From Gordonia heveisoli (GTDB lineage: Bacteria > Actinomycetota > Actinomycetes > Mycobacteriales > Mycobacteriaceae), in the NCBI RefSeq assembly GCF_030315745.1, contig NZ_JASXSH010000002.1, positions 248,001 to 312,000 on the forward strand: 64,000 bases of DNA, read 5' to 3'. The notes beneath the pieces are model-generated. The model was not told the origin of the DNA. It searched no databases and was given only the letters and a program-made list of their open reading frames with translations. The position numbers were made by a program, and so were the translations under genes. Each line of letters starts with the position of its first letter. The first letter of the stretch is position 1. Of this stretch, positions 1 through 64,000 are shown one piece after another.

Positions 1-324
1 CGTCCAGATGTCGCGGGCGGGCACCCGGACGTCGCGGAGGTCGGCCGCCGAGACGCCCAGTACCGCGGGCGCACAACCGGGATCGAAGCGGATCCCGGTG
101 ACCGTCGCAGTGGTGTCGGTCGCCGCAAGGTTCGCGACGGTGTCGGGACCGGCCACCAGAAGTGTCCGCCCGGTCCAGATCAGGTCCATACACCCGTCGG
201 GATCGATACTCGAGCCACCGGCCTGCCGTTCGACCCGCCAGATCGTCGCAGGCAGCACCGCTGCCCGGACCTCACGGTAGGGCTGAGGCGGGTTCGCGCC
301 GGAGTCGGCCGTCACCTGTTCCAC
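1..324 (-). CDS. AraC-type transcriptional regulator, N-terminal part (truncated by window edge)
   Basis: The reverse strand encodes 108 residues from a GTG at 324 to the window edge with no stop. The sequence starts MEQVTADSGANPPQPYREV and contains the DGCMDLIW and AGPDTVA motifs and an RFDPG segment, which I recognise from the N-terminal sensor domain (DUF6597 type) found in front of AraC helix-turn-helix domains. The DNA-binding C-terminus would lie outside the window. It is divergent from dapD across only 28 bases, so the two promoters must overlap. The ligand is unknown. An ATG further upstream is out of frame, which supports the GTG start. Confidence 0.75.
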   Translation of the reverse strand, partial: MEQVTADSGANPPQPYREVRAAVLPATIWRVERQAGGSSIDPDGCMDLIWTGRTLLVAGPDTVANLAATDTTATVTGIRFDPGCAPAVLGVSAADLRDVRVPARDIWT

Positions 325-338
325 TATTCCTCATCGCC

Positions 339-344
339 TAGACT
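339..344 (+). promoter_or_regulatory. -10 box of dapD
   Basis: TAGACT lies 8 bases before the dapD GTG start and there is no Shine-Dalgarno sequence, so the dapD transcript is likely leaderless or nearly so. This is inferred from spacing only. Confidence 0.45.
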
Positions 345-352
345 GACGTCCC

Positions 353-1321
353 GTGACTACGACTGGCGCAATCGCAACCGGCATCGCGACCGTGACCAAC
401 GGCGGCTCCGACGACCTCGGGGTCGTCCTGGACGTCTGGTTCCCGGCACCCGAACTCAGCACTGAGACCACCTCGGAGACGACCTTCCCCGACTCCGCCG
501 CCGTCCCCGCCGAACTCCGCGAGCTCGTCGGCGTGGATGAGGCCCGCGGGGTGAAGACGATCGCCGTGCGCACCACGATCAGCGATCTGTCGGCAGCCCC
601 GGTCGACGCCTACGACGTCTACCTGCGCCTGCACCTGCTGTCGCACCGGCTCGTCAAGCCGCACGGCGCCAACCTCGACGGTCAGTTCGGGCTGCTCGCC
701 AACGTCGTGTGGACCAACCACGGTCCCTGCGCCGTCGACGGTTTCGAGCAGGTACGCGCCAAGCTGCGTGCGCGCGGACCGGTGACCGTGTACTCCATCG
801 ACAAGTTCCCGCGGATGGTCGACTACGTCGTGCCCGGCGGTGTCCGCATCGGCGACGCCGACCGCGTCCGTCTCGGCGCCCATCTGGCCGCCGGTACCAC
901 CGTCATGCACGAGGGTTTCGTCAACTTCAACGCGGGCACGCTCGGCTCGTCGATGGTCGAGGGCCGCATCTCCGCGGGCGTCGTCGTTGGCGACGGCTCC
1001 GACATCGGCGGCGGCGCGTCCACCATGGGCACTCTGTCCGGCGGCGGCAAGGAGATCATCGCGCTAGGTAAGCGCTGCCTGCTCGGCGCCAACGCCGGCT
1101 GCGGTATTCCGCTCGGCGACGACTGCGTCATCGAGGCCGGGCTGTACGTGACCGCGGGCACCAAGGTCACCGGACCCGACGGCACCAGCATCAAGGCCCG
1201 CGAACTCGCCGGCCAGTCGAATCTGCTGTTCCGGCGCAACAGCCTGACCGGCGCGGTCGAGGTGGTGCCGTGGAAGGGTGACGGCATCGCCCTCAACGAG
1301 ATGCTGCACAAGCACAACTGA
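353..1321 (+). CDS. dapD: Tetrahydrodipicolinate N-succinyltransferase (DapD)
   Basis: This 322-residue protein is a tetrahydropyridine-2,6-dicarboxylate N-succinyltransferase. It transfers succinate from succinyl-CoA in the succinylase branch of the meso-diaminopimelate/lysine pathway, in the cytoplasm. The C-terminal half shows the left-handed beta-helix hexapeptide pattern ([16 protein letters not shown], then [18 protein letters not shown] and [14 protein letters not shown]) typical of the actinobacterial DapD group, and length matches the family. It starts at GTG just after a -10-like box. The aminotransferase of the following pathway step (dapC) is encoded convergently next door, so both are conserved partners of the same route. 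Confidence 0.96.
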
Positions 1322-1345
1322 GCCGGTCACGGCCGGAGCGACGAC

Positions 1346-1384
1346 GGCGCCGGTGGGATTCCCGAATGGGATCTCACCGGCGCC
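1346..1384. terminator. Bidirectional hairpin between dapD and dapC
   Basis: The arms 1346-1359 and 1371-1384 pair over 14 bases with one G-T wobble, with an 11-base loop. The hairpin sits in the 90-base gap between the convergent dapD and dapC stops. There is no T-run, as is common in actinobacterial terminators. Confidence 0.7.
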
Positions 1385-1411
1385 GATGTCATCTGTGGCG
1401 TTGTGGTCGCG

Positions 1412-2557
1412 TCAGGCGGTCAGCCGCCGTGCGGCCTCGGCGATCCGTTCGTCGGTGGCGGTCAGCGCCATCCGGACGTGGCGGACCCCGGCCGGACCGT
1501 AGAAGTCGCCCGGCGCGGCCAGGATGCCGCGGGCGGCCAACCAGTCCACGGTGTCCCGGCACGGCTCATCCCGGGTGGCCCACAGGTACAGACCGGCCCG
1601 CGACTCGTCGATGCGGAAGCCCGCGTCGAGGACGGCCGTGCGCAGCACCTCCCGGCGGGCGCGGTAGCGCTCGTACTGCGCGCGGATGTGCTCGTCGTCG
1701 GCGAGCGCGGCGGTCATCGCCCCCTGGATCGGGAAGGGCAGCATGAGTCCGGCATGTTTGCGGACCGCCAGCAGTTCGGCGATCAGCTCCCGATCGCCGG
1801 CGAAGAACCCGGCCCGGTAGGACGCCAGGTTGGAGACCTTGGACAGCGAATGCACCGCGATCAGCCCGGTGTGGTCACCATCGCAGACGCGCGGGTCCAG
1901 AATCGACAATGCCTGCTCATCCCAGCAGAGATCGAGATAGCACTCATCGGACACCAGGATCGTGCCGCGTTCCCGCGCCCACTGCACAACCTTGCGCAGA
2001 TGGTCGACGCCGAGCACCTTGCCGGTGGGATTCGACGGCGAGTTGATGAACATCAGGGCCGGCCTGGACGGTCCGAGCGCCACGGTGGAGTCGGCGCGCA
2101 CCGGAGTCGCACCGGCGAGGAGCGCACTCACCTCGTAAGTCGGATAGGCGACCTCGGGGATGACTACGACGTCACCGGCACCGACACCCAGCGTCGACGC
2201 CAGACCGGCGATCGCCTCCTTGGTGCCGATCACCGGCAGGATGCCCGACTCGTCCAAGCCGGTGACGGAGTGCCGTCTGGCCAGGGCATCGCAGGCCGCG
2301 GTGCGCAGGTCCAGGGTGCCGATCGTCGTCGGATATCCGGGAAACTCGGCGGACGCGGCCAGCGCGCGCTGGATCAGCGGGTCGACCGGATCCACCGGGG
2401 TACCGACCGACAGGTCGACGATCCCGCCGGGATGCGCGGCCGCCGTCGCCTTGGCTGCGGCGATGGTGTCCCACGGGAAGTCGGGCAGGATCGCACTCAC
2501 CCGGCGACGCCCGGCCCGTCGGCCTCCGGCTGAATCCGCGGTCACCGGTGCCGTCAC
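1412..2557 (-). CDS. dapC: Succinyldiaminopimelate aminotransferase (DapC)
   Basis: This is a fold-type I PLP aminotransferase that interconverts N-succinyl-2-amino-6-ketopimelate and N-succinyl-LL-diaminopimelate. Recognisable features are the N-terminal SAILPDFPWDTI and VDLSVGTPVDPVDP segments, the FINSPSNPTGK cofactor-binding motif, VSDECY, and the SLSKVSNLASYRAGF segment with the PLP lysine. The start at GTG 2557 overlaps the fdxA stop by four bases, implying translational coupling. GTG 2545 (11 bases after an AGGAG) and GTG 2500, where family similarity begins, are alternatives. The fdxA-dapC pairing is conserved in mycobacteria (Rv1177-Rv1178). Confidence 0.93.
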   Translation of the reverse strand: MTAPVTADSAGGRRAGRRRVSAILPDFPWDTIAAAKATAAAHPGGIVDLSVGTPVDPVDPLIQRALAASAEFPGYPTTIGTLDLRTAACDALARRHSVTGLDESGILPVIGTKEAIAGLASTLGVGAGDVVVIPEVAYPTYEVSALLAGATPVRADSTVALGPSRPALMFINSPSNPTGKVLGVDHLRKVVQWARERGTILVSDECYLDLCWDEQALSILDPRVCDGDHTGLIAVHSLSKVSNLASYRAGFFAGDRELIAELLAVRKHAGLMLPFPIQGAMTAALADDEHIRAQYERYRARREVLRTAVLDAGFRIDESRAGLYLWATRDEPCRDTVDWLAARGILAAPGDFYGPAGVRHVRMALTATDERIAEAARRLTA

Positions 2558-2880
2558 TCCTCTTGGTTCATCGGCGGCAGGGCCTTCACGAACGGTGCGT
2601 CGTAGTCGGTTTTGCCGATCTTGCTGGCACCGCCCGGCGAGCCGAGCTCGTCGAAGAAGTCGACGTTGGCACCGACGTAGGGTTCCCACTCGTCGGGCAC
2701 ATCATCTTCGTAGAAGATCGCCTCGACCGGACACACCGGCTCGCAGGCGCCACAGTCCACGCATTCGTCGGGCTGGATGTACAGGCTGCGCCCGCCCTCG
2801 TAGATGCAGTCGACCGGGCATTCCTCGACGCAAGCCTTGTCCATGACATCGACGCAAGGCTCGGCGATGATGTACGTCAC
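2554..2880 (-). CDS. fdxA: Seven-iron ferredoxin (FdxA/FdxC type)
   Basis: This 108-residue ferredoxin carries two clusters of cysteines: CVDVMDKACVEECPVDC, consistent with a [3Fe-4S] site, and CVDCGACEPVCP, a [4Fe-4S] site. The C-terminal tail (GSPGGASKIG) is as in mycobacterial FdxC. It is a small cytoplasmic electron carrier; its partners are not evident from the neighbourhood. GTG 2880 is chosen because AAGGAG lies six bases upstream. A second GTG at 2883 is too close to that ribosome binding site. The stop overlaps the dapC start. Confidence 0.95.
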   Translation of the reverse strand: MTYIIAEPCVDVMDKACVEECPVDCIYEGGRSLYIQPDECVDCGACEPVCPVEAIFYEDDVPDEWEPYVGANVDFFDELGSPGGASKIGKTDYDAPFVKALPPMNQEE

Positions 2881-3223
2881 CACACTCTCCTTCGCTGAAA
2901 ATCTGTATGCGGCAGGGGCGTCACGGCTCGCCGCGAACCCCGGTCCGGCACGACACAAGGGCTGGTTGTGCCGTCTGTGCGGACACCCGGCGGTGCTGGA
3001 TCGGCAGCCGAACAGACGGCACGCCGCGCCCCCGGGCAGTCCACCCGACAAGAGTATCCGCCCCGCATCCACGTACCGAACAGCCGCCCCCTGGCGACCT
3101 GGCCGGATATCGGGGTTTCGTAACGTGGATCACACCGCGGCGGCATGGTCGGATGATCCCGCCTTTGGAATCACGCCGCCGCGAACCCTGGTCCGCGCGC
3201 GCGAGATGCTTCATCGTGACCAC
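2881..3223. other. Intergenic region between fdxA and the cysteine dioxygenase leader
   Basis: This 343-base stretch must contain the fdxA promoter (near the AT-richer bases around 2890-2915, reading leftward) and the promoter of the rightward leader-dioxygenase unit. Open frames here have no recognisable protein features. I see no repeat or RNA gene. Confidence 0.4.
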
Positions 3224-3310
3224 ATGATCGTCGTTCCGAGCTCGGCCGAAGCCATGGGTTCCCGCACCCTGATGGCCATGCGCTGTCGTCACGTGTCCTG
3301 CTGTCGCTGA
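3224..3310 (+). CDS. Cysteine-rich leader peptide upstream of cysteine dioxygenase
   Basis: A short open frame ends in MRCRHVSCCR-stop, 81 bases before the dioxygenase start. Three cysteine codons, two of them adjacent, fall in the last nine codons, and the R-H-V-x-x-C pattern resembles putative leader peptides before sulfur genes in actinobacteria. The listed ATG at 3224 (28 residues) has a CATCGT box six bases upstream, suggesting a leaderless start. In-frame ATGs at 3254, 3272 and 3278 are also possible. Polycysteine leaders acting as cysteine-responsive attenuators have been reported in mycobacteria. Here, ribosome stalling at the Cys codons could link cysteine supply to expression of the cysteine-degrading genes downstream. 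The function is inferred. Confidence 0.6.
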   Translation: MIVVPSSAEAMGSRTLMAMRCRHVSCCR

Positions 3311-3344
3311 CACCGACGCACCCGAGCCGACCTGACCGATCCAT

Positions 3345-3370
3345 CGTCGCGACCCGTTGTCGTCGTGACG
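3345..3370 (+). promoter_or_regulatory. Candidate attenuator hairpin before the cysteine dioxygenase ribosome binding site
   Basis: The arms 3345-3353 and 3362-3370 pair over nine bases with one G-T wobble, loop of eight. The hairpin lies 34 bases after the leader stop and nine bases before the AAGGA at 3380-3384, so it could couple leader translation to downstream expression. Confidence 0.4.
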
Positions 3371-3391
3371 GATTCTCCCAAGGAACATCCG

Positions 3392-4039
3392 ATGACCTCC
3401 ACGCTCACCCGGCCCACCGTCCGGACCCCGGCCTCTCGCAGCGCCGCCGACCGCGCCCGCGCCCGCGCCGACCGCACCCTCGACCCGGCCACCGTCACCC
3501 GGCCGCGCACGCATCTCCCGACTCGGCTACGCCCGGCCGACCTCCTGCGCATCACCGATCAGGGCGTCGCCGACGTCCTCGACGGACGGCACGACCATCT
3601 CCTCCCCGCGACGTGGGACCCAGTCGAGCGCTGGGCGACGCGCATCCACGCCGACGACGACGTCGACGTCTGGCTGATCAGCTGGACTCCCGGCGAGGCG
3701 ACCGAGTTGCACGATCATGCCGGCTCCCTCGGCGCGCTGACCGTACTGTCCGGTTCGCTGCGCGAGTACCACTGGACTGGCCACGACCTCCAGGTCCGCA
3801 TCCTCGACGAGGGCGACCAGGCCGCTTTTCCACTGGGCTGGGTGCACGACGTCATCCGCAACGAACCACCCACCAACCCCGCGCCGGTCACCACCGCCAG
3901 CGCGGCGGTCGACTTGGCCACGCCGACGCTGAGCGTGCACGCCTACTCACCGCCGCTGACCGCGATGTCCTACTACGACGTCACCGAGGCGGGGCACCTG
4001 CGCCGAGACCGCACCGAGCTGACGGATCAGCCGGAATGA
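3392..4039 (+). CDS. Cysteine dioxygenase family protein
   Basis: This 215-residue cupin protein contains the metal-binding HDH pair (His107 and His109 in GEATELHDHAGS), a conserved LTVLSGSLREY strand and a WVHDV segment with the probable third histidine ligand. The family oxidises L-cysteine to cysteine sulfinate using Fe(II) and O2. About 45 basic, low-complexity residues precede the cupin. ATG 3392 is preferred over an upstream GTG because AAGGA precedes it by seven bases. Its stop overlaps the rhodanese start (ATGA), a pairing common in actinobacteria. A cysteine-rich leader peptide lies upstream. Confidence 0.9.
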   Translation: MTSTLTRPTVRTPASRSAADRARARADRTLDPATVTRPRTHLPTRLRPADLLRITDQGVADVLDGRHDHLLPATWDPVERWATRIHADDDVDVWLISWTPGEATELHDHAGSLGALTVLSGSLREYHWTGHDLQVRILDEGDQAAFPLGWVHDVIRNEPPTNPAPVTTASAAVDLATPTLSVHAYSPPLTAMSYYDVTEAGHLRRDRTELTDQPE

Positions 4040-4431
4040 CCGCCGCACGAATCCGGGTGGCCACCACCCCGCCGACCATCGACGACATCCTCGACGCCGC
4101 GCGTGCCCGTATCGATCGCCTGGCCGCCGACGAAGTCGCCGCCGAAGTCGCTTCCGGCGCAATCCTGGTCGACATCCGACCGCAGGCGCAACGCGCGGCC
4201 GAGGGGCAGGCGGCCGGTGCCATCGTCATCGAACGCAATGTGCTCGAGTGGCGCTGCGACCCCGCGAGCGACGCCCGCCTGCCTGCCGCCGTCGACCACG
4301 ACGTGCGCTGGATCATCCTGTGCTCGCAGGGATATACGTCGAGTCTGGCGGCTGCCGCGCTCCAGGACCTCGGCCTGCACCGCGCCACCGACGTCGTCGG
4401 CGGCTACGAGGCACTCAGCGCGGTGGCCTGA
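4036..4431 (+). CDS. Rhodanese-like sulfurtransferase
   Basis: This 131-residue single rhodanese domain has the catalytic cysteine Cys96 in the loop LCSQGYTSS and the substrate-entry segment LVDIRPQAQR. Such proteins move sulfane sulfur between small thiols. Overlapping the dioxygenase stop by four bases, it is co-translated with it, so it probably handles sulfur released or diverted during cysteine catabolism. The donor and acceptor are not evident. Confidence 0.9.
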   Translation: MTAARIRVATTPPTIDDILDAARARIDRLAADEVAAEVASGAILVDIRPQAQRAAEGQAAGAIVIERNVLEWRCDPASDARLPAAVDHDVRWIILCSQGYTSSLAAAALQDLGLHRATDVVGGYEALSAVA

Positions 4432-4511
4432 CCCCTCCTGCACTTAGGGGACGAACGGTTCCTCCCCGGGTTTCGTGTTCGTCGCCCAGTTGCATCGCGG
4501 GGAAGTACCGG

Positions 4512-4541
4512 AAACTCGGGGAAGAACTCCTCCCCTAGTTT
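4512..4541. terminator. Hairpin between rhodanese and cofG
   Basis: The arms 4512-4522 and 4531-4541 pair at 10 of 11 positions around an 8-base loop, in the 126-base gap between two convergent genes. The surrounding DNA repeats GGGGA/TCCCC blocks several times, so alternative pairings exist. Confidence 0.6.
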
Positions 4542-4557
4542 CGTTCCTCCCCCACTT

Positions 4558-5871
<1,314 letters not shown>

Positions 5872-5892
5872 GCGACTCACCTCCCATGAGAG

Positions 5893-7410
5893 TCATCCGA
5901 CCCCGAAAGCCGCCGGATCGAAGTTGCCGTTGCGGGCACGGAAGGACTCCGCGGTACCCGGCCACAACAGCGTCAGCCGACCACTCTCCGGGTCGACATA
6001 CCAACTGTCACATCCAGTCATCCACACTGTGCTGGCGCTGCGTTCGTCGATCTCCCGGGTGTAGGCGGCTTCCGCCTCGGCCGACACCTCCAACGACCGC
6101 ACCTGCCCGTCGCCCATGAAATCCAGTGCACCGACCACATATTCGAGCTGGGTCTCGATCATGTAGATCGCCGAGTTGTGGCCCAGCGCAGCGTTCGGGC
6201 CGTCGAGGACGAACATGTTGGGGAATCCGGTGACCACCGTGGAGGCGTATGAGGTCATCCCCTTCGACCAGTGATCGGACAGCCTGCGCGCACCGCGCCC
6301 GACGACCCGGTTCGCCGCCGGCGGGCGGGCCGCCTCGAAACCTGTTGCCATCACCAGGATGTCGAGGTCATAGCGACGACCACTGCGGGCGGTGGCCTTA
6401 CTCTCCACCACACCGACCAATGCGCTGGGCTCAAGCGTGACATTCGGCAGGCTCAGCGCCGGATAGAAATCGTCACTCAGTAGGATCCGCTTACAGCCGA
6501 TCTCGTAGTCCGGGGTGAGCAGAGCACGCAGATGCGGGTCGGGCACCTGGTCGTGGAGATGGTCGCTAGCCCGCTTGCGGATCATGTCGATGTCGGGCCG
6601 TAGTCCCAATCGTTGCGCAAACGCGCCGTCGGCCTCCCGCAGCAACCGGTTGCGGGTGTCGTCAGCCTGGGCGGGGTCGAGCATCGCGGCGCGCTCGGCC
6701 GCCGAATACGCCCGGTCTGCGCGGGGCACCACATACGGCGGGGTGCGCGAGAAGACCACCACCTCGTCGGCCACGGTGGCCAGGTGCGGAATGACCTGGA
6801 CCGCCGACGCGCCGGTCCCCACCACACCGATGCGGGCACCGGCGACCCGAAGGTCGTCGGACCAGGCTGCGGTGTGCACCACCTCGCCCGAGAAGTCCGC
6901 CAGCCCATCGATTTCGGGAATCCGCGGCTCGGACAGCCGGCCGACGGCCAGCACCAGATTCCGTGCGCGGATCGGGTGGGCGACATCGCCGGTCACCCGA
7001 TCGGCACCGGCCCGCGACGCATCGACGGTGGTGGTGATCACCCAGCGGGCGTCGTCGGCATCCCAGTGCGCCCCCTCCAGTGCGCGGCCGAACAGGATGT
7101 GCGGTGCCAGGCCCTCGTCGGTCACCGTCTGCTCCAGGTAGTCCCGGATCTCGGCACCGCTGGGATACAGCGACGACCAGTCACGCGGCGGCCGGAAGGA
7201 GAACGAATAGAGGTGTGCAGGAATATCGCAGGCGATACCCGGGTAGACGTTGTCGCGCCAGGTTCCGCCGACGGCGTCGGCCCGCTCCAGGACGACGAAG
7301 GACTCCCGACCCCGCCGCGCGAGGTGAGTCGCCATCCCGAGTCCGGCGAATCCGGCACCCACGATCGCCACGTCGACCTCGGTCGGCGACGACGGCTCCA
7401 GTGCGGTCAT
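5893..7410 (-). CDS. Class B flavin monooxygenase (Baeyer-Villiger type)
   Basis: This 505-residue NAD(P)H/FAD enzyme has the FAD-binding GxGxxG at residues 18-23, the Baeyer-Villiger fingerprint FSGEVVHTAAWS at 173-184 and a second dinucleotide motif GVVGTGASA near 195-203. VMATGFEAARPP and WMTGCDSWYVD are typical of actinobacterial members of the family. Such enzymes insert oxygen next to carbonyls or oxidise heteroatoms; the substrate is unknown. The ATG overlaps the stop of the cofH-like gene (ATGA) and cofG starts 21 bases after its stop, so it is physically embedded in the FO gene set. That is unusual and suggests a linked or hijacked function. Confidence 0.9.
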   Translation of the reverse strand: MTALEPSSPTEVDVAIVGAGFAGLGMATHLARRGRESFVVLERADAVGGTWRDNVYPGIACDIPAHLYSFSFRPPRDWSSLYPSGAEIRDYLEQTVTDEGLAPHILFGRALEGAHWDADDARWVITTTVDASRAGADRVTGDVAHPIRARNLVLAVGRLSEPRIPEIDGLADFSGEVVHTAAWSDDLRVAGARIGVVGTGASAVQVIPHLATVADEVVVFSRTPPYVVPRADRAYSAAERAAMLDPAQADDTRNRLLREADGAFAQRLGLRPDIDMIRKRASDHLHDQVPDPHLRALLTPDYEIGCKRILLSDDFYPALSLPNVTLEPSALVGVVESKATARSGRRYDLDILVMATGFEAARPPAANRVVGRGARRLSDHWSKGMTSYASTVVTGFPNMFVLDGPNAALGHNSAIYMIETQLEYVVGALDFMGDGQVRSLEVSAEAEAAYTREIDERSASTVWMTGCDSWYVDPESGRLTLLWPGTAESFRARNGNFDPAAFGVG

Positions 7411-8531
7411 GGTTGTACCTGCGGAATCGGATAACGCTGTGCGGCAGTGGGTTCGCCGTATCGGGTGGTTCGCTGTCGGGGACTGCGCCCGATACGTGTG
7501 GCGACGTCGAGGAGATCGTCGGCGCCGAGCACCAGACCGGCCTCGGCACCGGCATCCGGACGCAGCGTGCCGTCCAGCAACAGTCCGCCGATATCGTCGG
7601 CACCACCGTTCAGCAGATCGGTGACCAGGGCGCGGTCGAGTTTGGTCCAGGCCACCTGCAGATGATCGAAACGGCCGAGGGTGATCAGCCGGGCCACCGC
7701 GTGCACCGCACGAGTCTCTCGCTCCGACGGCCCGGTGGCGGCGAGTGCGGCGACCGGCGGCGGCGCGTTCTGCGGCAGCATCGGCATCAGGATCAGCTCG
7801 GTGAAACCGCCGGTCTCGTCCTGAATGCGGTTGAGCAGACGCAGATGTGCCACCTGCTGTGCCGGGGTCTCCAGATGTCCGTAGAGCAGTGTCGCGGTCG
7901 AGGTCAGGCCGACGCGGTGAGCGGCGATGATGGATGCCTCCCAGGTACTCGCCGACGGGACCGGCGCACCTCCGGCCAGCGCGGACCGGACCTCGTCGTC
8001 GAGGACCTGCGCGGCGGTGCCGGGCACCGACCCCAAGCCCGCCGCACGCAGCGCGGCGAGATGGTCATGCAGGCTCAGCCCCAGCCGGGCGGCACCGTCG
8101 TGGATCTCGGTGGGCCGGAAGGCGTGCAGATGCAGATCGGGTGCGGCGCCGACGATCCGCTCGACGAGCCGCAGATAGCCGTCCGCAGGCGCCGTGGCGG
8201 GCAACGGCCCCTGCATACAGATCTCGGTGGCACCCAGCGCGCGCGCCTCGGCGACGAGTTCCTCCAGGGTCGGCGCGGATTCGAGGGCTGCGGCCACACC
8301 GGTGTCGAGGTTGCGGTTGACCACGAAGGTGAAGGCCGTCGGGTCGGTGACCCGGGCGCGGGCGGAGTCGGCGAGACCGGCGAGTTCGTCCAGTTCGGCG
8401 CCGGCGGCACCGAGCAGGGCCACCCACTCCCGATCGTCGAGGGTCGCCGGGTTCTCACGTACCCGGCTCAACGCACTTCGGACGTCCCCGACGGGGGCGT
8501 GGATGTCCTCGGCCCACGCGCGCAACACCAT
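7407..8531 (-). CDS. CofH-like protein lacking the radical-SAM cysteine motif
   Basis: This 374-residue protein aligns along its length with the CofH half of FbiC: RAWAEDIHAP...GDVRSAL at the N-terminus, FTFVVNRN, GATEICMQG, LHLHAFRPTEI, SVPGTAAQVLDDEVR, YGHLETP, IQDETGGFTE, GGADDIGG and GRSPRQRTT. CofH normally joins tyrosine to the ribitylaminouracil intermediate by radical chemistry. Between NRN (72-74) and GATEICMQG (100-108), where CofH carries NxTNxCxxxCxxC, there are only about 25 residues and no cysteine. Canonical cluster chemistry is therefore not expected. Start ATG 8531 follows TAGAGT by six bases (leaderless). First gene of the operon with a monooxygenase and cofG. It could be a pseudoenzyme, a degenerating gene, or repurposed. 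Confidence 0.85.
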   Translation of the reverse strand: MVLRAWAEDIHAPVGDVRSALSRVRENPATLDDREWVALLGAAGAELDELAGLADSARARVTDPTAFTFVVNRNLDTGVAAALESAPTLEELVAEARALGATEICMQGPLPATAPADGYLRLVERIVGAAPDLHLHAFRPTEIHDGAARLGLSLHDHLAALRAAGLGSVPGTAAQVLDDEVRSALAGGAPVPSASTWEASIIAAHRVGLTSTATLLYGHLETPAQQVAHLRLLNRIQDETGGFTELILMPMLPQNAPPPVAALAATGPSERETRAVHAVARLITLGRFDHLQVAWTKLDRALVTDLLNGGADDIGGLLLDGTLRPDAGAEAGLVLGADDLLDVATRIGRSPRQRTTRYGEPTAAQRYPIPQVQP

Positions 8532-8537
8532 GCTCAC

Positions 8538-8543
8538 ACTCTA
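8538..8543 (-). promoter_or_regulatory. -10 box of the cofH-like operon (leaderless)
   Basis: On the reverse strand TAGAGT is followed by six bases and then the ATG at 8531. It indicates that the cofH-like / monooxygenase / cofG set has its own promoter. Confidence 0.6.
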
Positions 8544-8595
8544 ACGTCAGGCGCCGAACCCGCCCTCGGGCCGAGTGGTCCGCTCCGGGCGCGCA

Positions 8596-9129
8596 CTATC
8601 TGCCTGCCCGCTTGCGGCCGGATTTCGTCTTCTTGGCCGGGCTTTTCTTCTGGGCCGGGCTCGTCTTCTTGGCCGTGCTCGTCTTTTGGGCCGGGCTCGT
8701 CGTGGTGGCCGGTGTGGCCTGTCGCGCACTGCCGGGCTTACCCGGGGCGGTGGCCGCCTTGCCCTTCGGTGCCGGCAGGCGACCCGAGAGGATCAGCACG
8801 GCCGGCAGCCCCGCGCCGAAGGCGAGCAGCAGCATCGTCGGGACGGTCTCCGACGCATCCCCGGCGAGCACCACATCCCCGCCTGGTCCCGGCACCGCGC
8901 CGAGGAACACCCCGACCATCCACCCGGCCAGCGGCGCATATCGCCAGCCGGTCGCAGTGAATCCGGCCGCCAGCCACAGCAGCACACAGTTCACCAGGCC
9001 ACCGACGAGTCCGGCCACCGGCCAGGCGACCCCACCGAAACGCGTGTACGCGAAGAACAGCGACAAGACGCCGACCACCAGCCCGTCCACGACGAGCAGG
9101 GCGAGCATCACCCGGTCGACGACGCGCAT
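8596..9129 (-). CDS. Conserved four-helix membrane protein with Lys/Ala-rich tail (Rv1171-like position)
   Basis: This 177-residue protein has four predicted membrane helices (residues about 7-27, 36-58, 66-82 and 93-113) followed by a roughly 60-residue tail of alternating PAKK, SPAQK and TSTAKK-like motifs ending in GRKRAGR. The tail is strongly basic and disordered, reminiscent of histone-like tails, and should lie in the cytoplasm, where it could bind nucleic acid or acidic lipid. It overlaps mshB by one base (ATGA), as the corresponding M. tuberculosis gene is beside mshB. No function is known to me. Confidence 0.8.
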   Translation of the reverse strand: MRVVDRVMLALLVVDGLVVGVLSLFFAYTRFGGVAWPVAGLVGGLVNCVLLWLAAGFTATGWRYAPLAGWMVGVFLGAVPGPGGDVVLAGDASETVPTMLLLAFGAGLPAVLILSGRLPAPKGKAATAPGKPGSARQATPATTTSPAQKTSTAKKTSPAQKKSPAKKTKSGRKRAGR

Positions 9130-10025
9130 CAGTCCAGACCCGCGAACAGGTCGGTCTCGCGCTCCCCGCCGGTCGGGGCCGGAGCAGTCCGGATGAAATG
9201 TTCGTGGCCGAAGATCGGCTGCAGGATGTTGTTCGACAGCGCGTACTCACGCCCCGACGGCGCGACGGTCACCTGGGTCGCATGCGCCGCCAGACCCGCG
9301 GCCTTGCGTTCGTAGACCGACCGGACGTCGACCTCGGTGGTGATGTCGGTGTCGGGGTAGCTGGGCAGTTCGCCGTCGTGCGGCATCCGCCAGCCGTCCG
9401 GGACCCGCTGCGTGGCGTCGGCCAGGCCGGTCCGCAGCGCGGAGGCCTCGGTCACCGACTCGTACACCTTTGCCGGTGCGATCCCGAGTTCACGGGCCCG
9501 GTCGACCGCACGCACCGACACCTCGTGCACGAGTCGATGATCGGGGTGCCCGTAGGTGCCCGCGCTGTCGTAGGTCACCAGCACCTGCGGTGCGAACGAC
9601 CGCAGTTCATCGACGAACGCCTCGACGAGCATGTCGATGGGGGCCTGGACGAGAGCGCGCGGATGCTGCGCCGACGGCGAGCCTGCCATTCCCGAGTCCC
9701 GCCAGCGACCGGCCCCGCCGAGAAAGCGTGGCGCCAGCGGCGGTTGTCCGGCCGGGCTGAGCGCCGCCAGCGCACGGGTGAGTTCGGCGATGCGGTAGCC
9801 GCCGAGCTGATCGGCGCCACCGTCGGCGACGAGGGCGGCGTACTCGTCGCCGATGACCTCCCCCTCCTCACCGAGGGTGAACGTGAGCACCCGGACGTCG
9901 ACCCCGTCGGCAAGGTATCGGGCGATCACCCCGCCGGTCATGATCGTCTCGTCGTCGGGGTGTGCGTGGACGAGCAGCAGGCGCCGCGTCGCGCCGCGCG
10001 GGGAGCTCGAGCCGGGTGCGGTCAC
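9129..10025 (-). CDS. mshB: N-acetyl-1-D-myo-inositol-2-amino-2-deoxy-alpha-D-glucopyranoside deacetylase (MshB)
   Basis: MshB removes the acetyl group from GlcNAc-inositol in mycothiol biosynthesis. The LmbE-type zinc site is visible: HAHPDDE (His22, Asp24, Asp25) and YGHPDHRLVH. The segments TFTLGEEGEVIGDEY and ADQLGGYRIAEL are characteristic of MshB rather than the related Mca. The length, 298 residues, is normal. GTG 10025 overlaps the lpqW stop (GTGA), indicating coupling; ATG 10040 is an alternative five residues longer. A mycothiol-dependent isomerase-like protein occurs near 63 kb, consistent with a mycothiol-producing host. Confidence 0.94.
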   Translation of the reverse strand: MTAPGSSSPRGATRRLLLVHAHPDDETIMTGGVIARYLADGVDVRVLTFTLGEEGEVIGDEYAALVADGGADQLGGYRIAELTRALAALSPAGQPPLAPRFLGGAGRWRDSGMAGSPSAQHPRALVQAPIDMLVEAFVDELRSFAPQVLVTYDSAGTYGHPDHRLVHEVSVRAVDRARELGIAPAKVYESVTEASALRTGLADATQRVPDGWRMPHDGELPSYPDTDITTEVDVRSVYERKAAGLAAHATQVTVAPSGREYALSNNILQPIFGHEHFIRTAPAPTGGERETDLFAGLD

Positions 10026-11845
10026 TGGGGCAGATCCCATGTGCCTGCCGAACCGAAGATCGACACCTGGATCGGTCCGGTGTCGGGGACCCCGACAACC
10101 GCCGGCCGATCGACCCCGACCAGCATGCTGTCCTGGTAAAGCGGAATGTAGCTGAACTGCGCGGCCAGCAGCGGTTCGGCCGCGTTCAGCGCAGGCATCG
10201 GATCGTCGGCCGACAGTGCGCGCCGGGCCAGCTCGATCAGGCGAGCATCGCACAGCCCGGAGATGTTGCTGGCGTAGCTGGTCGCGGCGTCGGAGTCGCT
10301 GGGTGCGACACTCGTCGGCGTCGGCGGTGTACTCAGCGAGGGTTCGGTACCCGGCTTGGGCTGGTCACAGTCGACCTGAGAGGCCAGCGACGCCGCCGGT
10401 GGGACACCCAGACCGCTCCAGCCGACGATCACGTCGACCTTCTGCCGGGTCAGGGCCGCCCCGTAGAGCTCGCTGTTGGGCATGGTCACGACCTGCGCCC
10501 GGATACCGCCGGCACGCAGTTGATCGACGATGGCAGCTGCGGCGGAGGTGGCCCGCACGTCGCCGCTGACCGCGCCGACCCGTACCGCGAGATCCGCGCC
10601 GTTGCGCTGCAGCGGTGCGACCCCCACCGGCAGGGTAGGCACATTCGGATCCGCCTGTTGCCCGACCGGGGTCGGTGCCCCGGGCACATAACCTGCGTCG
10701 CGCAGGTATCCGGCAACCTGCTCGCGCGACGGGCGTGGGCGGTTCACCGGGGTGTAGCCGCGATCTGAGGGCGCGAACACCGTGTTGGCATAGGGTTCGA
10801 CGATCCAATCGCCGGTGGCGGCGAAGGTGACCACCCGCGCGTCGATGAGCCCGAGGACCGCACGGCGCACGTTGATGTCGGCCATCACCGGCGTCCGCGC
10901 GTTGACGCTGACGCCCAGTGACCGCGCGTTCAGGTCGCGCCGCACCGACATCCCGGGCACCGAGCTGAGCACGCTCTGCAACGAGGCACCCCCACCGAGC
11001 ATGGCGATCGACGAGTCACCCGATCGCACCGAATCCAGCATCTGCGCGGTCGTACCGGCCCGCCGCAACACGATCTGGTCGAGTTTCGACGGTGTCATCC
11101 AGTATCGGTCGTTGCGGGTCAGTCGCACCTCGTCGCGGGTCGAATCGATGGCGACGATCGCGAAGGGGCCCGCCGACACCGGCTTCCCGGTGTCCATGCC
11201 GGTCTGGAATCCGGCAGGCGCGCCCTTGAGTACGTGGCTGGGCAGCAGTCCGGAGAACAGTTCCCGCCACGCCGGATACCGCTCGGCGAAGGTGACCAGA
11301 ACCGTCTTGCCACCCTCACGGGACTGCACCGAGTCGATCAGCCGGTAGCCGGCCGGGGCGACGACATTCGGCTGCCGCGACATCTGCTGCCACAGGTAGC
11401 TGAAGTCGTCTCCGGTGACCGGCAGTCCGTCGGACCACTGCGCGTCGGTGTGGATGTGATACGTGACCGTGAACGGCTTCTCCGAGGTCACCTCGGCCGA
11501 CGTCACGAAGTCACGCTGAAGCTGCCACTGCACACCGGTCGGGGTGGACACCGGCGCGAAAGCGCTCGGCAGGGTCATCGCGGCGATTGCGGTCGTCACC
11601 GGGCTCTGATCGGAGGCGATGTGCGGGTTGAACCCCGAACCCACCGAATCGGTCGCGATGTAGACCGACTTCTCGGTCGGATATTCGGTGGGCGTCGGGA
11701 TGGGGCCGGTGTCGCGCACCGGTGGCGGCGGATCGGACATACACCCCGAGGCGACCAGCCCGAAGACTGCGACGGTCGCCGCGAACGCGGTGGCGAGCCT
11801 GCGAGAAGAGCCGCCGCGGCCCGGCCTGACTGACGTCCGACTCAC
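10022..11845 (-). CDS. lpqW: Lipoprotein LpqW, extracytoplasmic solute-binding fold
   Basis: This 607-residue protein starts with a basic n-region, a hydrophobic stretch and the lipobox VASGC, then a long periplasmic-type domain of the SBP_bac_5 (oligopeptide-binding) fold, with SEKPFTVTYHIHTDAQWSDG and DDFSYLWQQM recognisable. In mycobacteria LpqW steers polar intermediates between PIM and lipomannan/LAM synthesis rather than feeding an importer, and no permease genes are adjacent here either. GTG 11845 is chosen because it gives a compact signal peptide after a G-rich SD-like run. Upstream extension would add unlikely residues. Gene order typA-lpqW-mshB is conserved. Confidence 0.9.
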   Translation of the reverse strand: MSRTSVRPGRGGSSRRLATAFAATVAVFGLVASGCMSDPPPPVRDTGPIPTPTEYPTEKSVYIATDSVGSGFNPHIASDQSPVTTAIAAMTLPSAFAPVSTPTGVQWQLQRDFVTSAEVTSEKPFTVTYHIHTDAQWSDGLPVTGDDFSYLWQQMSRQPNVVAPAGYRLIDSVQSREGGKTVLVTFAERYPAWRELFSGLLPSHVLKGAPAGFQTGMDTGKPVSAGPFAIVAIDSTRDEVRLTRNDRYWMTPSKLDQIVLRRAGTTAQMLDSVRSGDSSIAMLGGGASLQSVLSSVPGMSVRRDLNARSLGVSVNARTPVMADINVRRAVLGLIDARVVTFAATGDWIVEPYANTVFAPSDRGYTPVNRPRPSREQVAGYLRDAGYVPGAPTPVGQQADPNVPTLPVGVAPLQRNGADLAVRVGAVSGDVRATSAAAAIVDQLRAGGIRAQVVTMPNSELYGAALTRQKVDVIVGWSGLGVPPAASLASQVDCDQPKPGTEPSLSTPPTPTSVAPSDSDAATSYASNISGLCDARLIELARRALSADDPMPALNAAEPLLAAQFSYIPLYQDSMLVGVDRPAVVGVPDTGPIQVSIFGSAGTWDLPQ

Positions 11846-11913
11846 GTACGTACCCCCAAACACCTTGGTCCTGCTTCCACCCGACACACTGCCATCGCCA
11901 ACGGACGACCCGT

Positions 11914-11989
11914 CCACCACACACCCCGCCGGGCCGGACCGGACGCCCAGGGGTGGCGCCGGTGTGCCGGCCGCGGCGGTGTGTGGTGG
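11914..11989 (-). terminator. Large hairpin downstream of typA
   Basis: The outer arms 11914-11925 and 11978-11989 pair perfectly over 12 bases, with further G+C-rich pairing inside. It begins 18 bases beyond the typA stop and ends about 70 bases before the lpqW start, so it should end typA transcripts. No T-run. Confidence 0.6.
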
Positions 11990-12006
11990 ATCAGGTCACC
12001 GATCTA

Positions 12007-13917
12007 TCAGCTCACCGATGCGTCGCGGGCCTTGGCACGCGAACGCTCGCGGGCGCGGGTCGAGCTGTCGAGATGCACCTTACGCACTCGCACCACCTCG
12101 GGCGTGACCTCGACACATTCGTCTGCGGCGCAGAATTCCATCGCACCTTCGAGGTCGAGCTGCATCGGCTTGGCCAAGGTTTCCATCACGTCGGCCGAGG
12201 ACTGACGCATATTGGTCAGCTTCTTCTCGCGCGTGACGTTGATGTCGAGGTCCTCCAGGCGCGGGTTGATGCCCACGACGTGACCCTCGTAGCTGTCCTC
12301 ACCCGGGTTGACGAAGAAGGTGCCGCGGTCGGCGAGCTGGATCATCGCGAACGGGGTGACGGTGCCGGCCCGGTCGCTCACCAGCGAACCGGTGTGGCGG
12401 GCCCGGATCTCGCCTGCCCACGAGTCGTAGCCGTCGAAGACGGCGTTGGCGATGCCGGTACCGCGCGTCTCGGTGAGGAAGTCGGTACGGAACCCGATGA
12501 GACCACGGGAGGGCACGATGAACTCCATCCGGACCCAGCCGGTGCCGTGGTTGTTCATCTGTTCCATGCGGCCCTTGCGCGCGGCGAGCAGCTGGGTCAC
12601 CGCACCGAGGTACTCCTCGGGGACGTCGACGGTGAGATGTTCGAAGGGTTCGTGCACCTTGCCGTCGACCTTGCGGGTGACCACCTGCGGCTTGCCGACG
12701 GTCAGCTCGAAGCCCTCGCGGCGCATCTGTTCGACGAGGATGGCCAGCGCCAGCTCACCGCGGCCCTGCACCTCCCAGGCGTCGGGTCGGCCGATGTCGA
12801 GGACCCGCAGCGAGACGTTGCCGATGAGCTCGGAGTCCAGCCGGGTCTTGACCATACGCGCGGTCAGCTTGTGTCCGGAGACGCGACCGGCCAGCGGCGA
12901 GGAGTTGGTGCCGATGGTGACCGAGATGGCTGGCTCGTCGACGGTGATCCGCGGCAGCGGCTGCGGGTTGTCGACGTCGGCGAGGGTGTCGCCGATCATG
13001 ATCTCGGGCATACCCGCGACGGCGACGATGTCGCCGGCCGAGGCGGACTCGGCGGGTGCGCGGTCGACGCCGACGGTGGCGAGCAGTTCGGTGATCTTCG
13101 CCCGCTCGACGACGGCCTCGCCGTCGACCTCACGGCACCAGGACACCTGCTGTCCCTTGCGCAGCGTGCCGTTGTGGATGCGGACGAGTGCGAGACGGCC
13201 GAGGAAGGCCGACGCGTCGAGGTTGGTCACGTGGGCCTGCAGCGGCGCCTCCGAATCCCCCTTGGGAGCCGGGACGTGCTTGAGCAGGACGTCGAAGAAG
13301 GGGTCGAGGTTGTCACCGGACGGGATCTCGCCGTTGGCCGGCTGCTCGGTGCTGGCGATGCCGGCACGCCCGGAGGCGTAGAGCACCGGCAGGTCCAGCA
13401 CGAGTTCGGCGGCCGCGGCTGCTTCCTCGTCGAGGTCGGAGGCCAGGTCGAGCAGGAGGTCCTGGGTCTCGTCGACGACTTCCTGGATGCGGGCGTCGGG
13501 GCGGTCGGTCTTGTTCACGACCACGATGACCGGCAGTGACGCGGCGAGCGCCTTGCGCAGCACGAAGCGGGTCTGCGGCAGCGGACCCTCGGAGGCGTCG
13601 ACGAGCAGCACCACACCGTCGACCATGGACAGGCCGCGCTCGACCTCGCCACCGAAGTCGGCGTGACCGGGGGTGTCGATGACGTTGATGATGACCTCGG
13701 TGCCGTCGGGCTGACGACGGTGGACCGCGGTGTTCTTGGCGAGAATGGTGATGCCCTTCTCGCGTTCGAGGTCGCCGGAGTCCATAACCCGGTCGACCAG
13801 CTCGGCGCGTTCGCCGAAGACGCCGGACTGCCGGAGCATCGCATCGACGAGGGTCGTCTTTCCGTGGTCGACGTGCGCAACGATTGCGACGTTACGGAAA
13901 TTAAGTGCAGCGCTCAC
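12007..13917 (-). CDS. typA: Translational GTPase TypA/BipA
   Basis: This 636-residue ribosome-binding GTPase shows G1 AHVDHGKTT, the G2 region EREKGITI, G3 [11 protein letters not shown] and G4 NKTDRPDA near the N-terminus, followed by the EF-G-like domain II and the BipA C-terminal region ([20 protein letters not shown], then [12 protein letters not shown]). BipA acts in ribosome assembly and stress or cold adaptation. The tail ends in a basic, alanine-rich stretch. GTG 13917 is preceded by a weak AAAGAGAG. Length fits the family. Confidence 0.96.
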
Positions 13918-14065
13918 GGGCTCTCTTTCGTGTAATGGTGGGATCGGCAGCCGGAAACGGACGCCACCGAAGGCTGATGCCGCAGATCACCGATACATTC
14001 TCAACCAGACAGAGTATCGCCTCCGGCGGTGAGATCGCGATCACAGCACCATTTGCGCGCCGTGC

Positions 14066-14071
14066 TAGCCT
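14066..14071 (+). promoter_or_regulatory. -10 box of the small CCxxxxRC protein gene
   Basis: TAGCCT is followed by six bases and the ATG at 14078, the classic leaderless geometry. There is no Shine-Dalgarno sequence. Confidence 0.55.
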
Positions 14072-14077
14072 CCGGGC

Positions 14078-14254
14078 ATGGGCAAGGTTAATCCGGCCAA
14101 GGTGGGTCGACTCAAGCCCAAGAAGAAGTGCTGCCGCTCGTCGACGCGGTGTGTGCGCTGTCCCGTCGTGGTCAATCGGATGCGCAAACTCGACGTCGAC
14201 GATATGTCCAAAAAGGACCTTGGCAAGGCGCTCAAGAAGGCCCGCAAATCCTGA
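14078..14254 (+). CDS. Small conserved basic protein with CC-x4-RC-x2-CP motif
   Basis: This 58-residue, strongly basic protein starts MGKVNPAKVGRLKPKKKCC and contains four cysteines arranged CCRSSTRCVRCP, then a lysine-rich C-terminus with KKDLGKALKKARKS. The cysteines could bind a metal such as zinc, and the charge suggests RNA or ribosome binding. I recall similar small proteins in related actinobacteria but know no function. A leaderless promoter is apparent. The gene is isolated between typA and the plsC-like gene. Confidence 0.75.
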   Translation: MGKVNPAKVGRLKPKKKCCRSSTRCVRCPVVVNRMRKLDVDDMSKKDLGKALKKARKS

Positions 14255-14306
14255 TCGGGTAGTGCGGATATCTCTGCTGCACAGTCGTTTTCAACGAAAC
14301 TCGCCG

Positions 14307-14933
14307 TCATCGCCGGTCGCGTTGGGCATACTCCCCGACGACGCCGACCGCGGCCAGCACGGCAATGTCGGCCATCAGCCGATCGGTCGCCGCACGGGCA
14401 TCGAGGTCGGCCGTCACCTCCGGCCCCAGTGGCGCCCCGATCACCACCGACGCGCGTGCCCACCGACCTCCGGTACCCCGGATTCCCACCGGATACACCG
14501 CCGCCCCGGTGGTTTGTGCGACCCGCATCACCCCGGTCCGGCCGCGATAGATCCTGTCGCCGGGAGTGCGGGTCCCCTCCGGATGGATCGCCCACACGCC
14601 GCCGGCGTCGAGGATGGCCGTCGCAGTCGCCAGCGCGGCCCCGGCATGGTCCCCGCCGCGCCGATCGATGGGGATCTGACCGGCCGCGGTGAAGAACCAC
14701 CGCCGCAGCCGAGCGGGCCACCCCACGCCTGCGAAGTACTCCTGTTTCGCGACGAAGTACACCGGCCTCGAGATCGCGAAGCAGATGAGCAGGGAGTCGA
14801 CGAAGGCGCGGTGATTGGCCGCGACGATCACCGGCCCCGCGGACGGGATGCGGTCGGCACCGACGACCCGCGGACGGTAGCGCAGCCACAGCAGCGGTCC
14901 GACCAGCACGTATTTGAACAGCCAGTACCACAT
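14307..14933 (-). CDS. 1-acyl-sn-glycerol-3-phosphate acyltransferase family protein (PlsC-like)
   Basis: This 208-residue enzyme has the acyltransferase motifs HRAFVD (HX4D, His41/Asp46), QIPIDR and PEGTR, and a hydrophobic N-terminus that would associate with the membrane. The family transfers acyl groups to lysophospholipids. ATG 14933 has GGAGGG seven bases upstream. It is divergent from a TetR gene, with two identical 15-bp palindromes between them, so its expression is probably repressed by that regulator. The actual acyl acceptor is unknown. Confidence 0.88.
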   Translation of the reverse strand: MWYWLFKYVLVGPLLWLRYRPRVVGADRIPSAGPVIVAANHRAFVDSLLICFAISRPVYFVAKQEYFAGVGWPARLRRWFFTAAGQIPIDRRGGDHAGAALATATAILDAGGVWAIHPEGTRTPGDRIYRGRTGVMRVAQTTGAAVYPVGIRGTGGRWARASVVIGAPLGPEVTADLDARAATDRLMADIAVLAAVGVVGEYAQRDRR

Positions 14934-14965
14934 GGACCCACCCTCCCGAACATTCGACGACACAA

Positions 14966-14980
14966 GTAGACACTGTCTAC
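14966..14980. promoter_or_regulatory. TetR operator, copy 1 (GTAGACACTGTCTAC)
   Basis: A perfect 15-bp palindrome 33 bases before the plsC-like start, identical to a second copy whose centre lies 36 bp away. Presumably bound by the adjacent TetR protein. Confidence 0.8.
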
Positions 14981-15001
14981 GTGACAGCCTAGGGCTGCCC
15001 G

Positions 15002-15016
15002 GTAGACACTGTCTAC
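15002..15016. promoter_or_regulatory. TetR operator, copy 2, abutting the regulator start codon
   Basis: The same 15-bp palindrome ends exactly one base before the ATG of the regulator. Its middle (GACACT, 15005-15010) sits six bases before the ATG, the position of a leaderless -10 box, so binding would directly block transcription (autorepression). Confidence 0.8.
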
Positions 15017-15640
15017 ATGGTCGAATCGACGAGTCCCGACAGCATCCGCTGCCGGTTGGTCGACGCCGGGGTGGCGCTGCTCGATGAAGGAGGCGCCGAC
15101 GCGGTCGGACTGCGGGCCATCACCCGGCGGGCCGGCGTGTCCCATGGCGCCCCGCGTCGCCACTTCCCCACGCACCGAGCCCTGCTCGCGGCCATCGCGC
15201 GTCGCGGGCTGGAGGACCTCACCCAACTCCTCGTCCCGATCCTCACCGCACCTCTCCCTGACGTCGGGAACCATCCCGGCCGGTCCGGCGAACCGGCACA
15301 CCGGCTGCGCCGCGCCGGACAGGTCTACGTCGACGTCGCCGTCTCGCGGCGGGCGATGTTCGAGCTGATGTTCCGCCACGACATCCTCGACGGCGCCGGG
15401 GCCGATCTCCGCGCCTTGTCTGTCCCCCTGGTCGGTGCCCTGCACGAGATGGTCATCGCGGGCCTACCCGACCCCGCGCTCCCCGACCCCGACAGGTGGG
15501 CGCGTACCGCCGGACTGTGGACCGCGTTGCACGGCATCGCGATACTCACCGCCAACCGCACCCTCGAACCGCTGGGTGCGGCGGGCGCGATCACCCCAGG
15601 GCGACTCATCGCCGACGCGGTGGATCACGCGCTGCGGTGA
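15017..15640 (+). CDS. TetR/AcrR family transcriptional regulator
   Basis: This 207-residue protein has an N-terminal helix-turn-helix (about residues 10-55; AGVSHGAPRRHFPTHRALLAAI is the recognition part) and a C-terminal TetR_C-like ligand domain (QVYVDVAVSRRAMFELMF, GLWTALHGIA). It is probably the repressor of itself and of the divergent plsC-like gene through the two identical palindromes. The ATG directly follows an operator with no room for a ribosome binding site, so the transcript is likely leaderless. The inducer is unknown; a fatty-acyl ligand would fit the target. Confidence 0.9.
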   Translation: MVESTSPDSIRCRLVDAGVALLDEGGADAVGLRAITRRAGVSHGAPRRHFPTHRALLAAIARRGLEDLTQLLVPILTAPLPDVGNHPGRSGEPAHRLRRAGQVYVDVAVSRRAMFELMFRHDILDGAGADLRALSVPLVGALHEMVIAGLPDPALPDPDRWARTAGLWTALHGIAILTANRTLEPLGAAGAITPGRLIADAVDHALR

Positions 15641-15650
15641 CCGTGCGGCG

Positions 15651-16670
15651 TCACCCGCCGATGACCGCGACCCGGCCCGGCCGCAGGCCCAGGGTGACCC
15701 CATCTCCCACCGACACCGGGGCGGTGGCCACCGCCTCCACCTCACCGGCCACACAATCGACCCAGACCCGGGTGCCGCCGGGTAGCGGCGCGACGCGCAC
15801 CACCAGGCCGGTCCCGCCGTCGGCGTCGGGTCCCACCGGGTCCGCCGACACCGATTCCGGACGCAATCCCAGCCGCCGCGGGCCGTCGGGCAGATCTACC
15901 GGGACCGGACCGAACGCGGTCTCGGCGACCCGCCCGCGCACGGTCGCGTCGAGCACCGTGGTACAGCCCAGGAAGCGTGCGACCTCGGCGTCGACCGGTG
16001 CCAGCCACAAGTCGTCCGGCGTCGCCGACTGCACGATCCGGCCAGCGCGCATCACCGCGATACGATCGGCCATCAGCGCCGCCTCGGTGTGATCGTGGGT
16101 CACCACGATGGTCGGCGTGGCCGCGTCGCGGACGATGCCTGCGATGTCGACGGCGAGTTGTTCCCGCAGGCCTCGATCGAGCGCGGCCAGCGGTTCGTCG
16201 AGCAGGAGCAGCCGCGGACTCGGCGCCAGCGCCCGCGCCAACGCCACCCGTTGGGCCTGACCGCCAGACAACTCCCCGACGCGCCGGTCAGCGAGGTCGG
16301 GCAGTTCGACGAGCTGGAGCATCTCCGCGACCCGGTCGGCGATGCGGCGGCGTGGCCAGCGGCGCATGCGCAGTCCGTAGCCGACATTCGCCGCGACGGT
16401 CCGTCCACCGAAGAGCTGGCCGTCCTGGAACACCACCCCGAAGTCGCGTCGGTGCACCGGCACCTGGGCGAGATCGTCGCCGTCGAACCGGATGTGACCC
16501 GCGGCGACCGGCTCGAGTCCGGCCACTGCACGGATCAGCGTCGACTTGCCGCAGCCCGACGGACCGAGCAACGCGGTGACCGGCGCACCGGCGGTACCGA
16601 CCTGCCAGCTCAGGTCGTCGATGACCGTCGTCGCGCCGTAATCGAGACGCACACCATCGATGTCGAGCAT
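15651..16670 (-). CDS. ABC importer ATP-binding protein (thiamine/iron type)
   Basis: This 339-residue ATPase contains Walker A GPSGCGKST, the Q-loop VVFQDG, signature LSGGQAQR, Walker B LLLLDEP and the switch histidine VVTHD, followed by a C-terminal TOBE-like regulatory domain (RRLGLRPESV, then VTLGLRPGRV). It powers the permease encoded immediately upstream: its ATG shares bases with the permease stop (TGATG). The substrate assignment rests on the ThiB-like binding protein of the same operon. It is convergent with the TetR gene with a ten-base gap. Confidence 0.9.
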   Translation of the reverse strand: MLDIDGVRLDYGATTVIDDLSWQVGTAGAPVTALLGPSGCGKSTLIRAVAGLEPVAAGHIRFDGDDLAQVPVHRRDFGVVFQDGQLFGGRTVAANVGYGLRMRRWPRRRIADRVAEMLQLVELPDLADRRVGELSGGQAQRVALARALAPSPRLLLLDEPLAALDRGLREQLAVDIAGIVRDAATPTIVVTHDHTEAALMADRIAVMRAGRIVQSATPDDLWLAPVDAEVARFLGCTTVLDATVRGRVAETAFGPVPVDLPDGPRRLGLRPESVSADPVGPDADGGTGLVVRVAPLPGGTRVWVDCVAGEVEAVATAPVSVGDGVTLGLRPGRVAVIGG

Positions 16671-18307
16671 CACAGCACCCCACTGCGCGGCCGGAACACC
16701 TCGACCACGATCACCGCCGCCGTCGTCACCGCGACCATCAGCACCGATGCCGCCATCGCCGTCGCGAAGTAGTGCGCGCCCGGACGATTGAGCGAGGATC
16801 CGATCAGCACCGGCAGCGTGGTGGTGTCCGGCCGGGCCAGGAAACTCGTCGCACCGAACTCGCCGAGCGCCATCACGAAGGCGAAACCGCCTGCGGCACC
16901 GAGAGACCGGCCGATGATCGGCAGGTCGACGTCGACGAACACGCGGATCGGACCGGCACCGAGAGAGGCCGCGGCCGCGCGTAGTCGCGGCGGGATCGAT
17001 TCCAGCGCGGGCATCATGATGCGAATGACCAACGGAATCGCGATCAGCGCCTGCACACACGGGATGATCAGCGGTGACGCCGCCACCTCATAGGGCAGAG
17101 CGGCGAGCACCAGCAGGTATCCGAAGCCGAGTGTCACCGCACTGATCCCGAGCGGGATCATCGCGATGATCCCGCCGATGCCGGCCACCACCCCTCGGGG
17201 CCGGTGCAGCGCCAGCGCACCGAGGAGGCCGACGACGAGCGCGATCACCATCGCCAGAGCGGCCGTGCCCAGCGAATACCGCAGGGTCGCCAGGGGTGTC
17301 ACCCCGTTGACCGGATCGGCCAGCGCACGGTAGCCGTCGAGCGTCGCACCACCGGCGCTGTCCGGAAACACCGATCGCCACACCAGACCCAGGATCGGCG
17401 CGACAAGCAGTGCCACGGTCCACACACCCGCGGCGGCCAGCGCCAGCAACTGCCCCGGCCCCCCTCGGCTACGCCTCGGTTCGAATACCCCGGCCGATCC
17501 GGCGCCCGCCGAACCGCTGACCACCCGCGAGACAACCAGTGCCGCAACCACGACCACGATCTGCACCATCGACAGCACGACCGCCTCAGGCAGCCGGAAA
17601 TAGCTGATCGCCTGGGTGTAGATCTCGGTCTCCAGGGTGCGCAGGGTGCCACCGCCGAGGAGGATGATGACCCCGAAACTGGTGGCGCAGAACAAGAACA
17701 CCAGTGTCGCCGCGGCCGCCACGGCCGGAGCCAACCGGGGCGCGACGACGGTGACAAAGGCACGTAACCGGCCCGCTCCCAGGGTGCGTGCTGCGTCGAC
17801 GACCCGCGGGTCCAGTGCCCGCCAGGCTGCACCGACCACCCGCACCACCACCGCGACGTTGAGGAAGACGTGGGCGACCAGGACGGCAGGCAGTCCCGAC
17901 TCGATGCCGGTGAAAGCCAACGGGCCGTCGAAGACGGCCCGGAAGGCGACGCCGACGACGACCGTCGGCAGCACGAAGGGCACCGTGACGACCACCGTCA
18001 GCACCACTGCGGCCGGCCCGCGGACGCGGGTATAGAGCCAGACGATCGGGATGGCCGCGACGATCGCGAGCACCGTCGAGGCGGCTGCCTGCCCCAGGGT
18101 GACCCCCAGCAGGTGTATCGCGTCGGTACGTTCGACGATCGAGCCGATCCCACCGGATTCGGTGTCGGCCGCCGACCACGCACGGCGCACCAGGGTTGCC
18201 ACCGGCCAGATGAACAGGCCGGCGATGAAGACTGCCGGGATCGCCCGCCAGGCGATCCCGCCGACACGCCGCATGATCGGCGAGCCCGGCATCGCTGTCG
18301 CGGTCAC
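16670..18307 (-). CDS. ABC importer permease, fused double-domain (ThiP-like)
   Basis: This 545-residue membrane protein consists of two homologous permease halves, each with about six helices and an EAA-type loop (first half DAARTLGAGRLRAF; second half AAASLGAGPIRVF). This architecture is shared by thiamine (ThiP) and ferric iron (FbpB) permeases. GTG 18307 overlaps the stop of the binding-protein gene by four bases, so all three genes are co-translated. The second half keeps the conserved LGEFGATSFL segment of this class. Confidence 0.9.
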   Translation of the reverse strand: MTATAMPGSPIMRRVGGIAWRAIPAVFIAGLFIWPVATLVRRAWSAADTESGGIGSIVERTDAIHLLGVTLGQAAASTVLAIVAAIPIVWLYTRVRGPAAVVLTVVVTVPFVLPTVVVGVAFRAVFDGPLAFTGIESGLPAVLVAHVFLNVAVVVRVVGAAWRALDPRVVDAARTLGAGRLRAFVTVVAPRLAPAVAAAATLVFLFCATSFGVIILLGGGTLRTLETEIYTQAISYFRLPEAVVLSMVQIVVVVAALVVSRVVSGSAGAGSAGVFEPRRSRGGPGQLLALAAAGVWTVALLVAPILGLVWRSVFPDSAGGATLDGYRALADPVNGVTPLATLRYSLGTAALAMVIALVVGLLGALALHRPRGVVAGIGGIIAMIPLGISAVTLGFGYLLVLAALPYEVAASPLIIPCVQALIAIPLVIRIMMPALESIPPRLRAAAASLGAGPIRVFVDVDLPIIGRSLGAAGGFAFVMALGEFGATSFLARPDTTTLPVLIGSSLNRPGAHYFATAMAASVLMVAVTTAAVIVVEVFRPRSGVL

Positions 18308-19371
18308 CGCCCGACGGCGGTACGCCACTGATCGAGCCACTTCTCGAAGTTCTGCGCGATGAAACGCGGCGGCATGTTCACCGTCGACGACGGCAACGGT
18401 GCGCGTTCCTGCCAGCCGTCGGGCAGCGGGGTGTCGCGCTGCACCGGGTAGACGAACATCGACGACGGCAAGGCCTTCTGCACCGTCGGGCTCAGCATGA
18501 AGTCGACGAGTTTGCGCGCACCGTCGGGATTGCGGGTGCCCTTGAGGATGCCGATGTACTCGATCTGACGGAAACAGTTGTCCAGCAACGCTTTCGTTCC
18601 GGCGGTGGCGGCCGGCGATGACGCGTAGGACAGGACGATCGGGCGGTCGCCATGGTTGGTGCCCGCGGTGAACCGGTCGTTGTAGGCCTCTTCCCAGCCG
18701 GGCACGATCTCCGCACCGCCGGCGACCACTTTTTGCCAGTACGACTGCCAGCCACCCTCACCGAGGACGCCGATGGTGGTCAGCAGGAAGGCCATGCCCG
18801 GTGAGGAAGTCCCCGGATCCATCAAGACCGACTGGGCCGCGAACTTCGGATCGGCGAGATCGCGGAAGTTGGCCGGCGGCGTGATGTTGCGTTCGGCGTA
18901 CCAGCTTTCGTCGATGTTGAGGCAGACGTCGCCTCGGTCGACCGCGGTGAGCTGATCGCGCGCCTCGGGAATCGCGTACTGGCCCGCACCGTCGACGGCG
19001 GCGGGCGCCGCATACGGTTCGAGTGCCCCGGCCTCGATCGGCCGGGAGGCGAAGGTGTTGTCGATCCCGAACACCGCGTCGGCCTTCGGCGAGCCGGGCG
19101 TCAGCGACACCACCGATGCCAGCTGGCCGGCGTCACCGCCGCGCACGATCTTGAGGGTCATCCCCGTCTCACGGCGGAACTCGTCGAAGGCAGCCTGCGG
19201 GAGATCGAAGGAGTCGTGGGTCAGCAGGGTGACCTCGGCTCCGGCCTGGGCGTCGTCGGCGCATGCGCCGAACAGCGACACCGAGCCGAGCAGCACGACG
19301 ATCAGACCGAGGGTCCGACAGCGTGGCCGAGACGGCAGTACTCGCGTGTGGCCGGTTCGACGATTCCGCAC
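18304..19371 (-). CDS. Thiamine ABC transporter substrate-binding lipoprotein (ThiB-like)
   Basis: This 355-residue protein has a signal peptide with lipobox LFGAC and then a ThiB/TbpA-type binding domain: LLTHDSFDLP, DAVFGIDN, DPGTSSPGMAFL, a tryptophan-rich VVAGGAEIVPGWEEAY, VLSYASSPA and FMLSPTVQKALPSSMFVYPV. The DPGTSSPG and SPA motifs match thiamine-binding members better than iron-binding ones, so thiamine or a phosphate ester is the likely cargo. No TPP riboswitch could be recognised upstream on this strand. GTG 19371 is preceded at some distance by GGAGAG. Confidence 0.85.
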   Translation of the reverse strand: MRNRRTGHTRVLPSRPRCRTLGLIVVLLGSVSLFGACADDAQAGAEVTLLTHDSFDLPQAAFDEFRRETGMTLKIVRGGDAGQLASVVSLTPGSPKADAVFGIDNTFASRPIEAGALEPYAAPAAVDGAGQYAIPEARDQLTAVDRGDVCLNIDESWYAERNITPPANFRDLADPKFAAQSVLMDPGTSSPGMAFLLTTIGVLGEGGWQSYWQKVVAGGAEIVPGWEEAYNDRFTAGTNHGDRPIVLSYASSPAATAGTKALLDNCFRQIEYIGILKGTRNPDGARKLVDFMLSPTVQKALPSSMFVYPVQRDTPLPDGWQERAPLPSSTVNMPPRFIAQNFEKWLDQWRTAVGR

Positions 19372-19677
19372 GTTGCCCCGCTCTCCTGAGGGTCACCAGG
19401 GTGGGGAGGGTTTCCCACCGACACCTGATCTAACCAGGCGAACCGGCGCACCGACCATCCGAAAAGCTCGAGTCACTTTGATAACAATTGCATCAATAAC
19501 CTCAATAATCACTGCAACAACAGTGCGGTCCGTCTGGACAGCCATGGTGACGTGATGCATAGAATGACCGTCGACATGACCCCTCGACGCCACCGTCGAG
19601 CGGGCTTCGACACCGTCCCGGCGCCGGGCTGTCCGACCGAAGCCAGCCCCGGCACCCCGACCGATAGGACAGCATCA
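19372..19677. other. Divergent promoter region with AT-rich core
   Basis: This 306-base gap separates the thiamine-type transporter (leftward) from a secreted protein gene (rightward). Bases about 19475-19520 are much richer in A+T than the rest of the window, with TTGAT/ATCAA half-sites nine bases apart. On the leftward strand a GGTGGG/CCCACC hairpin (about 19395-19416) lies shortly before the binding-protein start and may be an attenuator. A TPP-like CACCTGATCT fragment occurs on the wrong strand. Confidence 0.4.
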
Positions 19678-20517
19678 GTGGGTTTCACAGGGCCGCTCAA
19701 CGCACGCTCACGCTCGGGCCGCGGACGACGGATCACCCGGATCGGCACCGCGACCATCGCGCTCGGCGCTGCAGTCGCGCTGGCCATGCCCACCGCCGCG
19801 CAGGCCGCACCGGCGCCCGCCGCACCGCGCGTCGACCAGCAGGTTCTCGATTCCCTCGGCGCCTTCGCACCGGCGATCATCGGCTCGGTCATCACCCCCG
19901 GCCCCGACGGCAAGGTCAACGCCACCCTGCTCAAGCAGGCGAGCACCCTCGCCGCGACCCCGGGCCTACCGCCCGAGGTCAGCGCGATCTGGAAGTCGGT
20001 CGTCAGCTTCCTCAGCGAGCCCGGCCGCCGCGAGATGGTCAGCCGCACCGAGGTCGCCGAACGCAAGCCCGGTGACCCGGAGATCCCGAAGGGCCCGAAC
20101 GCCCCGAAGATCCAGGAGTTCCTCTATCCGACCATCGGATTCAACTGCAAGCCGGACGGCAACTCGCTGGGCCGCGCCCTGGTGACCGCCGGACCGCAGA
20201 AGGCGCCCGCCCCCGGTCCCAAGCGCGGCGAGGCCGGCTACGTGTACACCAGCCTGGGCACCGGCCCGGCCGTGGACCGTCCCGGACATCAGCTGACCGT
20301 CACCTGGATCAACATCGACAACGGCCGCACCGGGCAGACCCTGCTCAAGCGCAACCCGAAGATCAACGTCAAGGAAGGGCCGGGCACCTTCACCGGTATC
20401 GCCAAGACCGGTAAGGGCCGCGTCATCTCGACCATCTACGGCGAGGTGACCACCAAGACCAAGGGCCGCGTGATGTCCTGCGGCATCGTCCCGACCATCG
20501 GTCTCGCCTACATCTGA
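19678..20517 (+). CDS. Secreted protein of unknown function (paralogue of the next gene)
   Basis: This 279-residue protein has a basic n-region (RSRSGRGRR), a hydrophobic core and an AQA-like signal cleavage site around residue 40. The mature part has a helical N-terminal region and a C-terminal domain with AGYVYTSLGTGP, LTVTWINIDNGRTG, GKGRVISTIYGEVTT and a terminal CGIVPTIGLAYI. The same order of motifs appears in the secreted protein 325 bases downstream, so the two are probably distant paralogues. GTG 19678 is chosen for AGGA about ten bases upstream and a normal signal peptide. No catalytic motif or function is recognised. Confidence 0.75.
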   Translation: MGFTGPLNARSRSGRGRRITRIGTATIALGAAVALAMPTAAQAAPAPAAPRVDQQVLDSLGAFAPAIIGSVITPGPDGKVNATLLKQASTLAATPGLPPEVSAIWKSVVSFLSEPGRREMVSRTEVAERKPGDPEIPKGPNAPKIQEFLYPTIGFNCKPDGNSLGRALVTAGPQKAPAPGPKRGEAGYVYTSLGTGPAVDRPGHQLTVTWINIDNGRTGQTLLKRNPKINVKEGPGTFTGIAKTGKGRVISTIYGEVTTKTKGRVMSCGIVPTIGLAYI

Positions 20518-20553
20518 GCCCCAGGAGAATCGCGACCAGCGGCATTCTCGACA

Positions 20554-20591
20554 GGCGGCGCCCCGACCATCCGGTCGGGGCGTCGCCTTTT
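20554..20591 (+). terminator. Strong intrinsic terminator after the first secreted-protein gene
   Basis: The arms 20554-20568 and 20573-20587 form a 15-bp stem with one G-T wobble, a four-base loop (ATCC) and a TTTT tract. It is the most canonical terminator in the window. Confidence 0.9.
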
Positions 20592-20604
20592 GTCCCTGAC
20601 ACCG

Positions 20605-20657
20605 AACCGTCCGTGCTGATCCAACCGTCCGTGCTGATCCAACCGTCCGGGCTCATC
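20605..20657. repeat. 18-bp tandem repeat, about three copies
   Basis: AACCGTCCGTGCTGATCC occurs twice in perfect tandem (20605-20640) followed by a third copy with two changes. It lies between the terminator and the next promoter and encodes nothing convincing. Copies are head-to-tail without spacers. Confidence 0.85.
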
Positions 20658-20841
20658 TGCGGGGTATCCCTGCGATCGCATCGGGGTCACAGCTCGGACT
20701 CATCACTTGTGGGTCGACGACGCCCCATGCTTTTCTGTTAACTCAAACAACTTCTGCCACATGCGCCACATTCTTCACAGCGTGTTCTGCCGGTGGCGAG
20801 ACCCGCACGACAACGAGATCCGAAAGACTAAGGAGTCAGTC

Positions 20842-21690
20842 ATGCCGAGCTTGCGCGCCGGACTGGTCGGGACCGCAATCGCCGCGGCGACCGTGCTGGG
20901 AACCGCGATCGGCGGGACCGTCGTCGCAGGCACGGGTGTCGCCACCGCGACACCGGCGGCCACCCCGGTCGATGCGATCACCCTGCCGTCCAATCCGCTC
21001 GACTCCGAGCTCGCCGCCGCCGTGCGGATGCTCAAGGCGGCCGGCGTCGACCAGATGGCCTTGCAGGCCGCGCAGGCGATCATCGGGGCGACCGGTCAGC
21101 TGAACATCACCGACCTCATCGGTCAGCTCGGTTCACTGCAGGCCGGCGCGCAGGTTCCGGCCCGGCCGGTGGCCGCGACCGATCCGACCGCGTTGTTGCG
21201 CGCCCTCGGAATCCAGACGCTCTCCCCCTCGGTGTCGCCGTTCTGTGCCACCCCGACCGCCGACAACCCGCTCGGACTGGTGACCGCGGGTGCCGGCGCG
21301 GTACCCGGCCCGTGGCCGCTCAAGCAGGACCCGCTGGCCCAGCTCGCGCCGATCCTCACCCTCATCCCGGGCGTCAAGATCCCCGACACCCTGAATCTGG
21401 TCGACAAGGGTGAGACGGCCTACGCCTTCGTACCCGCGACCACGGGCGGCGGATCGGGTGGCACCATGCAGGTCGCCTGGTTCAACACCACCACCTTCCA
21501 GGGCGGTCTCGCCGACCTCAAACCGGTCAGCGATCCGCGGATCACCAGCGTGCTGCCACTGCTGTCGGGCGTTCGGCTGGCCCCGGTCAAGACCGGTCAG
21601 GGCACCGTGCTGTCGGCGGTGTTCGGCACCGCGCAGAACGGCAACCGCAGCTGCTTCTTCCTGCCCGCGGTGGGTGTGATCAACGCATGA
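20842..21690 (+). CDS. Secreted protein of unknown function (paralogue of the preceding gene)
   Basis: This 282-residue protein has a signal peptide (hydrophobic residues about 5-35, ATA-type cleavage) and a mature region with a helical first part (LRVL-like AAVRMLKAAGVDQMALQAAQ) and a C-terminal domain TAYAFVPATTGG, MQVAWFNTTTFQGG, GQGTVLSAVFGT and CFFLPAVGVINA. The latter parallels the neighbouring secreted protein. ATG 20842 has AAGGAG seven bases upstream. It overlaps the downstream lysoplasmalogenase-like gene (ATGA). No enzyme motif is visible; a structural or ligand-binding cell-envelope role is possible. Confidence 0.8.
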   Translation: MPSLRAGLVGTAIAAATVLGTAIGGTVVAGTGVATATPAATPVDAITLPSNPLDSELAAAVRMLKAAGVDQMALQAAQAIIGATGQLNITDLIGQLGSLQAGAQVPARPVAATDPTALLRALGIQTLSPSVSPFCATPTADNPLGLVTAGAGAVPGPWPLKQDPLAQLAPILTLIPGVKIPDTLNLVDKGETAYAFVPATTGGGSGGTMQVAWFNTTTFQGGLADLKPVSDPRITSVLPLLSGVRLAPVKTGQGTVLSAVFGTAQNGNRSCFFLPAVGVINA

Positions 21691-22373
21691 CGCGACGCCG
21701 CCTGCGGCCCCGGATCATCGCCTACGCGGTGAGCGCGGCCGCCGCGACGGCGTGCGGCGCCCTGGGGTCCCGACGATCGGCTGCGATCACCAAACCGATT
21801 CCGATCGCGCTGCTCGCCGCACATGTCGCGGCCGGCGGCCGGGAACGTCCGCCGGTCGACAACGTCCTACTCGCCGGCGTGATCGGCTTCTCCGCCACCG
21901 GTGACCGGTTCATGCTGAACGAGGAGTTCGAGACCGAACCCCAGGCCAAGGATCAGAATCTCCGCCTGGGTGCGACGCTCTTCGCCGGCGCCCAGCTCTG
22001 CTATGCGGCCACCATGTGGCGCCGTGGGGCGCGCCCGGAACCGCGGACCCTCGCACCACGCGGGCTACTACTCGCCGAGTCTGCCGCAGTCCTTGCGCTG
22101 CATCGTCCCCGGTTGCTGCCGGTTCTCGGCGCCTACGGTCAGACCCTAGTGCTGATGTCGGCGCTCGCGTCCACCACCCCGACCCCCCAGCCCCAGGTCC
22201 GCATCGGTGGCCTACTGTTCCTCGCCTCCGATCTGACGATCATCAACAGGCGGCATCTACTCCGTCATCCGCGCGTACGTCAGGCGGCCGAGATCTGGGT
22301 GCTGGCGTCCTATTTCGCGGCGCAGGCCCTGCTGCTCGACGGCGTGGGCCGAGCGGCGGACGACGGCCGCTGA
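21687..22373 (+). CDS. Lysoplasmalogenase family membrane protein (YhhN/TMEM86)
   Basis: This 228-residue integral membrane protein has about seven to eight helices and family hallmarks: ITKPIPIALL near the start, ATGDRFMLNE with the conserved acidic residue, and LLFLASDLTI. Characterised TMEM86 proteins cleave the vinyl-ether bond of lysoplasmalogens. The bacterial substrate is uncertain, since this lineage is not known for plasmalogens. Its ATG overlaps the stop of the secreted protein, so the two are expressed together. Confidence 0.8.
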   Translation: MTRRRLRPRIIAYAVSAAAATACGALGSRRSAAITKPIPIALLAAHVAAGGRERPPVDNVLLAGVIGFSATGDRFMLNEEFETEPQAKDQNLRLGATLFAGAQLCYAATMWRRGARPEPRTLAPRGLLLAESAAVLALHRPRLLPVLGAYGQTLVLMSALASTTPTPQPQVRIGGLLFLASDLTIINRRHLLRHPRVRQAAEIWVLASYFAAQALLLDGVGRAADDGR

Positions 22374-22406
22374 GCCGATCCGGGTCCGCCGCCAACCGGC
22401 TCGGAG

Positions 22407-23924
22407 TCACTGACCGAGCTTCGCGATTCGAACCGCCTCGTTGGCCTCCAGCCGAGACGCCGCGACCGCATCCATCTCTTCGAGTTCGAGCCCCTTGGTC
22501 TCCTGCACGCGTCGGTGGACGAACAGGAACGACAACGCCGCGCAGACGGCGAAGAAGCCGTACACCCAGCCCAGACCGAGTTGCTCGGACGCAGTCGGGA
22601 ACAGCATGGAGATGGTAAAGTTCGCAATCCAGTTGACCGCGGTGCAGACGCCCAGTGCCACACCACGAATCGAGTTCGGGAACATCTCCCCGAGCATCAC
22701 CCACATGACCGGCCCCCAGGTGGCGGCGAAGGCGACCACGAACAGATTGGCACCGATGAGTGCGAGGACGCCCCAGGGGTCGTCGAGGGTGAGACATTCC
22801 TTGGTGGTGTTACCCGCCTCGCAGAGGACGTCGCCCACGCTCCCCGATTGCTTATAGGTCGATTGGGTGAAGGCGACACACGCCATCAGCAGGCCGATGA
22901 ACATGCCGACCGAGCCGATCAGCAGCAGTTTGCGACGACCGATGCGGTCGACGAACAGGATGGCCACGAACGTCATCACCACGTTGATGACGGCGGTGAT
23001 CACCGAGGTCTTGAACGACGCGCTCTCACTGAAACCGACCGACTGCCACAGGGTCGTCGAATAGTAGAAGATCGCGTTGATGCCGACGAACTGCTGGAAG
23101 ACGGCCAGCCAGATGCCGACCCACACCAGCGGGTGCAAGCCGAACACGGGACCCCGGATGTCGTGGATCGACGCGGAGGACTCGCGCCGGACGGTGAGCT
23201 TGATCTCGCGCACACGATCCAGCGGGGCGACCTCGCCGGTCACCTCCTGCAGGATGCGCGCGGCCTCCTCGTCGCGATTGCGACCGACCAGGTAGCGCGG
23301 TGACTCCGGGATCAGCAGTGCGATCACGCCATAGACCACCGCGGGCACCACGCCGACGAGAAACATCCACCGCCAGGCCTCCAACCCCCACCACAGGTCG
23401 TCGGAGGCCGCGCCTGCGCTGTCGGCGAGCAGTGCGTCCGAGAGTAGGGCCGCGAAGATGCCCAGGGTGATGGCCAGCTGCTGCATCGACGCCAGGGCCC
23501 CGCGGAAGCGGGCCGGGGCGATCTCGGCGATGTAGGCGGGCGCGATCACCGAGGCGATACCGATACCGATACCGCCGAGCACGCGCCACAGCAGCAGATC
23601 CCAGACGGTGACCACCAGCGAGGTGCCGATCGCCGATACGACGAACAGGACCGAGCCGAGCAACATCACGCGTTTGCGACCCCAGACATCGGCCAGCCGG
23701 CCGGCGAACCAGGCACCGAGCGCGCAGCCGAGCAGGGCGATCGCCACCGCGAAACCGGTGAAGAGGCTACCCAGACCGAAGGTGTCCTGGATGGAGTCGA
23801 CCGCCCCGTTGACCACCGAACTGTCGAACCCGAAGAGGAAGCCGCCGACCGCGGCGGCCACACTCACGCCGATCACCTTCGCCCGGTGCTGATGGGCGAT
23901 CTCCGACTGATGGGTTTCAGACAT
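22407..23924 (-). CDS. Sugar porter (MFS, SP family)
   Basis: This 505-residue, 12-helix transporter has the sugar-porter signatures GRLADVWGRKR, RVLGGIGIGIASVIAPAYIAEIAPARFRG, PESPRYL, the central QQFVGINAIFYYS and the C-terminal PETKG-like QETKGLELEEM. These indicate proton-coupled import of a hexose, pentose or inositol. The loop after helix 9 contains a cysteine pair (VLCEAGNTTKECL) that could form an external disulfide. No sugar enzymes are adjacent, so the substrate is open. It stands alone and is convergent with the lysoplasmalogenase-like gene. Confidence 0.9.
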   Translation of the reverse strand: MSETHQSEIAHQHRAKVIGVSVAAAVGGFLFGFDSSVVNGAVDSIQDTFGLGSLFTGFAVAIALLGCALGAWFAGRLADVWGRKRVMLLGSVLFVVSAIGTSLVVTVWDLLLWRVLGGIGIGIASVIAPAYIAEIAPARFRGALASMQQLAITLGIFAALLSDALLADSAGAASDDLWWGLEAWRWMFLVGVVPAVVYGVIALLIPESPRYLVGRNRDEEAARILQEVTGEVAPLDRVREIKLTVRRESSASIHDIRGPVFGLHPLVWVGIWLAVFQQFVGINAIFYYSTTLWQSVGFSESASFKTSVITAVINVVMTFVAILFVDRIGRRKLLLIGSVGMFIGLLMACVAFTQSTYKQSGSVGDVLCEAGNTTKECLTLDDPWGVLALIGANLFVVAFAATWGPVMWVMLGEMFPNSIRGVALGVCTAVNWIANFTISMLFPTASEQLGLGWVYGFFAVCAALSFLFVHRRVQETKGLELEEMDAVAASRLEANEAVRIAKLGQ

Positions 23925-24044
23925 GAGGACCTCGCTGTCCGCTGTCGGTTCCCTCTCACCACAAGAGGCGCAACAACCTCAGGCTACGCATCAGTGCACT
24001 GGCACCACGGCCTTTCGGGCTATCGGTGACCGCGGCGTGATCCT

Positions 24045-24584
24045 TCAGGCGACCGCGCGCCCACGACACGTCGAGTACTGCGGATTGACCATCGGGACGA
24101 AGAGCATCAGACCGACCTTCTGGTGGATTGTGAAGGCGACCGGACCGCTACCCGGATGCAGGTCGACCTGCCAGCGCACCGATTGCGCCCGGCTGGGCAC
24201 GGTCACCGACCCGGTGCGTCCGGTCCGCTGATTGCGCCAGTTCACCCGTACCTCGATGGTGTACTCGAGCGCCTGCGGGCGGGTGAGGCTGTAGCCGATC
24301 AGCGAGATCGCCGGGCCGGGCAGCCCGTCCGAGGGGAAGGCGATCTGGTTGTAGACGTCCACCCGCACGGGCAACGGACCATTCCCCAGCGGATTGGCAC
24401 TGCCGCAATTGAGTGTGGTCACCAGATTCGGTTCGGTGTACTCCGGGATCGCTTGCGCCACAGGTGCACTCAGCAACGCCGCGAACAGCGCCCCGACCGC
24501 GCCGACCAGGCCGAGTCGCACCGCTCGCCGCCGCGACCCGTTCGTCGCCACCCCATCACGTACCCGCTCCACCCCGGTGATCAT
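24045..24584 (-). CDS. Secreted protein of unknown function
   Basis: This 179-residue protein has a Sec signal peptide (basic SRRRAVR, hydrophobic core, cleavage after VAQA) and a small beta-rich mature domain with two cysteines (TTLNCGSANP near its start and YSTCRGRAVA at the end) that could form one disulfide. The YTIEVRVNWRNQRTGRTGSVT segment looks like an immunoglobulin-like strand pair. The ATG at 24584 follows TACACT by six bases (leaderless). No family is recognised. Confidence 0.75.
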   Translation of the reverse strand: MITGVERVRDGVATNGSRRRAVRLGLVGAVGALFAALLSAPVAQAIPEYTEPNLVTTLNCGSANPLGNGPLPVRVDVYNQIAFPSDGLPGPAISLIGYSLTRPQALEYTIEVRVNWRNQRTGRTGSVTVPSRAQSVRWQVDLHPGSGPVAFTIHQKVGLMLFVPMVNPQYSTCRGRAVA

Positions 24585-24590
24585 GGACAC

Positions 24591-24596
24591 AGTGTA
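24591..24596 (-). promoter_or_regulatory. -10 box of a leaderless secreted-protein gene
   Basis: On the reverse strand TACACT is followed by six bases and the ATG at 24584. Confidence 0.55.
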
Positions 24597-24662
24597 GGAG
24601 GGTCGGATCGGCGCGCAGGCCGGATTGGGTCACCCGGGACGTCGATCTGCCAGAATCGATCC

Positions 24663-25241
24663 ATGGTGAAGCTGCAGATTGCTCAGGATCCCGCCGCCGA
24701 CGAACTGCTGTCGACCGACTCGTTCGCACTGCTGACCGGAATGCTCCTCGACCAGCAGTTCCCGATGGAACGGGCCTTCGCCGGACCGGCCAAGATCCGG
24801 GAGCGTTTCGGCAGTCTCGACCCGGCCGCCATCGCCGACGCCGACCCCGAGGCCTTCGCCGACCTGTGTGCCACCCCGCCGGCGATCCACCGCTACGGAC
24901 GGTCGATGGCCGGTCGAGTACAGGCACTCGCCCGCGTGGTCGCCGACGAATACGGCGGCGACGCCGCCCGCATCTGGACCGAGGCCCCCACCGGCGCTGA
25001 TCTGCTGGCCAGGGTGCGCGCGCTACCCGGTTTCGGTGACCAGAAGGCGAAGATCTTCACCGCCCTGGTGGCCAAACAGCTCGGTGTCACGCCGACCGGC
25101 TGGGCGAAGGTCGTCGGCGACTACGGGAAGTCGGGCTTCCGTTCGGTCGCCGACGTCGTCGACCCGGATTCGCTGCAGAAGGTGCGCGATTTCAAGAAGG
25201 CCGCGAAGGCGGCCGCCAAAGCCGACGCGCAGGCGAAGTGA
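24663..25241 (+). CDS. HhH-GPD family DNA-repair-like protein
   Basis: This 192-residue protein belongs to the actinobacterial HhH-GPD group: LTGMLLDQQFPMERAFAGP near the start, then the helix-hairpin-helix VRALPGFGDQKAKIF. Relatives are base-excision glycosylases. The usual lysine-aspartate of bifunctional enzymes is not obvious, and the C-terminus is a lysine/alanine-rich tail that could bind DNA. A CAGAAT box six bases before the ATG suggests a leaderless transcript. The lesion specificity is unknown. Confidence 0.85.
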   Translation: MVKLQIAQDPAADELLSTDSFALLTGMLLDQQFPMERAFAGPAKIRERFGSLDPAAIADADPEAFADLCATPPAIHRYGRSMAGRVQALARVVADEYGGDAARIWTEAPTGADLLARVRALPGFGDQKAKIFTALVAKQLGVTPTGWAKVVGDYGKSGFRSVADVVDPDSLQKVRDFKKAAKAAAKADAQAK

Positions 25242-25277
25242 GCGGCACAGCTGCGGGCGAACAGTAGGGTCGGTCCC

Positions 25278-26159
25278 ATGGAGAACGAGTCGGCCGCACG
25301 CGCCGTCGTCGAATTGCCGTTCCGGCTGGGGTTCGCAGTGGCCGGGGTGGCGCTGACCGCCGCCGAATCGGCGGTGACCATCGCGCGGATCACCGCCAAC
25401 AGCGTTCAGCATGAGGTGAACACCGCGCTCGGGCTGTCCGGCGACGAACTCGGCAGCGCCCGCACCCCCATCGCGCTGCTCAGCCAGCTCGCCGAATTGC
25501 TCGGCCCGGATCGGCCCTTCGGCCGTATCCTGGCCACCGGCGGCCCGTTGGAGCGACTGCTCAACCCGGATGGGGTCATCGACCGCCTGACCGCCAAGGA
25601 CGGCCTGCTGGAGAAGCTGACCGAGCCCGGCGGCCTGATCGACCAGATCGCCGAGGACGACGGAATCCTGGTCCGGCTCACCGCGAAGAACGGTCCGCTC
25701 GACCGGCTAACCCGGCCGGGTGGTGTGGTCGATCAGTTCACCGAGAACGAGGGCATCCTGGAACGCCTGACGTCCGAACACGGGATCGTCGACAAACTCA
25801 CCGCGCCCGACGGCTTGCTGGAGAAACTGACCGCACCGGGTGGCACGCTCGACCGGCTCGCCGACGACGGCGGCCTGCTCGATCAGCTACTCGGCGACAA
25901 CGGCGCCGTCGAGCGCGCGATCGCCCCCAACGGTCCCCTGGACCGCATCACCGAGCTGACCGAGGTGATCGGTCAGCTCGCCCCGAGCCTGATCGCGATG
26001 CAGGACACGGTGCACGAGTTGTCGGCGACCGTCGAGTTGCTGAACGCCACGGTGGCACCGCTGGGCGGACTGGCCGACCGGCTGCCCAAACGTCTGACCC
26101 GCGGCAAGGGCACCGCGGTCGACGTGCCGGCCACCGGTCGCGACATCACCCCGTACTGA
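25278..26159 (+). CDS. Decapeptide-repeat protein of unknown function
   Basis: This 293-residue protein has three parts: an amphipathic N-terminus (1-85), 14 uninterrupted ten-residue repeats (86-225), and a C-terminal region with leucine-spaced helices (LIAMQDTVHELSATVELLN) and a basic end. The repeat consensus is x-x-x-G-hydrophobic-hydrophobic-D/E-R/K/Q-L-T, for example AKDGLLEKLT or APNGPLDRIT. Glycine at position 4 is invariant in all 14 copies. No signal peptide or membrane helix is clear. TAGGGT seven bases before the ATG points to a leaderless start. Its 3' end overlaps the convergent acyltransferase gene by 14 bases. A solenoid or coiled scaffold is plausible; the function is unknown. 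Confidence 0.8.
   Translation: MENESAARAVVELPFRLGFAVAGVALTAAESAVTIARITANSVQHEVNTALGLSGDELGSARTPIALLSQLAELLGPDRPFGRILATGGPLERLLNPDGVIDRLTAKDGLLEKLTEPGGLIDQIAEDDGILVRLTAKNGPLDRLTRPGGVVDQFTENEGILERLTSEHGIVDKLTAPDGLLEKLTAPGGTLDRLADDGGLLDQLLGDNGAVERAIAPNGPLDRITELTEVIGQLAPSLIAMQDTVHELSATVELLNATVAPLGGLADRLPKRLTRGKGTAVDVPATGRDITPY
25533..25952 (+). repeat. Fourteen 30-bp coding repeats (decapeptides)
   Basis: The segment encodes 14 consecutive decapeptides with no insertion or deletion. The DNA copies have diverged considerably while the amino-acid pattern is kept, so the array is old and under selection rather than a recent expansion. Confidence 0.85.
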
Positions 26160-27480
26160 CCGACGCGCCGACGACCGCGATCGCGGACCGCAGGTCCTCG
26201 ACGTAGCGGTCGAGTTCGGCCGACCCCAGGACGGCCGGGCTGGTGGTCACCGAGATGGCGACGGTGTCGCCGAGTCCATGGATCCCGTGGGTGAGTCCCT
26301 GTACCGGCGACAATGCGGGGAAGCCCGCGCTGAAGACCACTGTCCCGGCGCCGAGCCTGAGGTCGGCGGGGCCGCGGTTCACCGACGACACAACGGTATT
26401 GCCGGTGACCTGGGCCGGCTTCCGGCTGGTGTCGAATCGTGTTGTCCCCCAGCGGGTCAGGAAGGCCGGCGCGGACATCTCGGCCTGTCGGGCCACCGCC
26501 GCGGCCGCCCTGGTGGCGTGCCGGCGTGCGTCGTCGATACGCAGCGAGATCTGCCGGGCACGGTCGCCCAGGTCGTCGACGTCGAGCGCGAGGTCGACGC
26601 TCACGTTACCGAAGTTGTTGCGCGCCAGCCCATCCGGAACCCGGCCGACGGTCAGCTCCACACCCACCGACGGCGGGTCACCCAGCAGTCGCGGCAACGC
26701 CACCGACAGCAGGGTGAGCGCGGCGGTGGTCACGCTGGACGCACCTCCTCCGGTCAGTTCGGCACGATCGACGGTGATCACGCGCAGCGACCGGTCGTCG
26801 TCGGGACCGACGTTGACCGACGACAGCGCATAGCCGCCCGGCGACGAGCGGTCGGCTCGCCGCGTCGCCTCCTCGTGCCGGGCCAGTCGATAGGAGCGGA
26901 CACCTCCGGTCGCCACCGCCGCCATCTGCCACGGCATCCGTGCAACGCCACCGGCCGCGGCCAACCCCCGGGTGAGGACATCACTGCGCAGCCGGATGGG
27001 TACCGGCACGTCGGCCGGCGCGTCGAACAGTTCGCGGGCGATCTGCGCGGTCCGACGGCCGTCGCCGAGCGCGTGCACGATCTGCAGGACGACGACCACC
27101 GCGTCCCGCCCCGCCCTCGGCGCGTCGGCGACCGGCCCGAACAGATGCAGACGCCAGGCCGCCTCGGTCGGCGCCAGTTGCTCGCGCATCGTCGCACCGA
27201 GCACGTCGAGGCAGGATTGCCAGGTATGTGAACCGGTGTGCACCACAACCTGTTCCGCACGTGCGGGGGCGTCCACCCAATAGGGATGATCGAGCGCGCC
27301 GGGAACGTCGACGATCCGCAGGTTCAGATCCGGGACGGCCCGCGCCCGCGCCCATAGCTGGATGGCACACCCGTCCAGGTCCATTCCCGGATCGGCGAAG
27401 CAGTAGAGCAGGAACTGATCGTTGGGAATCGACGCCGACATCCAATACGACACCGCGTCCGCGTGAGCCATCCGCTGCAT
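26146..27480 (-). CDS. WS/DGAT-like O-acyltransferase family protein
   Basis: This 444-residue protein has the layout of wax ester synthase/diacylglycerol acyltransferase and condensation folds: an active-site VHALGDG (His136, Asp140, Gly141; usual motif HHxxxDG), a central SVALPRLLGDPP...VELTVGRVPDG region and NTVVSSVNRGPADL, which resembles the C-terminal strand shared by WS/DGATs. Only the second histidine of the motif is present. It may transfer acyl chains from acyl-CoA to an alcohol; the acceptor is unknown. ATG 27480 follows TACGGT by seven bases, so the transcript is probably leaderless. Confidence 0.75.
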   Translation of the reverse strand: MQRMAHADAVSYWMSASIPNDQFLLYCFADPGMDLDGCAIQLWARARAVPDLNLRIVDVPGALDHPYWVDAPARAEQVVVHTGSHTWQSCLDVLGATMREQLAPTEAAWRLHLFGPVADAPRAGRDAVVVVLQIVHALGDGRRTAQIARELFDAPADVPVPIRLRSDVLTRGLAAAGGVARMPWQMAAVATGGVRSYRLARHEEATRRADRSSPGGYALSSVNVGPDDDRSLRVITVDRAELTGGGASSVTTAALTLLSVALPRLLGDPPSVGVELTVGRVPDGLARNNFGNVSVDLALDVDDLGDRARQISLRIDDARRHATRAAAAVARQAEMSAPAFLTRWGTTRFDTSRKPAQVTGNTVVSSVNRGPADLRLGAGTVVFSAGFPALSPVQGLTHGIHGLGDTVAISVTTSPAVLGSAELDRYVEDLRSAIAVVGASVSTG

Positions 27481-27494
27481 ATGCCCCACCGTAA

Positions 27495-27536
27495 CGATTC
27501 GGCCGGGGGACCCGCTCCGGTCCCCCGGCCGAATCG
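27495..27536 (-). terminator. Perfect 18-bp hairpin after the DszC-like gene
   Basis: The arms 27495-27512 and 27519-27536 are perfect complements with a six-base loop, located 17 bases beyond the stop of the DszC-like gene and just before the leaderless promoter of the next gene. No T-run on the leftward strand. Confidence 0.8.
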
Positions 27537-27553
27537 CCTTGTGCAGCCGCGTC

Positions 27554-28807
27554 CTACTTTGCTCCGGCACTCCACGCGTAGGGCAGATCGGCGTCGTTGA
27601 GCACATGGTCGCCGACCGCCTGCAGCTTGTAGATGAGCGGATTGTGCGCGGAGATGACCCGCGCGTTGCGCCAGTGCCGGTCGAAGCGCAGTCGCTCGGA
27701 GGTGATCGATGCGCCGCCGACCTCGAACAGCCCGGTGACCGCGTCGAGTACCAGCGGGATGATGACGCTCTGCGCGCGGGCAACGTCGAATTCGACCCGA
27801 TCCAGCAGTTTCTCGTCGGTGCCGCCCGCCGCCAGCAGCCGGTCGAGTTGATCGGCGATGTCGAGGACCAGCGTGCGCGCGGCGTAGACCGCTCCGCTCG
27901 CACGGCCGATCACCTGCTGCACCAGCGGATCGCGGCGGGGCAGGTCGGCAGGCGAGTGAGTGAAGGTTCGGGTGCGGTCACGCACCCAGCCGGAGACGTC
28001 CTCGGTGGCGCGCTGGGCGATGCCCGCGAGCACGGCGAGTTGCACGAGCTGGAGATAGGAGGTGCCGTAGGTACGGCCGTCGGCACCGTAACCCGGTCCG
28101 AGCACCCGATCCTCCGCGACCTCGACGTCCGCGAATTCGGTGGTGCCACTGGCGGTCAGGCGCTGCCCGAAGCCGTCCCAGTCGTCGTGCTGGGTGACAC
28201 CGGCGGCATCTGCGTCGACGAGAATGGACACCCGCTCGCCGTCCCGGTCGGCGGCGACCAGAATGTAGTCGGAGTACAGGCTGCCCGTGCTGTAGTACTT
28301 GGTGCCGTTGAGCTTCCCGTCGACCAGCGCGGTCTGATACCGGCCGATCGCACCCACGCCGGGTTCGGTGATGGCGTTGCCGACCAACTTGCCCGCCGAC
28401 AACGCGTCCAGCCACGCATCACGCTCGGCGCCCGGTTCAGCGAGCAACTGATCTTCCACAAAAGACCAGTGCACCCGAAGTGCCTGCGGCAGATTGGATT
28501 CCGCCGCAGCCAGGTCGATGAGCAGCCGAAACAGCTGCCGGACGGATGCGCCGTAACCACCATGCGAGACCGGCACACGCAGTGCGCCGAACTTGGCTTC
28601 CCGCAGCCAGCCGACCTCGTCATAGGCCAACGCACGATCATCCTCGCGCCGAACCGCCCCGTCGGCGATACGGGCGAAGATCGGCGCGAAGATCTCGTCG
28701 AGTTGGTCGTCGGTGTAGCCGGCTGCCGGGCGCTCACCGCCGGGCTGGGTCTGCTCGCCCGAATGCTGCTGCTCACTCGCTGTGGTCGATGGGACGGTCG
28801 CGGTCAC
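27554..28807 (-). CDS. Acyl-CoA dehydrogenase-fold flavin monooxygenase (DszC/SfnB-like)
   Basis: This 417-residue protein has the acyl-CoA dehydrogenase fold with features of the flavin-dependent monooxygenase branch: SGKLVGNAITEPG-type N-terminal domain, YYSTGSLYSDYILVAA, and the C-terminal RHWRNARVISAHNPLIYKLQAVGDHVLN that marks DszC, SfnB and related enzymes. It lacks the glutamate-containing segment of true dehydrogenases as far as I can tell. These enzymes use reduced flavin from a partner reductase to oxygenate sulfur, nitrogen or aromatic substrates. The reductase is not adjacent. GTG 28807 has AAAGGA six bases upstream. Confidence 0.82.
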   Translation of the reverse strand: MTATVPSTTASEQQHSGEQTQPGGERPAAGYTDDQLDEIFAPIFARIADGAVRREDDRALAYDEVGWLREAKFGALRVPVSHGGYGASVRQLFRLLIDLAAAESNLPQALRVHWSFVEDQLLAEPGAERDAWLDALSAGKLVGNAITEPGVGAIGRYQTALVDGKLNGTKYYSTGSLYSDYILVAADRDGERVSILVDADAAGVTQHDDWDGFGQRLTASGTTEFADVEVAEDRVLGPGYGADGRTYGTSYLQLVQLAVLAGIAQRATEDVSGWVRDRTRTFTHSPADLPRRDPLVQQVIGRASGAVYAARTLVLDIADQLDRLLAAGGTDEKLLDRVEFDVARAQSVIIPLVLDAVTGLFEVGGASITSERLRFDRHWRNARVISAHNPLIYKLQAVGDHVLNDADLPYAWSAGAK

Positions 28808-29027
28808 CAGGGGTCCTTTCTCCAGGTGGTTGTCTCAGGCGGCAAGTGTGGGCAACCCGATCCCGATCGGCCACGGTTGCGCCCGCGGTGATCGGAACGC
28901 GATCGGCATGAAGTCGGGGGCAGTGACGCGCCCCACAACGCGGCACGGTAGATGTATGGGCACCGACATTGCCATCGAGCAGTGTCATTGTGAGGCGACG
29001 CAACGTGAAGCGCAGGAGGCTGCCACC

Positions 29028-31421
29028 ATGGCGACTATCGACCAGCTCGACCCGAATACCCCCGTGATCGTCGGGGTCGGACAGGCCTCCGAACGACTCC
29101 AGGACGCCGACTATGCGGCTCTGGGCGAAGCCGATCTGGCCGCGCGTGCGGTCACCGTGGCGCTGACCGACTCCGGCGCGGACGCCGCCGCACTCGCGGC
29201 CGTCATCGACACCGTCGCCGCGGTGCGGTCCTTCGAGATCTCCACACCGATGTCGGCCGCGCCGCTGGGCCGGTCGAACAACATGCCCCGGTCGGTTGCC
29301 AAGCGCACCGGCATGAACCCGCGTCGCGCGATCCAGGCCCCCACCGGCGGCCAGACACCGCAGACACTGCTCACCGAACTCGGCGGTCGGATCGCCGACG
29401 GGACGAGCGACGCCGCGGTCATCTTCGGCGTCGAGGTGATCTCTACCGTGCGCAACCTCCAGTCGCGTCCCGCCGACGACCGTCCCGATTTCACCGAGAC
29501 CGTCGACGGAGATCTCGAGGACCGCGGTTTCGGACTCAAGGGCATCGTGAGCGTCGGCGAGGTCCGGCACGGCCTGAGCGCGGTGCTGCCCCAGTACGCG
29601 CTGCTGGAAAATGCCCGACGCCACCGACTCGGTGCCGACCGCGCCACCTACGCCCGCTCGATGGGTGAGCTGTTCGCGCCGTTCACCCGGGTGGCCGCCG
29701 CCAATCCGTATGCCGCCGCCCCGACCGAGCGCACCGCCGACGAACTGATCGCGGTGTCGGAGTCCAATCGCGTGGTGGCCGACCCGTACACCCGGATGCT
29801 GGTCGCCCGCGATCAGGTGAACCAGTCCGCCGCGGTCGTCGTGATGAGTGTGCGCGCCGCGCAGGAGGCGGGCATCGACCCGCACCGCTGGGTCTTCCTG
29901 CACGGACACGCCTCGCTCGTCGAACAGCCGATGATGCAACGTCCGGATCTGTCCGTCGCCCCGGCCGCACCGGCAGCCCTCGAACATGCGCTCGCGGTGG
30001 CCGGCATCGGTCTCGACGACGTCACCCATCTCGACCTCTACAGCTGCTTCCCGATCGCGGTGTTCAACATCTGCGACGCCTTCGGCCTGCGTCCCGACGA
30101 TCCGCGCGGACTGACCGCGACCGGCGGGCTGCCGTTCTTCGGCGGACCGGGCAACAACTATTCGACGCACGCCATCGCCGAGATCGTCACCCGAGTGCGC
30201 CGCACCCCCGGCGAGTACGGCGTGGTCGTCGCGAACGGTGGTGTGCTGTCCAAACATGCGGTCGGCGTCTATTCCACGACACCGACCCACTGGCGGGCCG
30301 ACCACAGCGCCGAGATCCAGGAACGCCTCGACGCCCGCCCGTCGATCGCCCGCATCGACGACGCCGACGGCACCGCGGTGATCGAGACCTACACCCTCAC
30401 CTCGACCAAGAGCGGCCGCCGCAACGGAACCGTCATCGGTCGGCTGCTCGATCCGGGTACCGGCGAACGCACCCGACGTTTCGTCGGGACCGTCGAGTCC
30501 GATGACACCGAGATGATCGATTTGCTGGCGTCCGGCGAGCCGATCGGCGCGGAGATCTTCGTGCGGTCGACACCCGGCGGCAACCGGGTGTCCGCCGACC
30601 GCGCGACCGCGGAGCGTCGGCATCCCCGCTTCCTCGGTTTCCGGGATTCCTACGAGCACATCGAGATCCGACGCGACGGCCACCTGCTCGAGGTGACGAT
30701 CAACCGTCCCGAGGCCCGCAATGCACTGCATCCGGCGGCCAACGCCGAACTCGACGAGGTCTTCGACGCCTACTTCGCCGACCCGCAACTGTGGGTGGCG
30801 ATCCTGACCGGCAAGGGCGACAAGGCATTCTCGGCGGGCAACGATCTCGCCGCGACCGCGGGGGGTGCCGCATTCTCGGTGCCCAAGAACGGATTCGCCG
30901 GTCTCACCGCCCGGCCGAGCAAACCGAAGCCGGTGATCGCCGCGGTCAACGGCTTCGCGCTCGGCGGCGGTTGCGAAATCGCCCTGGCCTGTCATCTCGT
31001 CGTCGCCGATGAGCAGGCCAGTTTCGGTCTGCCCGAAGTACGGGTCGGTCTCGCGGCGGCGGCCGGTGGCCTGGTCCGGCTGCCGCGTTCGGTACCGCAG
31101 GCGCTGGCCCGCGACATGATCCTGACCGGTCGCCGACTGTCGGCGACCGAGGCCGCCGCGGCCGGTCTGGTCAGCCGGATCGCGCCGCGCGGCACGGTTC
31201 TCGACCTCGCCCGCGCGGTCGCCGCCGAGATCCTGGCCGGTTCACCGGTCTCGGTGCGTGCGTCGCTGGAGACCATGGAACACACCGATGCGATCGCCGA
31301 CGAACTCGACGCGATCCATGCCAGCACCGCCGTACTCGACACCCTGATCGGCGCGCGCGACACCCTCGAGGGGATCACCGCATTCGTGACGAAGCGACCG
31401 CCGGAGTGGACCGGACACTGA
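29028..31421 (+). CDS. Fusion of thiolase-like protein type 1 with an enoyl-CoA hydratase/isomerase domain
   Basis: This 797-residue protein joins two enzyme families. Residues 1-about 530 match thiolase-like protein type 1 (TLP1), including DVTHLDLYSCFPIAV, ATGGLPFFGGPGNNYSTHA and the extra C-terminal beta domain (GTAVIETYTLTSTKSG). The canonical thiolase nucleophile region reads GGQTPQTLL and has no cysteine. Residues about 540-797 are a crotonase: EVTINRPEARNAL, oxyanion-hole AFSAGNDLA, NGFALGGGCEIALACH and SFGLPEVRVGL with the usual acidic residue. ATG 29028 has AGGAGG eight bases upstream. The fusion implies channelling of an acyl-CoA; the thiolase half may be non-thiolytic. The pathway is unknown. 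Confidence 0.88.
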   Translation: MATIDQLDPNTPVIVGVGQASERLQDADYAALGEADLAARAVTVALTDSGADAAALAAVIDTVAAVRSFEISTPMSAAPLGRSNNMPRSVAKRTGMNPRRAIQAPTGGQTPQTLLTELGGRIADGTSDAAVIFGVEVISTVRNLQSRPADDRPDFTETVDGDLEDRGFGLKGIVSVGEVRHGLSAVLPQYALLENARRHRLGADRATYARSMGELFAPFTRVAAANPYAAAPTERTADELIAVSESNRVVADPYTRMLVARDQVNQSAAVVVMSVRAAQEAGIDPHRWVFLHGHASLVEQPMMQRPDLSVAPAAPAALEHALAVAGIGLDDVTHLDLYSCFPIAVFNICDAFGLRPDDPRGLTATGGLPFFGGPGNNYSTHAIAEIVTRVRRTPGEYGVVVANGGVLSKHAVGVYSTTPTHWRADHSAEIQERLDARPSIARIDDADGTAVIETYTLTSTKSGRRNGTVIGRLLDPGTGERTRRFVGTVESDDTEMIDLLASGEPIGAEIFVRSTPGGNRVSADRATAERRHPRFLGFRDSYEHIEIRRDGHLLEVTINRPEARNALHPAANAELDEVFDAYFADPQLWVAILTGKGDKAFSAGNDLAATAGGAAFSVPKNGFAGLTARPSKPKPVIAAVNGFALGGGCEIALACHLVVADEQASFGLPEVRVGLAAAAGGLVRLPRSVPQALARDMILTGRRLSATEAAAAGLVSRIAPRGTVLDLARAVAAEILAGSPVSVRASLETMEHTDAIADELDAIHASTAVLDTLIGARDTLEGITAFVTKRPPEWTGH

Positions 31422-31440
31422 GTCCGACGGGGGCCGAACG

Positions 31441-31501
31441 GCCTTCGGCAGGCTTATCACAACTGCCTTCGGCAGGACTTATCACAACTGCCTTCGGCAG
31501 G
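31441..31501. repeat. Three tandem copies of a hairpin-forming 24-25-bp repeat
   Basis: GCCTTCGGCAGG occurs three times, separated by (A)CTTATCACAACT. Each core CTGCCTTCGGCAG can form a five-bp stem with a three-base loop. The array begins 20 bases after the stop of the fusion gene, so it could act as a multi-hairpin terminator or RNA-stabilising element. Confidence 0.8.
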
Positions 31502-31620
31502 GGTGCCGAACCGACATCGGTGACGTGATCGGGGATTTCACCGCCCGCCGGCGCCGTCGGTGGGCAACACTTGTGGGGCATCCGCCAACCGGCGGATCCA
31601 GGCAGGGAAGGTCGGCACCC

Positions 31621-32952
31621 ATGGCCCGTCACAGTTCCGCGTCCACCGGCCCCGATGCGGCCGGTCCCGCCACCCCCGACACGGACGCCACCAACACAGA
31701 CGCCACCAACACAGACGCCACCAACACAGACGCCACCAACACAGACGCCACCGGCACCGCCGCGACCGCCACCGCTACCGCCCACTCCTGGGCGATGCCG
31801 CGTGGCGCGATCGTGCTGCTCACTCTCGCCGGCCTCGTGGTCGCCGTGGCCGGCATCAAATCGGTGGCCTCGATGGTCGGCCCGCTCTTCCTCGCGCTGA
31901 TGCTCACCGTCGCGGTGCAACCCATCCCGAATTGGTTGCGCCGCAAAGGCTGGCCGCGTTGGTCGGCCTTCATCGTCACCCTGTTGCTGGTCTACGGCAT
32001 CCTCATCGGGATGTTCGGCGCACTGGCCTACTCGATCGCCCGGCTGGCCACCATCCTGCCGACCTACAGCGACAAATTCGACGATCTGGTCGACAGCTTC
32101 AAAGGTTTCCTCACCGATCACGGCGTCGACGAGGACAAGGTGCACGAGATGCTCTCCCATCTCGACGCATCCAAGCTGATCTCGCTGGTGACCGATCTGC
32201 TCTCCAGCACACTCAGCGTGGCCTCGGCCCTGATCCTGGTGGTGACGGTGTTGCTGTTCATGGCCGCCGACGCGATGGGTTTCGACGAACGCATGGCGGT
32301 CGTCCGCGATGCCCGCCCCGACATCGCGTCGGCCTTCAGCACCTTCGCCCGCGGCACGCGCAGTTATCTGTGGGTGTCGACGGTCTTCGGACTCATCGTC
32401 GCCGTCTTCGACACCGGCGCCCTGTGGCTGATCGGCGTGCCACTGCCGGTGCTGTGGGGCCTGCTGTCGTTCATCACCAACTACATCCCCAACATCGGCT
32501 TCGTACTCGGCGTGATCCCACCCGCGCTGCTGGGCCTACTCGACGGGGGCGCATCGGAGATGTTGCTGGTGATCGCGGTCTACAGCGTGATCAATGTGAT
32601 CATCCAGTCGGTGATCCAGCCGAAGTTCGTCGGCGACGCCGTCGGGCTGTCCACGACGCTCACCTTCGTCTCCCTGATCTTCTGGACGTGGGTGATCGGC
32701 CCCCTCGGCGCGATCCTCGCGGTGCCGCTGACTCTCTTCGCCAAGGCACTGCTCATCGATATCGATCCGTCCACCCGCTGGGCCGACGTGCTGGTGTCCT
32801 CCTGGCGGCCGGGCCAGGGTCCACCGCCACCGGCACAGGATGCCTATCTGCCTGCCGACGAACCCGAGCAGCCGGCCGACGAACCCGCGGCGCAGGCGGG
32901 TGCGGCGACGCCTGCCGGTGACACTCCCGACGGCACTGCCGCCGACACTTGA
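31621..32952 (+). CDS. AI-2E transporter family membrane protein
   Basis: This 443-residue protein belongs to the PerM/AI-2E exporter family (PF01594): about eight helices, with the conserved central VPLPVLWGLLSFITNYIPNIGFVLGVIPP and a late VIQPKFVGDAVGLS segment. Family members have been proposed as autoinducer exporters or cation/proton antiporters, so the substrate is not implied by homology. The cytoplasmic N-terminus carries a tandem TNTDA repeat (residues about 22-45) and the C-terminus is Pro/Ala-rich. ATG 31621 has a GGGAAGG about ten bases upstream. Confidence 0.87.
   Translation: MARHSSASTGPDAAGPATPDTDATNTDATNTDATNTDATNTDATGTAATATATAHSWAMPRGAIVLLTLAGLVVAVAGIKSVASMVGPLFLALMLTVAVQPIPNWLRRKGWPRWSAFIVTLLLVYGILIGMFGALAYSIARLATILPTYSDKFDDLVDSFKGFLTDHGVDEDKVHEMLSHLDASKLISLVTDLLSSTLSVASALILVVTVLLFMAADAMGFDERMAVVRDARPDIASAFSTFARGTRSYLWVSTVFGLIVAVFDTGALWLIGVPLPVLWGLLSFITNYIPNIGFVLGVIPPALLGLLDGGASEMLLVIAVYSVINVIIQSVIQPKFVGDAVGLSTTLTFVSLIFWTWVIGPLGAILAVPLTLFAKALLIDIDPSTRWADVLVSSWRPGQGPPPPAQDAYLPADEPEQPADEPAAQAGAATPAGDTPDGTAADT
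31684..31752 (+). repeat. 15-bp in-frame minisatellite in the AI-2E family gene
   Basis: GACGCCACCAACACA is repeated four times without any mismatch, then a partial copy follows. It encodes DATNT units in the disordered N-terminus. The perfect identity indicates recent slippage, so the copy number may differ between strains. Confidence 0.9.
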
Positions 32953-32996
32953 GCCAGGTCACACCCTGGACTGTTGCGCGATCTGGGGCATTGGGT

Positions 32997-33018
32997 AGAT
33001 TCACCCGGGTACGAATCT
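32997..33018. promoter_or_regulatory. Possible operator before the acyl-CoA dehydrogenase pair
   Basis: AGATTC and GAATCT are inverted six-base arms ten bases apart, enclosing CCCGGG, 36 bases before the dehydrogenase start. A TetR-type regulator could bind here; none is adjacent. Confidence 0.3.
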
Positions 33019-33053
33019 GAACACAACCGTTTACAGATAGGTCTTCGCCGCTC

Positions 33054-34286
33054 ATGGACATGAACTGGTCCCCGGCCGACGCCGCGTTTCGCGACGAGGT
33101 CCGAGCCTTTCTCGACGACAAGCTGACTCCCGACCTGCGGGCCGCGGGAACGCTGCGCACCAGCGTGTACTCCGACCACGAGGCCGCGATGGCCTGGCAG
33201 GCCATCCTGCATGAACGCGGCTGGGCCGCACCCGGCTGGCCGGTCGAACACGGCGGCTGCGACTGGACGCTCTCCCAGCACTACATCTTCAGCCGCGAGT
33301 CGATCCTGGCTGGGGCACCGGCGTTGTCGCCCATGGGTATTCGCATGGTGAGCCACGCCATCATGGCCTTCGGCACCCCGGAACAGAAGGACTACTTCCT
33401 TCCCGGAATCCTCGACGGCAGCGTCTTCTTCTGCCAGGGATACTCCGAACCGGAAGCCGGCTCGGACCTGGCCTCGCTCGCCATGGCAGCCGTCGAGGAC
33501 GGCGACGACCTGGTGGTCACCGGCTCCAAGATCTGGACGACCCACGCGTCCGAGGCCAACTGGATCTTCTGCCTGGTGCGCACCTCGCGTCAGGAGCGCA
33601 AGCAGCAGGGCATCACCTTCCTGCTCATCGACATGAACGACCCCGGCATCGAGGTCCAGCCGCTGGTCTTCGCCTCCGGCGAGCAGATCCAGGCCCAGGT
33701 GTTCTTCGACGGGGTTCGGGTGCCCAAGAAGAATGTGCTCGGCAAGATCGATGACGGCTGGACCGTCGCCAAGTACCTGCTCATCTTCGAACGTGGTGGC
33801 GGCGCGGCCGCACCGGCATTGCAGGTGATGGCCGAGGAGCTGGGTCGCCAGGCCGCAGATGTCATCGCCCCCGGAGGTGGCCCGCTGTCGGAGGATCCGG
33901 CCTTCGTCGCGAAGCTCGCCGACATCCGTGTGCGCGCCAAGATCCTCGAGGTCTTCGAGTACCGCGCGCTGGCCGCGCTCGGCGCGGGTAAGGACGCCGG
34001 TTCGGTGGCGTCGATGCTGAAGATCCTGGGTACCGAACTGTCCCAGCAGATCACCACGCTCGCGGTGGAGGCCGCCGGCCCGCACGGCCGAGTCTTCCAG
34101 CCGCACGCGACCCGTCCGGGTGGCCCGATCTTCCAATACACCCCGCCTACCGACGGTTATGTCTCCGGACAACCGTGGCAGGCCGTCGCACCGCTGCACT
34201 ACTTCAACGACCGGGCCGGCTCTATCTACGCCGGCAGCAACGAGATTCAGCGCAACATCCTGGCCAAGGCCGCGCTGGGGCTGTAA
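33054..34286 (+). CDS. Acyl-CoA dehydrogenase, first subunit of a pair
   Basis: This 410-residue dehydrogenase has QGYSEPEAGSDLAS (FAD/substrate contact), GSKIWTTHASEANW, and the C-terminal GSIYAGSNEIQRNILAKAALG. Together with the following, shorter dehydrogenase it resembles the alpha2-beta2 heterotetrameric FadE enzymes that mycobacteria use for steroid side chains and other branched acyl-CoAs, where only part of each active site is kept per subunit. The two genes are 13 bases apart. The substrate is unknown; no steroid genes are nearby. Confidence 0.88.
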   Translation: MDMNWSPADAAFRDEVRAFLDDKLTPDLRAAGTLRTSVYSDHEAAMAWQAILHERGWAAPGWPVEHGGCDWTLSQHYIFSRESILAGAPALSPMGIRMVSHAIMAFGTPEQKDYFLPGILDGSVFFCQGYSEPEAGSDLASLAMAAVEDGDDLVVTGSKIWTTHASEANWIFCLVRTSRQERKQQGITFLLIDMNDPGIEVQPLVFASGEQIQAQVFFDGVRVPKKNVLGKIDDGWTVAKYLLIFERGGGAAAPALQVMAEELGRQAADVIAPGGGPLSEDPAFVAKLADIRVRAKILEVFEYRALAALGAGKDAGSVASMLKILGTELSQQITTLAVEAAGPHGRVFQPHATRPGGPIFQYTPPTDGYVSGQPWQAVAPLHYFNDRAGSIYAGSNEIQRNILAKAALGL

Positions 34287-34299
34287 GGAAGACGAGACC

Positions 34300-35421
34300 A
34301 TGGACTTCACACTCACTCCGGAGCAGCAGCTCCTCTCCGACGGCCTCAACAAGTTCCTCGAGGCACGCTATGACCTGGAGGCCAGCCGTACCGCGGCGAA
34401 GATCGGGCCCGGCTGGCAGCCCGAGATCTGGACCGCGCTCGCCGAGGAACTCGGTGTCATCGGCGCCTGCCTGCCCGAAGCGGTCGGTGGCGATGACGGC
34501 GGCGCCGAGGAACTCATGGTGGTCACCGAGGCGCTCGGTCACGCCCTGGTCGTCGAACCCTTCGTGGACACCGTCGTACTCGGTGCCCGGCTGCTGCACG
34601 CCACCGGCGCCCAGCCCGCGCTGGATGCGGCCCGCCGCATCGCCGAGGGCGAGGCCCTGTCGGCGCTCGCCACCCTCGAAGACGGGTCCGGCGGTGTCCC
34701 GACACGGATCGCCACCCGCGCAGTCCCCGACGGCGACGACTGGGTCATCAACGGCGCCAAGATCGTGGTCACCTCGGCACCGATCGCCGACTACCTGATC
34801 GTCAGTGCCGTTACCGACGACGGTGTGTCGCTGTTCCTGCTGGAACTCGGCGACGCCACACCCGCCGGCCTGACCTCTCATCCGCTACGCACCATCGATG
34901 ACCGCCCGGCCGCCGACCTGGTGTTCACCGATGTGCGGGTCCCGGCGTCGGCCCGAATCGTCGCCGACGGCGCCGCGGTTCTCGACAAGGCCTGGGACGA
35001 GGCCACTGCGGCTGTCGTCTCCGAAGCCGTGGGTCTGCTCCGCAAGGTGCACACCGACACCGTCGAATATGCCAAGCAGCGCCAGCAGTTCGGTGTGGCG
35101 ATCGGCAGTTTCCAGGCTCTGCAGCACCGCATGGTCGACATGCTGATCGAGCTCGAGCAGTCGGTCGCGGCGCAGTATTTGGCGATCCTGTCGCTGGAGG
35201 CACCGGCCGCCGAGCGTGCTGCCGCGATCTCGGCCGCCAAGGCGACCGTCAGCCGTGCGGCCCGCTTCATCGGCCAGAACGCGGTCCAGTTGCACGGCGG
35301 CATGGGTATGACCGAGGAACTCGCGATCGGGCACTACTTCAAACGGCTCACCGCCATCGAGTACGAGTTCGGTACGGCCGACGCCCATCTGGCGCGTTTC
35401 GTCACGGCCACCGCCGAGTAG
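34300..35421 (+). CDS. Acyl-CoA dehydrogenase, second subunit of a pair
   Basis: This 373-residue protein has the dehydrogenase fold with SEAVGLLRKVHTDTVEYAKQR, the FAD-contact QFGVAIGSFQALQHRMVDM and AVQLHGGMGMTEE. The N-terminal domain is less conserved and lacks a clear SEPxxGSD motif (there is EDGSGGVPTR instead), consistent with a subunit that needs its partner. AAGGAAG precedes the ATG by about nine bases. It is likely a heteromer with the preceding gene product. Confidence 0.87.
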   Translation: MDFTLTPEQQLLSDGLNKFLEARYDLEASRTAAKIGPGWQPEIWTALAEELGVIGACLPEAVGGDDGGAEELMVVTEALGHALVVEPFVDTVVLGARLLHATGAQPALDAARRIAEGEALSALATLEDGSGGVPTRIATRAVPDGDDWVINGAKIVVTSAPIADYLIVSAVTDDGVSLFLLELGDATPAGLTSHPLRTIDDRPAADLVFTDVRVPASARIVADGAAVLDKAWDEATAAVVSEAVGLLRKVHTDTVEYAKQRQQFGVAIGSFQALQHRMVDMLIELEQSVAAQYLAILSLEAPAAERAAAISAAKATVSRAARFIGQNAVQLHGGMGMTEELAIGHYFKRLTAIEYEFGTADAHLARFVTATAE

Positions 35422-35437
35422 CTCACCCGCTCGCCAC

Positions 35438-35500
35438 GACCGACAGCCATCGCCGCGGTCGGCACTTCGGTGCCGGTCGCGGCGATGTCCGTTGTCGGTC
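35438..35500. terminator. Long two-tier hairpin between convergent genes
   Basis: The inner arms 35448-35465 and 35470-35487 pair except for a two-base internal mismatch, closed by a TTCG tetraloop. The outer arms 35438-35445 and 35493-35500 add eight more pairs. It fills the gap between the dehydrogenase pair and the leftward hydratase. Confidence 0.8.
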
Positions 35501-35505
35501 ACCGG

Positions 35506-36291
35506 TCAGGCGTCCCGCCACACCGGGGTGCGTTTGTCCAGGAACGCCGACATCCCCTCCTGGGCGTCATAGGTCATCGCATTGGCCGCCATCGTCTCCA
35601 CCATCTCGTCATACGCGTCCGCCTCGGCGAGTTCGATCTGGCGGTAGAAGGCCTGTTTGCCGATGGCGAGGGTGTGCGCGCTGGATGCTCCGATGCGCCC
35701 GGCCAGCTCGCGCACCGCAGCGGCCAACCGGTCGTCGTCGACGACCTCGTTGACCAGCCCCCAGTCGGCCGCCGTGTCGGCGTCGATCGAATCGCCGGTC
35801 AGCAGCATGTGCATCGCCCGCTTGCGGCCCACCGCGCGGGTCACCGCGACCATCGGGGTGGAGCAGAACAGTCCGATACGCACGCCCGGCGTGGCGAATC
35901 TGGCCGAGCGACCGGCGATGGCGAGATCGCAGGTGGCGACGAGCTGGCATCCGGCGGCGAAGGCCACCCCGGCGACCTCGGCGACGACCGGACAGCGGAT
36001 CGTGTGGACGGCGGCCATCATCTCGGTGCAAGCCGCGAAGATCTCCCGCTCGTCGTCGAGGGTGCGGTCGGTGAGCTCGGTGAGGTCATGTCCGGCGGAG
36101 AACGCCGGACCGAGCGCCCGGATGATCACCACGCGAACCCGGGGATCAGCATCGAATGCGGTCAGTATCTCGGTGATCTGCCGCATCGTCGCCACCGACA
36201 GCGGGTTGCGACGCCGAGCCGCCCCCAGGGTGATGATCCCGATCCCGTCGGTGACCTCGGTGCGCACCGGGTTCTCCTCGATCTCGCCCAC
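35506..36291 (-). CDS. Enoyl-CoA hydratase/isomerase family protein (ECHDC3-like)
   Basis: This 261-residue crotonase has PAFSAGHDL (oxyanion hole), VAEVAGVAFAAGCQLVATCDL and SARFATPGVRIGLFCSTPMVAVTR. The last segment identifies the ECHDC3-like subfamily, where the canonical catalytic glutamate of hydratases is replaced (here TPGVR instead of LPEV). Hydratase activity is therefore doubtful. It is convergent with the acyl-CoA dehydrogenase pair; a joint pathway is possible but not shown. Confidence 0.85.
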   Translation of the reverse strand: MGEIEENPVRTEVTDGIGIITLGAARRRNPLSVATMRQITEILTAFDADPRVRVVIIRALGPAFSAGHDLTELTDRTLDDEREIFAACTEMMAAVHTIRCPVVAEVAGVAFAAGCQLVATCDLAIAGRSARFATPGVRIGLFCSTPMVAVTRAVGRKRAMHMLLTGDSIDADTAADWGLVNEVVDDDRLAAAVRELAGRIGASSAHTLAIGKQAFYRQIELAEADAYDEMVETMAANAMTYDAQEGMSAFLDKRTPVWRDA

Positions 36292-37058
<767 letters not shown>

Positions 37059-37080
37059 GCCGCCAGCGCACTGACCACCG

Positions 37081-37117
37081 GTCGGGGCCGACACATCACC
37101 GATGTGTCGGCCCCGAC
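37081..37117 (+). terminator. Perfect 17-bp hairpin after rpf
   Basis: The arms 37081-37097 and 37101-37117 are perfect complements with a three-base loop, 22 bases after the rpf stop. Confidence 0.85.
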
Positions 37118-37211
37118 TGCGTCTGTTCCCCAGACCACGCCCGGCCGACGCTGTGAGCTGCACCCGTGGAGGGGGCACCGGCCCGCACGGTGTGCTGGAC
37201 TTGGTACCGGT

Positions 37212-37236
37212 GTTCGGACAAGTCGGGTGTCCGAAC
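37212..37236. promoter_or_regulatory. Inverted repeat operator at the start of the SARP/AfsR-like gene
   Basis: GTTCGGACA and TGTCCGAAC are perfect nine-base arms with a seven-base spacer, ending 10-13 bases before the start codon. It probably overlaps the promoter or leader. Autoregulation or control by another factor is likely. Confidence 0.65.
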
Positions 37237-37249
37237 GGGTTGGGGAATG

Positions 37250-40200
37250 ATGTTCGAGCTGGTGTCCGTGCTGGGACCCACGACGGTGCTGATCGCCGAC
37301 GACGAGGTGCCGGTCACCTCCGGACGCCTTCGGGCCCTGGCCACCAGCCTGACCCTGGCCCATCCGCACGCGGTGGGCGTCGAGCACATCGTCGACGACG
37401 TCTGGCCCGACGATCCGCCGCGGCAGCCGGTGGGAGCCGTACACACCCTCATCTCCCGGCTGCGCACCCTCGTCGGCACTGAGGTCGTCGAATCCACGGT
37501 CGCCGGGTATCGCTGGCGTGTGCCGCACATCGCTTCCGATGTCGGACCCGATCCGGTATCCGATCTCGCCGCCGCGGAGGCCATCGCCCGTGACCCCGAC
37601 GACCGGCGCGCCACCGCTGCGCTGGCCCTGTGGCGCGCCGAACCCGGTGCCGCACTGCCACCCGGACCATTGCGTGACCGGCTACAGGTCCGGGCCCGAC
37701 GCTGCCACCAGGCGCTGCTGGAACATTCCTGGACCCACCGGCTGGCCACCGATCCGCGCCGAGTCGCCGAGGAGATCGCCGCCCATCGGGAACACGGCGC
37801 CGACCTCGACGAACGGCTGGCCGCGCTGGAGATGCACGGCTGGATCCGGGCCGGGGACGCCAACCGCGCGCTCGGTGTCTTCGCCGCGGTGCGTGGCGCC
37901 CTGGCCGAGGAACTCGGCGTCGACCCCGGATCGGAGCTGCTGGCCGCGCACACCGCGGCACTGCGCTCCGGACGTGACACCGACGGCGGCGTGGTCGCCG
38001 AACTCACCGCAACTCCCCCGCCCCCACGGAATGAATTCGTGCCCCGCCCCGCCCTCCTGGCCGAACTTCGCTCCGCACTCACCGAGTCGCCGGTGGTCTG
38101 CGTCGTCGGACCGGGCGGTATCGGGAAGACACGTCTGGTCGCACATCATCTCGCCGCGCATCACCGCGCCGATTCGGCCGGACGCACCGACCCGGACGTC
38201 TTCGTCGACCTGTCCGCCGCCCACACCGCCGCCGATGTCACCGCGGCGGTGGCCGCCGCGGTCGGCAGCGGTGCCGTCTTCGACATCGATTCCGCTACCG
38301 GGCCGCCCACGAGATCTCCGGCGACGATGCTCGCCCAGGTGCTGCCGTCGCGCGCGCTGATCGTCTTCGATGCGTGCGAGTTGGTCGCGGGTGTCGTCTC
38401 CGACCTCGTCCGCGAGGTCGGCGACCTTCGTCGCGACATCCGGGTGCTGGCGACCAGCCGGGTACCGCTGGACCCGGGCACCGGCCGCATCATCGAGGTG
38501 ACAGCGCTCCCGGAAAGTTCTGCGGCACAACTGTTCACCGTCCGCGCACGGGATATCGCGCCGCAGAACCGATTGGATCCCGACGCCGTCGGCGCACTCT
38601 GCCGCCGGCTCGACGGCGCCCCGTTGGCCCTCGAACTGGCCGCGGCCCAGCTACGTCATCTGACGCTGGCCGACCTGATCGACCGACTCGACGCCGACAT
38701 GACCGTGCTACGAGTCGGTGACGGCGGGCGTCACCATTCCCTCGCCGACGTCGTGAAGTCCAGCTGGGAACTGCTGCCGGTACCGGCCCGGGAGGCGCTC
38801 GCCGCACTCGCCCGCTTCTCCGGCGTGTTCTCCCTCGACGACGCGCTCACCTTCGACGAGGTCGACATCGACCACCTGGGAACACTGTGCGCCCACGGCC
38901 TGCTGCGAGTGGTGGACGAGCCGGACAGTCCCGGCGACAACAGCACCGGGCGTACGCATTATCGGCTGACCGAGACCATCCGCGACTTCGCCCGCGAACG
39001 CACCGCGGCACTGCCGTCCCTCGCCGAACATCTGGCCGCCCGGCACCGCCGATGGGCCGGTGAGCAGGTCCGGGATGCGCTGACGCAGTTGCGTACCGGA
39101 CAGGTCGCGCAGGCCGCGGCCGCCTTCGATCGGACTGCCGAATCGATATTGTCGCTACTCGATCCGGACTCGCCGCCGGATCTGACGCTGCTGCCCGCGG
39201 TGTCGTGGCGCTGGCTGCGGACCGGCGGCCACGACGACACCGTGCGGCTGTGCCGCGCGGCGGTTCAGGCAGCGTCGGCGGGAAACGCCGACCCGGTCGG
39301 GTTGTGCTTCGCCATCGTCCACCTCGTCTCACTCGGCGCCTACCGAGATGCGGCTCGCGGACGAATCCTGCTGCGGCGCATCCCCATCGACGAGGACACT
39401 CCCGGCATCGACACACTCGGACGCACCCTGCTGGTAGCACCACCACGCACCGTCGGCCGCATCCTGGCCACCGCTGCGGACGCGACGGATCCGGTGGTGG
39501 CGGCCGCCGCCGACCTCGTCCGCGCCGAAGTTGCCGAACGCAGCGCGAATCCGGTCTTCGCGCGACGCTGCGCCCGGCGCGCCGGGGTCGCCGCCGACCG
39601 CGCCGCCCATCCGTGGCTGTCCGCCAACGCTCGCGGCCGCCTCGGCCGGATCAGCAGCCAGCTCGGCGAGTATCCAGTTGCCGCAATCCATTTCGAACGC
39701 AGTGCGGAAATCTTCGACTCCATCGGCCTCCGCGAGGACGCCGCCCGCATGCGCGTGCACCAGGCGGCCGCCACGGTCGGGGTGGATCGTGCTGCCGCCG
39801 CCGAACTGCTCGCCGAATGCCTCCATGACTCCGGTGCGGGCCACCGCCCGTATGTGGCCACCGCGCATATGGCTCGCGCCCAACTCCTCATCGACTCCGA
39901 CGCCGACCGTGCGCTGAGCGCCGCCGACCGCGCACTGTCGATCGTCGGCGCCCCGTCCGACGGACACTCGGTGCATCTGCACGCGGTCGCCGTCGCCCTG
40001 CTCGCCCATGCCGGTCGTACCACCCACGCGCGCATCGCCGCCGACGATCTCGAAGCGGCGCTCGATCGTCGGCTGCACCGCGGCGACCACGCCGACCTCC
40101 CGTCCCTGGGCGCTGCTGCCGCCGCCATCGTCAAGGCGCGCGGGCTGGCCCCCGACAGTCCGCCGGCCACCGCCGCGCGCACCCTTCGTCACCGGCGCGA

Positions 40201-40291
40201 CTTCGCCGTCCTGGCCCTGCCCGATCTGCCCACTCCCGGGTCCGGCAGCCGTCCCACCAGAGCCGCCGCAATCCATCGTCTGCTGCGCTGA
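37250..40291 (+). CDS. SARP/AfsR-like regulator (wHTH-BTAD-NB-ARC)
   Basis: This 1013-residue regulator has an OmpR-like winged helix (about 1-95; AVHTLISRLRTLVG, then YRWRV), a bacterial transcriptional activation domain (about 100-245; LERLAALEMHGWIRAG-like LDERLAALEMH, RGALAEELGVDPGSEL), an STAND ATPase with Walker A GPGGIGKTRL near residue 286 and Walker B LIVFDAC, and a helical, TPR-like C-terminal half. Such proteins activate secondary-metabolite clusters in a nucleotide-gated way. It precedes the exporter/acyltransferase/glycosyltransferase set on the same strand and is the natural activator of it. ATG 37247 is an alternative start one codon longer. Confidence 0.9.
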   Translation: MFELVSVLGPTTVLIADDEVPVTSGRLRALATSLTLAHPHAVGVEHIVDDVWPDDPPRQPVGAVHTLISRLRTLVGTEVVESTVAGYRWRVPHIASDVGPDPVSDLAAAEAIARDPDDRRATAALALWRAEPGAALPPGPLRDRLQVRARRCHQALLEHSWTHRLATDPRRVAEEIAAHREHGADLDERLAALEMHGWIRAGDANRALGVFAAVRGALAEELGVDPGSELLAAHTAALRSGRDTDGGVVAELTATPPPPRNEFVPRPALLAELRSALTESPVVCVVGPGGIGKTRLVAHHLAAHHRADSAGRTDPDVFVDLSAAHTAADVTAAVAAAVGSGAVFDIDSATGPPTRSPATMLAQVLPSRALIVFDACELVAGVVSDLVREVGDLRRDIRVLATSRVPLDPGTGRIIEVTALPESSAAQLFTVRARDIAPQNRLDPDAVGALCRRLDGAPLALELAAAQLRHLTLADLIDRLDADMTVLRVGDGGRHHSLADVVKSSWELLPVPAREALAALARFSGVFSLDDALTFDEVDIDHLGTLCAHGLLRVVDEPDSPGDNSTGRTHYRLTETIRDFARERTAALPSLAEHLAARHRRWAGEQVRDALTQLRTGQVAQAAAAFDRTAESILSLLDPDSPPDLTLLPAVSWRWLRTGGHDDTVRLCRAAVQAASAGNADPVGLCFAIVHLVSLGAYRDAARGRILLRRIPIDEDTPGIDTLGRTLLVAPPRTVGRILATAADATDPVVAAAADLVRAEVAERSANPVFARRCARRAGVAADRAAHPWLSANARGRLGRISSQLGEYPVAAIHFERSAEIFDSIGLREDAARMRVHQAAATVGVDRAAAAELLAECLHDSGAGHRPYVATAHMARAQLLIDSDADRALSAADRALSIVGAPSDGHSVHLHAVAVALLAHAGRTTHARIAADDLEAALDRRLHRGDHADLPSLGAAAAAIVKARGLAPDSPPATAARTLRHRRDFAVLALPDLPTPGSGSRPTRAAAIHRLLR

Positions 40292-40354
40292 AACCGGTTT
40301 GAAAGTGGCGTCGGCCAGGCTGAGCGGGAACACGCACAGCATCGGAGGACACCA

Positions 40355-41305
40355 GTGGTCACCTTGCCGGAAACGGCCGTCTACGCCGAATCGCTGCGGA
40401 AGTCATTCCGCGGCGTCCACGCGGTCGCCGACGTCAGCTTCGCCATCCCGACCGGCACCGTCTGCGGAATGCTCGGCGCCAACGGCGCGGGGAAGACGAC
40501 GACGGTCCGCATGCTCGCCACCTTGATCCGACCGGACGGTGGCCGGGCCGAGATCTTCGGCCGCGACGTGGTCAGCCAAGCCACCGCCATCCGGTCACTG
40601 ATCTCGCTGACCGGCCAGTATGCGTCACTGGACGAGGATCTGACCGCCATCGAGAACCTCGAACTGTTCGGCAGGCTGCGCGGCCTGAACGGCCGGGGCG
40701 CCCGTACCCGCGCCGGTGAGCTGGTCGACCGGTTCGGACTCGCCGCGGCCGCCGACCGCCCGATCACCGGCTTCTCCGGCGGGATGCGTCGGCGCATCGA
40801 TCTGGCCGCCTCACTGATCACGCCGCCCGCGCTGTTGTTCCTCGACGAGCCGACCACCGGCCTGGACCCGACCACCCGCGCGCAGGTCTGGGCGTGTGTA
40901 CGCGATCTCGTCGACGAGGGCACCACGGTCCTGCTGACCACCCAGTATCTCGACGAGGCCGATCAGCTCGCCGACTCGCTGGTCGTCGTGGATGCGGGGC
41001 GGGTGATCGCCGAGGGCACCGTCGACGTCCTCAAGGACCGCGTCGGGGCGCGATCGCTGGAGGTCAGCGTCGCCGATCCGACCCGCCTCGACGACGCCGT
41101 CGCGATCGTCCGCGCCCGCCTGGGCACCGAGGTCGTTCCCAGCCCCGAGGCGGCCCGGCTGTCGGCCACGCTGACCGACCCCGGCCTGTCCGCCCGGATC
41201 GTCACCGACCTGGAGGCGGCCGGCGTCGTCGTCGCCGAACTGGCGGTGCGCCGCCCGACCCTCGACGAAGTGTTCTTCGCCATGACCCGACAGGAGCCCG
41301 CATGA
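40355..41305 (+). CDS. ABC exporter ATP-binding protein (DrrA-like)
   Basis: This 316-residue ATPase has Walker A GANGAGKTT, Q-loop SLTGQYASLDEDLTA, signature FSGGMRRRIDLA and Walker B LLFLDEPTTGLDP, with the C-terminal extension of the DrrA/daunorubicin-resistance subfamily. That group exports lipophilic metabolites; in mycobacteria the DrrABC system moves phthiocerol lipids. GTG 40355 has GGAGG seven bases upstream. It overlaps the permease gene (ATGA). Confidence 0.93.
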   Translation: MVTLPETAVYAESLRKSFRGVHAVADVSFAIPTGTVCGMLGANGAGKTTTVRMLATLIRPDGGRAEIFGRDVVSQATAIRSLISLTGQYASLDEDLTAIENLELFGRLRGLNGRGARTRAGELVDRFGLAAAADRPITGFSGGMRRRIDLAASLITPPALLFLDEPTTGLDPTTRAQVWACVRDLVDEGTTVLLTTQYLDEADQLADSLVVVDAGRVIAEGTVDVLKDRVGARSLEVSVADPTRLDDAVAIVRARLGTEVVPSPEAARLSATLTDPGLSARIVTDLEAAGVVVAELAVRRPTLDEVFFAMTRQEPA

Positions 41306-42138
41306 GTACCTCACTCGACGTCAGCACCGCACCGGCCGCGTCGATGCGGGACTGGCCGGTGTCACCGGCTACCCGCGTCGGTGTGGGCCAGGCGGTACGC
41401 GACACCCTCACCCTCGCCCGGCGCGGTCTGCTGCGGATGCGTCACACCCCGCAGCAGCTCTTCGACGTCATCGTCGTGCCGATCGTCTTCACGATCCTGT
41501 TCGCCAACATCTTCGGCGGTGCCATCGCCGGCGGCGTGCAGTCCTACCTGCCCGCCCTGGTGCCCGGGGTGCTCGTGTCGGTCGCCATCACCAGCTCGGT
41601 CGTGACCGGCGTGCAATTGCGCGAGGACATCGACAGCGGCGTCTTCGACCGACTGGTGTCACTGCCCATCGCCCGCATCGCGCCGCTGGCCGGCTCGCTG
41701 ACCGCCGACATCCTGCGCTACGCGATCGCCACCACCATGTCGCTGGTCGTCGGACTCGTCCTCGGCTATCGGCCCGGGAGCATCGTCGGCACGCTGGGCG
41801 GCATCCTGCTCGTCGTCTTCGCCGCCTTCTCGATGAGCTGGATCTTCGCACTGATGGGTGTGATCATGTCCAAGGCCAGTGCGGTGCAGGGTATCTCGAT
41901 GCTGATCCTGATGCCGCTCACCTTCACCTCGAACGCCTTCGTACCCACCTCGACGATGCCGGGCTGGTTGCAGACGCTCGCCGACATCAACCCGGTATCG
42001 CATCTGGTGTCGTCGTTCCGGTCGCTCGCCAACGACGGTGCGCTGACCGCGCACATCGGCTGGACGCTGCTCGGTGCCGGGGCGATCATCGCGGTGGCCG
42101 CCCCGCTGGCCTTGCGCGCCTACCTGAGCCGGGTGTGA
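41302..42138 (+). CDS. ABC-2 type exporter permease (DrrB-like)
   Basis: This 278-residue permease has six helices and the ABC-2 layout: the N-terminal MRHTPQQLFDVIVVPIVFTILFA, EDIDSGVFDRLVSLPI and the C-terminal TSNAFVPTSTMPGWLQTLADINPVSHLV that is highly characteristic of DrrB proteins. It forms the transmembrane part of the exporter with the preceding ATPase. The next gene starts three bases after its stop. Confidence 0.92.
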   Translation: MSTSLDVSTAPAASMRDWPVSPATRVGVGQAVRDTLTLARRGLLRMRHTPQQLFDVIVVPIVFTILFANIFGGAIAGGVQSYLPALVPGVLVSVAITSSVVTGVQLREDIDSGVFDRLVSLPIARIAPLAGSLTADILRYAIATTMSLVVGLVLGYRPGSIVGTLGGILLVVFAAFSMSWIFALMGVIMSKASAVQGISMLILMPLTFTSNAFVPTSTMPGWLQTLADINPVSHLVSSFRSLANDGALTAHIGWTLLGAGAIIAVAAPLALRAYLSRV

Positions 42139-42141
42139 CCG

Positions 42142-43503
42142 ATGAACCCTCTTGCCCCCGAACGCCTGACCCCCGACGACGACCTGTTCGTGCGGATGGA
42201 GCACGCTCTGGGCCTGCCGGTCACCAATCAGTGCGTCTGGCAGATCCCCGGCGACACCCCCGAACACGTCATCACCGATCTCGCCGACCGGCTGCGCCGC
42301 GGCCGTCTCAGCCGACTCGTCCGGCGGCGCCGGGTACCCGGCCGAGACCGGTGGATCCACACCCCGGGCGCCGGACGATTCCGGATGTCGCGTCAGCCGA
42401 TCCCGGCCGGTGCGGAGGCCGCCTGGGCCCGCGATCGCGTCGACGAACCTCTTGACACCCGGCACGGACCGTCGTGGCGACTGACCACCGCGCCGTCGTC
42501 GGACGGCGAGTCGATCTTCGTGTCGCTCATCGTCTCCCACGTCGTCGCCGACGGCGGCGCGATCATGGCCGCGGTGTCCGAGGCGGTCGCGGGCATCGAC
42601 TACGACGCGACCGACGCAGCCGGCGGGGTCATCGACAGCCTGCGCGACTCGGCGACGCTGATCGCCACGGCGGGCCGGATGGCCTTCGCCATGGCCGCCG
42701 ACCGCTCGTCGAGCACCTCGCCCACCGCTCGGGCGGTGCCACCTCTCCTGACCACACCGTCCCCGACCATGCCGGGCGGGGACGCAGCATATGCACCGAC
42801 CACCATCCGCACCATCGACGCCGCCGACTTCCGTCGGGCCGCACAGGACGCGGGTGGCACCGCCAATACCCTGTTCGTGGCGATCATGGTCGGGGTTCTC
42901 GAAGACAGCGGACGGGTCGCCCGCGGAACCACCATCGGTGTGTCACTACCGATGTCGGCACGCACCGACGGCGATCGCCGGGCCAACGCGACCACCGGGG
43001 TCACCGCCAGCGTCGAGGTGAGCGCCGACCGCTATCGCGATCTCGGTCCGCTGCGCACCGCCTGCAAGGAGGCCTACCGATCGGCTGCCGCGGGACCCGG
43101 TCCGACCGCCCGGCTGGGGATCGTCGCCCAGGCGCTCGGCGACCGGATGGTCGCCCGGCTGGCCGCCGGGCTCGGCGCACCCCTGTGCCTCGCGTCCAAC
43201 CTCGGCGACCTCGACGACGACTTCGCATCGCTGGGCTCGGCGCTACCCGGCCCGGTCGCGATGCGGTCGGTCGCCGCCGTCGGCGACGGGGATCGACTGC
43301 GCCGCATGGCCGGCGGGGTCAGCGGCTGGGTATCGCAGAGCGCGGGCACGATCACCCTGTGCGCCACCTCCCTCGATCCGGACCGCATCACCGACGACGC
43401 CGCACTGACCGCCGCACTCGACGTCGAACTGGCCCGCTGGGGGTTGACCGCGGCAGGTTGGGGAGGCCGCCGTCCCGCGGCGGAAGAGGCGTTATGCGAA
43501 TAG
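42142..43503 (+). CDS. Condensation/WS-DGAT-like acyltransferase
   Basis: This 453-residue protein carries the acyltransferase motif SHVVADGGA (His133, Asp137, Gly138), a later VSLPMSARTDGDRRAN segment and LCLASNLGDLDDDF, in the positions expected for the condensation/PapA/WS-DGAT superfamily. It would transfer an acyl group to a hydroxyl or amine. It directly follows the DrrAB-like exporter and overlaps the glycosyltransferase gene by ten bases, so acylation of a glycoside is the most economical reading. Donor and acceptor are unknown. Confidence 0.78.
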   Translation: MNPLAPERLTPDDDLFVRMEHALGLPVTNQCVWQIPGDTPEHVITDLADRLRRGRLSRLVRRRRVPGRDRWIHTPGAGRFRMSRQPIPAGAEAAWARDRVDEPLDTRHGPSWRLTTAPSSDGESIFVSLIVSHVVADGGAIMAAVSEAVAGIDYDATDAAGGVIDSLRDSATLIATAGRMAFAMAADRSSSTSPTARAVPPLLTTPSPTMPGGDAAYAPTTIRTIDAADFRRAAQDAGGTANTLFVAIMVGVLEDSGRVARGTTIGVSLPMSARTDGDRRANATTGVTASVEVSADRYRDLGPLRTACKEAYRSAAAGPGPTARLGIVAQALGDRMVARLAAGLGAPLCLASNLGDLDDDFASLGSALPGPVAMRSVAAVGDGDRLRRMAGGVSGWVSQSAGTITLCATSLDPDRITDDAALTAALDVELARWGLTAAGWGGRRPAAEEALCE

Positions 43504-44738
43504 CTTTCGCTCTGCACGGTAGCCGCGGTGACGTCCAGCCGGCTCTCGCGGTGGCCGCCGCCCTCGATGCGCGCGGGCACCGCGTGTCGATCGCGGTGGC
43601 CGCCGACCTGGTGGAGATGATCGAACGCACCGGCCTGCCGACCCGCACACTGTGCCCGTCGACCGCCGAGTTGCTGGCCACCCCGTTGGTCGCCGAACGA
43701 CTCAAATCCGCCAATCCGCGCACCCGCATGCAAGCCCTACGCGAGGTCGGGTCCTACGGGTCCGCGATGTCCGAACAGGTCATGGGTGAGCTCGCCGACG
43801 AGTCCGACGTGCTGGTCACCGGGCTACTCGCCCAGGAGCGGGCAGCGACCATCGCCGAGAGCCGTGGTATCGGATTCATCCCACTGCACTACTGCCCGGT
43901 CCGGGCCAACGCGGCGGTGTCACCCACCTACCGACGCCTGCCCCGCCCGGCCCGGGCCGCCCTGTGGTCCGTCGTCGACCACGGCTATTGGCTCAGCACG
44001 CGGGGCGACGACCGCGCGTTGCGCGTACGGCTCGGGCTGCCCGTCGCCGACCAGCCGCTGGGCCGACGATTGCGTTCGGCCGGCCGGCCCGAAGTGCAGG
44101 CCTACGACCCGGCACTCTTCGACGGACTCGCCACGGAGTGGGGAGACCAGCGTCCGTTCAGCGGATTCCTGGTGCCCGACGACATGACCCGGCGCGCCCT
44201 CAACGGCGACGACACCGCCACCATCGATGCCATCGCCTGGGCCGATACCGGCCCGCCGCCGGTGTATGTCGGATTCGGCAGCATGCCGGTACCTGCGGCC
44301 CGGATCGGCTCCATCGTCGGCCACCTGCGCGCCCGCGGGCTGCGGGTCATCGCCCACACCACGCATCACATCACCGAGGGCGACGGCGGCACCGACGATG
44401 CGGTGCTTGCGGTTGGAACCGGCCTCGACCATGAGCGGCTGCTGCCCCACTGTCATGGCGCGGTGCATCACGGCGGGGCCGGTACGACCGCGGCCGCGGC
44501 CCGTGCGGGCATCCCGTCGGTGATCGGATGGTTCAGTGCCGATCAACCGATGTGGGCGGGCGCGCTGGCCCGAGCCGGGGCCGGCCGCGGCGCGCGGCTC
44601 ACCCGTCTGGCACCCACCGATCTGGATGCGCTCACCGATCCCGCCGTCATCGTCGCCGCACGCACCCTCGCGCGGCGACTCGTTCCGGTGGCCGAAGCCC
44701 GCGACACCGTCTGCCGAGTCATGCTCGAGTCAGCATAG
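43494..44738 (+). CDS. GT1 family glycosyltransferase
   Basis: This 414-residue enzyme has the N-terminal HGSRGDVQP motif and the C-terminal donor-binding VHHGGAGTTAAAARAG, both typical of the GT1 enzymes that glycosylate mycobacterial glycopeptidolipids, phenolic glycolipids and bacterial sterols. YVGFGSMPV is the usual mid-protein motif. It uses a nucleotide sugar; the acceptor is probably the lipid made or modified by the neighbouring acyltransferases. ATG 43494 lies within the upstream gene, after GAAGAGG. Confidence 0.92.
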   Translation: MRIAFALHGSRGDVQPALAVAAALDARGHRVSIAVAADLVEMIERTGLPTRTLCPSTAELLATPLVAERLKSANPRTRMQALREVGSYGSAMSEQVMGELADESDVLVTGLLAQERAATIAESRGIGFIPLHYCPVRANAAVSPTYRRLPRPARAALWSVVDHGYWLSTRGDDRALRVRLGLPVADQPLGRRLRSAGRPEVQAYDPALFDGLATEWGDQRPFSGFLVPDDMTRRALNGDDTATIDAIAWADTGPPPVYVGFGSMPVPAARIGSIVGHLRARGLRVIAHTTHHITEGDGGTDDAVLAVGTGLDHERLLPHCHGAVHHGGAGTTAAAARAGIPSVIGWFSADQPMWAGALARAGAGRGARLTRLAPTDLDALTDPAVIVAARTLARRLVPVAEARDTVCRVMLESA

Positions 44739-45204
44739 GCCCACGATGCCGTCCGCCACAGTGAGCAACAACACGCACCCGTCGGTTGTGTGCCGCGACA
44801 CAGAAATTCGGCCCGGCCAACTTTTTCTCATCGTGAAAACAATCGGCTGCCAGGTGATTTCATCTTGCGTTAACCAGCGCAAGAACAGGTTTCGCACTCG
44901 GACCGGAAGTCTGGTCAGACTCGGCCGCGCACCTTAGGCTCACGAACGAATGCAGTACGCATTCATCGTCCGTCTGTCGGTTGGGGGTAGACGGGCACCA
45001 GAATCGAAAAGTGTCAGACGAATCCGCTCACCGACGCGCGTTCGTCGGTCGATGCCATGCCGGCGATGTCCGCAACCCGCGGATCGCAAGCGGCACGACC
45101 GGTCTGACACTCATCTCGAGATACCCAACGACAGGCCGGAGAGTCCGCCATCGCGGCTCCGGCGCTGTCCCGCCATTGCACTAGCGCCAGAGGTATCAAG
45201 AACA
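44739..45204. other. Intergenic region inside the glycolipid-type locus
   Basis: The 466 bases contain an AT-richer stretch (44815-44870), a small hairpin CTTGCG/CGCAAG (about 44872-44891), a -10-like TAGGCT near 44936 and an inverted repeat GAATGC-AGTAC-GCATTC at 44948-44964. Together they suggest a second promoter with an operator and a leader of roughly 250 bases before the next acyltransferase gene. The open frame running through it is rich in Arg and Ser and does not look coding. Confidence 0.45.
44948..44964. promoter_or_regulatory. Inverted repeat near an internal promoter
   Basis: GAATGC and GCATTC flank AGTAC. The repeat lies just downstream of a TAGGCT -10-like box, where a repressor would act. 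Confidence 0.4.
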
Positions 45205-46683
45205 GTGGAGTACACGGAGTTCGCCGACTATCCGACTCCTTCGGGGGTTATCACCGAGTGGATCCCTTCGACCGCGGAATCCGCCTGGGCCGACGATGAT
45301 CGGCCGTTGTCGACCAATCACGCCGCACATCTCGCCCACACTCGCGACCACGACACGTCATGGATCGGCACCGCCTTCTACCTCGAGGGCACCCTCGATC
45401 CGAGAGCCTTCGCGACCACGCTGCGTCGATGGTTCGCACGCCACGAGACCTTCCGGACCACCGCGGTCGCGGCCGGCGACGGACTGCGCCGTCGGGTGCT
45501 GGACACCGGGTCGCTGGCCATCGATGTCCGCCGGTACGGCCGGGTCCGCTCCTCGCTGGACGTCTATCGCCACATCGAGGCCTTCCTCGCCTCCGAGGTG
45601 CGTGCGCACACCTGGCCGCACATCGTCTTCACCACAGTCGAACACGCCGCGCACGCCGACGACCGCGCCAACTGCGATCCGCAGACCACCGAGGGATTCA
45701 CCGTCGTCTTCGGCGCCGACCATGCGGTGATGGATGCCTACACCCAGGTCGTGGCCATCGTCGAGCTCCGCGAGATCTATCGCGCGGTCGTCGCCGGAAC
45801 CGAGCCGGCACTTCCCGGCTGCGGGTCCTTCGTCGACCACAGCGCCGCCGAGAGTCTGGCCGCCGCCGCACTCACCGTCGACCATCCGGCGGTGCGCGCC
45901 TGGGATGACTTCCTGAGCGCGGATACCGTTGCCGCACACTCGGGCAGCGACGCTGACCGGCTTCCGGCATTCCCGCTTCCGGTGGGGCCGAAGGAAACCG
46001 ATCGCGCGGGTGGCACCACCCAGTCGAGCGTCTCGCTGTGGATTCTGCCGCGCGCACAGACCGAGGCGTTCAGCGCGGTCTGCAAGGCGTCGGGCAGTTC
46101 CGGTTCCACCGGCATCCTCACCGCGATCGGCATCGCGCTGGCCCGGCTCAGCGGCGACCGGGTCAATCGCTACATCATGCCGATGCATACCCGGACCTCC
46201 CCCGAGTGGTATCTCGCGGCGGGCTGGTTCGTGGGCCTGATCCCGGTGCACGACGACCTCGGTGCGGCCGAGTCCTTCACCACCGCACTCACCGGCACCG
46301 CCACCGCGTCGAAGGCGCACCGCGCCCTGGCCGCGCATTCCTTCGGCCGGGTGGCCGAACTTCTGGAGATCTCGCCCCGACCGCGTTTCGTGGTGTCCTA
46401 CATCGACGGGCGGACCATCCCCGGTGCCGGCGAGTGGACCGCGCGCGACCGGGCGTTGCGCAGTCCGGTCCGGAGCGACGACGAGGTCTACCTGTGGATC
46501 AACCGCACGGCCGACGGCATCAACCTGTCCACCCGGTTCCCCGGCAACGACACGGCCAGCGCCTCGGTGCACGCATTCATCGCCGAGTTCTCCGCCGTGC
46601 TGCGTGAGGTCGCCGAGCACGGCGACGCACCGGTGATCGCCGATCCCGTGGTCGTCCGGACGGACGGCGGTGACCGGCGATGA
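45205..46683 (+). CDS. PapA/condensation-like acyltransferase 1 of a tandem triplet
   Basis: This 492-residue protein begins with an EYTEFADYPTPSGVITEWIP segment like those that open mycobacterial PapA proteins, then WIGTAFYLEGTLDP, RRWFARHETFRTT and the active-site region GADHAVMDAYT (His173, Asp177; HxxxD without the following Gly). MPMHTRTSPEWYLAAGWFVGLIPV matches the later PapA strand. It probably transfers an acyl group from a thioester or CoA. GTG 45205 is chosen because family similarity starts there; no good ribosome binding site is visible. Its stop overlaps the next gene (ATGA). Confidence 0.8.
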   Translation: MEYTEFADYPTPSGVITEWIPSTAESAWADDDRPLSTNHAAHLAHTRDHDTSWIGTAFYLEGTLDPRAFATTLRRWFARHETFRTTAVAAGDGLRRRVLDTGSLAIDVRRYGRVRSSLDVYRHIEAFLASEVRAHTWPHIVFTTVEHAAHADDRANCDPQTTEGFTVVFGADHAVMDAYTQVVAIVELREIYRAVVAGTEPALPGCGSFVDHSAAESLAAAALTVDHPAVRAWDDFLSADTVAAHSGSDADRLPAFPLPVGPKETDRAGGTTQSSVSLWILPRAQTEAFSAVCKASGSSGSTGILTAIGIALARLSGDRVNRYIMPMHTRTSPEWYLAAGWFVGLIPVHDDLGAAESFTTALTGTATASKAHRALAAHSFGRVAELLEISPRPRFVVSYIDGRTIPGAGEWTARDRALRSPVRSDDEVYLWINRTADGINLSTRFPGNDTASASVHAFIAEFSAVLREVAEHGDAPVIADPVVVRTDGGDRR

Positions 46684-48074
46684 GGATCGTGGCCCGACGT
46701 GAGTGGCATCCCGAAGCCGGCACCGTCGTCGACTGGGTACCGACCGCACGCACCATCAATGCGGCGAAAGGCGCTCCACCGCATCCGGTTCCGGTGTCTT
46801 TCCTACAGCGTGATCACATCACCGGCGTGCTGGCCGCCCGCGCCGAGGACCGACCGCATCGCGCCTACACCTGTGCCGCGGTCCAGGTACCCGGTCGGTT
46901 CGACGAGTCGCGGCTGACCGCGGCTCTGACCTCGTTCCTGCGCGATCATCCTGGCCTGCGCTGTGTCTTCCGCGCCGACGGCGAACAACTCACCCGTCAT
47001 CTGATCGTTGCCGGCGACGTCGAGCTGACCACCGAGCATCCCGTGGTGGCCGACCGGGACATCGCCGCGCACATCGATGCCCGGCTGGCGCGGTCGGCCG
47101 TCTTCGACTCCTTCCCGGCCGTCGTCTTCGGTGCGGTCGTGCGTCACGACGGATTCGATCTGTACTTCGGCATCGACCATGCCTTCGGGGACGGCAGTTC
47201 CCAGGCCATCGGGATCGCCGACATCCTCGACCGCTATCACGGCGGCGCGGGGTTCCGGTCCGGCAGTCACATCGACCATGTGGCAACCGAATACGCGCTC
47301 GCCGGACAGATCGCGGAACGAGACGCCGAGGTGGCGGAATGGGCGGATGCCCTGCGGCCCACCGACGGTCGCCTACCCGGGTTCGCCCTCGATCTCGGAC
47401 TCGAGCAGACTGCTGCCGGTCCGGTCCCCCAGCGGGTCCGGATTCGTCGTGCCCAACTCGCCGACGCCGAGGACACCGAGGCGATAGCGGCCGTCGCGGC
47501 GGCGGCCGGGACCGGGTTCACCGCCGCCGTCTACGCCGCCCTCGCCCTCGCCGACCGCGAACTCGGTGGGCGCGATCACTTCGCCACCGCGACAGTGCTG
47601 AGTACCCGGGGCAGCGCTGAACACCAGCTCGCTCAGGGCTGGTACTGCAATTTCGCCCCGGTCGCCTTCCCGGTACAGGGTGCGACGCTGCGGGAGGTGA
47701 TCGGCGACGCCGCCGCCGGTCTGTCGCGAGCGCGCCGGTTGTCGGCGCTGCCCGCACACGCCGTGCTGGCCACCCTGATCGGGACGGGCCGGGTCGATCC
47801 GTCGGTGGCGGGCAGCCCACAGATGGTGTCCTACCTGGATTTCCGGTGGTTCCCGGCTCAACGCGAACTGTCCGACGCAGTGCTCTTCACCGGCGAGGGC
47901 CGCACCCGCAATGCGTCGCAATGGATCAGCCGCGACCACGACGGCTTGTGGATCGCCACCCAGTGTCCGGACAATCCGGTCGCCGGGGCTGCGGTCACCC
48001 GCTACTTCGACACGGTGCGGGCACATCTGACCGCCGCGCTCACCGCTCCCGTCGCGATCGGACTGGGCGCTTGA
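46680..48074 (+). CDS. PapA/condensation-like acyltransferase 2 of a tandem triplet
   Basis: This 464-residue protein shares layout with its neighbours: EAGTVVDWVPT, PVPVSFLQRDHI, LTSFLRDHPGLRCVFR and a complete active-site motif GIDHAFGDGSS (His167, Asp171, Gly172). A later LSTRGSAEHQLAQGWYCNFAPV and SYLDFRWFP follow the PapA pattern. It has the best-preserved motif of the three tandem genes and is likely active. It overlaps both neighbouring genes by four bases, so the three products are made together. The substrate is unknown. Confidence 0.82.
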   Translation: MRIVARREWHPEAGTVVDWVPTARTINAAKGAPPHPVPVSFLQRDHITGVLAARAEDRPHRAYTCAAVQVPGRFDESRLTAALTSFLRDHPGLRCVFRADGEQLTRHLIVAGDVELTTEHPVVADRDIAAHIDARLARSAVFDSFPAVVFGAVVRHDGFDLYFGIDHAFGDGSSQAIGIADILDRYHGGAGFRSGSHIDHVATEYALAGQIAERDAEVAEWADALRPTDGRLPGFALDLGLEQTAAGPVPQRVRIRRAQLADAEDTEAIAAVAAAAGTGFTAAVYAALALADRELGGRDHFATATVLSTRGSAEHQLAQGWYCNFAPVAFPVQGATLREVIGDAAAGLSRARRLSALPAHAVLATLIGTGRVDPSVAGSPQMVSYLDFRWFPAQRELSDAVLFTGEGRTRNASQWISRDHDGLWIATQCPDNPVAGAAVTRYFDTVRAHLTAALTAPVAIGLGA

Positions 48075-49360
48075 GGGTCACCGCGGTCGGACACGTCGAA
48101 TTCCGCGGCGCCCTGGTGGAATTCGTCCTGGACTGGGCGGGAGAACCCGACCCGCAGGGCGCGCCGGTGTCCTTCAACCAGGGCAATCACCTCCGCCAGC
48201 ACGCGACACCCGGCAGCCGGCCGGTGTGGCTGGCAGGCAGCGTCGAGCTGGCGGGCCCCGCCCTCCCCGACGGCGACGTCGCGGGAGTGGATATCGCCCG
48301 TGTCGCCACGGTGATCGGGCAGGTGATAGCCGAACAGGAGGCGCTCCGGCTGCGATTCCGTTGCGACCCGGAGCCCCGCCAGCATCTCTTCAGCCCCGAC
48401 CAGCTACAGGTCACCCCGCGTCACGCCGGGATGGTGGACACCGATGATGTGGTGGCGCTGCTCAATTCGCGCTGTCATCCGCGGGCGAGTCCGGGTCTGT
48501 GCTTCGCGCTGGTCGGCACCACCCTGCTGTGCGGTTTCGACCATGCCCACGCCGACGCGTTGACGATCGACATCGTGCTGCGCCGCATCGTCGCCCTCTA
48601 CCACGATCCGGCCACCCCGGCGCCGGTCGTCGCGGGGTTCGTCCAACGGTGCATCAGCGAGGATGCCCGTCCGACCATGAACGAATCTGCGGACCGGGCA
48701 GCGGGTTTCGCCACCTGGGAGCAGTTCTTCGCCGAGACCGGCGGCAAGGTTCCGCGCTTCCCACTACCGCTGGGCGACGTACCCGCCGCCACCGGTCAGG
48801 CGACTCACGTCCGGACGTTGCTCGCCGACGAGGACGCTGCGCACCTCGACGACGGCCTGTTCGCGGCCCTGCTGTCCGAACTCGCGGGCGCCGTCGCCGA
48901 CCTCGGCGGTCCCGATCGGCTGGCTACGCTGATCCCCCTGCACACCCGCGGTCGGCGGGACTCCGGGTGGCATGCCACGGCAGGCTGGCTGGTGACCAAC
49001 GCGCCGGTGGTCGTCGACGGCGGTGACCGGCCCGGCGCGCGGGCCGCGATACGGCGGGCGGTGGATGCCGCCGGTATCCCGCTCCCCGATGTGCTCGCCC
49101 GCTGCGCACCGCAACTCCCGGCGGGCGACCTGTTCATGGTGTCGTTCCTGGACTATCGCAAACTGGGTCCGGAACTTCGCGGCGGACAACATATCTCGGC
49201 CTGCTCGACCGCCGATGACGTACAGATCTGGTTCTCCCGCACGCACCGTGGACTCGACGTCCGGGTGCGGTATCCGGCGACCGCGACGGCCACAGCGGCC
49301 GTCGTCGGCCTCACCGATGCCCTCGCCCGGCGGCTTCGCCAACCGGTGCCGGTCTCGTAG
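48071..49360 (+). CDS. PapA/condensation-like acyltransferase 3 of a tandem triplet
   Basis: This 429-residue protein has SFNQGNHLRQH, EQEALRLRFRCDP and CGFDHAHADALT (His158, Asp162; the Gly after Asp is replaced by Ala), then LIPLHTRGRRDSGWHATAGWLVTNAPV and MVSFLDYRKLGPEL. It is a third, divergent member of the same superfamily. The start is read as TTG 48071, overlapping the preceding stop (TTGA); no better in-frame start is close. The degenerate motif leaves activity uncertain. Its stop is nine bases from the convergent phospholipase gene. Confidence 0.75.
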   Translation: MRVTAVGHVEFRGALVEFVLDWAGEPDPQGAPVSFNQGNHLRQHATPGSRPVWLAGSVELAGPALPDGDVAGVDIARVATVIGQVIAEQEALRLRFRCDPEPRQHLFSPDQLQVTPRHAGMVDTDDVVALLNSRCHPRASPGLCFALVGTTLLCGFDHAHADALTIDIVLRRIVALYHDPATPAPVVAGFVQRCISEDARPTMNESADRAAGFATWEQFFAETGGKVPRFPLPLGDVPAATGQATHVRTLLADEDAAHLDDGLFAALLSELAGAVADLGGPDRLATLIPLHTRGRRDSGWHATAGWLVTNAPVVVDGGDRPGARAAIRRAVDAAGIPLPDVLARCAPQLPAGDLFMVSFLDYRKLGPELRGGQHISACSTADDVQIWFSRTHRGLDVRVRYPATATATAAVVGLTDALARRLRQPVPVS

Positions 49361-49368
49361 CGGTCGGG

Positions 49369-50928
49369 CTACCCGACCGGGCCGCTGGGCGCCCGCCGCG
49401 ACCCGGGCTGCTGGCGCGGCATCGAATTGCGCGGCACCGGATAGGGCGTACCGTGCCCGAGCGTCCCCAGCGCCACATTCGGACCACATTGGGCCAGCGA
49501 GTTCTTGGCCTGCGGTACCGGATCGCCGAATCGTGGCCGGGAGGCGTTGGGCCGACGCGCGAAGTCGAAGGTCGAGGTCATGTCGCCGGTCACGCTGCGG
49601 CGCCACGGTGTCAGGTTCGGCACCTCGACACCGAACCGCTTCTCCAGTAGGCGCAACTGCGAGGTGTGGTCGAAGGTCTCCGAGGCGACGAGACCACCTC
49701 GGCTGTAGGGCGAGATGACCAGACACGGCACCCGGTAGCCCAGCCCGATCGGTCCGCGGATTCCCTTCGACGACTTGACCTTTCCGATGTCGGGAACGCT
49801 CACGAACTCCCCCGGCGTGCGCGCGGGCGGGGTGGGCGGGGTGACATGGTCGAAGAATCCACCGTTTTCGTCGTAGCTGATGATCAGCGCGGTCTTCTCC
49901 CAGACCGCCGGATTCGAGGTGAGGATGTCGAGCAGTTGCACGATGCCGACCGCACCGAAGGAGGCAGGCAGCGCCGGGTGTTCGCAGGTGAACGCCGACG
50001 GCACCACCCACGACACCTTCGGAAGCCTACCGGTGCGCACATCCTCGGCGAAGCCCTGCGGATACACCGGGTCGATGCCGCGACGCGCCAGCTCCGACCG
50101 CGGATCACGGGCCTGCCGGAAGCAGCCCATCATGCCGTCGAGGATCACCGACGACACCGGTCCGATGTCGCGGTTGTTGTAGATCTTCCAGCTGACGCCG
50201 GCGTCGCGCAGATTCTCCGGCATCGTGCGCCACGAATAGGCGAACTTCGGGATGAGCGTAGGGGTTTCGAGCAGCGGTCCACCATGGCTGCCGTCCGGGT
50301 CGATGGTCGCGCTCATCCAGTACAGCCGATTCGGGTCGGTGGGCCCCAGCACCGAGCAGTGGTAGTTGTCGCACAGGGTGAACGCCTCGGCCAGCGACCG
50401 ATGTACGGGTATGTCGGCGCGTTCGTAGTAGCCCATCAGCGCGGGCGCGTTGGCTGCGCCCACCGCCTCGACCGACATCGGCAGCCAGCCGTCGTTGCGA
50501 CCACCGTTCCACGCGCGGTGCATACCCGCCCACGAATGATCGGGGTCGTTGATGCACTCGCCATCCAACCGGGTGTCGTGGCGGGTGTCGAGGCGGAACG
50601 GCAGCGTGTACCCCGTGCGCGTGGGCCCGACACCCGGCGCCCAGCCGTACTGCTTCCACACCGAGGACTGGTCGCCGAAACCCCGAACTCCTGAATAGGT
50701 GCCGAAATAGTGGTCGAAGGACCGGTTCTCCTGCATGAACAGCACGATGTGCTCGATGTCGTTCAGCGATCCGGTGCCTGCCGGGTCGGCCGAGGCGTAG
50801 GCCTTGTCGATGATCGGCGCCGCCCACGAGGTCAGCAGCGCCCCACCACCGGCGGCGGTGACCCGGGCGAGGAAGTCGCGTCGTGACAATCCCCCGAAAA
50901 GCTGCTCGGAACGGGTCTCCTCGGACAA
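49369..50928 (-). CDS. Tat-exported phospholipase C (phosphoesterase family)
   Basis: This 519-residue enzyme has a twin-arginine signal ([10 protein letters not shown] followed by a hydrophobic stretch) and the bacterial phospholipase C/acid phosphatase domain: [21 protein letters not shown], ITDEHxxHSW-like [47 protein letters not shown] and [14 protein letters not shown]. These provide the metal and catalytic threonine-type sites of the family. It would cleave host or self phospholipids outside the cell. The C-terminal about 60 residues are disordered. No operon partners. Confidence 0.93.
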
Positions 50929-51027
50929 GCCGGCCTCCTGACCACGATGCGTACTGGGCGCGGTCAGTCTACGACCGATGGTTGTCCGCGCGGTGGCGAA
51001 AACGTGGTCGGCCGATGAAATTCGGGC

Positions 51028-51447
51028 TCACTGTTCGTCGGGCCTGCTGTCGTCGCGTGCAGCGGGTAGCAGCGGGTCGAGCGCGCTGACCGCGATCCCG
51101 TAGGGCAGGAACCGCACCCGGCGTTTCGGGTCGGTGTTGGTCTGATGGGCGCGCAAGGCGTCGAGTTCGGTGGCGTAGACCTGTTCGACACGGGCACCGC
51201 CGTCTTCGTCGACGACGAACACCGCCCACACCCCGGCACCGCTGTCCCCGGCGGTCGCGGGGTCACCGCGCCGCCGTGTCCGGGTTCGGCCGTCGTCGAA
51301 GAACGACGAGAAAGCCGAGGTCGACTGCCCTTCGAAGAGTTTTCCGAAGATCTCCCGCAAACCGTCCTGCGCCTCCCGCGCGAATCGGTCGAAGTCTTCA
51401 GGTCCGAAGCCGAATGGCCCGTTCGAGGAATGCCGATCGTCGGTCAT
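51028..51447 (-). CDS. Small conserved hypothetical protein
   Basis: This 139-residue cytoplasmic protein has an acidic, phenylalanine-rich N-terminus (FGFGPEDFDRFAREAQDGLREIFGKLFEG), a charged linker and a C-terminal domain WAVFVVDEDGGARVEQVYATELDALRAHQTN...RRVRFLPYGIAV, which looks like a small alpha-beta domain. ATG 51447 has AAGGA about ten bases upstream. I do not know its function. Confidence 0.7.
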   Translation of the reverse strand: MTDDRHSSNGPFGFGPEDFDRFAREAQDGLREIFGKLFEGQSTSAFSSFFDDGRTRTRRRGDPATAGDSGAGVWAVFVVDEDGGARVEQVYATELDALRAHQTNTDPKRRVRFLPYGIAVSALDPLLPAARDDSRPDEQ

Positions 51448-51584
51448 GGCGTGATCCTTCCGCCGGTTGCGGTACGCGCCGGGAAGCTGAGCACGGCGTC
51501 TGACCCCAGTGTCCGCAGAAATCGGCCCGCTCGCCACCACCGGTCGCCGATGCCGCCGACTCACCGCGCGTCCTACCACTCATC

Positions 51585-53594
51585 GTGAGCCAAACTCCCC
51601 GGCACCGGCGGATATCTGGCAACCTTCCCCCAATGCGGGTGGGGGTACACAGGACGTCGCCGGGCGCCGGATTCCGGCGACCCGTCACCCGAGTGGCGCT
51701 ACCGCTACTCGCCGCGCTCGCACTGCTGACGGGCGCGATGCATTCTCCGGCCGCCGACGCGACCCCAACCACCACCGCCGAGGTCAACGCCCTGGCGGGG
51801 CGCTGCGTCGCCCTGTCTCACCAGGGTGGTCCGCTCGGTACCGGCTCGGGTCCGTTCCGCGTGCGGGCCGCGGGCCTGGGGCGGTTCCTGTTCTACGGCA
51901 CGGACGCGCGGCTGCTCAGTGCCGGTCCACGCGGATCGGTTGCGGTGGAGCCGAGGCCGACCTCGCGATCCATCTGGGCCGCGACCGGTTCGGCCGCGGG
52001 CATCACCCTGCGATCGGGCGCCGTCGAACTCCACGGGGTGCAATCGCGAGCGGCCACCGGATGCCGGAACTTTCCGGATGCCGAACTCGATGTGGACGGC
52101 GCACCGTTCACCGGTGTCGACGGTGACGGCAACCTGCGCGGATTCGTCGATTCCCACGCCCACCTGATGTCCGAACAGTTCCTCGGCGGCGAATTCCATT
52201 GCGGCGCGCCCTATAGCCCACTCGGGGTCACCGTCGCCCTGCGGGACTGTCCCGACCACGGTCGCGACGGCGTCCTCGCGGTCGGCGAACAGGTCCTCAG
52301 CCGACCGGGACCACACGACACCGTGGGTTGGCCGACCTTCCGCGACTGGCCGCGCTGGGATTCCCTGACCCACGAGCAGACGTACTACCGCTGGATCGAG
52401 CGCGCGTGGCGGTCCGGCCTGCGCATGATCGACAACTACTACGTCCAGAACCGCGTGCTCTGCGAGAACTACCCGCTACGCGATCAGCCGTGCGACGAGA
52501 TGGAATCGATCCGCATCCAGCACCGCATGCTGCTCGGTCTGCGCGACTACATCGACGCGCAGGCCGGCGGTCCCGGCCGCGGGTTCCTGCGCATCGTGAC
52601 CACCGCGGCGCAGGCCCGCCGAGTCGTCGCCGCGGGCAAACTCGCCGTCACCCTCGGCATCGAGGTCGCCGAACCGTTCGGATGCCGCGAGGGTGCCCCC
52701 GGCCGGCCCGCCGCCTGTGACCGCGCAGCCATCGACCGTGGGCTCGACGAATTGCGTGCCCTGGGGATCCGGCAGGTGATCCTGACCCATAAATTCGACA
52801 ACGCGCTCGGCGGCACCCGGTTTGATCAGGGCGCCACCGGTGTCGCGGTCAACGCCGGGCAGCAACTGTCCACCGGACATCCGTGGGTGACCCAGCCGTG
52901 CCCCACCGACCAGCACGACAACCCCGTCGTCGGCTATCCCCGTAACGCCTGCAACGTCCGGGGATTGACCGCCCTCGGCGAGTACACGGTGCGCGCGATC
53001 ATCGCGCGACGCATGATCGTCGACGTCGACCACCTGAGCGTCAAATCTGCCACCCGGGTCCTCGACATCATTGCCGCACACCACTATCCGGGAGTCGTGT
53101 CGTCACACAGCTGGACCGACAAGACGAACTACCGGCGCATCCTCACCGCGGGTGGCGCGGTCGGCCTGTTCGCCACCCCCGCCGAAGCCGAGCCCGGTGA
53201 GGTCGGCCGCCACGGCGACCTGCCACCAGACTTCCTGTCCGCGTGGCGGATCCTGCGCGCCCAGCGCGATCCCCGGTTCTACTTCGGAGTGGGGTTCGGA
53301 CCGGATATGGGCGGGCTGGGCAAACAGGCCCACCCGCGCCCGTCCGCCACGCGCACACCCGTCGTCTACCCCTTCCTCGCCGCTGATGGCCGCACCCGGA
53401 TCTGGCGGCAGGTGACCGGCCGCCGGGTCTTCGACGTCAATCGCGATGGAACCGCCCATTACGGACTACTTCCTGATTGGATCGAGAGCCTGCGCGTGCA
53501 GGCCGGTGCGGACGGCCCGCGACTCGTCGGCGATCTGTTCGCCGCCGCCGAGGCCTACGTCCGGATGTGGGAGCGGGTGGAAGGATCTCGATGA
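51585..53594 (+). CDS. Secreted membrane-dipeptidase-like metallohydrolase
   Basis: This 669-residue protein has a signal peptide (hydrophobic residues about 38-52) and an amidohydrolase-fold domain of the renal dipeptidase type: GFVDSHAHLM (first metal HxH), MIVDVDHLSVKSA, GVVSSHSWTD (metal histidine) and YFGVGFGPDMGGLG (catalytic aspartate region). The N-terminal 150 residues form a separate beta-rich domain, and the central part has insertions, so it is larger than a simple dipeptidase. ATG 51633 is an alternative start. It overlaps the transporter gene that follows (ATGA). The peptide or lactone substrate is unknown. Confidence 0.82.
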   Translation: MSQTPRHRRISGNLPPMRVGVHRTSPGAGFRRPVTRVALPLLAALALLTGAMHSPAADATPTTTAEVNALAGRCVALSHQGGPLGTGSGPFRVRAAGLGRFLFYGTDARLLSAGPRGSVAVEPRPTSRSIWAATGSAAGITLRSGAVELHGVQSRAATGCRNFPDAELDVDGAPFTGVDGDGNLRGFVDSHAHLMSEQFLGGEFHCGAPYSPLGVTVALRDCPDHGRDGVLAVGEQVLSRPGPHDTVGWPTFRDWPRWDSLTHEQTYYRWIERAWRSGLRMIDNYYVQNRVLCENYPLRDQPCDEMESIRIQHRMLLGLRDYIDAQAGGPGRGFLRIVTTAAQARRVVAAGKLAVTLGIEVAEPFGCREGAPGRPAACDRAAIDRGLDELRALGIRQVILTHKFDNALGGTRFDQGATGVAVNAGQQLSTGHPWVTQPCPTDQHDNPVVGYPRNACNVRGLTALGEYTVRAIIARRMIVDVDHLSVKSATRVLDIIAAHHYPGVVSSHSWTDKTNYRRILTAGGAVGLFATPAEAEPGEVGRHGDLPPDFLSAWRILRAQRDPRFYFGVGFGPDMGGLGKQAHPRPSATRTPVVYPFLAADGRTRIWRQVTGRRVFDVNRDGTAHYGLLPDWIESLRVQAGADGPRLVGDLFAAAEAYVRMWERVEGSR

Positions 53595-54994
53595 GTGCAG
53601 GCGAACCCCCGGCACGGGTTCGGCGGCCGGTGTTCGCGGCCTATGCCGCGGGCAGTGTCGGCACCGGCGGTTTCGGCGTACTACCCGGGCTGGTCCTCGC
53701 CTACTACCTGACCGACACACTCGGCGTCGCCGCACTGGTCGCGGCGGCCGTCGTCCTGCTCCCCAAACTCATCGACATAGCCGTCAATCCACTCATCGGC
53801 ACCCGCAGCGATCACGCACGCCGGACCCGCGGTCGACGCAGCGGCGGCATGTTGGTCGGCGCCGTCGCACTCGCCCCGCTGTTCGTGCTGACCTTCTGCG
53901 CCCGCCCCGGTTGGCCCGAGTGGGTCGGCGCGATCTGGGTGCTCGTGTTCTTCTCCCTCGCCGCGGTCGCGTACGCGCTGTTTCAGGTGCCCTACGTGGC
54001 GTTGCCCGCCGAACTGACCGGTGACTACCACGAACGGACCCGTCTGGTCGCCGCCCGGATCGCGGTGCTCGCGGTGACCATCTTGCTCGTCGGTGCGGGC
54101 GCCCCCGCCATCCGAGATGCGATCGGCGGCACCGCGGGTTATCTCGTGATGGCGGTGGCCGCGGGCGTGGTGATCTCCGGCGGCATGCTCGCGGCCACCC
54201 TCGGCGCGGCCCGCCGTTCCGGCACCGCCGAGCGGGCCGAGGGAGCCGCCGAACACGGATACCGGCATGCCGTGCAGGCCTGGCGCACCAGTCGCCGGTT
54301 CCGCGCCTTGCTCGCCGTCTACGTGGTCCAAGCGTTGGCCAGCGCGGTCATGCTGGCCGCGGCCCAGTATGTCGCCACCTACGTCCTCGACGACTCGGGG
54401 GCACTCACGCTTCTGTTCGTCGCGCTGGTCGCACCGGCGATCGTGGTGATGCCCGCCTGGTATCGGTTCGGGCACAGGTACGGCAAGGAACGTGGGCTGC
54501 TCGCCGCCTCCGCCTTCTTCATCGTCGGCTCCGCGGCGCTCCTGCCCGCCGCCGCCGGACCCGGCGGTTGGATGTTGGCCGCGGTGGCCGTCGCCGGCGT
54601 CGGGTACGCGGGTATGCAGACCTTCCCGCTCGCGCTGCTCCCCGACGTCATCGACGAATATTCGGCGCAGGCCGGCGAGGATCGCGGTGGCGCCATGTCG
54701 GGATTGTGGACGGCTGGTGAGACGGTGGGCCTGGCCATCGGCCCCGCCGCGTTCCTCGGCATCCTGGGCGCGACCGGTTTCGTCTCGTCCACCGGCGACG
54801 AGCACGCCGACCAGCCCACCACCGCCCTCGTCGGCATCGTCACCGGATTCTCCGCCGTACCGGCGCTGCTCGTGGCCACCGGGGTGGTCATCCTCATCCG
54901 CGGCTTCGGCCTGCATCCGCCGACGCGCACCGCCCCCGAATCCGCCCCCGACGCCGTGCCGCAGCGTCCGGTCACGAAGGGATCCCGTCCATGA
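53591..54994 (+). CDS. MFS transporter of the GPH (melibiose-permease-like) family
   Basis: This 467-residue, 12-helix protein has family-defining FAAYAAGSVGTGGFG at the start, LLPKLIDIAVNPLIGTRSDH (the Na+/substrate helix motif DxxxNPxxG) and QVPYVALPAELTGDYHERTRLVAARI. GPH transporters couple uptake of glycosides or related molecules to Na+ or H+. Sandwiched between a secreted hydrolase and a PLP lyase with four-base overlaps, it probably imports the hydrolase product. The substrate is unknown. Confidence 0.85.
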   Translation: MSAGEPPARVRRPVFAAYAAGSVGTGGFGVLPGLVLAYYLTDTLGVAALVAAAVVLLPKLIDIAVNPLIGTRSDHARRTRGRRSGGMLVGAVALAPLFVLTFCARPGWPEWVGAIWVLVFFSLAAVAYALFQVPYVALPAELTGDYHERTRLVAARIAVLAVTILLVGAGAPAIRDAIGGTAGYLVMAVAAGVVISGGMLAATLGAARRSGTAERAEGAAEHGYRHAVQAWRTSRRFRALLAVYVVQALASAVMLAAAQYVATYVLDDSGALTLLFVALVAPAIVVMPAWYRFGHRYGKERGLLAASAFFIVGSAALLPAAAGPGGWMLAAVAVAGVGYAGMQTFPLALLPDVIDEYSAQAGEDRGGAMSGLWTAGETVGLAIGPAAFLGILGATGFVSSTGDEHADQPTTALVGIVTGFSAVPALLVATGVVILIRGFGLHPPTRTAPESAPDAVPQRPVTKGSRP

Positions 54995-56466
54995 CCACCC
55001 CACCACAGCGATCGGCGGCCGAGATCCTCGCCGAACTCGACGACCTCCGCGCCGCGGACGCCCCCACCCATGGCGGCCGCATCCTCGCCTACGTCTACGA
55101 CGCCGGCCGGTCCGAACTCGACGACCTGGCGGCCGCCGCGATCGCCCGCGTCCAGCCGGTGAACGCACTGGACCCGACCGTCTTCGAATCGGTGGCGGCG
55201 ATGGAGCGTGAGCTGATCACTTTCGGGCGCAACATCTTCCACGCAGCCCACGCGGTCGGGACGGTGACCTCGGGCGGCACCGAGAGCTGCATCCTCGCGG
55301 TCAAGGCGGCCCGCGACGCCGCCGGCCTTGCACCCGGGACCGGATCAGTCGTGCTGCCCTCCACCGCCCATGCGGCGTTCACCAAGGCGGCGAACCTGCT
55401 CGGTGTCCGCGCGATCCGACTCAGCGTGAACCCGCAGACCTCCGTTCCGACACCCGAATCCGTCGCCGCCGCGATCTGCGACGACACCTTCCTCCTCGTC
55501 GCCTCCGCACCCAACTATCCGACCGGCTGCATCGACCCGATCGAGGCATTCGGCCGCATCGCGGGCGAACGGGGCATCGCGCTGCACGTCGACGCCTGCC
55601 TGGGCGGTTTCGCGCTGCCCTGGTGGGGTGCGGACACCCCGGCCTGGGATTTCCGGGTGGCCGGGGTCACCAGTCTCTCGGCCGACCTCCACAAGTACGG
55701 CTACACCCCCAAGGGCGCCTCGCTGCTGCTGCACACCGACCGCGATCGGCATCGCGCCCAGTACTTCTCCACCACCGATTGGCCGGGCTATCCGGTGGTC
55801 AATCCGACGCTGCTCGGTTCGCGGTCCGCCGCAGGCATCGCGTCGTCCTGGGCGATCACCCGCTTCCTGGGCACCGACGGATTCGCCGAGTTGGTGGCCG
55901 CCACCCGCGACGCGTCGCAGTCGCTGATCGCGGCCGTCGACGCGATCGACGGACTGCGCGTCGTCGGCTCACCGACCGGGCCGGTGTTCGCGGTCGCCGC
56001 CGACCCCACCGCCGACGTACCCGTCGATCCGCACCGGTGGGCAGCGGCCGTCGCCGAGCGGGGCTTCACGCTCCAGATGCAGCCTGCTTACACCCAGCCC
56101 GACGGGACGGATCTGCCTGCGACCACCCACCTCACGGTGACCCCGGTCACGGCTACCGTGCGCACCGATCTCGTCGACGCCTGTCGCCGCGCCGCGGACG
56201 CGGTGCGTGGCCAAGCCGCCGCGAAACCTCCTGCCGCCCTGTCTGATCTGGCCGCCGCCTTCGCCGACGGAACACTCGCCGTCGCCGATGTACTGGCTCT
56301 GCCGAGTGAGGCCACCGAAGCCGCGCTGGTCGCCGCCGGGATCGATCCCCACGCACGCGGCGGCCCGCTGGACATGGCCGCGATCATCGCCGCCGTGCAC
56401 ACCCTCCCCCGCCCTGTCACCGCGAAGATGCTGACCGAGTTCCTGGCCGCCTTCACCAACCCGTGA
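54991..56466 (+). CDS. PLP-dependent lyase/decarboxylase (sphingosine-1-phosphate lyase-like)
   Basis: This 491-residue enzyme is a group II PLP decarboxylase-like protein: TVTSGGTESCILAVKAARD, ALHVDACLGGFALPWWG and the cofactor lysine in SADLHKYGYTPKG (about Lys235). The DLHKYGY/PKG motif and overall layout match sphingosine-1-phosphate lyase and related aldolase-type lyases better than amino-acid decarboxylases. It would act inside the cell on the molecule imported by the preceding transporter, perhaps an amino alcohol or phosphorylated amine. Overlaps the transporter stop (ATGA). Confidence 0.85.
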   Translation: MTTPPQRSAAEILAELDDLRAADAPTHGGRILAYVYDAGRSELDDLAAAAIARVQPVNALDPTVFESVAAMERELITFGRNIFHAAHAVGTVTSGGTESCILAVKAARDAAGLAPGTGSVVLPSTAHAAFTKAANLLGVRAIRLSVNPQTSVPTPESVAAAICDDTFLLVASAPNYPTGCIDPIEAFGRIAGERGIALHVDACLGGFALPWWGADTPAWDFRVAGVTSLSADLHKYGYTPKGASLLLHTDRDRHRAQYFSTTDWPGYPVVNPTLLGSRSAAGIASSWAITRFLGTDGFAELVAATRDASQSLIAAVDAIDGLRVVGSPTGPVFAVAADPTADVPVDPHRWAAAVAERGFTLQMQPAYTQPDGTDLPATTHLTVTPVTATVRTDLVDACRRAADAVRGQAAAKPPAALSDLAAAFADGTLAVADVLALPSEATEAALVAAGIDPHARGGPLDMAAIIAAVHTLPRPVTAKMLTEFLAAFTNP

Positions 56467-56475
56467 GCCCACGGC

Positions 56476-57516
56476 TCAATGCGCGACCCAGGCCAGCACG
56501 CGGTCGACCGGCCAGGTGGTGACTATTCGATCGACGTCGATCCCCAGACGGTCGGCACGTTCGGCTCCGAGCGACTTGAACTCCAACTGTCCGGGGGCGT
56601 GGGCGTCGGAGTCGATGGCGAACAGGCAGCCGGCGTCGCGGGCCAGGACCAGGAGGTCGTCGGGCGGATCGACCCGCTCGGGACGAGAATTGATCTCCAC
56701 CGCGGTACCCGATGCCGCGCAGGCTGCGAACACCTCGGCGGCGTCGAAACGAGACTGCGGCCGGGTGCCCCGACCACCGGTGATCAGTCGGCCGGTGCAG
56801 TGGCCCAGCACATTCACCCGCGGATCGGTGACAGCGGCGAGCAGCCGCCGGGTCATCGATGGCTCGTCCATACGGAGTTTCGAGTGCACCGACGCCGTCA
56901 CCACATCCAGTCGGTCGAGCAGCGTGCGGTCCTGATCGAGGGTCCCGTCGTCGAGGATGTCCACCTCGATGCCGGTCAATACGGTCAACCCGACATCCGA
57001 TTCGTCGAGTGCCGCAATGGTGTCCATCTGCCGGGTCAGTCGCTCGGCGCTGAGTCCGTTGGCGACCGTCAGCCGTGGCGAATGGTCGGTGACCGCCAGC
57101 CATCGGTGCCCCAATGCCGCTGCCGCGTCCAGCATCTCGGTCAGCGGTGCCCCGCCGTCACTCCAGTCGGTGTGCGCGTGCAGGTCGCCGACGATCTGTT
57201 CGGCGAGCCGCTCACCACCACTGGTCAGGGGTTGCTGGTCACGCTGCAGGTCGGCCAGATACTCCGGCATCTCGCCGCGCAGCGCCGCGGTGATGACCGA
57301 CGCCGTGCGCGCGCCGATCCCGCGGATCTCGGTGAGGCTGCCCGAGGCCGCCCGGTGGCCGAGTTCGGCAGGACCGAGCTCCGACGCCGCGACGGCCGCA
57401 CGCCGGAAGGCCTCCACCCGGTAAGAATTCGCCCGGGTGCGTTCGAGTAACCACGCGATCCGCGTCAGGGCCGTCACCGGATCGGTGGGCGGCACAAGCG
57501 GATCGAAGGTTCTCAT
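56476..57516 (-). CDS. PHP-domain phosphoesterase with HhH N-terminus (PolX-like)
   Basis: This 346-residue protein has an N-terminal helix-hairpin-helix region similar to the 8-kDa domain of family X polymerases (RANSYRVEAFRRAA, EIRGIGARTASVI) and a C-terminal PHP metal-dependent phosphoesterase: GDLHAHTDWSDG, VTDHSP, TGIEVDIL, VTASVHS, GHCTGRL and FAIDSDAH. The polymerase palm is absent. Such proteins may process DNA ends or hydrolyse histidinol-phosphate-like esters. It overlaps the small membrane-anchored protein gene upstream (ATGA). Confidence 0.87.
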   Translation of the reverse strand: MRTFDPLVPPTDPVTALTRIAWLLERTRANSYRVEAFRRAAVAASELGPAELGHRAASGSLTEIRGIGARTASVITAALRGEMPEYLADLQRDQQPLTSGGERLAEQIVGDLHAHTDWSDGGAPLTEMLDAAAALGHRWLAVTDHSPRLTVANGLSAERLTRQMDTIAALDESDVGLTVLTGIEVDILDDGTLDQDRTLLDRLDVVTASVHSKLRMDEPSMTRRLLAAVTDPRVNVLGHCTGRLITGGRGTRPQSRFDAAEVFAACAASGTAVEINSRPERVDPPDDLLVLARDAGCLFAIDSDAHAPGQLEFKSLGAERADRLGIDVDRIVTTWPVDRVLAWVAH

Positions 57517-57719
57517 GGTTGTCGCTGGTCCCCCGTGGATGCCGCCTCACCTGCGGCCTCATCAGCGGCCTGCGCCGCGGCCAGCCGCTCATGCAGTCGA
57601 CCGCGCACATCGTCGGCGCTGTAGGAAGTCCTCTTCCGCTGGTCGCGGGCAACCACCGCACCACCGGCGGCAACCCCGACCGCCCCGGCCAAACCCAGCC
57701 ATTTCCACACGCTACGCAT
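57513..57719 (-). CDS. Small membrane-anchored protein of unknown function
   Basis: This 68-residue protein has one N-terminal membrane helix (WLGLAGAVGVAAGGAVVA) followed by a charged region (RDQRKRTSYSADDVRGRLHERL) and an Ala/Glu-rich end. ATG 57719 is seven bases after TACCCT on the reverse strand, so it is probably leaderless; ATG 57725 is another in-frame choice. It overlaps the PHP gene and is presumably transcribed with it. No family recognised. Confidence 0.7.
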   Translation of the reverse strand: MRSVWKWLGLAGAVGVAAGGAVVARDQRKRTSYSADDVRGRLHERLAAAQAADEAAGEAASTGDQRQP

Positions 57720-57726
57720 GCCCATC

Positions 57727-57748
57727 AGGGTAGTCGGTGGACTACTCT
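57727..57748. promoter_or_regulatory. Face-to-face leaderless promoters
   Basis: TACCCT (reverse strand, 57727-57732) serves the leftward gene starting at 57719, and TACTCT (57743-57748) serves the rightward gene starting at 57755, six bases later. Only 35 bases separate the two start codons, so the two polymerase sites overlap and should compete. Confidence 0.6.
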
Positions 57749-57754
57749 GCATCC

Positions 57755-58453
57755 GTGGATCCACGACGCGCGACCGGCGCCATCAGCCTCGACGAAGCGC
57801 TCGATTCGACGCGCACCGGCGACATCTGGCTGTTTCGCGGGCATTCCGGTCCCGACCGCGCGATCCGTACGCTCACCAACTCGCCGGTGAACCATGTCGC
57901 GATGACTGTCGCCGTCGATGACCTACCTCCGTTGATGTGGCATGCCGAACTCGGCGACAAACTTCTCGATGTCTGGACCGGCGATCATCACCGCGGGGTC
58001 CAACTCCACTACGCCCGAGAGGCCGTGGAGCAGTGGATGATCAAGTATGACCAGCGCTGCTGGATCCGGCAGCTGAGTCCCGATGTCACGGCCGCGCAGG
58101 AGGATGCCCTGTTGCGCGCGATCGCCCGGCTCGACGGGACACCGTTCCCGTCGACGGCCCGGCTGGCCACCCGCTGGTTCCGCGGCCGGATCCCGACCAG
58201 TGTCGACGTCGTCCGTGGTATCCCGGTGCTGGAGCGGAAGGCGCGCGAACGACAGTCCCGGCGACAGGAACACGCCCCCGGCCTGGAGGCCGCCTACTGT
58301 GCCGAGGTCGTCGCGATCACCTATGCCGACATGGGGCTGATCGACGCGGGCAAACACTCCAACTGGTTTGACCCTGGCCGATTCTGGAGCGGCGACCGCC
58401 TACCCCTGGTCGCCGATTTCCGCCTCGCCGACGAGGTCGAGGTAAAGCTCTGA
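57755..58453 (+). CDS. YiiX/permuted NlpC-P60-like papain-fold hydrolase
   Basis: This 232-residue protein has TGDIWLFRGHSGPDRAIRTLTNSPVNHVAM (GD and NHV histidine region) and, near the end, AAYCAEVVAITYADMGL with the candidate catalytic cysteine. This His-before-Cys order is the circularly permuted papain fold of the YiiX/YebB group, which includes cell-wall peptidases and lipid hydrolases. No signal peptide is seen, so action in the cytoplasm or on the inner face is possible. GTG 57755 is supported by TACTCT six bases upstream. Confidence 0.78.
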   Translation: MDPRRATGAISLDEALDSTRTGDIWLFRGHSGPDRAIRTLTNSPVNHVAMTVAVDDLPPLMWHAELGDKLLDVWTGDHHRGVQLHYAREAVEQWMIKYDQRCWIRQLSPDVTAAQEDALLRAIARLDGTPFPSTARLATRWFRGRIPTSVDVVRGIPVLERKARERQSRRQEHAPGLEAAYCAEVVAITYADMGLIDAGKHSNWFDPGRFWSGDRLPLVADFRLADEVEVKL

Positions 58454-58465
58454 CCTGTACGCCGG

Positions 58466-59548
58466 CTAACTGAACGCAGCCTCGACCTCGTCACGATCGA
58501 GTTCGGGATCGGTTCCGAGCACGTAGGTCGGGAGGGTGTGCGGGACCGTCGTCCCGGCCGCGACCCGGCGCCGCGCCGCCGCGAATTCGGGAGCTTCGCC
58601 CATGCTGAGGTGCACACCGTTGATGGCCGCCCATACGGCACTGCGCCGGGCGCGACGTTCGACGGGATTCGGACGCTGATGGAGGACAAGTTTGGCGGCC
58701 CACGTCGGCATCGTGTCCCGGATGGCCCAATCCACCGCCGCCTGAGCGGGATTGGTGATGTTGCTGCCGGTGGCGGCGGCGTTACCGTAGGTCAGGCCGA
58801 GTTTGGGCAGATACTCCTTGAGGCACTCCAGGGTGTCGGCCTTGGTCTCCGGCAGATCCGTACCACCGAGCGCGTGACCGACCCGGACGAACTCGCGGTA
58901 GTACCGTTCCAGATCATCACCCCGCAACGGCTTCGGGTGGTAGATCTCGTGTGCGGTGGCGATACCCCAGACGACGGTCGCATAGTTCCAGCGCAGCCAC
59001 GCCGGATCGTCGGCGTCATAGGCCAACCCGTCGGGCCGCACACCCTTGATCGTGTGATGCATCGCGCGCACCGTCCGTGCGAGACGTTCAGCGGTCTCGG
59101 TCGAGCCATAGGCCGTACCCATGAAGAAGGCGAGCGAGTGCCCGAGCCGGATATTCGCACCCTCCGGGTCCACCCGGACCGGCGCATCAGGCGAGTCCGC
59201 CCTGGTCACCAGCCGTGAATGGTGCATGCCCATCCAGTAGATACTGGGGTCCAGTCGCTCCAGGTACGACGCGCACTGCAACCCGAACAGCAATGCCGGG
59301 GTATGCGAGTGGACGTACCAGGTGGCACTGTCGGGGCCGAACCAGCCCGGATCTCCAGCCGGATTCTCGAAATCCATCCCGCGGAAGAACTTGGTTCGGA
59401 TGTTCTCGTCGAATCGGTCGTTGAGCCATCTCCCGATGACCTGGTGTGGCAGGCCGATCGGCACCGCGGGCAGTTTCGGAATCCGTACCGCATCGATCTT
59501 CGGGATCCGCACCGGCGACATCGACAGCAGGTCAACAGACAGCGACAT
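58466..59548 (-). CDS. Oxygenase MpaB family protein (DUF2236)
   Basis: This 360-residue protein contains the DUF2236 haem-oxygenase-like domain: HSHTPALLFGLQCASYLERLDPSIYW, RTVRAMHHTIKGVRPDGLAYDADDP and WNYATVVWGIATAHEIYHPKPL. The family includes latex-clearing protein Lcp and MpaB and uses a haem iron to cleave or oxygenate isoprenoid-type or fatty substrates. ATG 59548 has GGGAGGG upstream. It is divergent from a TetR gene across a 49-bp palindrome and is the probable target of that repressor. Confidence 0.88.
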   Translation of the reverse strand: MSLSVDLLSMSPVRIPKIDAVRIPKLPAVPIGLPHQVIGRWLNDRFDENIRTKFFRGMDFENPAGDPGWFGPDSATWYVHSHTPALLFGLQCASYLERLDPSIYWMGMHHSRLVTRADSPDAPVRVDPEGANIRLGHSLAFFMGTAYGSTETAERLARTVRAMHHTIKGVRPDGLAYDADDPAWLRWNYATVVWGIATAHEIYHPKPLRGDDLERYYREFVRVGHALGGTDLPETKADTLECLKEYLPKLGLTYGNAAATGSNITNPAQAAVDWAIRDTMPTWAAKLVLHQRPNPVERRARRSAVWAAINGVHLSMGEAPEFAAARRRVAAGTTVPHTLPTYVLGTDPELDRDEVEAAFS

Positions 59549-59564
59549 GACACACCCTCCCGTG

Positions 59565-59613
59565 TGGTGACAGGTGTACCCAGAATAGATCATTCTGGGA
59601 ACACCTGTCACCA
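59565..59613. promoter_or_regulatory. 49-bp near-perfect palindromic operator between mpaB-like and TetR genes
   Basis: The 22-base arms 59565-59586 and 59592-59613 match at 21 of 22 positions around a five-base spacer (AGATC). A TATTCT box for the leftward gene lies inside it. The length suits two TetR dimers. Confidence 0.9.
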
Positions 59614-59654
59614 AATATCCGTTCACGATTGTCGACAGCCGTATGCTGAGGATC

Positions 59655-60251
59655 GTGTCCAGCCCCACCAGATGGGCCGGCGTACCGCTGGCCGACCGAC
59701 GAGCCGAACGCCGCGCCCGTCTTATCGATGCCGGTTTCGACATCTTCGGCACCGACGGCGAAGCCGCGCTTTCCGTCCGATCCGTCTGTCGTGCATGCGA
59801 ATTCAACTCACGCTACTTCTACGAGAGTTTCGCCGACACCGACGCCCTGCTCGGCGCCGTCTACGACCGTACGTCCGCCGAGCTGACCACGGTGGTCACC
59901 GCGGCGATCGCCGACGCGCACGACTCGGTACGCGCACGCACCCGCGCCGGAATTCGCGCGGTCCTCGACTTCGGGTCCGCCGACCCTCGGCGCGGTCGGG
60001 TGCTGTTCACCGAGGCGCGCGCCAATCCGGTTCTGGCACAGCGTCGTGCCGCTACCCAGGACATGCTGCGGGAAGCATCGGTCACCGAGAATCGCACGCG
60101 TGACGGCGACTCGATCGCCTCCGCGGTCCGCGCCGCGATGTTCACCGGATCGATGGCCGAACTGGCCCAGCAGTGGCTTGCAGGCAACCTCGGAGACGAT
60201 CTCGACGCCATCGTCGACGTCGCGGTCCGCGTCTTGCTGGGTCCCCGCTAG
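59655..60251 (+). CDS. TetR/AcrR family transcriptional regulator
   Basis: This 198-residue regulator has an N-terminal helix-turn-helix (ARLIDAGFDIFGTDGEAALS, RSVCRACEFNSRYFYESFADTDALLGAVY) and a C-terminal ligand-binding domain. It should bind the palindrome upstream and repress the divergent MpaB-type oxygenase and itself. GTG 59655 is preferred over ATG 59643 because TATGCT lies seven bases upstream of it, giving a leaderless start. The inducer is probably a substrate of the oxygenase. Its stop overlaps the convergent transporter gene by four bases. Confidence 0.9.
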   Translation: MSSPTRWAGVPLADRRAERRARLIDAGFDIFGTDGEAALSVRSVCRACEFNSRYFYESFADTDALLGAVYDRTSAELTTVVTAAIADAHDSVRARTRAGIRAVLDFGSADPRRGRVLFTEARANPVLAQRRAATQDMLREASVTENRTRDGDSIASAVRAAMFTGSMAELAQQWLAGNLGDDLDAIVDVAVRVLLGPR

Positions 60252-61522
60252 CTGTTCGGCGCGTTCTCCCCGACCGCGCGCGCATATCGTCGGATCTCGG
60301 CAGGTCCGACGCCGCGATCGAGGCCGGCGACCAGCACCGCGCAACCCACCGCGGAAAGCACTGCACTGGCGGCAAACAGCGCGCCGAAGCCGAACAGGTC
60401 GCCGACGATGCCGCCGACCACCCCGGCGACTCCCTGTACGATCACCACAGCGCAGGCCGCCAGGGTGTAGTCGCTGCCCGCATGATCGGCCTGCGTCGCA
60501 TCCATCATCAGCGTGAACACCGCAACCGTCGCCGCACCACCGAGGATGTGCTCGGCCAGGCTGGCGACGACGATCAGCCCGAATCCCCCGGCGCCTGCCG
60601 CACATACGACGTACAGCCCGAGGCTCAGGGTCTGCGCGATGCCGCCGTACAGCAGCGCGTTGCGTCGCCCGAACCGGTAGGCCAGCCAGCCGCCGATGGC
60701 GGCGCCGCCCAGCGCCCCCACCGAGGACAGCGCGCCCTTGACGAGCGCGATCTGTCCGTCGGTCAGTCCGGCGTCGACCATGAACGAGCCCACATGCGCC
60801 GACCCCATCGAGTCACCGAACTTGAATGCACCGATGATCAGGATGAAGGCGACCATGCCAGGCCGACGCAACCGGCGCAGCCATTCGCTCGCGGTCTCGC
60901 GCACCGAACCGTCACCCCGGTCGCGTCGCGCACCGCGGATCGACGTGCCCGCGCGCATCCACCAGACCGGCACGGTGGCGAGAAGCATCAGTGCCGCCAT
61001 CGCGACGAACATCGCACGCCACCCGGCGAGCGACAGCAGCCATAGCAGCCCGCCGCCGCCGACGATCATCCCGATTCGGTAGGCGCCCACCTGAATCCCG
61101 TTACCGACGCCGCGCTGCGACGGAGCGAGCAGTTGGACAGCCAGTCCGTCGGTCGCGACATCCTGCGTCGCCGAGAGCAGGTTGACGACGGCGATGCCGA
61201 TGAACAACCAGGTCAGCGTCGACGACAGATTCAGGCAGGCCAGCCCGAGCGCCACGGCAGCGGAGCCGAACTGCATCCACAGCAGCCACTGCCTGCGTGT
61301 TCCGTAGCGGTCGACGAAGGGCGCCCAGATGAATTTCAGTGCCCATGGCGCGAAGAGCACGCCGGTCGCACTGATCTCGGTCAACCCGAAACCGGAGCGT
61401 CGCAGGATGACCGGCACGGCCTGGGTGAAGAAGCCGAAGGGAAGCCCTTGCGCGAAATACAGGGCGGACAGCACCACCACGGTCCCGGCGGCGATCGGCG
61501 CCGTCCGGTTCGCGAAGTTCAT
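60248..61522 (-). CDS. MFS transporter (AmpG/PAT-like)
   Basis: This 424-residue, 12-helix MFS protein has SALYFAQGLPFGFFTQAVPVILRRSG near its N-terminus, WALKFIWAPFVDRYG and SATQDVATDGLAVQLL, patterns typical of AmpG-like permeases (muropeptides) and the related acetyl-CoA/PAT transporters. In this lineage it could recycle peptidoglycan fragments, but the substrate is not fixed by homology. It stands alone, convergent with the TetR gene. Confidence 0.82.
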   Translation of the reverse strand: MNFANRTAPIAAGTVVVLSALYFAQGLPFGFFTQAVPVILRRSGFGLTEISATGVLFAPWALKFIWAPFVDRYGTRRQWLLWMQFGSAAVALGLACLNLSSTLTWLFIGIAVVNLLSATQDVATDGLAVQLLAPSQRGVGNGIQVGAYRIGMIVGGGGLLWLLSLAGWRAMFVAMAALMLLATVPVWWMRAGTSIRGARRDRGDGSVRETASEWLRRLRRPGMVAFILIIGAFKFGDSMGSAHVGSFMVDAGLTDGQIALVKGALSSVGALGGAAIGGWLAYRFGRRNALLYGGIAQTLSLGLYVVCAAGAGGFGLIVVASLAEHILGGAATVAVFTLMMDATQADHAGSDYTLAACAVVIVQGVAGVVGGIVGDLFGFGALFAASAVLSAVGCAVLVAGLDRGVGPAEIRRYARAVGENAPNS

Positions 61523-61592
61523 GCGGCCATCGTCGCAGATGGGCGTGTCGGGGTGCGTCGGCACCCGCGCGCTGTCGAGTCCACCGCGGCGG

Positions 61593-62093
61593 TCAGGCCA
61601 CCGCGTCGACCAGCACCGCCGCGATGGCCTCCAGTCCGGACTGATCGGCGTCACCGAATCTGTCCGGGACGGGGCTGTCGAGGTCGAAGACGCCGATCAA
61701 CTCGCCATCCCGCACCAGCGGTACCACCAGTTCCGAGCGGGATTCGGAGTCACAGGCGATGTGGTCGGGTACGGCATGGACGTCGGGTACACGCTGCGTG
61801 GACCGGGTCCGCGCTGCCGCACCGCAGACGCCGCGATCGAGCGGAATCCGCACGCACGCCGGCTTGCCCTGGAACGGTCCGACGACCAGTTCGGTCCCGT
61901 CGTACAGGTAGAAGCCAACCCAGTTCAGCCGCGGTAGCGCGTGGTACACGAGCGACGAGAGGTTCGCCGCGTTGGCGATCAGATCGGATTCTCCCGCAAC
62001 CAGGGCCCGCGCCGACTCGATCAGCGCCGCATACCCCTCGTCGGCCCGCTCGGACCAGTCGACGCCGGCCACGTCCCGGATGTCGAAGCTCAT
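61593..62093 (-). CDS. Free methionine-(R)-sulfoxide reductase, GAF type
   Basis: This 166-residue GAF-domain enzyme has LNWVGFYLYDGTELVVGPFQGKPAC, GRVCG-like DRGVCGAAART and PDHIACDSESRSELVVPL, supplying the three conserved cysteines of fRMsr. It reduces free methionine-R-sulfoxide, repairing oxidative damage with thioredoxin-like reductants. The ATG follows CATACT by six bases, consistent with leaderless transcription. Length is standard. Confidence 0.93.
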   Translation of the reverse strand: MSFDIRDVAGVDWSERADEGYAALIESARALVAGESDLIANAANLSSLVYHALPRLNWVGFYLYDGTELVVGPFQGKPACVRIPLDRGVCGAAARTRSTQRVPDVHAVPDHIACDSESRSELVVPLVRDGELIGVFDLDSPVPDRFGDADQSGLEAIAAVLVDAVA

Positions 62094-62190
62094 CGGTCCA
62101 GTATGCCGATACGCCACCGGAGATCCGGTGCCGCTACCGGTTTGCGCGCATACCGAACGAAAGGCCCGTCGACCGAACGGGAGCGCCGAA

Positions 62191-62673
62191 TCAGTCGGCC
62201 GGGATGCGGGGCCGAGTGAGGAACACCAGATCGTAGGGGCCGATGGACTCGCGCCTGCATTCGGCGAAGCCGAGCCTGCGATAGAGCCGAATGTTCGCCG
62301 CACTCTTCGACCCGGTGAACAACTCGATCCGGTCGACGTCATCGTCGGCCACCGTATCGACGATGCGCAACAACGACGAGCCGAGGCTACCGCCCTGCCG
62401 GTCCGGCACCACCGTTACCCGTCCTACCTCGGCGACGTTGCGGCGCGCACGAATTCGCATGGCGGCTACCAGTCTGCCGCCGTCGCGGATACCCCATGCG
62501 GTCACCGACTCCTCGGACAGCTCCGCCTCCAGCTCGGCCATCGTCTGGGTGAGGGCCGGCAGATCGAGATCGTCGTGCAGCCGCGCCTCGCTGACGTATG
62601 CGGCCCGCTGAAGCGTCAGCATCTCCCCGGCGTCGGCGACGCCCAACCGTCGGATATCCACCTGTCCCCCCAT
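62191..62673 (-). CDS. GNAT family N-acetyltransferase
   Basis: This 160-residue protein has the acetyl-CoA binding loop VGRVTVVPDRQGGSLGSSLLRIV and the C-terminal NIRLYRRLGFAECRRE, standard for the GNAT fold. The acceptor cannot be predicted. ATG 62673 follows GGAAAG; GTG 62658 after a GGGGGG run is an alternative. Confidence 0.88.
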   Translation of the reverse strand: MGGQVDIRRLGVADAGEMLTLQRAAYVSEARLHDDLDLPALTQTMAELEAELSEESVTAWGIRDGGRLVAAMRIRARRNVAEVGRVTVVPDRQGGSLGSSLLRIVDTVADDDVDRIELFTGSKSAANIRLYRRLGFAECRRESIGPYDLVFLTRPRIPAD

Positions 62674-62753
62674 TCGACTTTCCGAACAGCAGGCTAGCGC
62701 CACAGCTGTCCCCGACGCGAGCAGATTTGCGCCGTCGTCGGCGGCCGCGACCG

Positions 62754-63311
62754 CTATCCGATACCTGCGCCGACGACCTCGGTCAGCGCGGCGATCGCCG
62801 ATTCGTCGCCGGTGATGGCGACGGTCTCCCCTCGCGTCCACGCCCACCGGGCGAGGTCGTCGACCTCCGCGGTCACCGTCGCGGCCGGCGTCCCGGTGGA
62901 CGCCCGCACCGCCCGTGGAAACCGCTCGCCATCGGAATCCTTGGCCCAGGAACCACATTCGACGAGCCACCGTCGATCGACGTCGGCGGCGACGAACTCC
63001 ACGACCGCTTCGGCACGGTAGCTCGCGTCGCCGGGCAACCATCCCCACATGACGTCCACGGCATGATCGACGACACCTTCGGCGACACCAGACTCCAATG
63101 CGGATACTCCGACACCGGCGGGCAGTTCGGCCGCATCGATGATGCGTCGACGCACGATCTCGCCCCAGAACAGATGCACATTCACCAAGTGCCACAAGAG
63201 ATCAGCCGGTGTCCAGTCCGGACACGTCGGACACCGCGTCCCGGGATCGGCCCGCGCACACGCATCGGCGAGACGTTGCGATTCCACCGCGATCACGGCT
63301 GCCCGGTCCAT
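62754..63311 (-). CDS. Maleylpyruvate isomerase/mycothiol-dependent family protein
   Basis: This 185-residue protein has the DinB-like four-helix MDMPI N-terminal domain: LADACARADPGTRCPTCPDWTPADLLWHLVNVHLFW, with the metal-binding histidine in WHLVNVH, and a smaller C-terminal domain ending ARWAWTRGETVAITGD. Family members use mycothiol as cofactor; mshB in this window shows the host makes it. The reaction is probably a thiol-dependent transfer or isomerisation; substrate unknown. Confidence 0.85.
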   Translation of the reverse strand: MDRAAVIAVESQRLADACARADPGTRCPTCPDWTPADLLWHLVNVHLFWGEIVRRRIIDAAELPAGVGVSALESGVAEGVVDHAVDVMWGWLPGDASYRAEAVVEFVAADVDRRWLVECGSWAKDSDGERFPRAVRASTGTPAATVTAEVDDLARWAWTRGETVAITGDESAIAALTEVVGAGIG

Positions 63312-63348
63312 ACCCGCGATCGTCGCACGTTATCCGTGGTGACCTGGG

Positions 63349-63354
63349 TAAAAT
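63349..63354 (+). promoter_or_regulatory. -10 box of the Ddn-like gene (leaderless)
   Basis: TAAAAT is followed by six bases and the ATG at 63361, the clearest leaderless promoter in the window. Confidence 0.7.
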
Positions 63355-63360
63355 CCGCTG

Positions 63361-63828
63361 ATGGACGACTCCGCGATCCCGCAACTACAGAAGATGCGAT
63401 TCCAGACCGCAGCGAACCGCCTCGTCCGCACCCTCCTGGCGACTCCCGGCGTCAGCCGCGGCATCGGCCGGCGGCTGGTCACCCTCTATTTTCCCGGCGC
63501 GCGCACCGGGCGTGCGTACACCGTGCCGGTCGCCTACGTCGACCACGACGGTCGACTACTCATCAGCACCGGCTTCGCCTGGGGCAAGAATCTGCGGCCC
63601 GGGGTCCCGATCGAGGTCCGACTGCTGGGGACGCGCCGTCCGGCCGATGTCGAGGTCTTCACCGACGAGGCCACCGTGATCGCCCATCTGACCGAGATCT
63701 GCCGGAAGAATCCACGGTTCGCCGAGTTCGGTCACATCCGGACCGATGAGGCCGGCAACCCCGAACCGGACGACCTGCACGCGATGTGGCAGGCCGGGGC
63801 CCGTACATTTCTGGTCGCACCGCGATGA
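63361..63828 (+). CDS. Deazaflavin (F420)-dependent nitroreductase family protein (Ddn-like)
   Basis: This 155-residue split-barrel protein has GARTGRAYTVPVAYVDHDGRLLISTGFAWGKNLRPG, the signature of the Ddn/DUF385 family of F420H2-dependent quinone or nitro-group reductases, and lacks a membrane anchor. It implies that the host uses F420, which matters for interpreting the atypical cofH/cofG operon at 4.6-8.5 kb. The following gene overlaps it (ATGA). Confidence 0.86.
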   Translation: MDDSAIPQLQKMRFQTAANRLVRTLLATPGVSRGIGRRLVTLYFPGARTGRAYTVPVAYVDHDGRLLISTGFAWGKNLRPGVPIEVRLLGTRRPADVEVFTDEATVIAHLTEICRKNPRFAEFGHIRTDEAGNPEPDDLHAMWQAGARTFLVAPR

Positions 63829-64000
63829 ACAGGATTCTCGCGGTAGTGGCCCTGATCAGCGCTGCCGCCTGCGTGGCCATCGTGCTCATCTTCACCATTC
63901 GCAATGGAGTCGACGTGGCGTTCGGCCTGTTGGGCATCGCGGTCGCCGGCGCGGGCGCATGGTGGGTGGTGACCGAACGCCGTCTCCGTCGTGCCGGTGG
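63825..64000 (+). CDS. Membrane protein, N-terminal fragment (cut by window edge)
   Basis: Fifty-eight codons are visible from the ATG overlapping the Ddn-like stop. They encode two membrane helices (about residues 4-24 and 31-48: ILAVVALISAAACVAIVLIF and DVAFGLLGIAVAGAGAWWVV) and then the basic TERRLRRAG. Similar double helices precede diacylglycerol-kinase-like domains in some actinobacteria, but the rest of the gene is not in view, so no function can be assigned. Confidence 0.6.
   Translation, partial: MNRILAVVALISAAACVAIVLIFTIRNGVDVAFGLLGIAVAGAGAWWVVTERRLRRAG

Follow-up and report, generated by a model that had tools for sequence, protein, structure and literature searches.

The mycobacterial SL-1 and DAT/PAT loci combine PapA1, PapA2 or PapA3 acyltransferases with Pks, FadD and MmpL8 or MmpL10, and the mycobacterial exporter of PDIM is DrrABC. 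Trehalose lipids of Gordonia, Rhodococcus, Nocardia and Tsukamurella have been studied as biosurfactants (reviews, including PMC4365757), trehalose-based di- to pentasaccharide esters are known chemically (PMC4365757), and the genetics of succinoyl trehalolipids is described as still poorly understood (PMC8396431), as far as the accessible parts of these sources extend. In a literature search conducted largely outside the subscription journals, we found no paper defining the gene set described below, and PMC8396431, in its accessible part, was the only source to connect lipids of this kind with a papA gene group; it lists (2021) four papA genes in Rhodococcus sp. I2R, a producer of succinic di- and trisaccharide esters. 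According to the same part, I2R's closest relatives of TlsA, a succinoyl trehalose lipid protein of Rhodococcus sp. SD-74 that we know only from this source, are the four papA proteins, at about 30% similarity.

We have analysed a stretch of 64,000 nucleotides of Gordonia heveisoli DNA (the window) and find that positions 37247-49360 hold eight adjacent genes, all on the + strand, for a SARP-type regulator, a DrrA/DrrB-type exporter, one GT1 glycosyltransferase and four HxxxD acyltransferase-family proteins (Table 1). This gene content on one strand is what the first-pass annotation had described, and its genes do mostly overlap, by 4 bases for DrrA/DrrB, PapA_a/PapA_b and PapA_b/PapA_c and by 10 for AT1/GT, with a gap of about 466 bases between the GT and PapA_a; the proposed start at 37212, on the other hand, is out of frame. 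The start of PapA_a is uncertain, with alternative upstream starts at 44950 or 45052. Because of the gap, the block likely forms two transcription units. A promoter scan of the block region gave no match to the sigma-70 consensus, and the promoter of the PapA_a-b-c unit is therefore only a putative one; a promoter and terminator scan of the region returned nothing above shuffled sequences.

Table 1. Features of the block, in window positions
Feature	Position	Strand	Basis
SARP/AfsR-like transcriptional regulator	37247..40291	+	BTAD domain; AAA/STAND NTPase models sub-cut-off only
DrrA-type ABC ATPase of exporter	40355..41305	+	TIGR01188 drrA
DrrB-type ABC-2 permease	41302..42138	+	Pfam ABC2_membrane
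AT1, HxxxDG acyltransferase-family protein, distantly WSD/PapA5-like, motif SHVVADG	42142..43503	+	
GT1-family glycosyltransferase	43494..44738	+	EryCIII-like_C, Glyco_transf_28 over cut-off
Intergenic gap, likely (putative) PapA_a-b-c promoter	44739..45204	.	sequence
PapA_a, PapA2-like acyltransferase, motif DHAVMDA	about 45205..46683	+	Condensation, PapA2 match
PapA_b, PapA2-like acyltransferase, motif DHAFGDG	46680..48074	+	Condensation, PapA2 match
PapA_c, PapA2-like acyltransferase, motif DHAHADA	48071..49360	+	profile + predicted fold

The block resembles the SL-1 and DAT/PAT loci in its PapA2-like HxxxD acyltransferases and its presumed trehalose core, but it adds a GT1 enzyme, has a DrrAB exporter and four acyltransferase genes, and PKS, FadD and MmpL are missing from the window ORFs that were scanned. 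The absence of these three, which had been noticed from the sequence, is borne out by Pfam: ketoacyl-synthase, AMP-binding and MMPL families had no match at E up to 0.001 among 57 window ORFs, a hand-picked selection of which a few are in the wrong frame.

The regulator scores 38.2 bits against a cut-off of 22.1 for Pfam BTAD, with AAA_16 and nSTAND1 below cut-off, and reaches only 90.1 against a cut-off of 1430 for the AfsR equivalog model NF053617; we therefore class it only as SARP-type, by its BTAD domain. A homologue lies before DrrA in related loci L059, L041, L042, L048 and L094. DrrA passes the subfamily model TIGR01188 (327.4 bits, cut-off 312.45). The permease is over the cut-off for ABC2_membrane (98.4 bits), is 86% identical to its counterpart in L059, and falls short of TIGR00025 (79.6 against 146.9 bits) and TIGR01247 (67.4 against 223.05 bits); since it is under the DrrB family cut-offs, it owes the name DrrB-type to neighbourhood and weak similarity. 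Like PDIM DrrABC, the block thus pairs a DrrA over the TIGR01188 cut-off with an ABC-2 permease; unlike it, the block has no DrrC gene, and its permease lies below the model cut-offs for both DrrB and DrrC.

Among distinct homologous sequences the catalytic His and Asp are invariant in PapA_a (82/82), PapA_b (64/64), PapA_c (56/56) and AT1 (97/97, a set that includes paralogues). PapA_a and PapA_b are placed by sequence: PapA_a matches Pfam Condensation at 53.6 bits and has PapA2 (6aef, E 9.8e-25) as its best solved relative, and PapA_b matches Condensation at 51.3 bits, with PapA2 (E 1.7e-31) as its sole PDB match at E up to 0.01. AT1, and PapA_c scanned alone, had no match in the Pfam scan, and their placement comes from profiles and predicted folds. 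For PapA_c the top profile match is PapA2 (E 2.5e-40), and its AlphaFold2 model (pLDDT 91.1) has a TM-score to PapA2 of 0.83. For AT1 a profile search matched WSD 7nxg (E 7e-5), and the top folds for its model (pLDDT 81.9), among NRPS condensation-type domains, are 8s6l (TM-score 0.64), PapA5 and WS/DGAT (both 0.51-0.55). Judged by these models, AT1 and PapA_c belong to the same PapA/WS-DGAT/condensation superfamily as PapA_a and PapA_b. Of proteins with a solved structure, PapA2, a trehalose-2-sulfate acyltransferase, comes closest to PapA_a, b and c, and the similarity is also compatible with acylation of a different sugar. The 56 Condensation matches in the strain's own genome come mostly from very long NRPS-like frames. 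In a scan from position 43500 the GT scored 41.7 bits for EryCIII-like_C (cut-off 31.7), with Glyco_transf_28 also over its cut-off; its PDB relatives are GtfB (1iir, E 5.1e-21), GtfA and sterol glucosyltransferase.

Adjacent PapA_a and PapA_b genes occur in 77 of 88 related loci, in every one of the 77 together with a gene of AT1 type no more than 12 kb away; the complete core set of PapA_a, PapA_b, PapA_c, AT1 and GT is found in 67, the genera being Gordonia, Williamsia, Nocardia and Rhodococcoides. With its core set shared by genera other than Gordonia, the block is more than a chance neighbourhood. One could still suppose that envelope genes with separate roles have simply come to lie side by side, given that gene orders and strands of the core set differ among relatives and that Condensation-like genes are abundant in the strain's own genome (56 matches). 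Against this stand the constancy with which AT1 and the full core set accompany the PapA_a-PapA_b pair and the fact that a related Gordonia (L172) has the same flanking genes (Rpf and PLC) and lacks the whole block between them, a comparison of seven loci around the homologue of 51585-53594 in which L172 alone had both flanks; we regard the supposition as largely refuted and very improbable. Forty of the 77 cassettes sit at an accD5-maf/sseA-accA3 locus, whereas the window block sits elsewhere. For the Williamsia cassettes, a flank corresponding to the mycolate locus (aftB-fbpA-fadD32) was ruled out by Pfam, the order being accD5-maf ... sseA-papA-accA3 instead. A homologue of Cmt1/Ag85-type mycoloyltransferases is present in 19 of the 77 cassettes. 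DrrAB is present in 31 of the 77; for the 20 one-GT Rhodococcoides loci, the stretches fetched contain no copy of it. The exporter anticipated by the first-pass annotation is thus present here as DrrA/DrrB, and export is probable, but DrrAB is an inconstant member of the cassette.

Of 59 Gordonia genomes, 22 carry a close GT (58% identity or more) and 31 an AT1 that a score cut (at least 176 bits for the best match) places in the window's group, and none of the 22 had the GT without AT1 (Fisher p 2.2e-9, kinship ignored); with looser cuts the counts are 30 and 38 of 59, again with no GT lacking AT1 (p 8e-10, kinship ignored). PapA_a-like and DrrB-like matches occur in all 59 genomes, so that for these two only linkage is informative, not presence. 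It is possible in principle that the acyltransferases make an acylated trehalose, a disaccharide, and that the GT belongs to a different, merely neighbouring pathway: the GT stands by itself, apart from AT1, in 5 of the 22 genomes, the close GT is missing from 9 of the 31 with AT1, and disaccharide lipids of the succinoyl trehalose type have been described as well (accessible parts of PMC8396431 and PMC4365757). In two of the solo loci (L079 and L082) no cassette gene adjoins the GT, neighbours being compared by their first residues, and distant DrrA-like matches (29-38%) lie near the solo GT in four of the five (L079-L083). We nonetheless consider a separate GT pathway quite improbable, since in 17 of the 22 genomes the GT lies no more than 20 bases from AT1, and in the window overlaps it, since it never occurs without AT1, and since GT number parallels reported sugar number in Rhodococcoides, as described next. 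The expectation that the genes would stay linked in related genomes accordingly holds in that they remain together despite rearrangement, and fails for the GT in the five genomes where it stands apart. This linkage supports the earlier proposal of one pathway acylating a sugar repeatedly through separate enzymes.

Among 27 fetched Rhodococcoides loci, 20 have one GT and 7 have three. One three-GT locus (L141) is R. corynebacterioides-like, with a GT that shares 99% identity with a protein listed under R. corynebacterioides, and from this species, under its Nocardia name, a pentasaccharide lipid has been reported; trisaccharide lipids are published for Rhodococcoides (both PMC4365757, accessible part). 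One GT thus stands alongside trisaccharide lipids and three alongside pentasaccharide lipids, a correspondence at the level of genus or species rather than of the published strains. T. tyrosinosolvens has one GT, which agrees only partly with the tri- and tetrasaccharide lipids reported for the species (PMC4365757, accessible part). Its cassette (Tsukamurella tyrosinosolvens L179) lies between maf and sseA, as in Williamsia and Rhodococcoides, and holds a GT1 gene alongside four genes of the acyltransferase family, one of them for an AT1-type enzyme; it differs in that three of these are PapA5-like (PapA_C) rather than PapA_a-b-c, in an extra VC0807-family protein and in having no DrrAB. A GT and several acyltransferases are therefore co-located in Rhodococcoides, an R. 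corynebacterioides-like locus and T. tyrosinosolvens, again at genus or species level rather than in the published strains. The Rhodococcoides version is unlike the window block in that it has two AT1 genes, sits at the accD5-accA3 locus and, over the stretch fetched, lacks DrrAB and SARP. In the tree the GTs of one-GT Rhodococcoides loci and the window's GT belong to separate clades, so the Rhodococcoides lipid structures are not directly transferable to the window strain.

The I2R genes, compared through the published gene table, form a run of three papA genes followed, after about 1.5 kb, by a fourth; in the spacing and lengths of the genes this resembles PapA_a-b-c ... PapA_a' of Rhodococcoides. 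Stop-to-stop distances are 1448/1407/2995 in I2R (PMC8396431, table in the accessible part), 1450/1398/2991 in L149 and 1448/1421/3000 in L158; the loci compared include near matches of this kind and no exact one. The accessible part of that source lists the papA genes and does not group them with a GT, AT1 or exporter. The term "undescribed" in the first-pass annotation is unsupported as it stands, as a fitting lipid class is known (PMC4365757) and a near-identical papA layout was listed for I2R in 2021 (PMC8396431), both in the accessible parts. A further source, in its accessible part, describes an NRPS cluster of R. oxybenzonivorans with one papA3 close to a glycosyltransferase (PMC13206832).

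The cassette is best read as a PKS-free, MmpL-free set for a trehalose-based oligosaccharide ester lipid, and the eight genes of the block probably act together in making and exporting a trehalose-based sugar lipid with about four ester-linked acyl chains. What we observe is gene content, motifs, two predicted acyltransferase folds, recurrence and linkage, and presence in known producer genera or species; substrate, product, trehalose core, acyl positions, reaction order and export we infer. The GT would extend trehalose by one hexose to a trisaccharide resembling Rhodococcus glucotriose, and PapA_a, PapA_b, PapA_c and AT1 would transfer acyl groups onto separate hydroxyls or onto an attached 3-hydroxyacyl chain. 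The donors may be CoA thioesters from ordinary metabolism (medium-chain, hydroxy- or succinyl-type), in which case no dedicated PKS or FadD would be needed. DrrAB would export the product, and the SARP would turn the block on.

Trehalose is pointed to as the core because a Cmt1/Ag85-type mycoloyltransferase gene is present in some sister cassettes. Carotenoid glucosides bearing mycolate are known in relatives, and would fit that mycoloyltransferase too, so that the multiply acylated and exported glycolipid could have another core, such as a glucosylated hydroxy-lipid, glycerol or a carotenoid glucoside; the block has no trehalose gene, and the solved relatives of the GT use sterols and glycopeptides. 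We think such a core unlikely, given that for three of the four acyltransferases the closest match is PapA2, a trehalose enzyme, that the gene set tracks taxa known for trehalose oligosaccharide lipids, and that no carotenoid gene was found among the 57 window ORFs scanned.

Starting from a trehalose core, we tentatively advance a wider joint proposal, to which we give a little less than an even chance: the cassette family may generally encode the orphan trehalose-based oligosaccharide ester surfactants made by Mycobacteriales, with GT number setting sugar number, PapA_a/b/c and AT1 setting the ester pattern from ordinary acyl-CoAs, sister forms adding mycolate after export, and the window strain making a new trisaccharide tetraester that is DrrAB-exported and SARP-controlled. 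A recurring, defined gene set with a countable relation of enzymes to sugars and acyl groups opens the genetic basis of such trehalolipids to direct testing. If our reading of the cassette is right, it also offers a route to multiply acylated sugars without a dedicated PKS, FadD or MmpL. Elsewhere in the window, a tRNA call at 12579 lies on the opposite strand of a BipA-like gene.

The genes of the eight-gene block overlap by 4 to 10 bases at four junctions, and some 466 bases separate the GT1 glycosyltransferase (GT) gene from that of PapA_a, one of three PapA2-like acyltransferases (PapA_a, PapA_b and PapA_c). By position and family, DrrAB is the predicted exporter and the SARP-type protein the predicted activator. 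Within the block the Pfam Condensation model matched only PapA_a and PapA_b; AT1, an HxxxDG acyltransferase-family protein, and PapA_c matched no Pfam model when scanned singly, and PKS, FadD and MmpL domains were not found among the 57 window ORFs scanned.

Features of the window discussed in the text
Feature	Position	Strand	Remarks
Eight-gene block	37247-49360	+	SARP-type regulator, DrrA, DrrB, AT1, GT1, PapA_a, PapA_b, PapA_c, in this order
Rpf-like gene	36666-37058		borders block on 5' side
Phospholipase C (PLC) gene	49369-50928	-	Tat-signal phosphocholine-type; below TIGR03396 equivalog cut-off; borders cassette
WS/DGAT-type acyltransferase	26146-27903	-	C-terminal domain match
MPAB/Lcp-type rubber oxygenase domain protein	58466-59806	-	

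PapA2, a trehalose-2-sulfate acyltransferase, is the first PDB match for PapA_a, for PapA_b and for a PapA_c profile; with that profile (16 sequences) the E-value is 2.5e-40, and the PapA_c AlphaFold2 model (pLDDT 91.1) matches PapA2 with a TM score of 0.83. The AT1 profile (12 sequences) weakly matched a WS/DGAT enzyme (E 7e-5), and the AT1 model (pLDDT 81.9) matches 8s6l, PapA5, WS/DGAT and NRPS condensation structures, with TM scores of 0.42-0.64 among the 50 structure matches listed. The H and D of the HxxxD motif are invariant among the distinct homologues aligned for PapA_a (82/82), PapA_b (64/64), PapA_c (56/56) and AT1 (97/97), an alignment that covered loci L039-L098 and L129-L148, kept paralogues and left out hits below 75% of query length. 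Some sister cassettes hold a gene, F13, one member of which (from L057) matches Cmt1/Ag85-type mycoloyltransferases (E 2.6e-55), and enzymes of this type use trehalose mycolates. This gene and the likeness to PapA2 point indirectly to a trehalose core.

The closest relative of the block, in Gordonia sp. ABSL49_1 (L059), has the same order and strand at 55-86% identity. When the eight proteins were compared with relatives' loci by tblastn, the core set recurred with inverted or re-ordered genes in Gordonia, Williamsia, Nocardia salmonicida and Rhodococcoides, and incomplete sets were found in Corynebacterium, G. malaquae and G. spumicola. PapA_a and PapA_b are adjacent in 77 of 88 loci counted; these loci were picked via GT or PapA_a hits, so that neither the 88 nor the 77 yield natural frequencies. 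Within 12 kb of the adjacent pair, AT1 is present in 77/77, PapA_c in 69/77, GT in 68/77 and the full set of PapA_a-b-c, AT1 and GT in 67/77, while a GT2 gene occurs in 32/77, DrrAB in 31/77, a mycoloyltransferase-like gene in 19/77 and a SARP homologue in 5/77.

Among 59 Gordonia genomes, a close GT (at least 58% identity) is found in 22 and an AT1 of the window group (by score cut) in 31; all 22 fall inside the 31 (Fisher p 2.2e-9, uncorrected for kinship), and in 17 of the 22 the two genes lie less than 20 bases apart. With looser cuts (GT of at least 150 bits, any AT1 match) the counts are 30 and 38, and none of the 30 lacks AT1 (p 8e-10, likewise uncorrected). Counting against linkage are the solitary GT of five of the 22 genomes (L079-L083) and the nine of 31 with AT1 and no close GT. 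PapA_a-like and DrrB-like matches occur in 59/59 of these genomes, so that their presence is uninformative. More widely, 157 of 401 sampled family genomes, in 14 of 31 genera, carry a GT relative (E up to 1e-40), some of which are not cassettes.

The block changes place among relatives. In another Gordonia genome (G008, locus L172) the Rpf and PLC flanks stand in window order and the cassette is absent; relative to the window, this locus has 5.1 kb of additional sequence on the upstream side of Rpf, and another 2.0 kb separates Rpf from PLC. The Rpf and PLC flanks were not found at the six further loci compared for an empty site (L173-L178). The acyl-CoA carboxylase site (accD5-maf/sseA-accA3) houses the cassette in many Williamsia and all Rhodococcoides examined, and 40 of the 77 loci with adjacent PapA_a and PapA_b lie there; the corresponding locus of the window's own genome (accD5-maf-sseA-PapA-accA3, L169) holds no cassette.

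The number of GTs can be set beside the sugars of known lipids, a comparison made at genus or species level, not with the published strains, and in which R. fascians is represented only by its GT (P0024). A review (PMC4365757) attributes to Rhodococcus sp. and R. fascians trisaccharide succinic tetraesters that bear acyloxyacyl chains, to Nocardia corynebacteroides SM1 (that paper's spelling) a pentasaccharide succinic octaester, and to Tsukamurella tyrosinosolvens tri- and tetrasaccharide esters. Of the Rhodococcoides loci, taken from 27 of 31 genomes with a GT match, 20 are of a one-GT type; they also carry two AT1 genes, PapA_a-b-c and, if the contig extends that far, PapA_a'. Complete loci of this type have six acyltransferase genes, and by our own count the trisaccharide lipid, as the review describes it, needs six acyl transfers. 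The remaining seven loci carry two GT1 and one GT2. In one of these (L141) a GT is 99% identical to a protein labelled Rhodococcoides corynebacterioides, a name that shares one taxid with Nocardia corynebacterioides. Three GTs acting on trehalose would add three sugars and give a pentasaccharide; the eight esters described for that lipid exceed the six acyltransferase genes of the three-GT locus. In T. tyrosinosolvens NCTC13231 (record "plasmid 9") the maf-sseA interval encodes a GT1 and an AT1-type enzyme together with three acyltransferases of PapA5-like type and a VC0807 protein; sseA, sufE, a PapA_a relative (47% to L070) and accA3 follow. The GT and AT1 of the window belong to a Gordonia/Williamsia clade, separate from the one-GT Rhodococcoides GT clade, so the exact sugars and acyl groups of the window's predicted product do not follow from those of Rhodococcoides.

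According to PMC8396431, Rhodococcus sp. I2R produces succinic esters of di- and trisaccharides whose structures, predicted by MS/MS, include hydroxyacyl as well as secondary acyl chains; the paper places papA genes on contig 9 at 137187 (1461 nt), 138665 (1431), 140099 (1404) and 143010 (1488). The stop-to-stop distances from its table (1448/1407/2995) differ by a total of 15 bases from those of L149 (Rhodococcus sovatensis) and by 19 from those of L158, both with the layout PapA_a, PapA_b, PapA_c, sseA, PapA_a' at the acyl-CoA carboxylase locus, and because of this fit of published coordinates the I2R papA group is very probably a Rhodococcoides-type cassette.

Several other loci deserve mention. 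In Williamsia and a genome that shares its genus code (L137 with L171, L145, L073), two cassettes stand in tandem: the first set reads AT1-GT-mycoloyltransferase-PapA_abc with DrrAB upstream, and the second has GT-GT2 and more PapA genes, to which L137/L171 and L145 add DrrBA. This suggests two related lipids or one composite. In Corynebacterium (L062-L065, L075, L076) PapA_a, b and c accompany AT1 or GT on both strands, and DrrAB was not found in these stretches. Two Mycobacterium-like loci (L139, from M. antarcticum, and L140) each have, in one stretch, a GT gene, genes for two or three enzymes of AT1 type, one for a distant PapA and one for a relative of DrrA, possibly a mycobacterial counterpart of the cassette. 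On plasmids of the nodulating bacteria Sinorhizobium fredii (L181) and Cupriavidus taiwanensis (L182), a condensation protein resembling PapA_a (27-31% identity) is encoded close to a sulfotransferase; a GMC oxidoreductase and an aminotransferase are there as well, and the arrangement is reminiscent of a sulfotransferase/PapA pair.

Within the window, the WS/DGAT-type gene lies in a region with genes for an acyl-CoA dehydrogenase, a thiolase-like protein and an enoyl-CoA hydratase. Contig C45 of the same genome (L170) carries one more PapA-like gene, only 0.6 kb away from a gene whose product is 40% identical to the cassette mycoloyltransferase. The genome also has 56 Condensation matches, mainly in very long frames (contigs C2, C7, C23, C31, C63, C64 and others), by which its predicted NRPS modules are numerous for 4.46 Mb.
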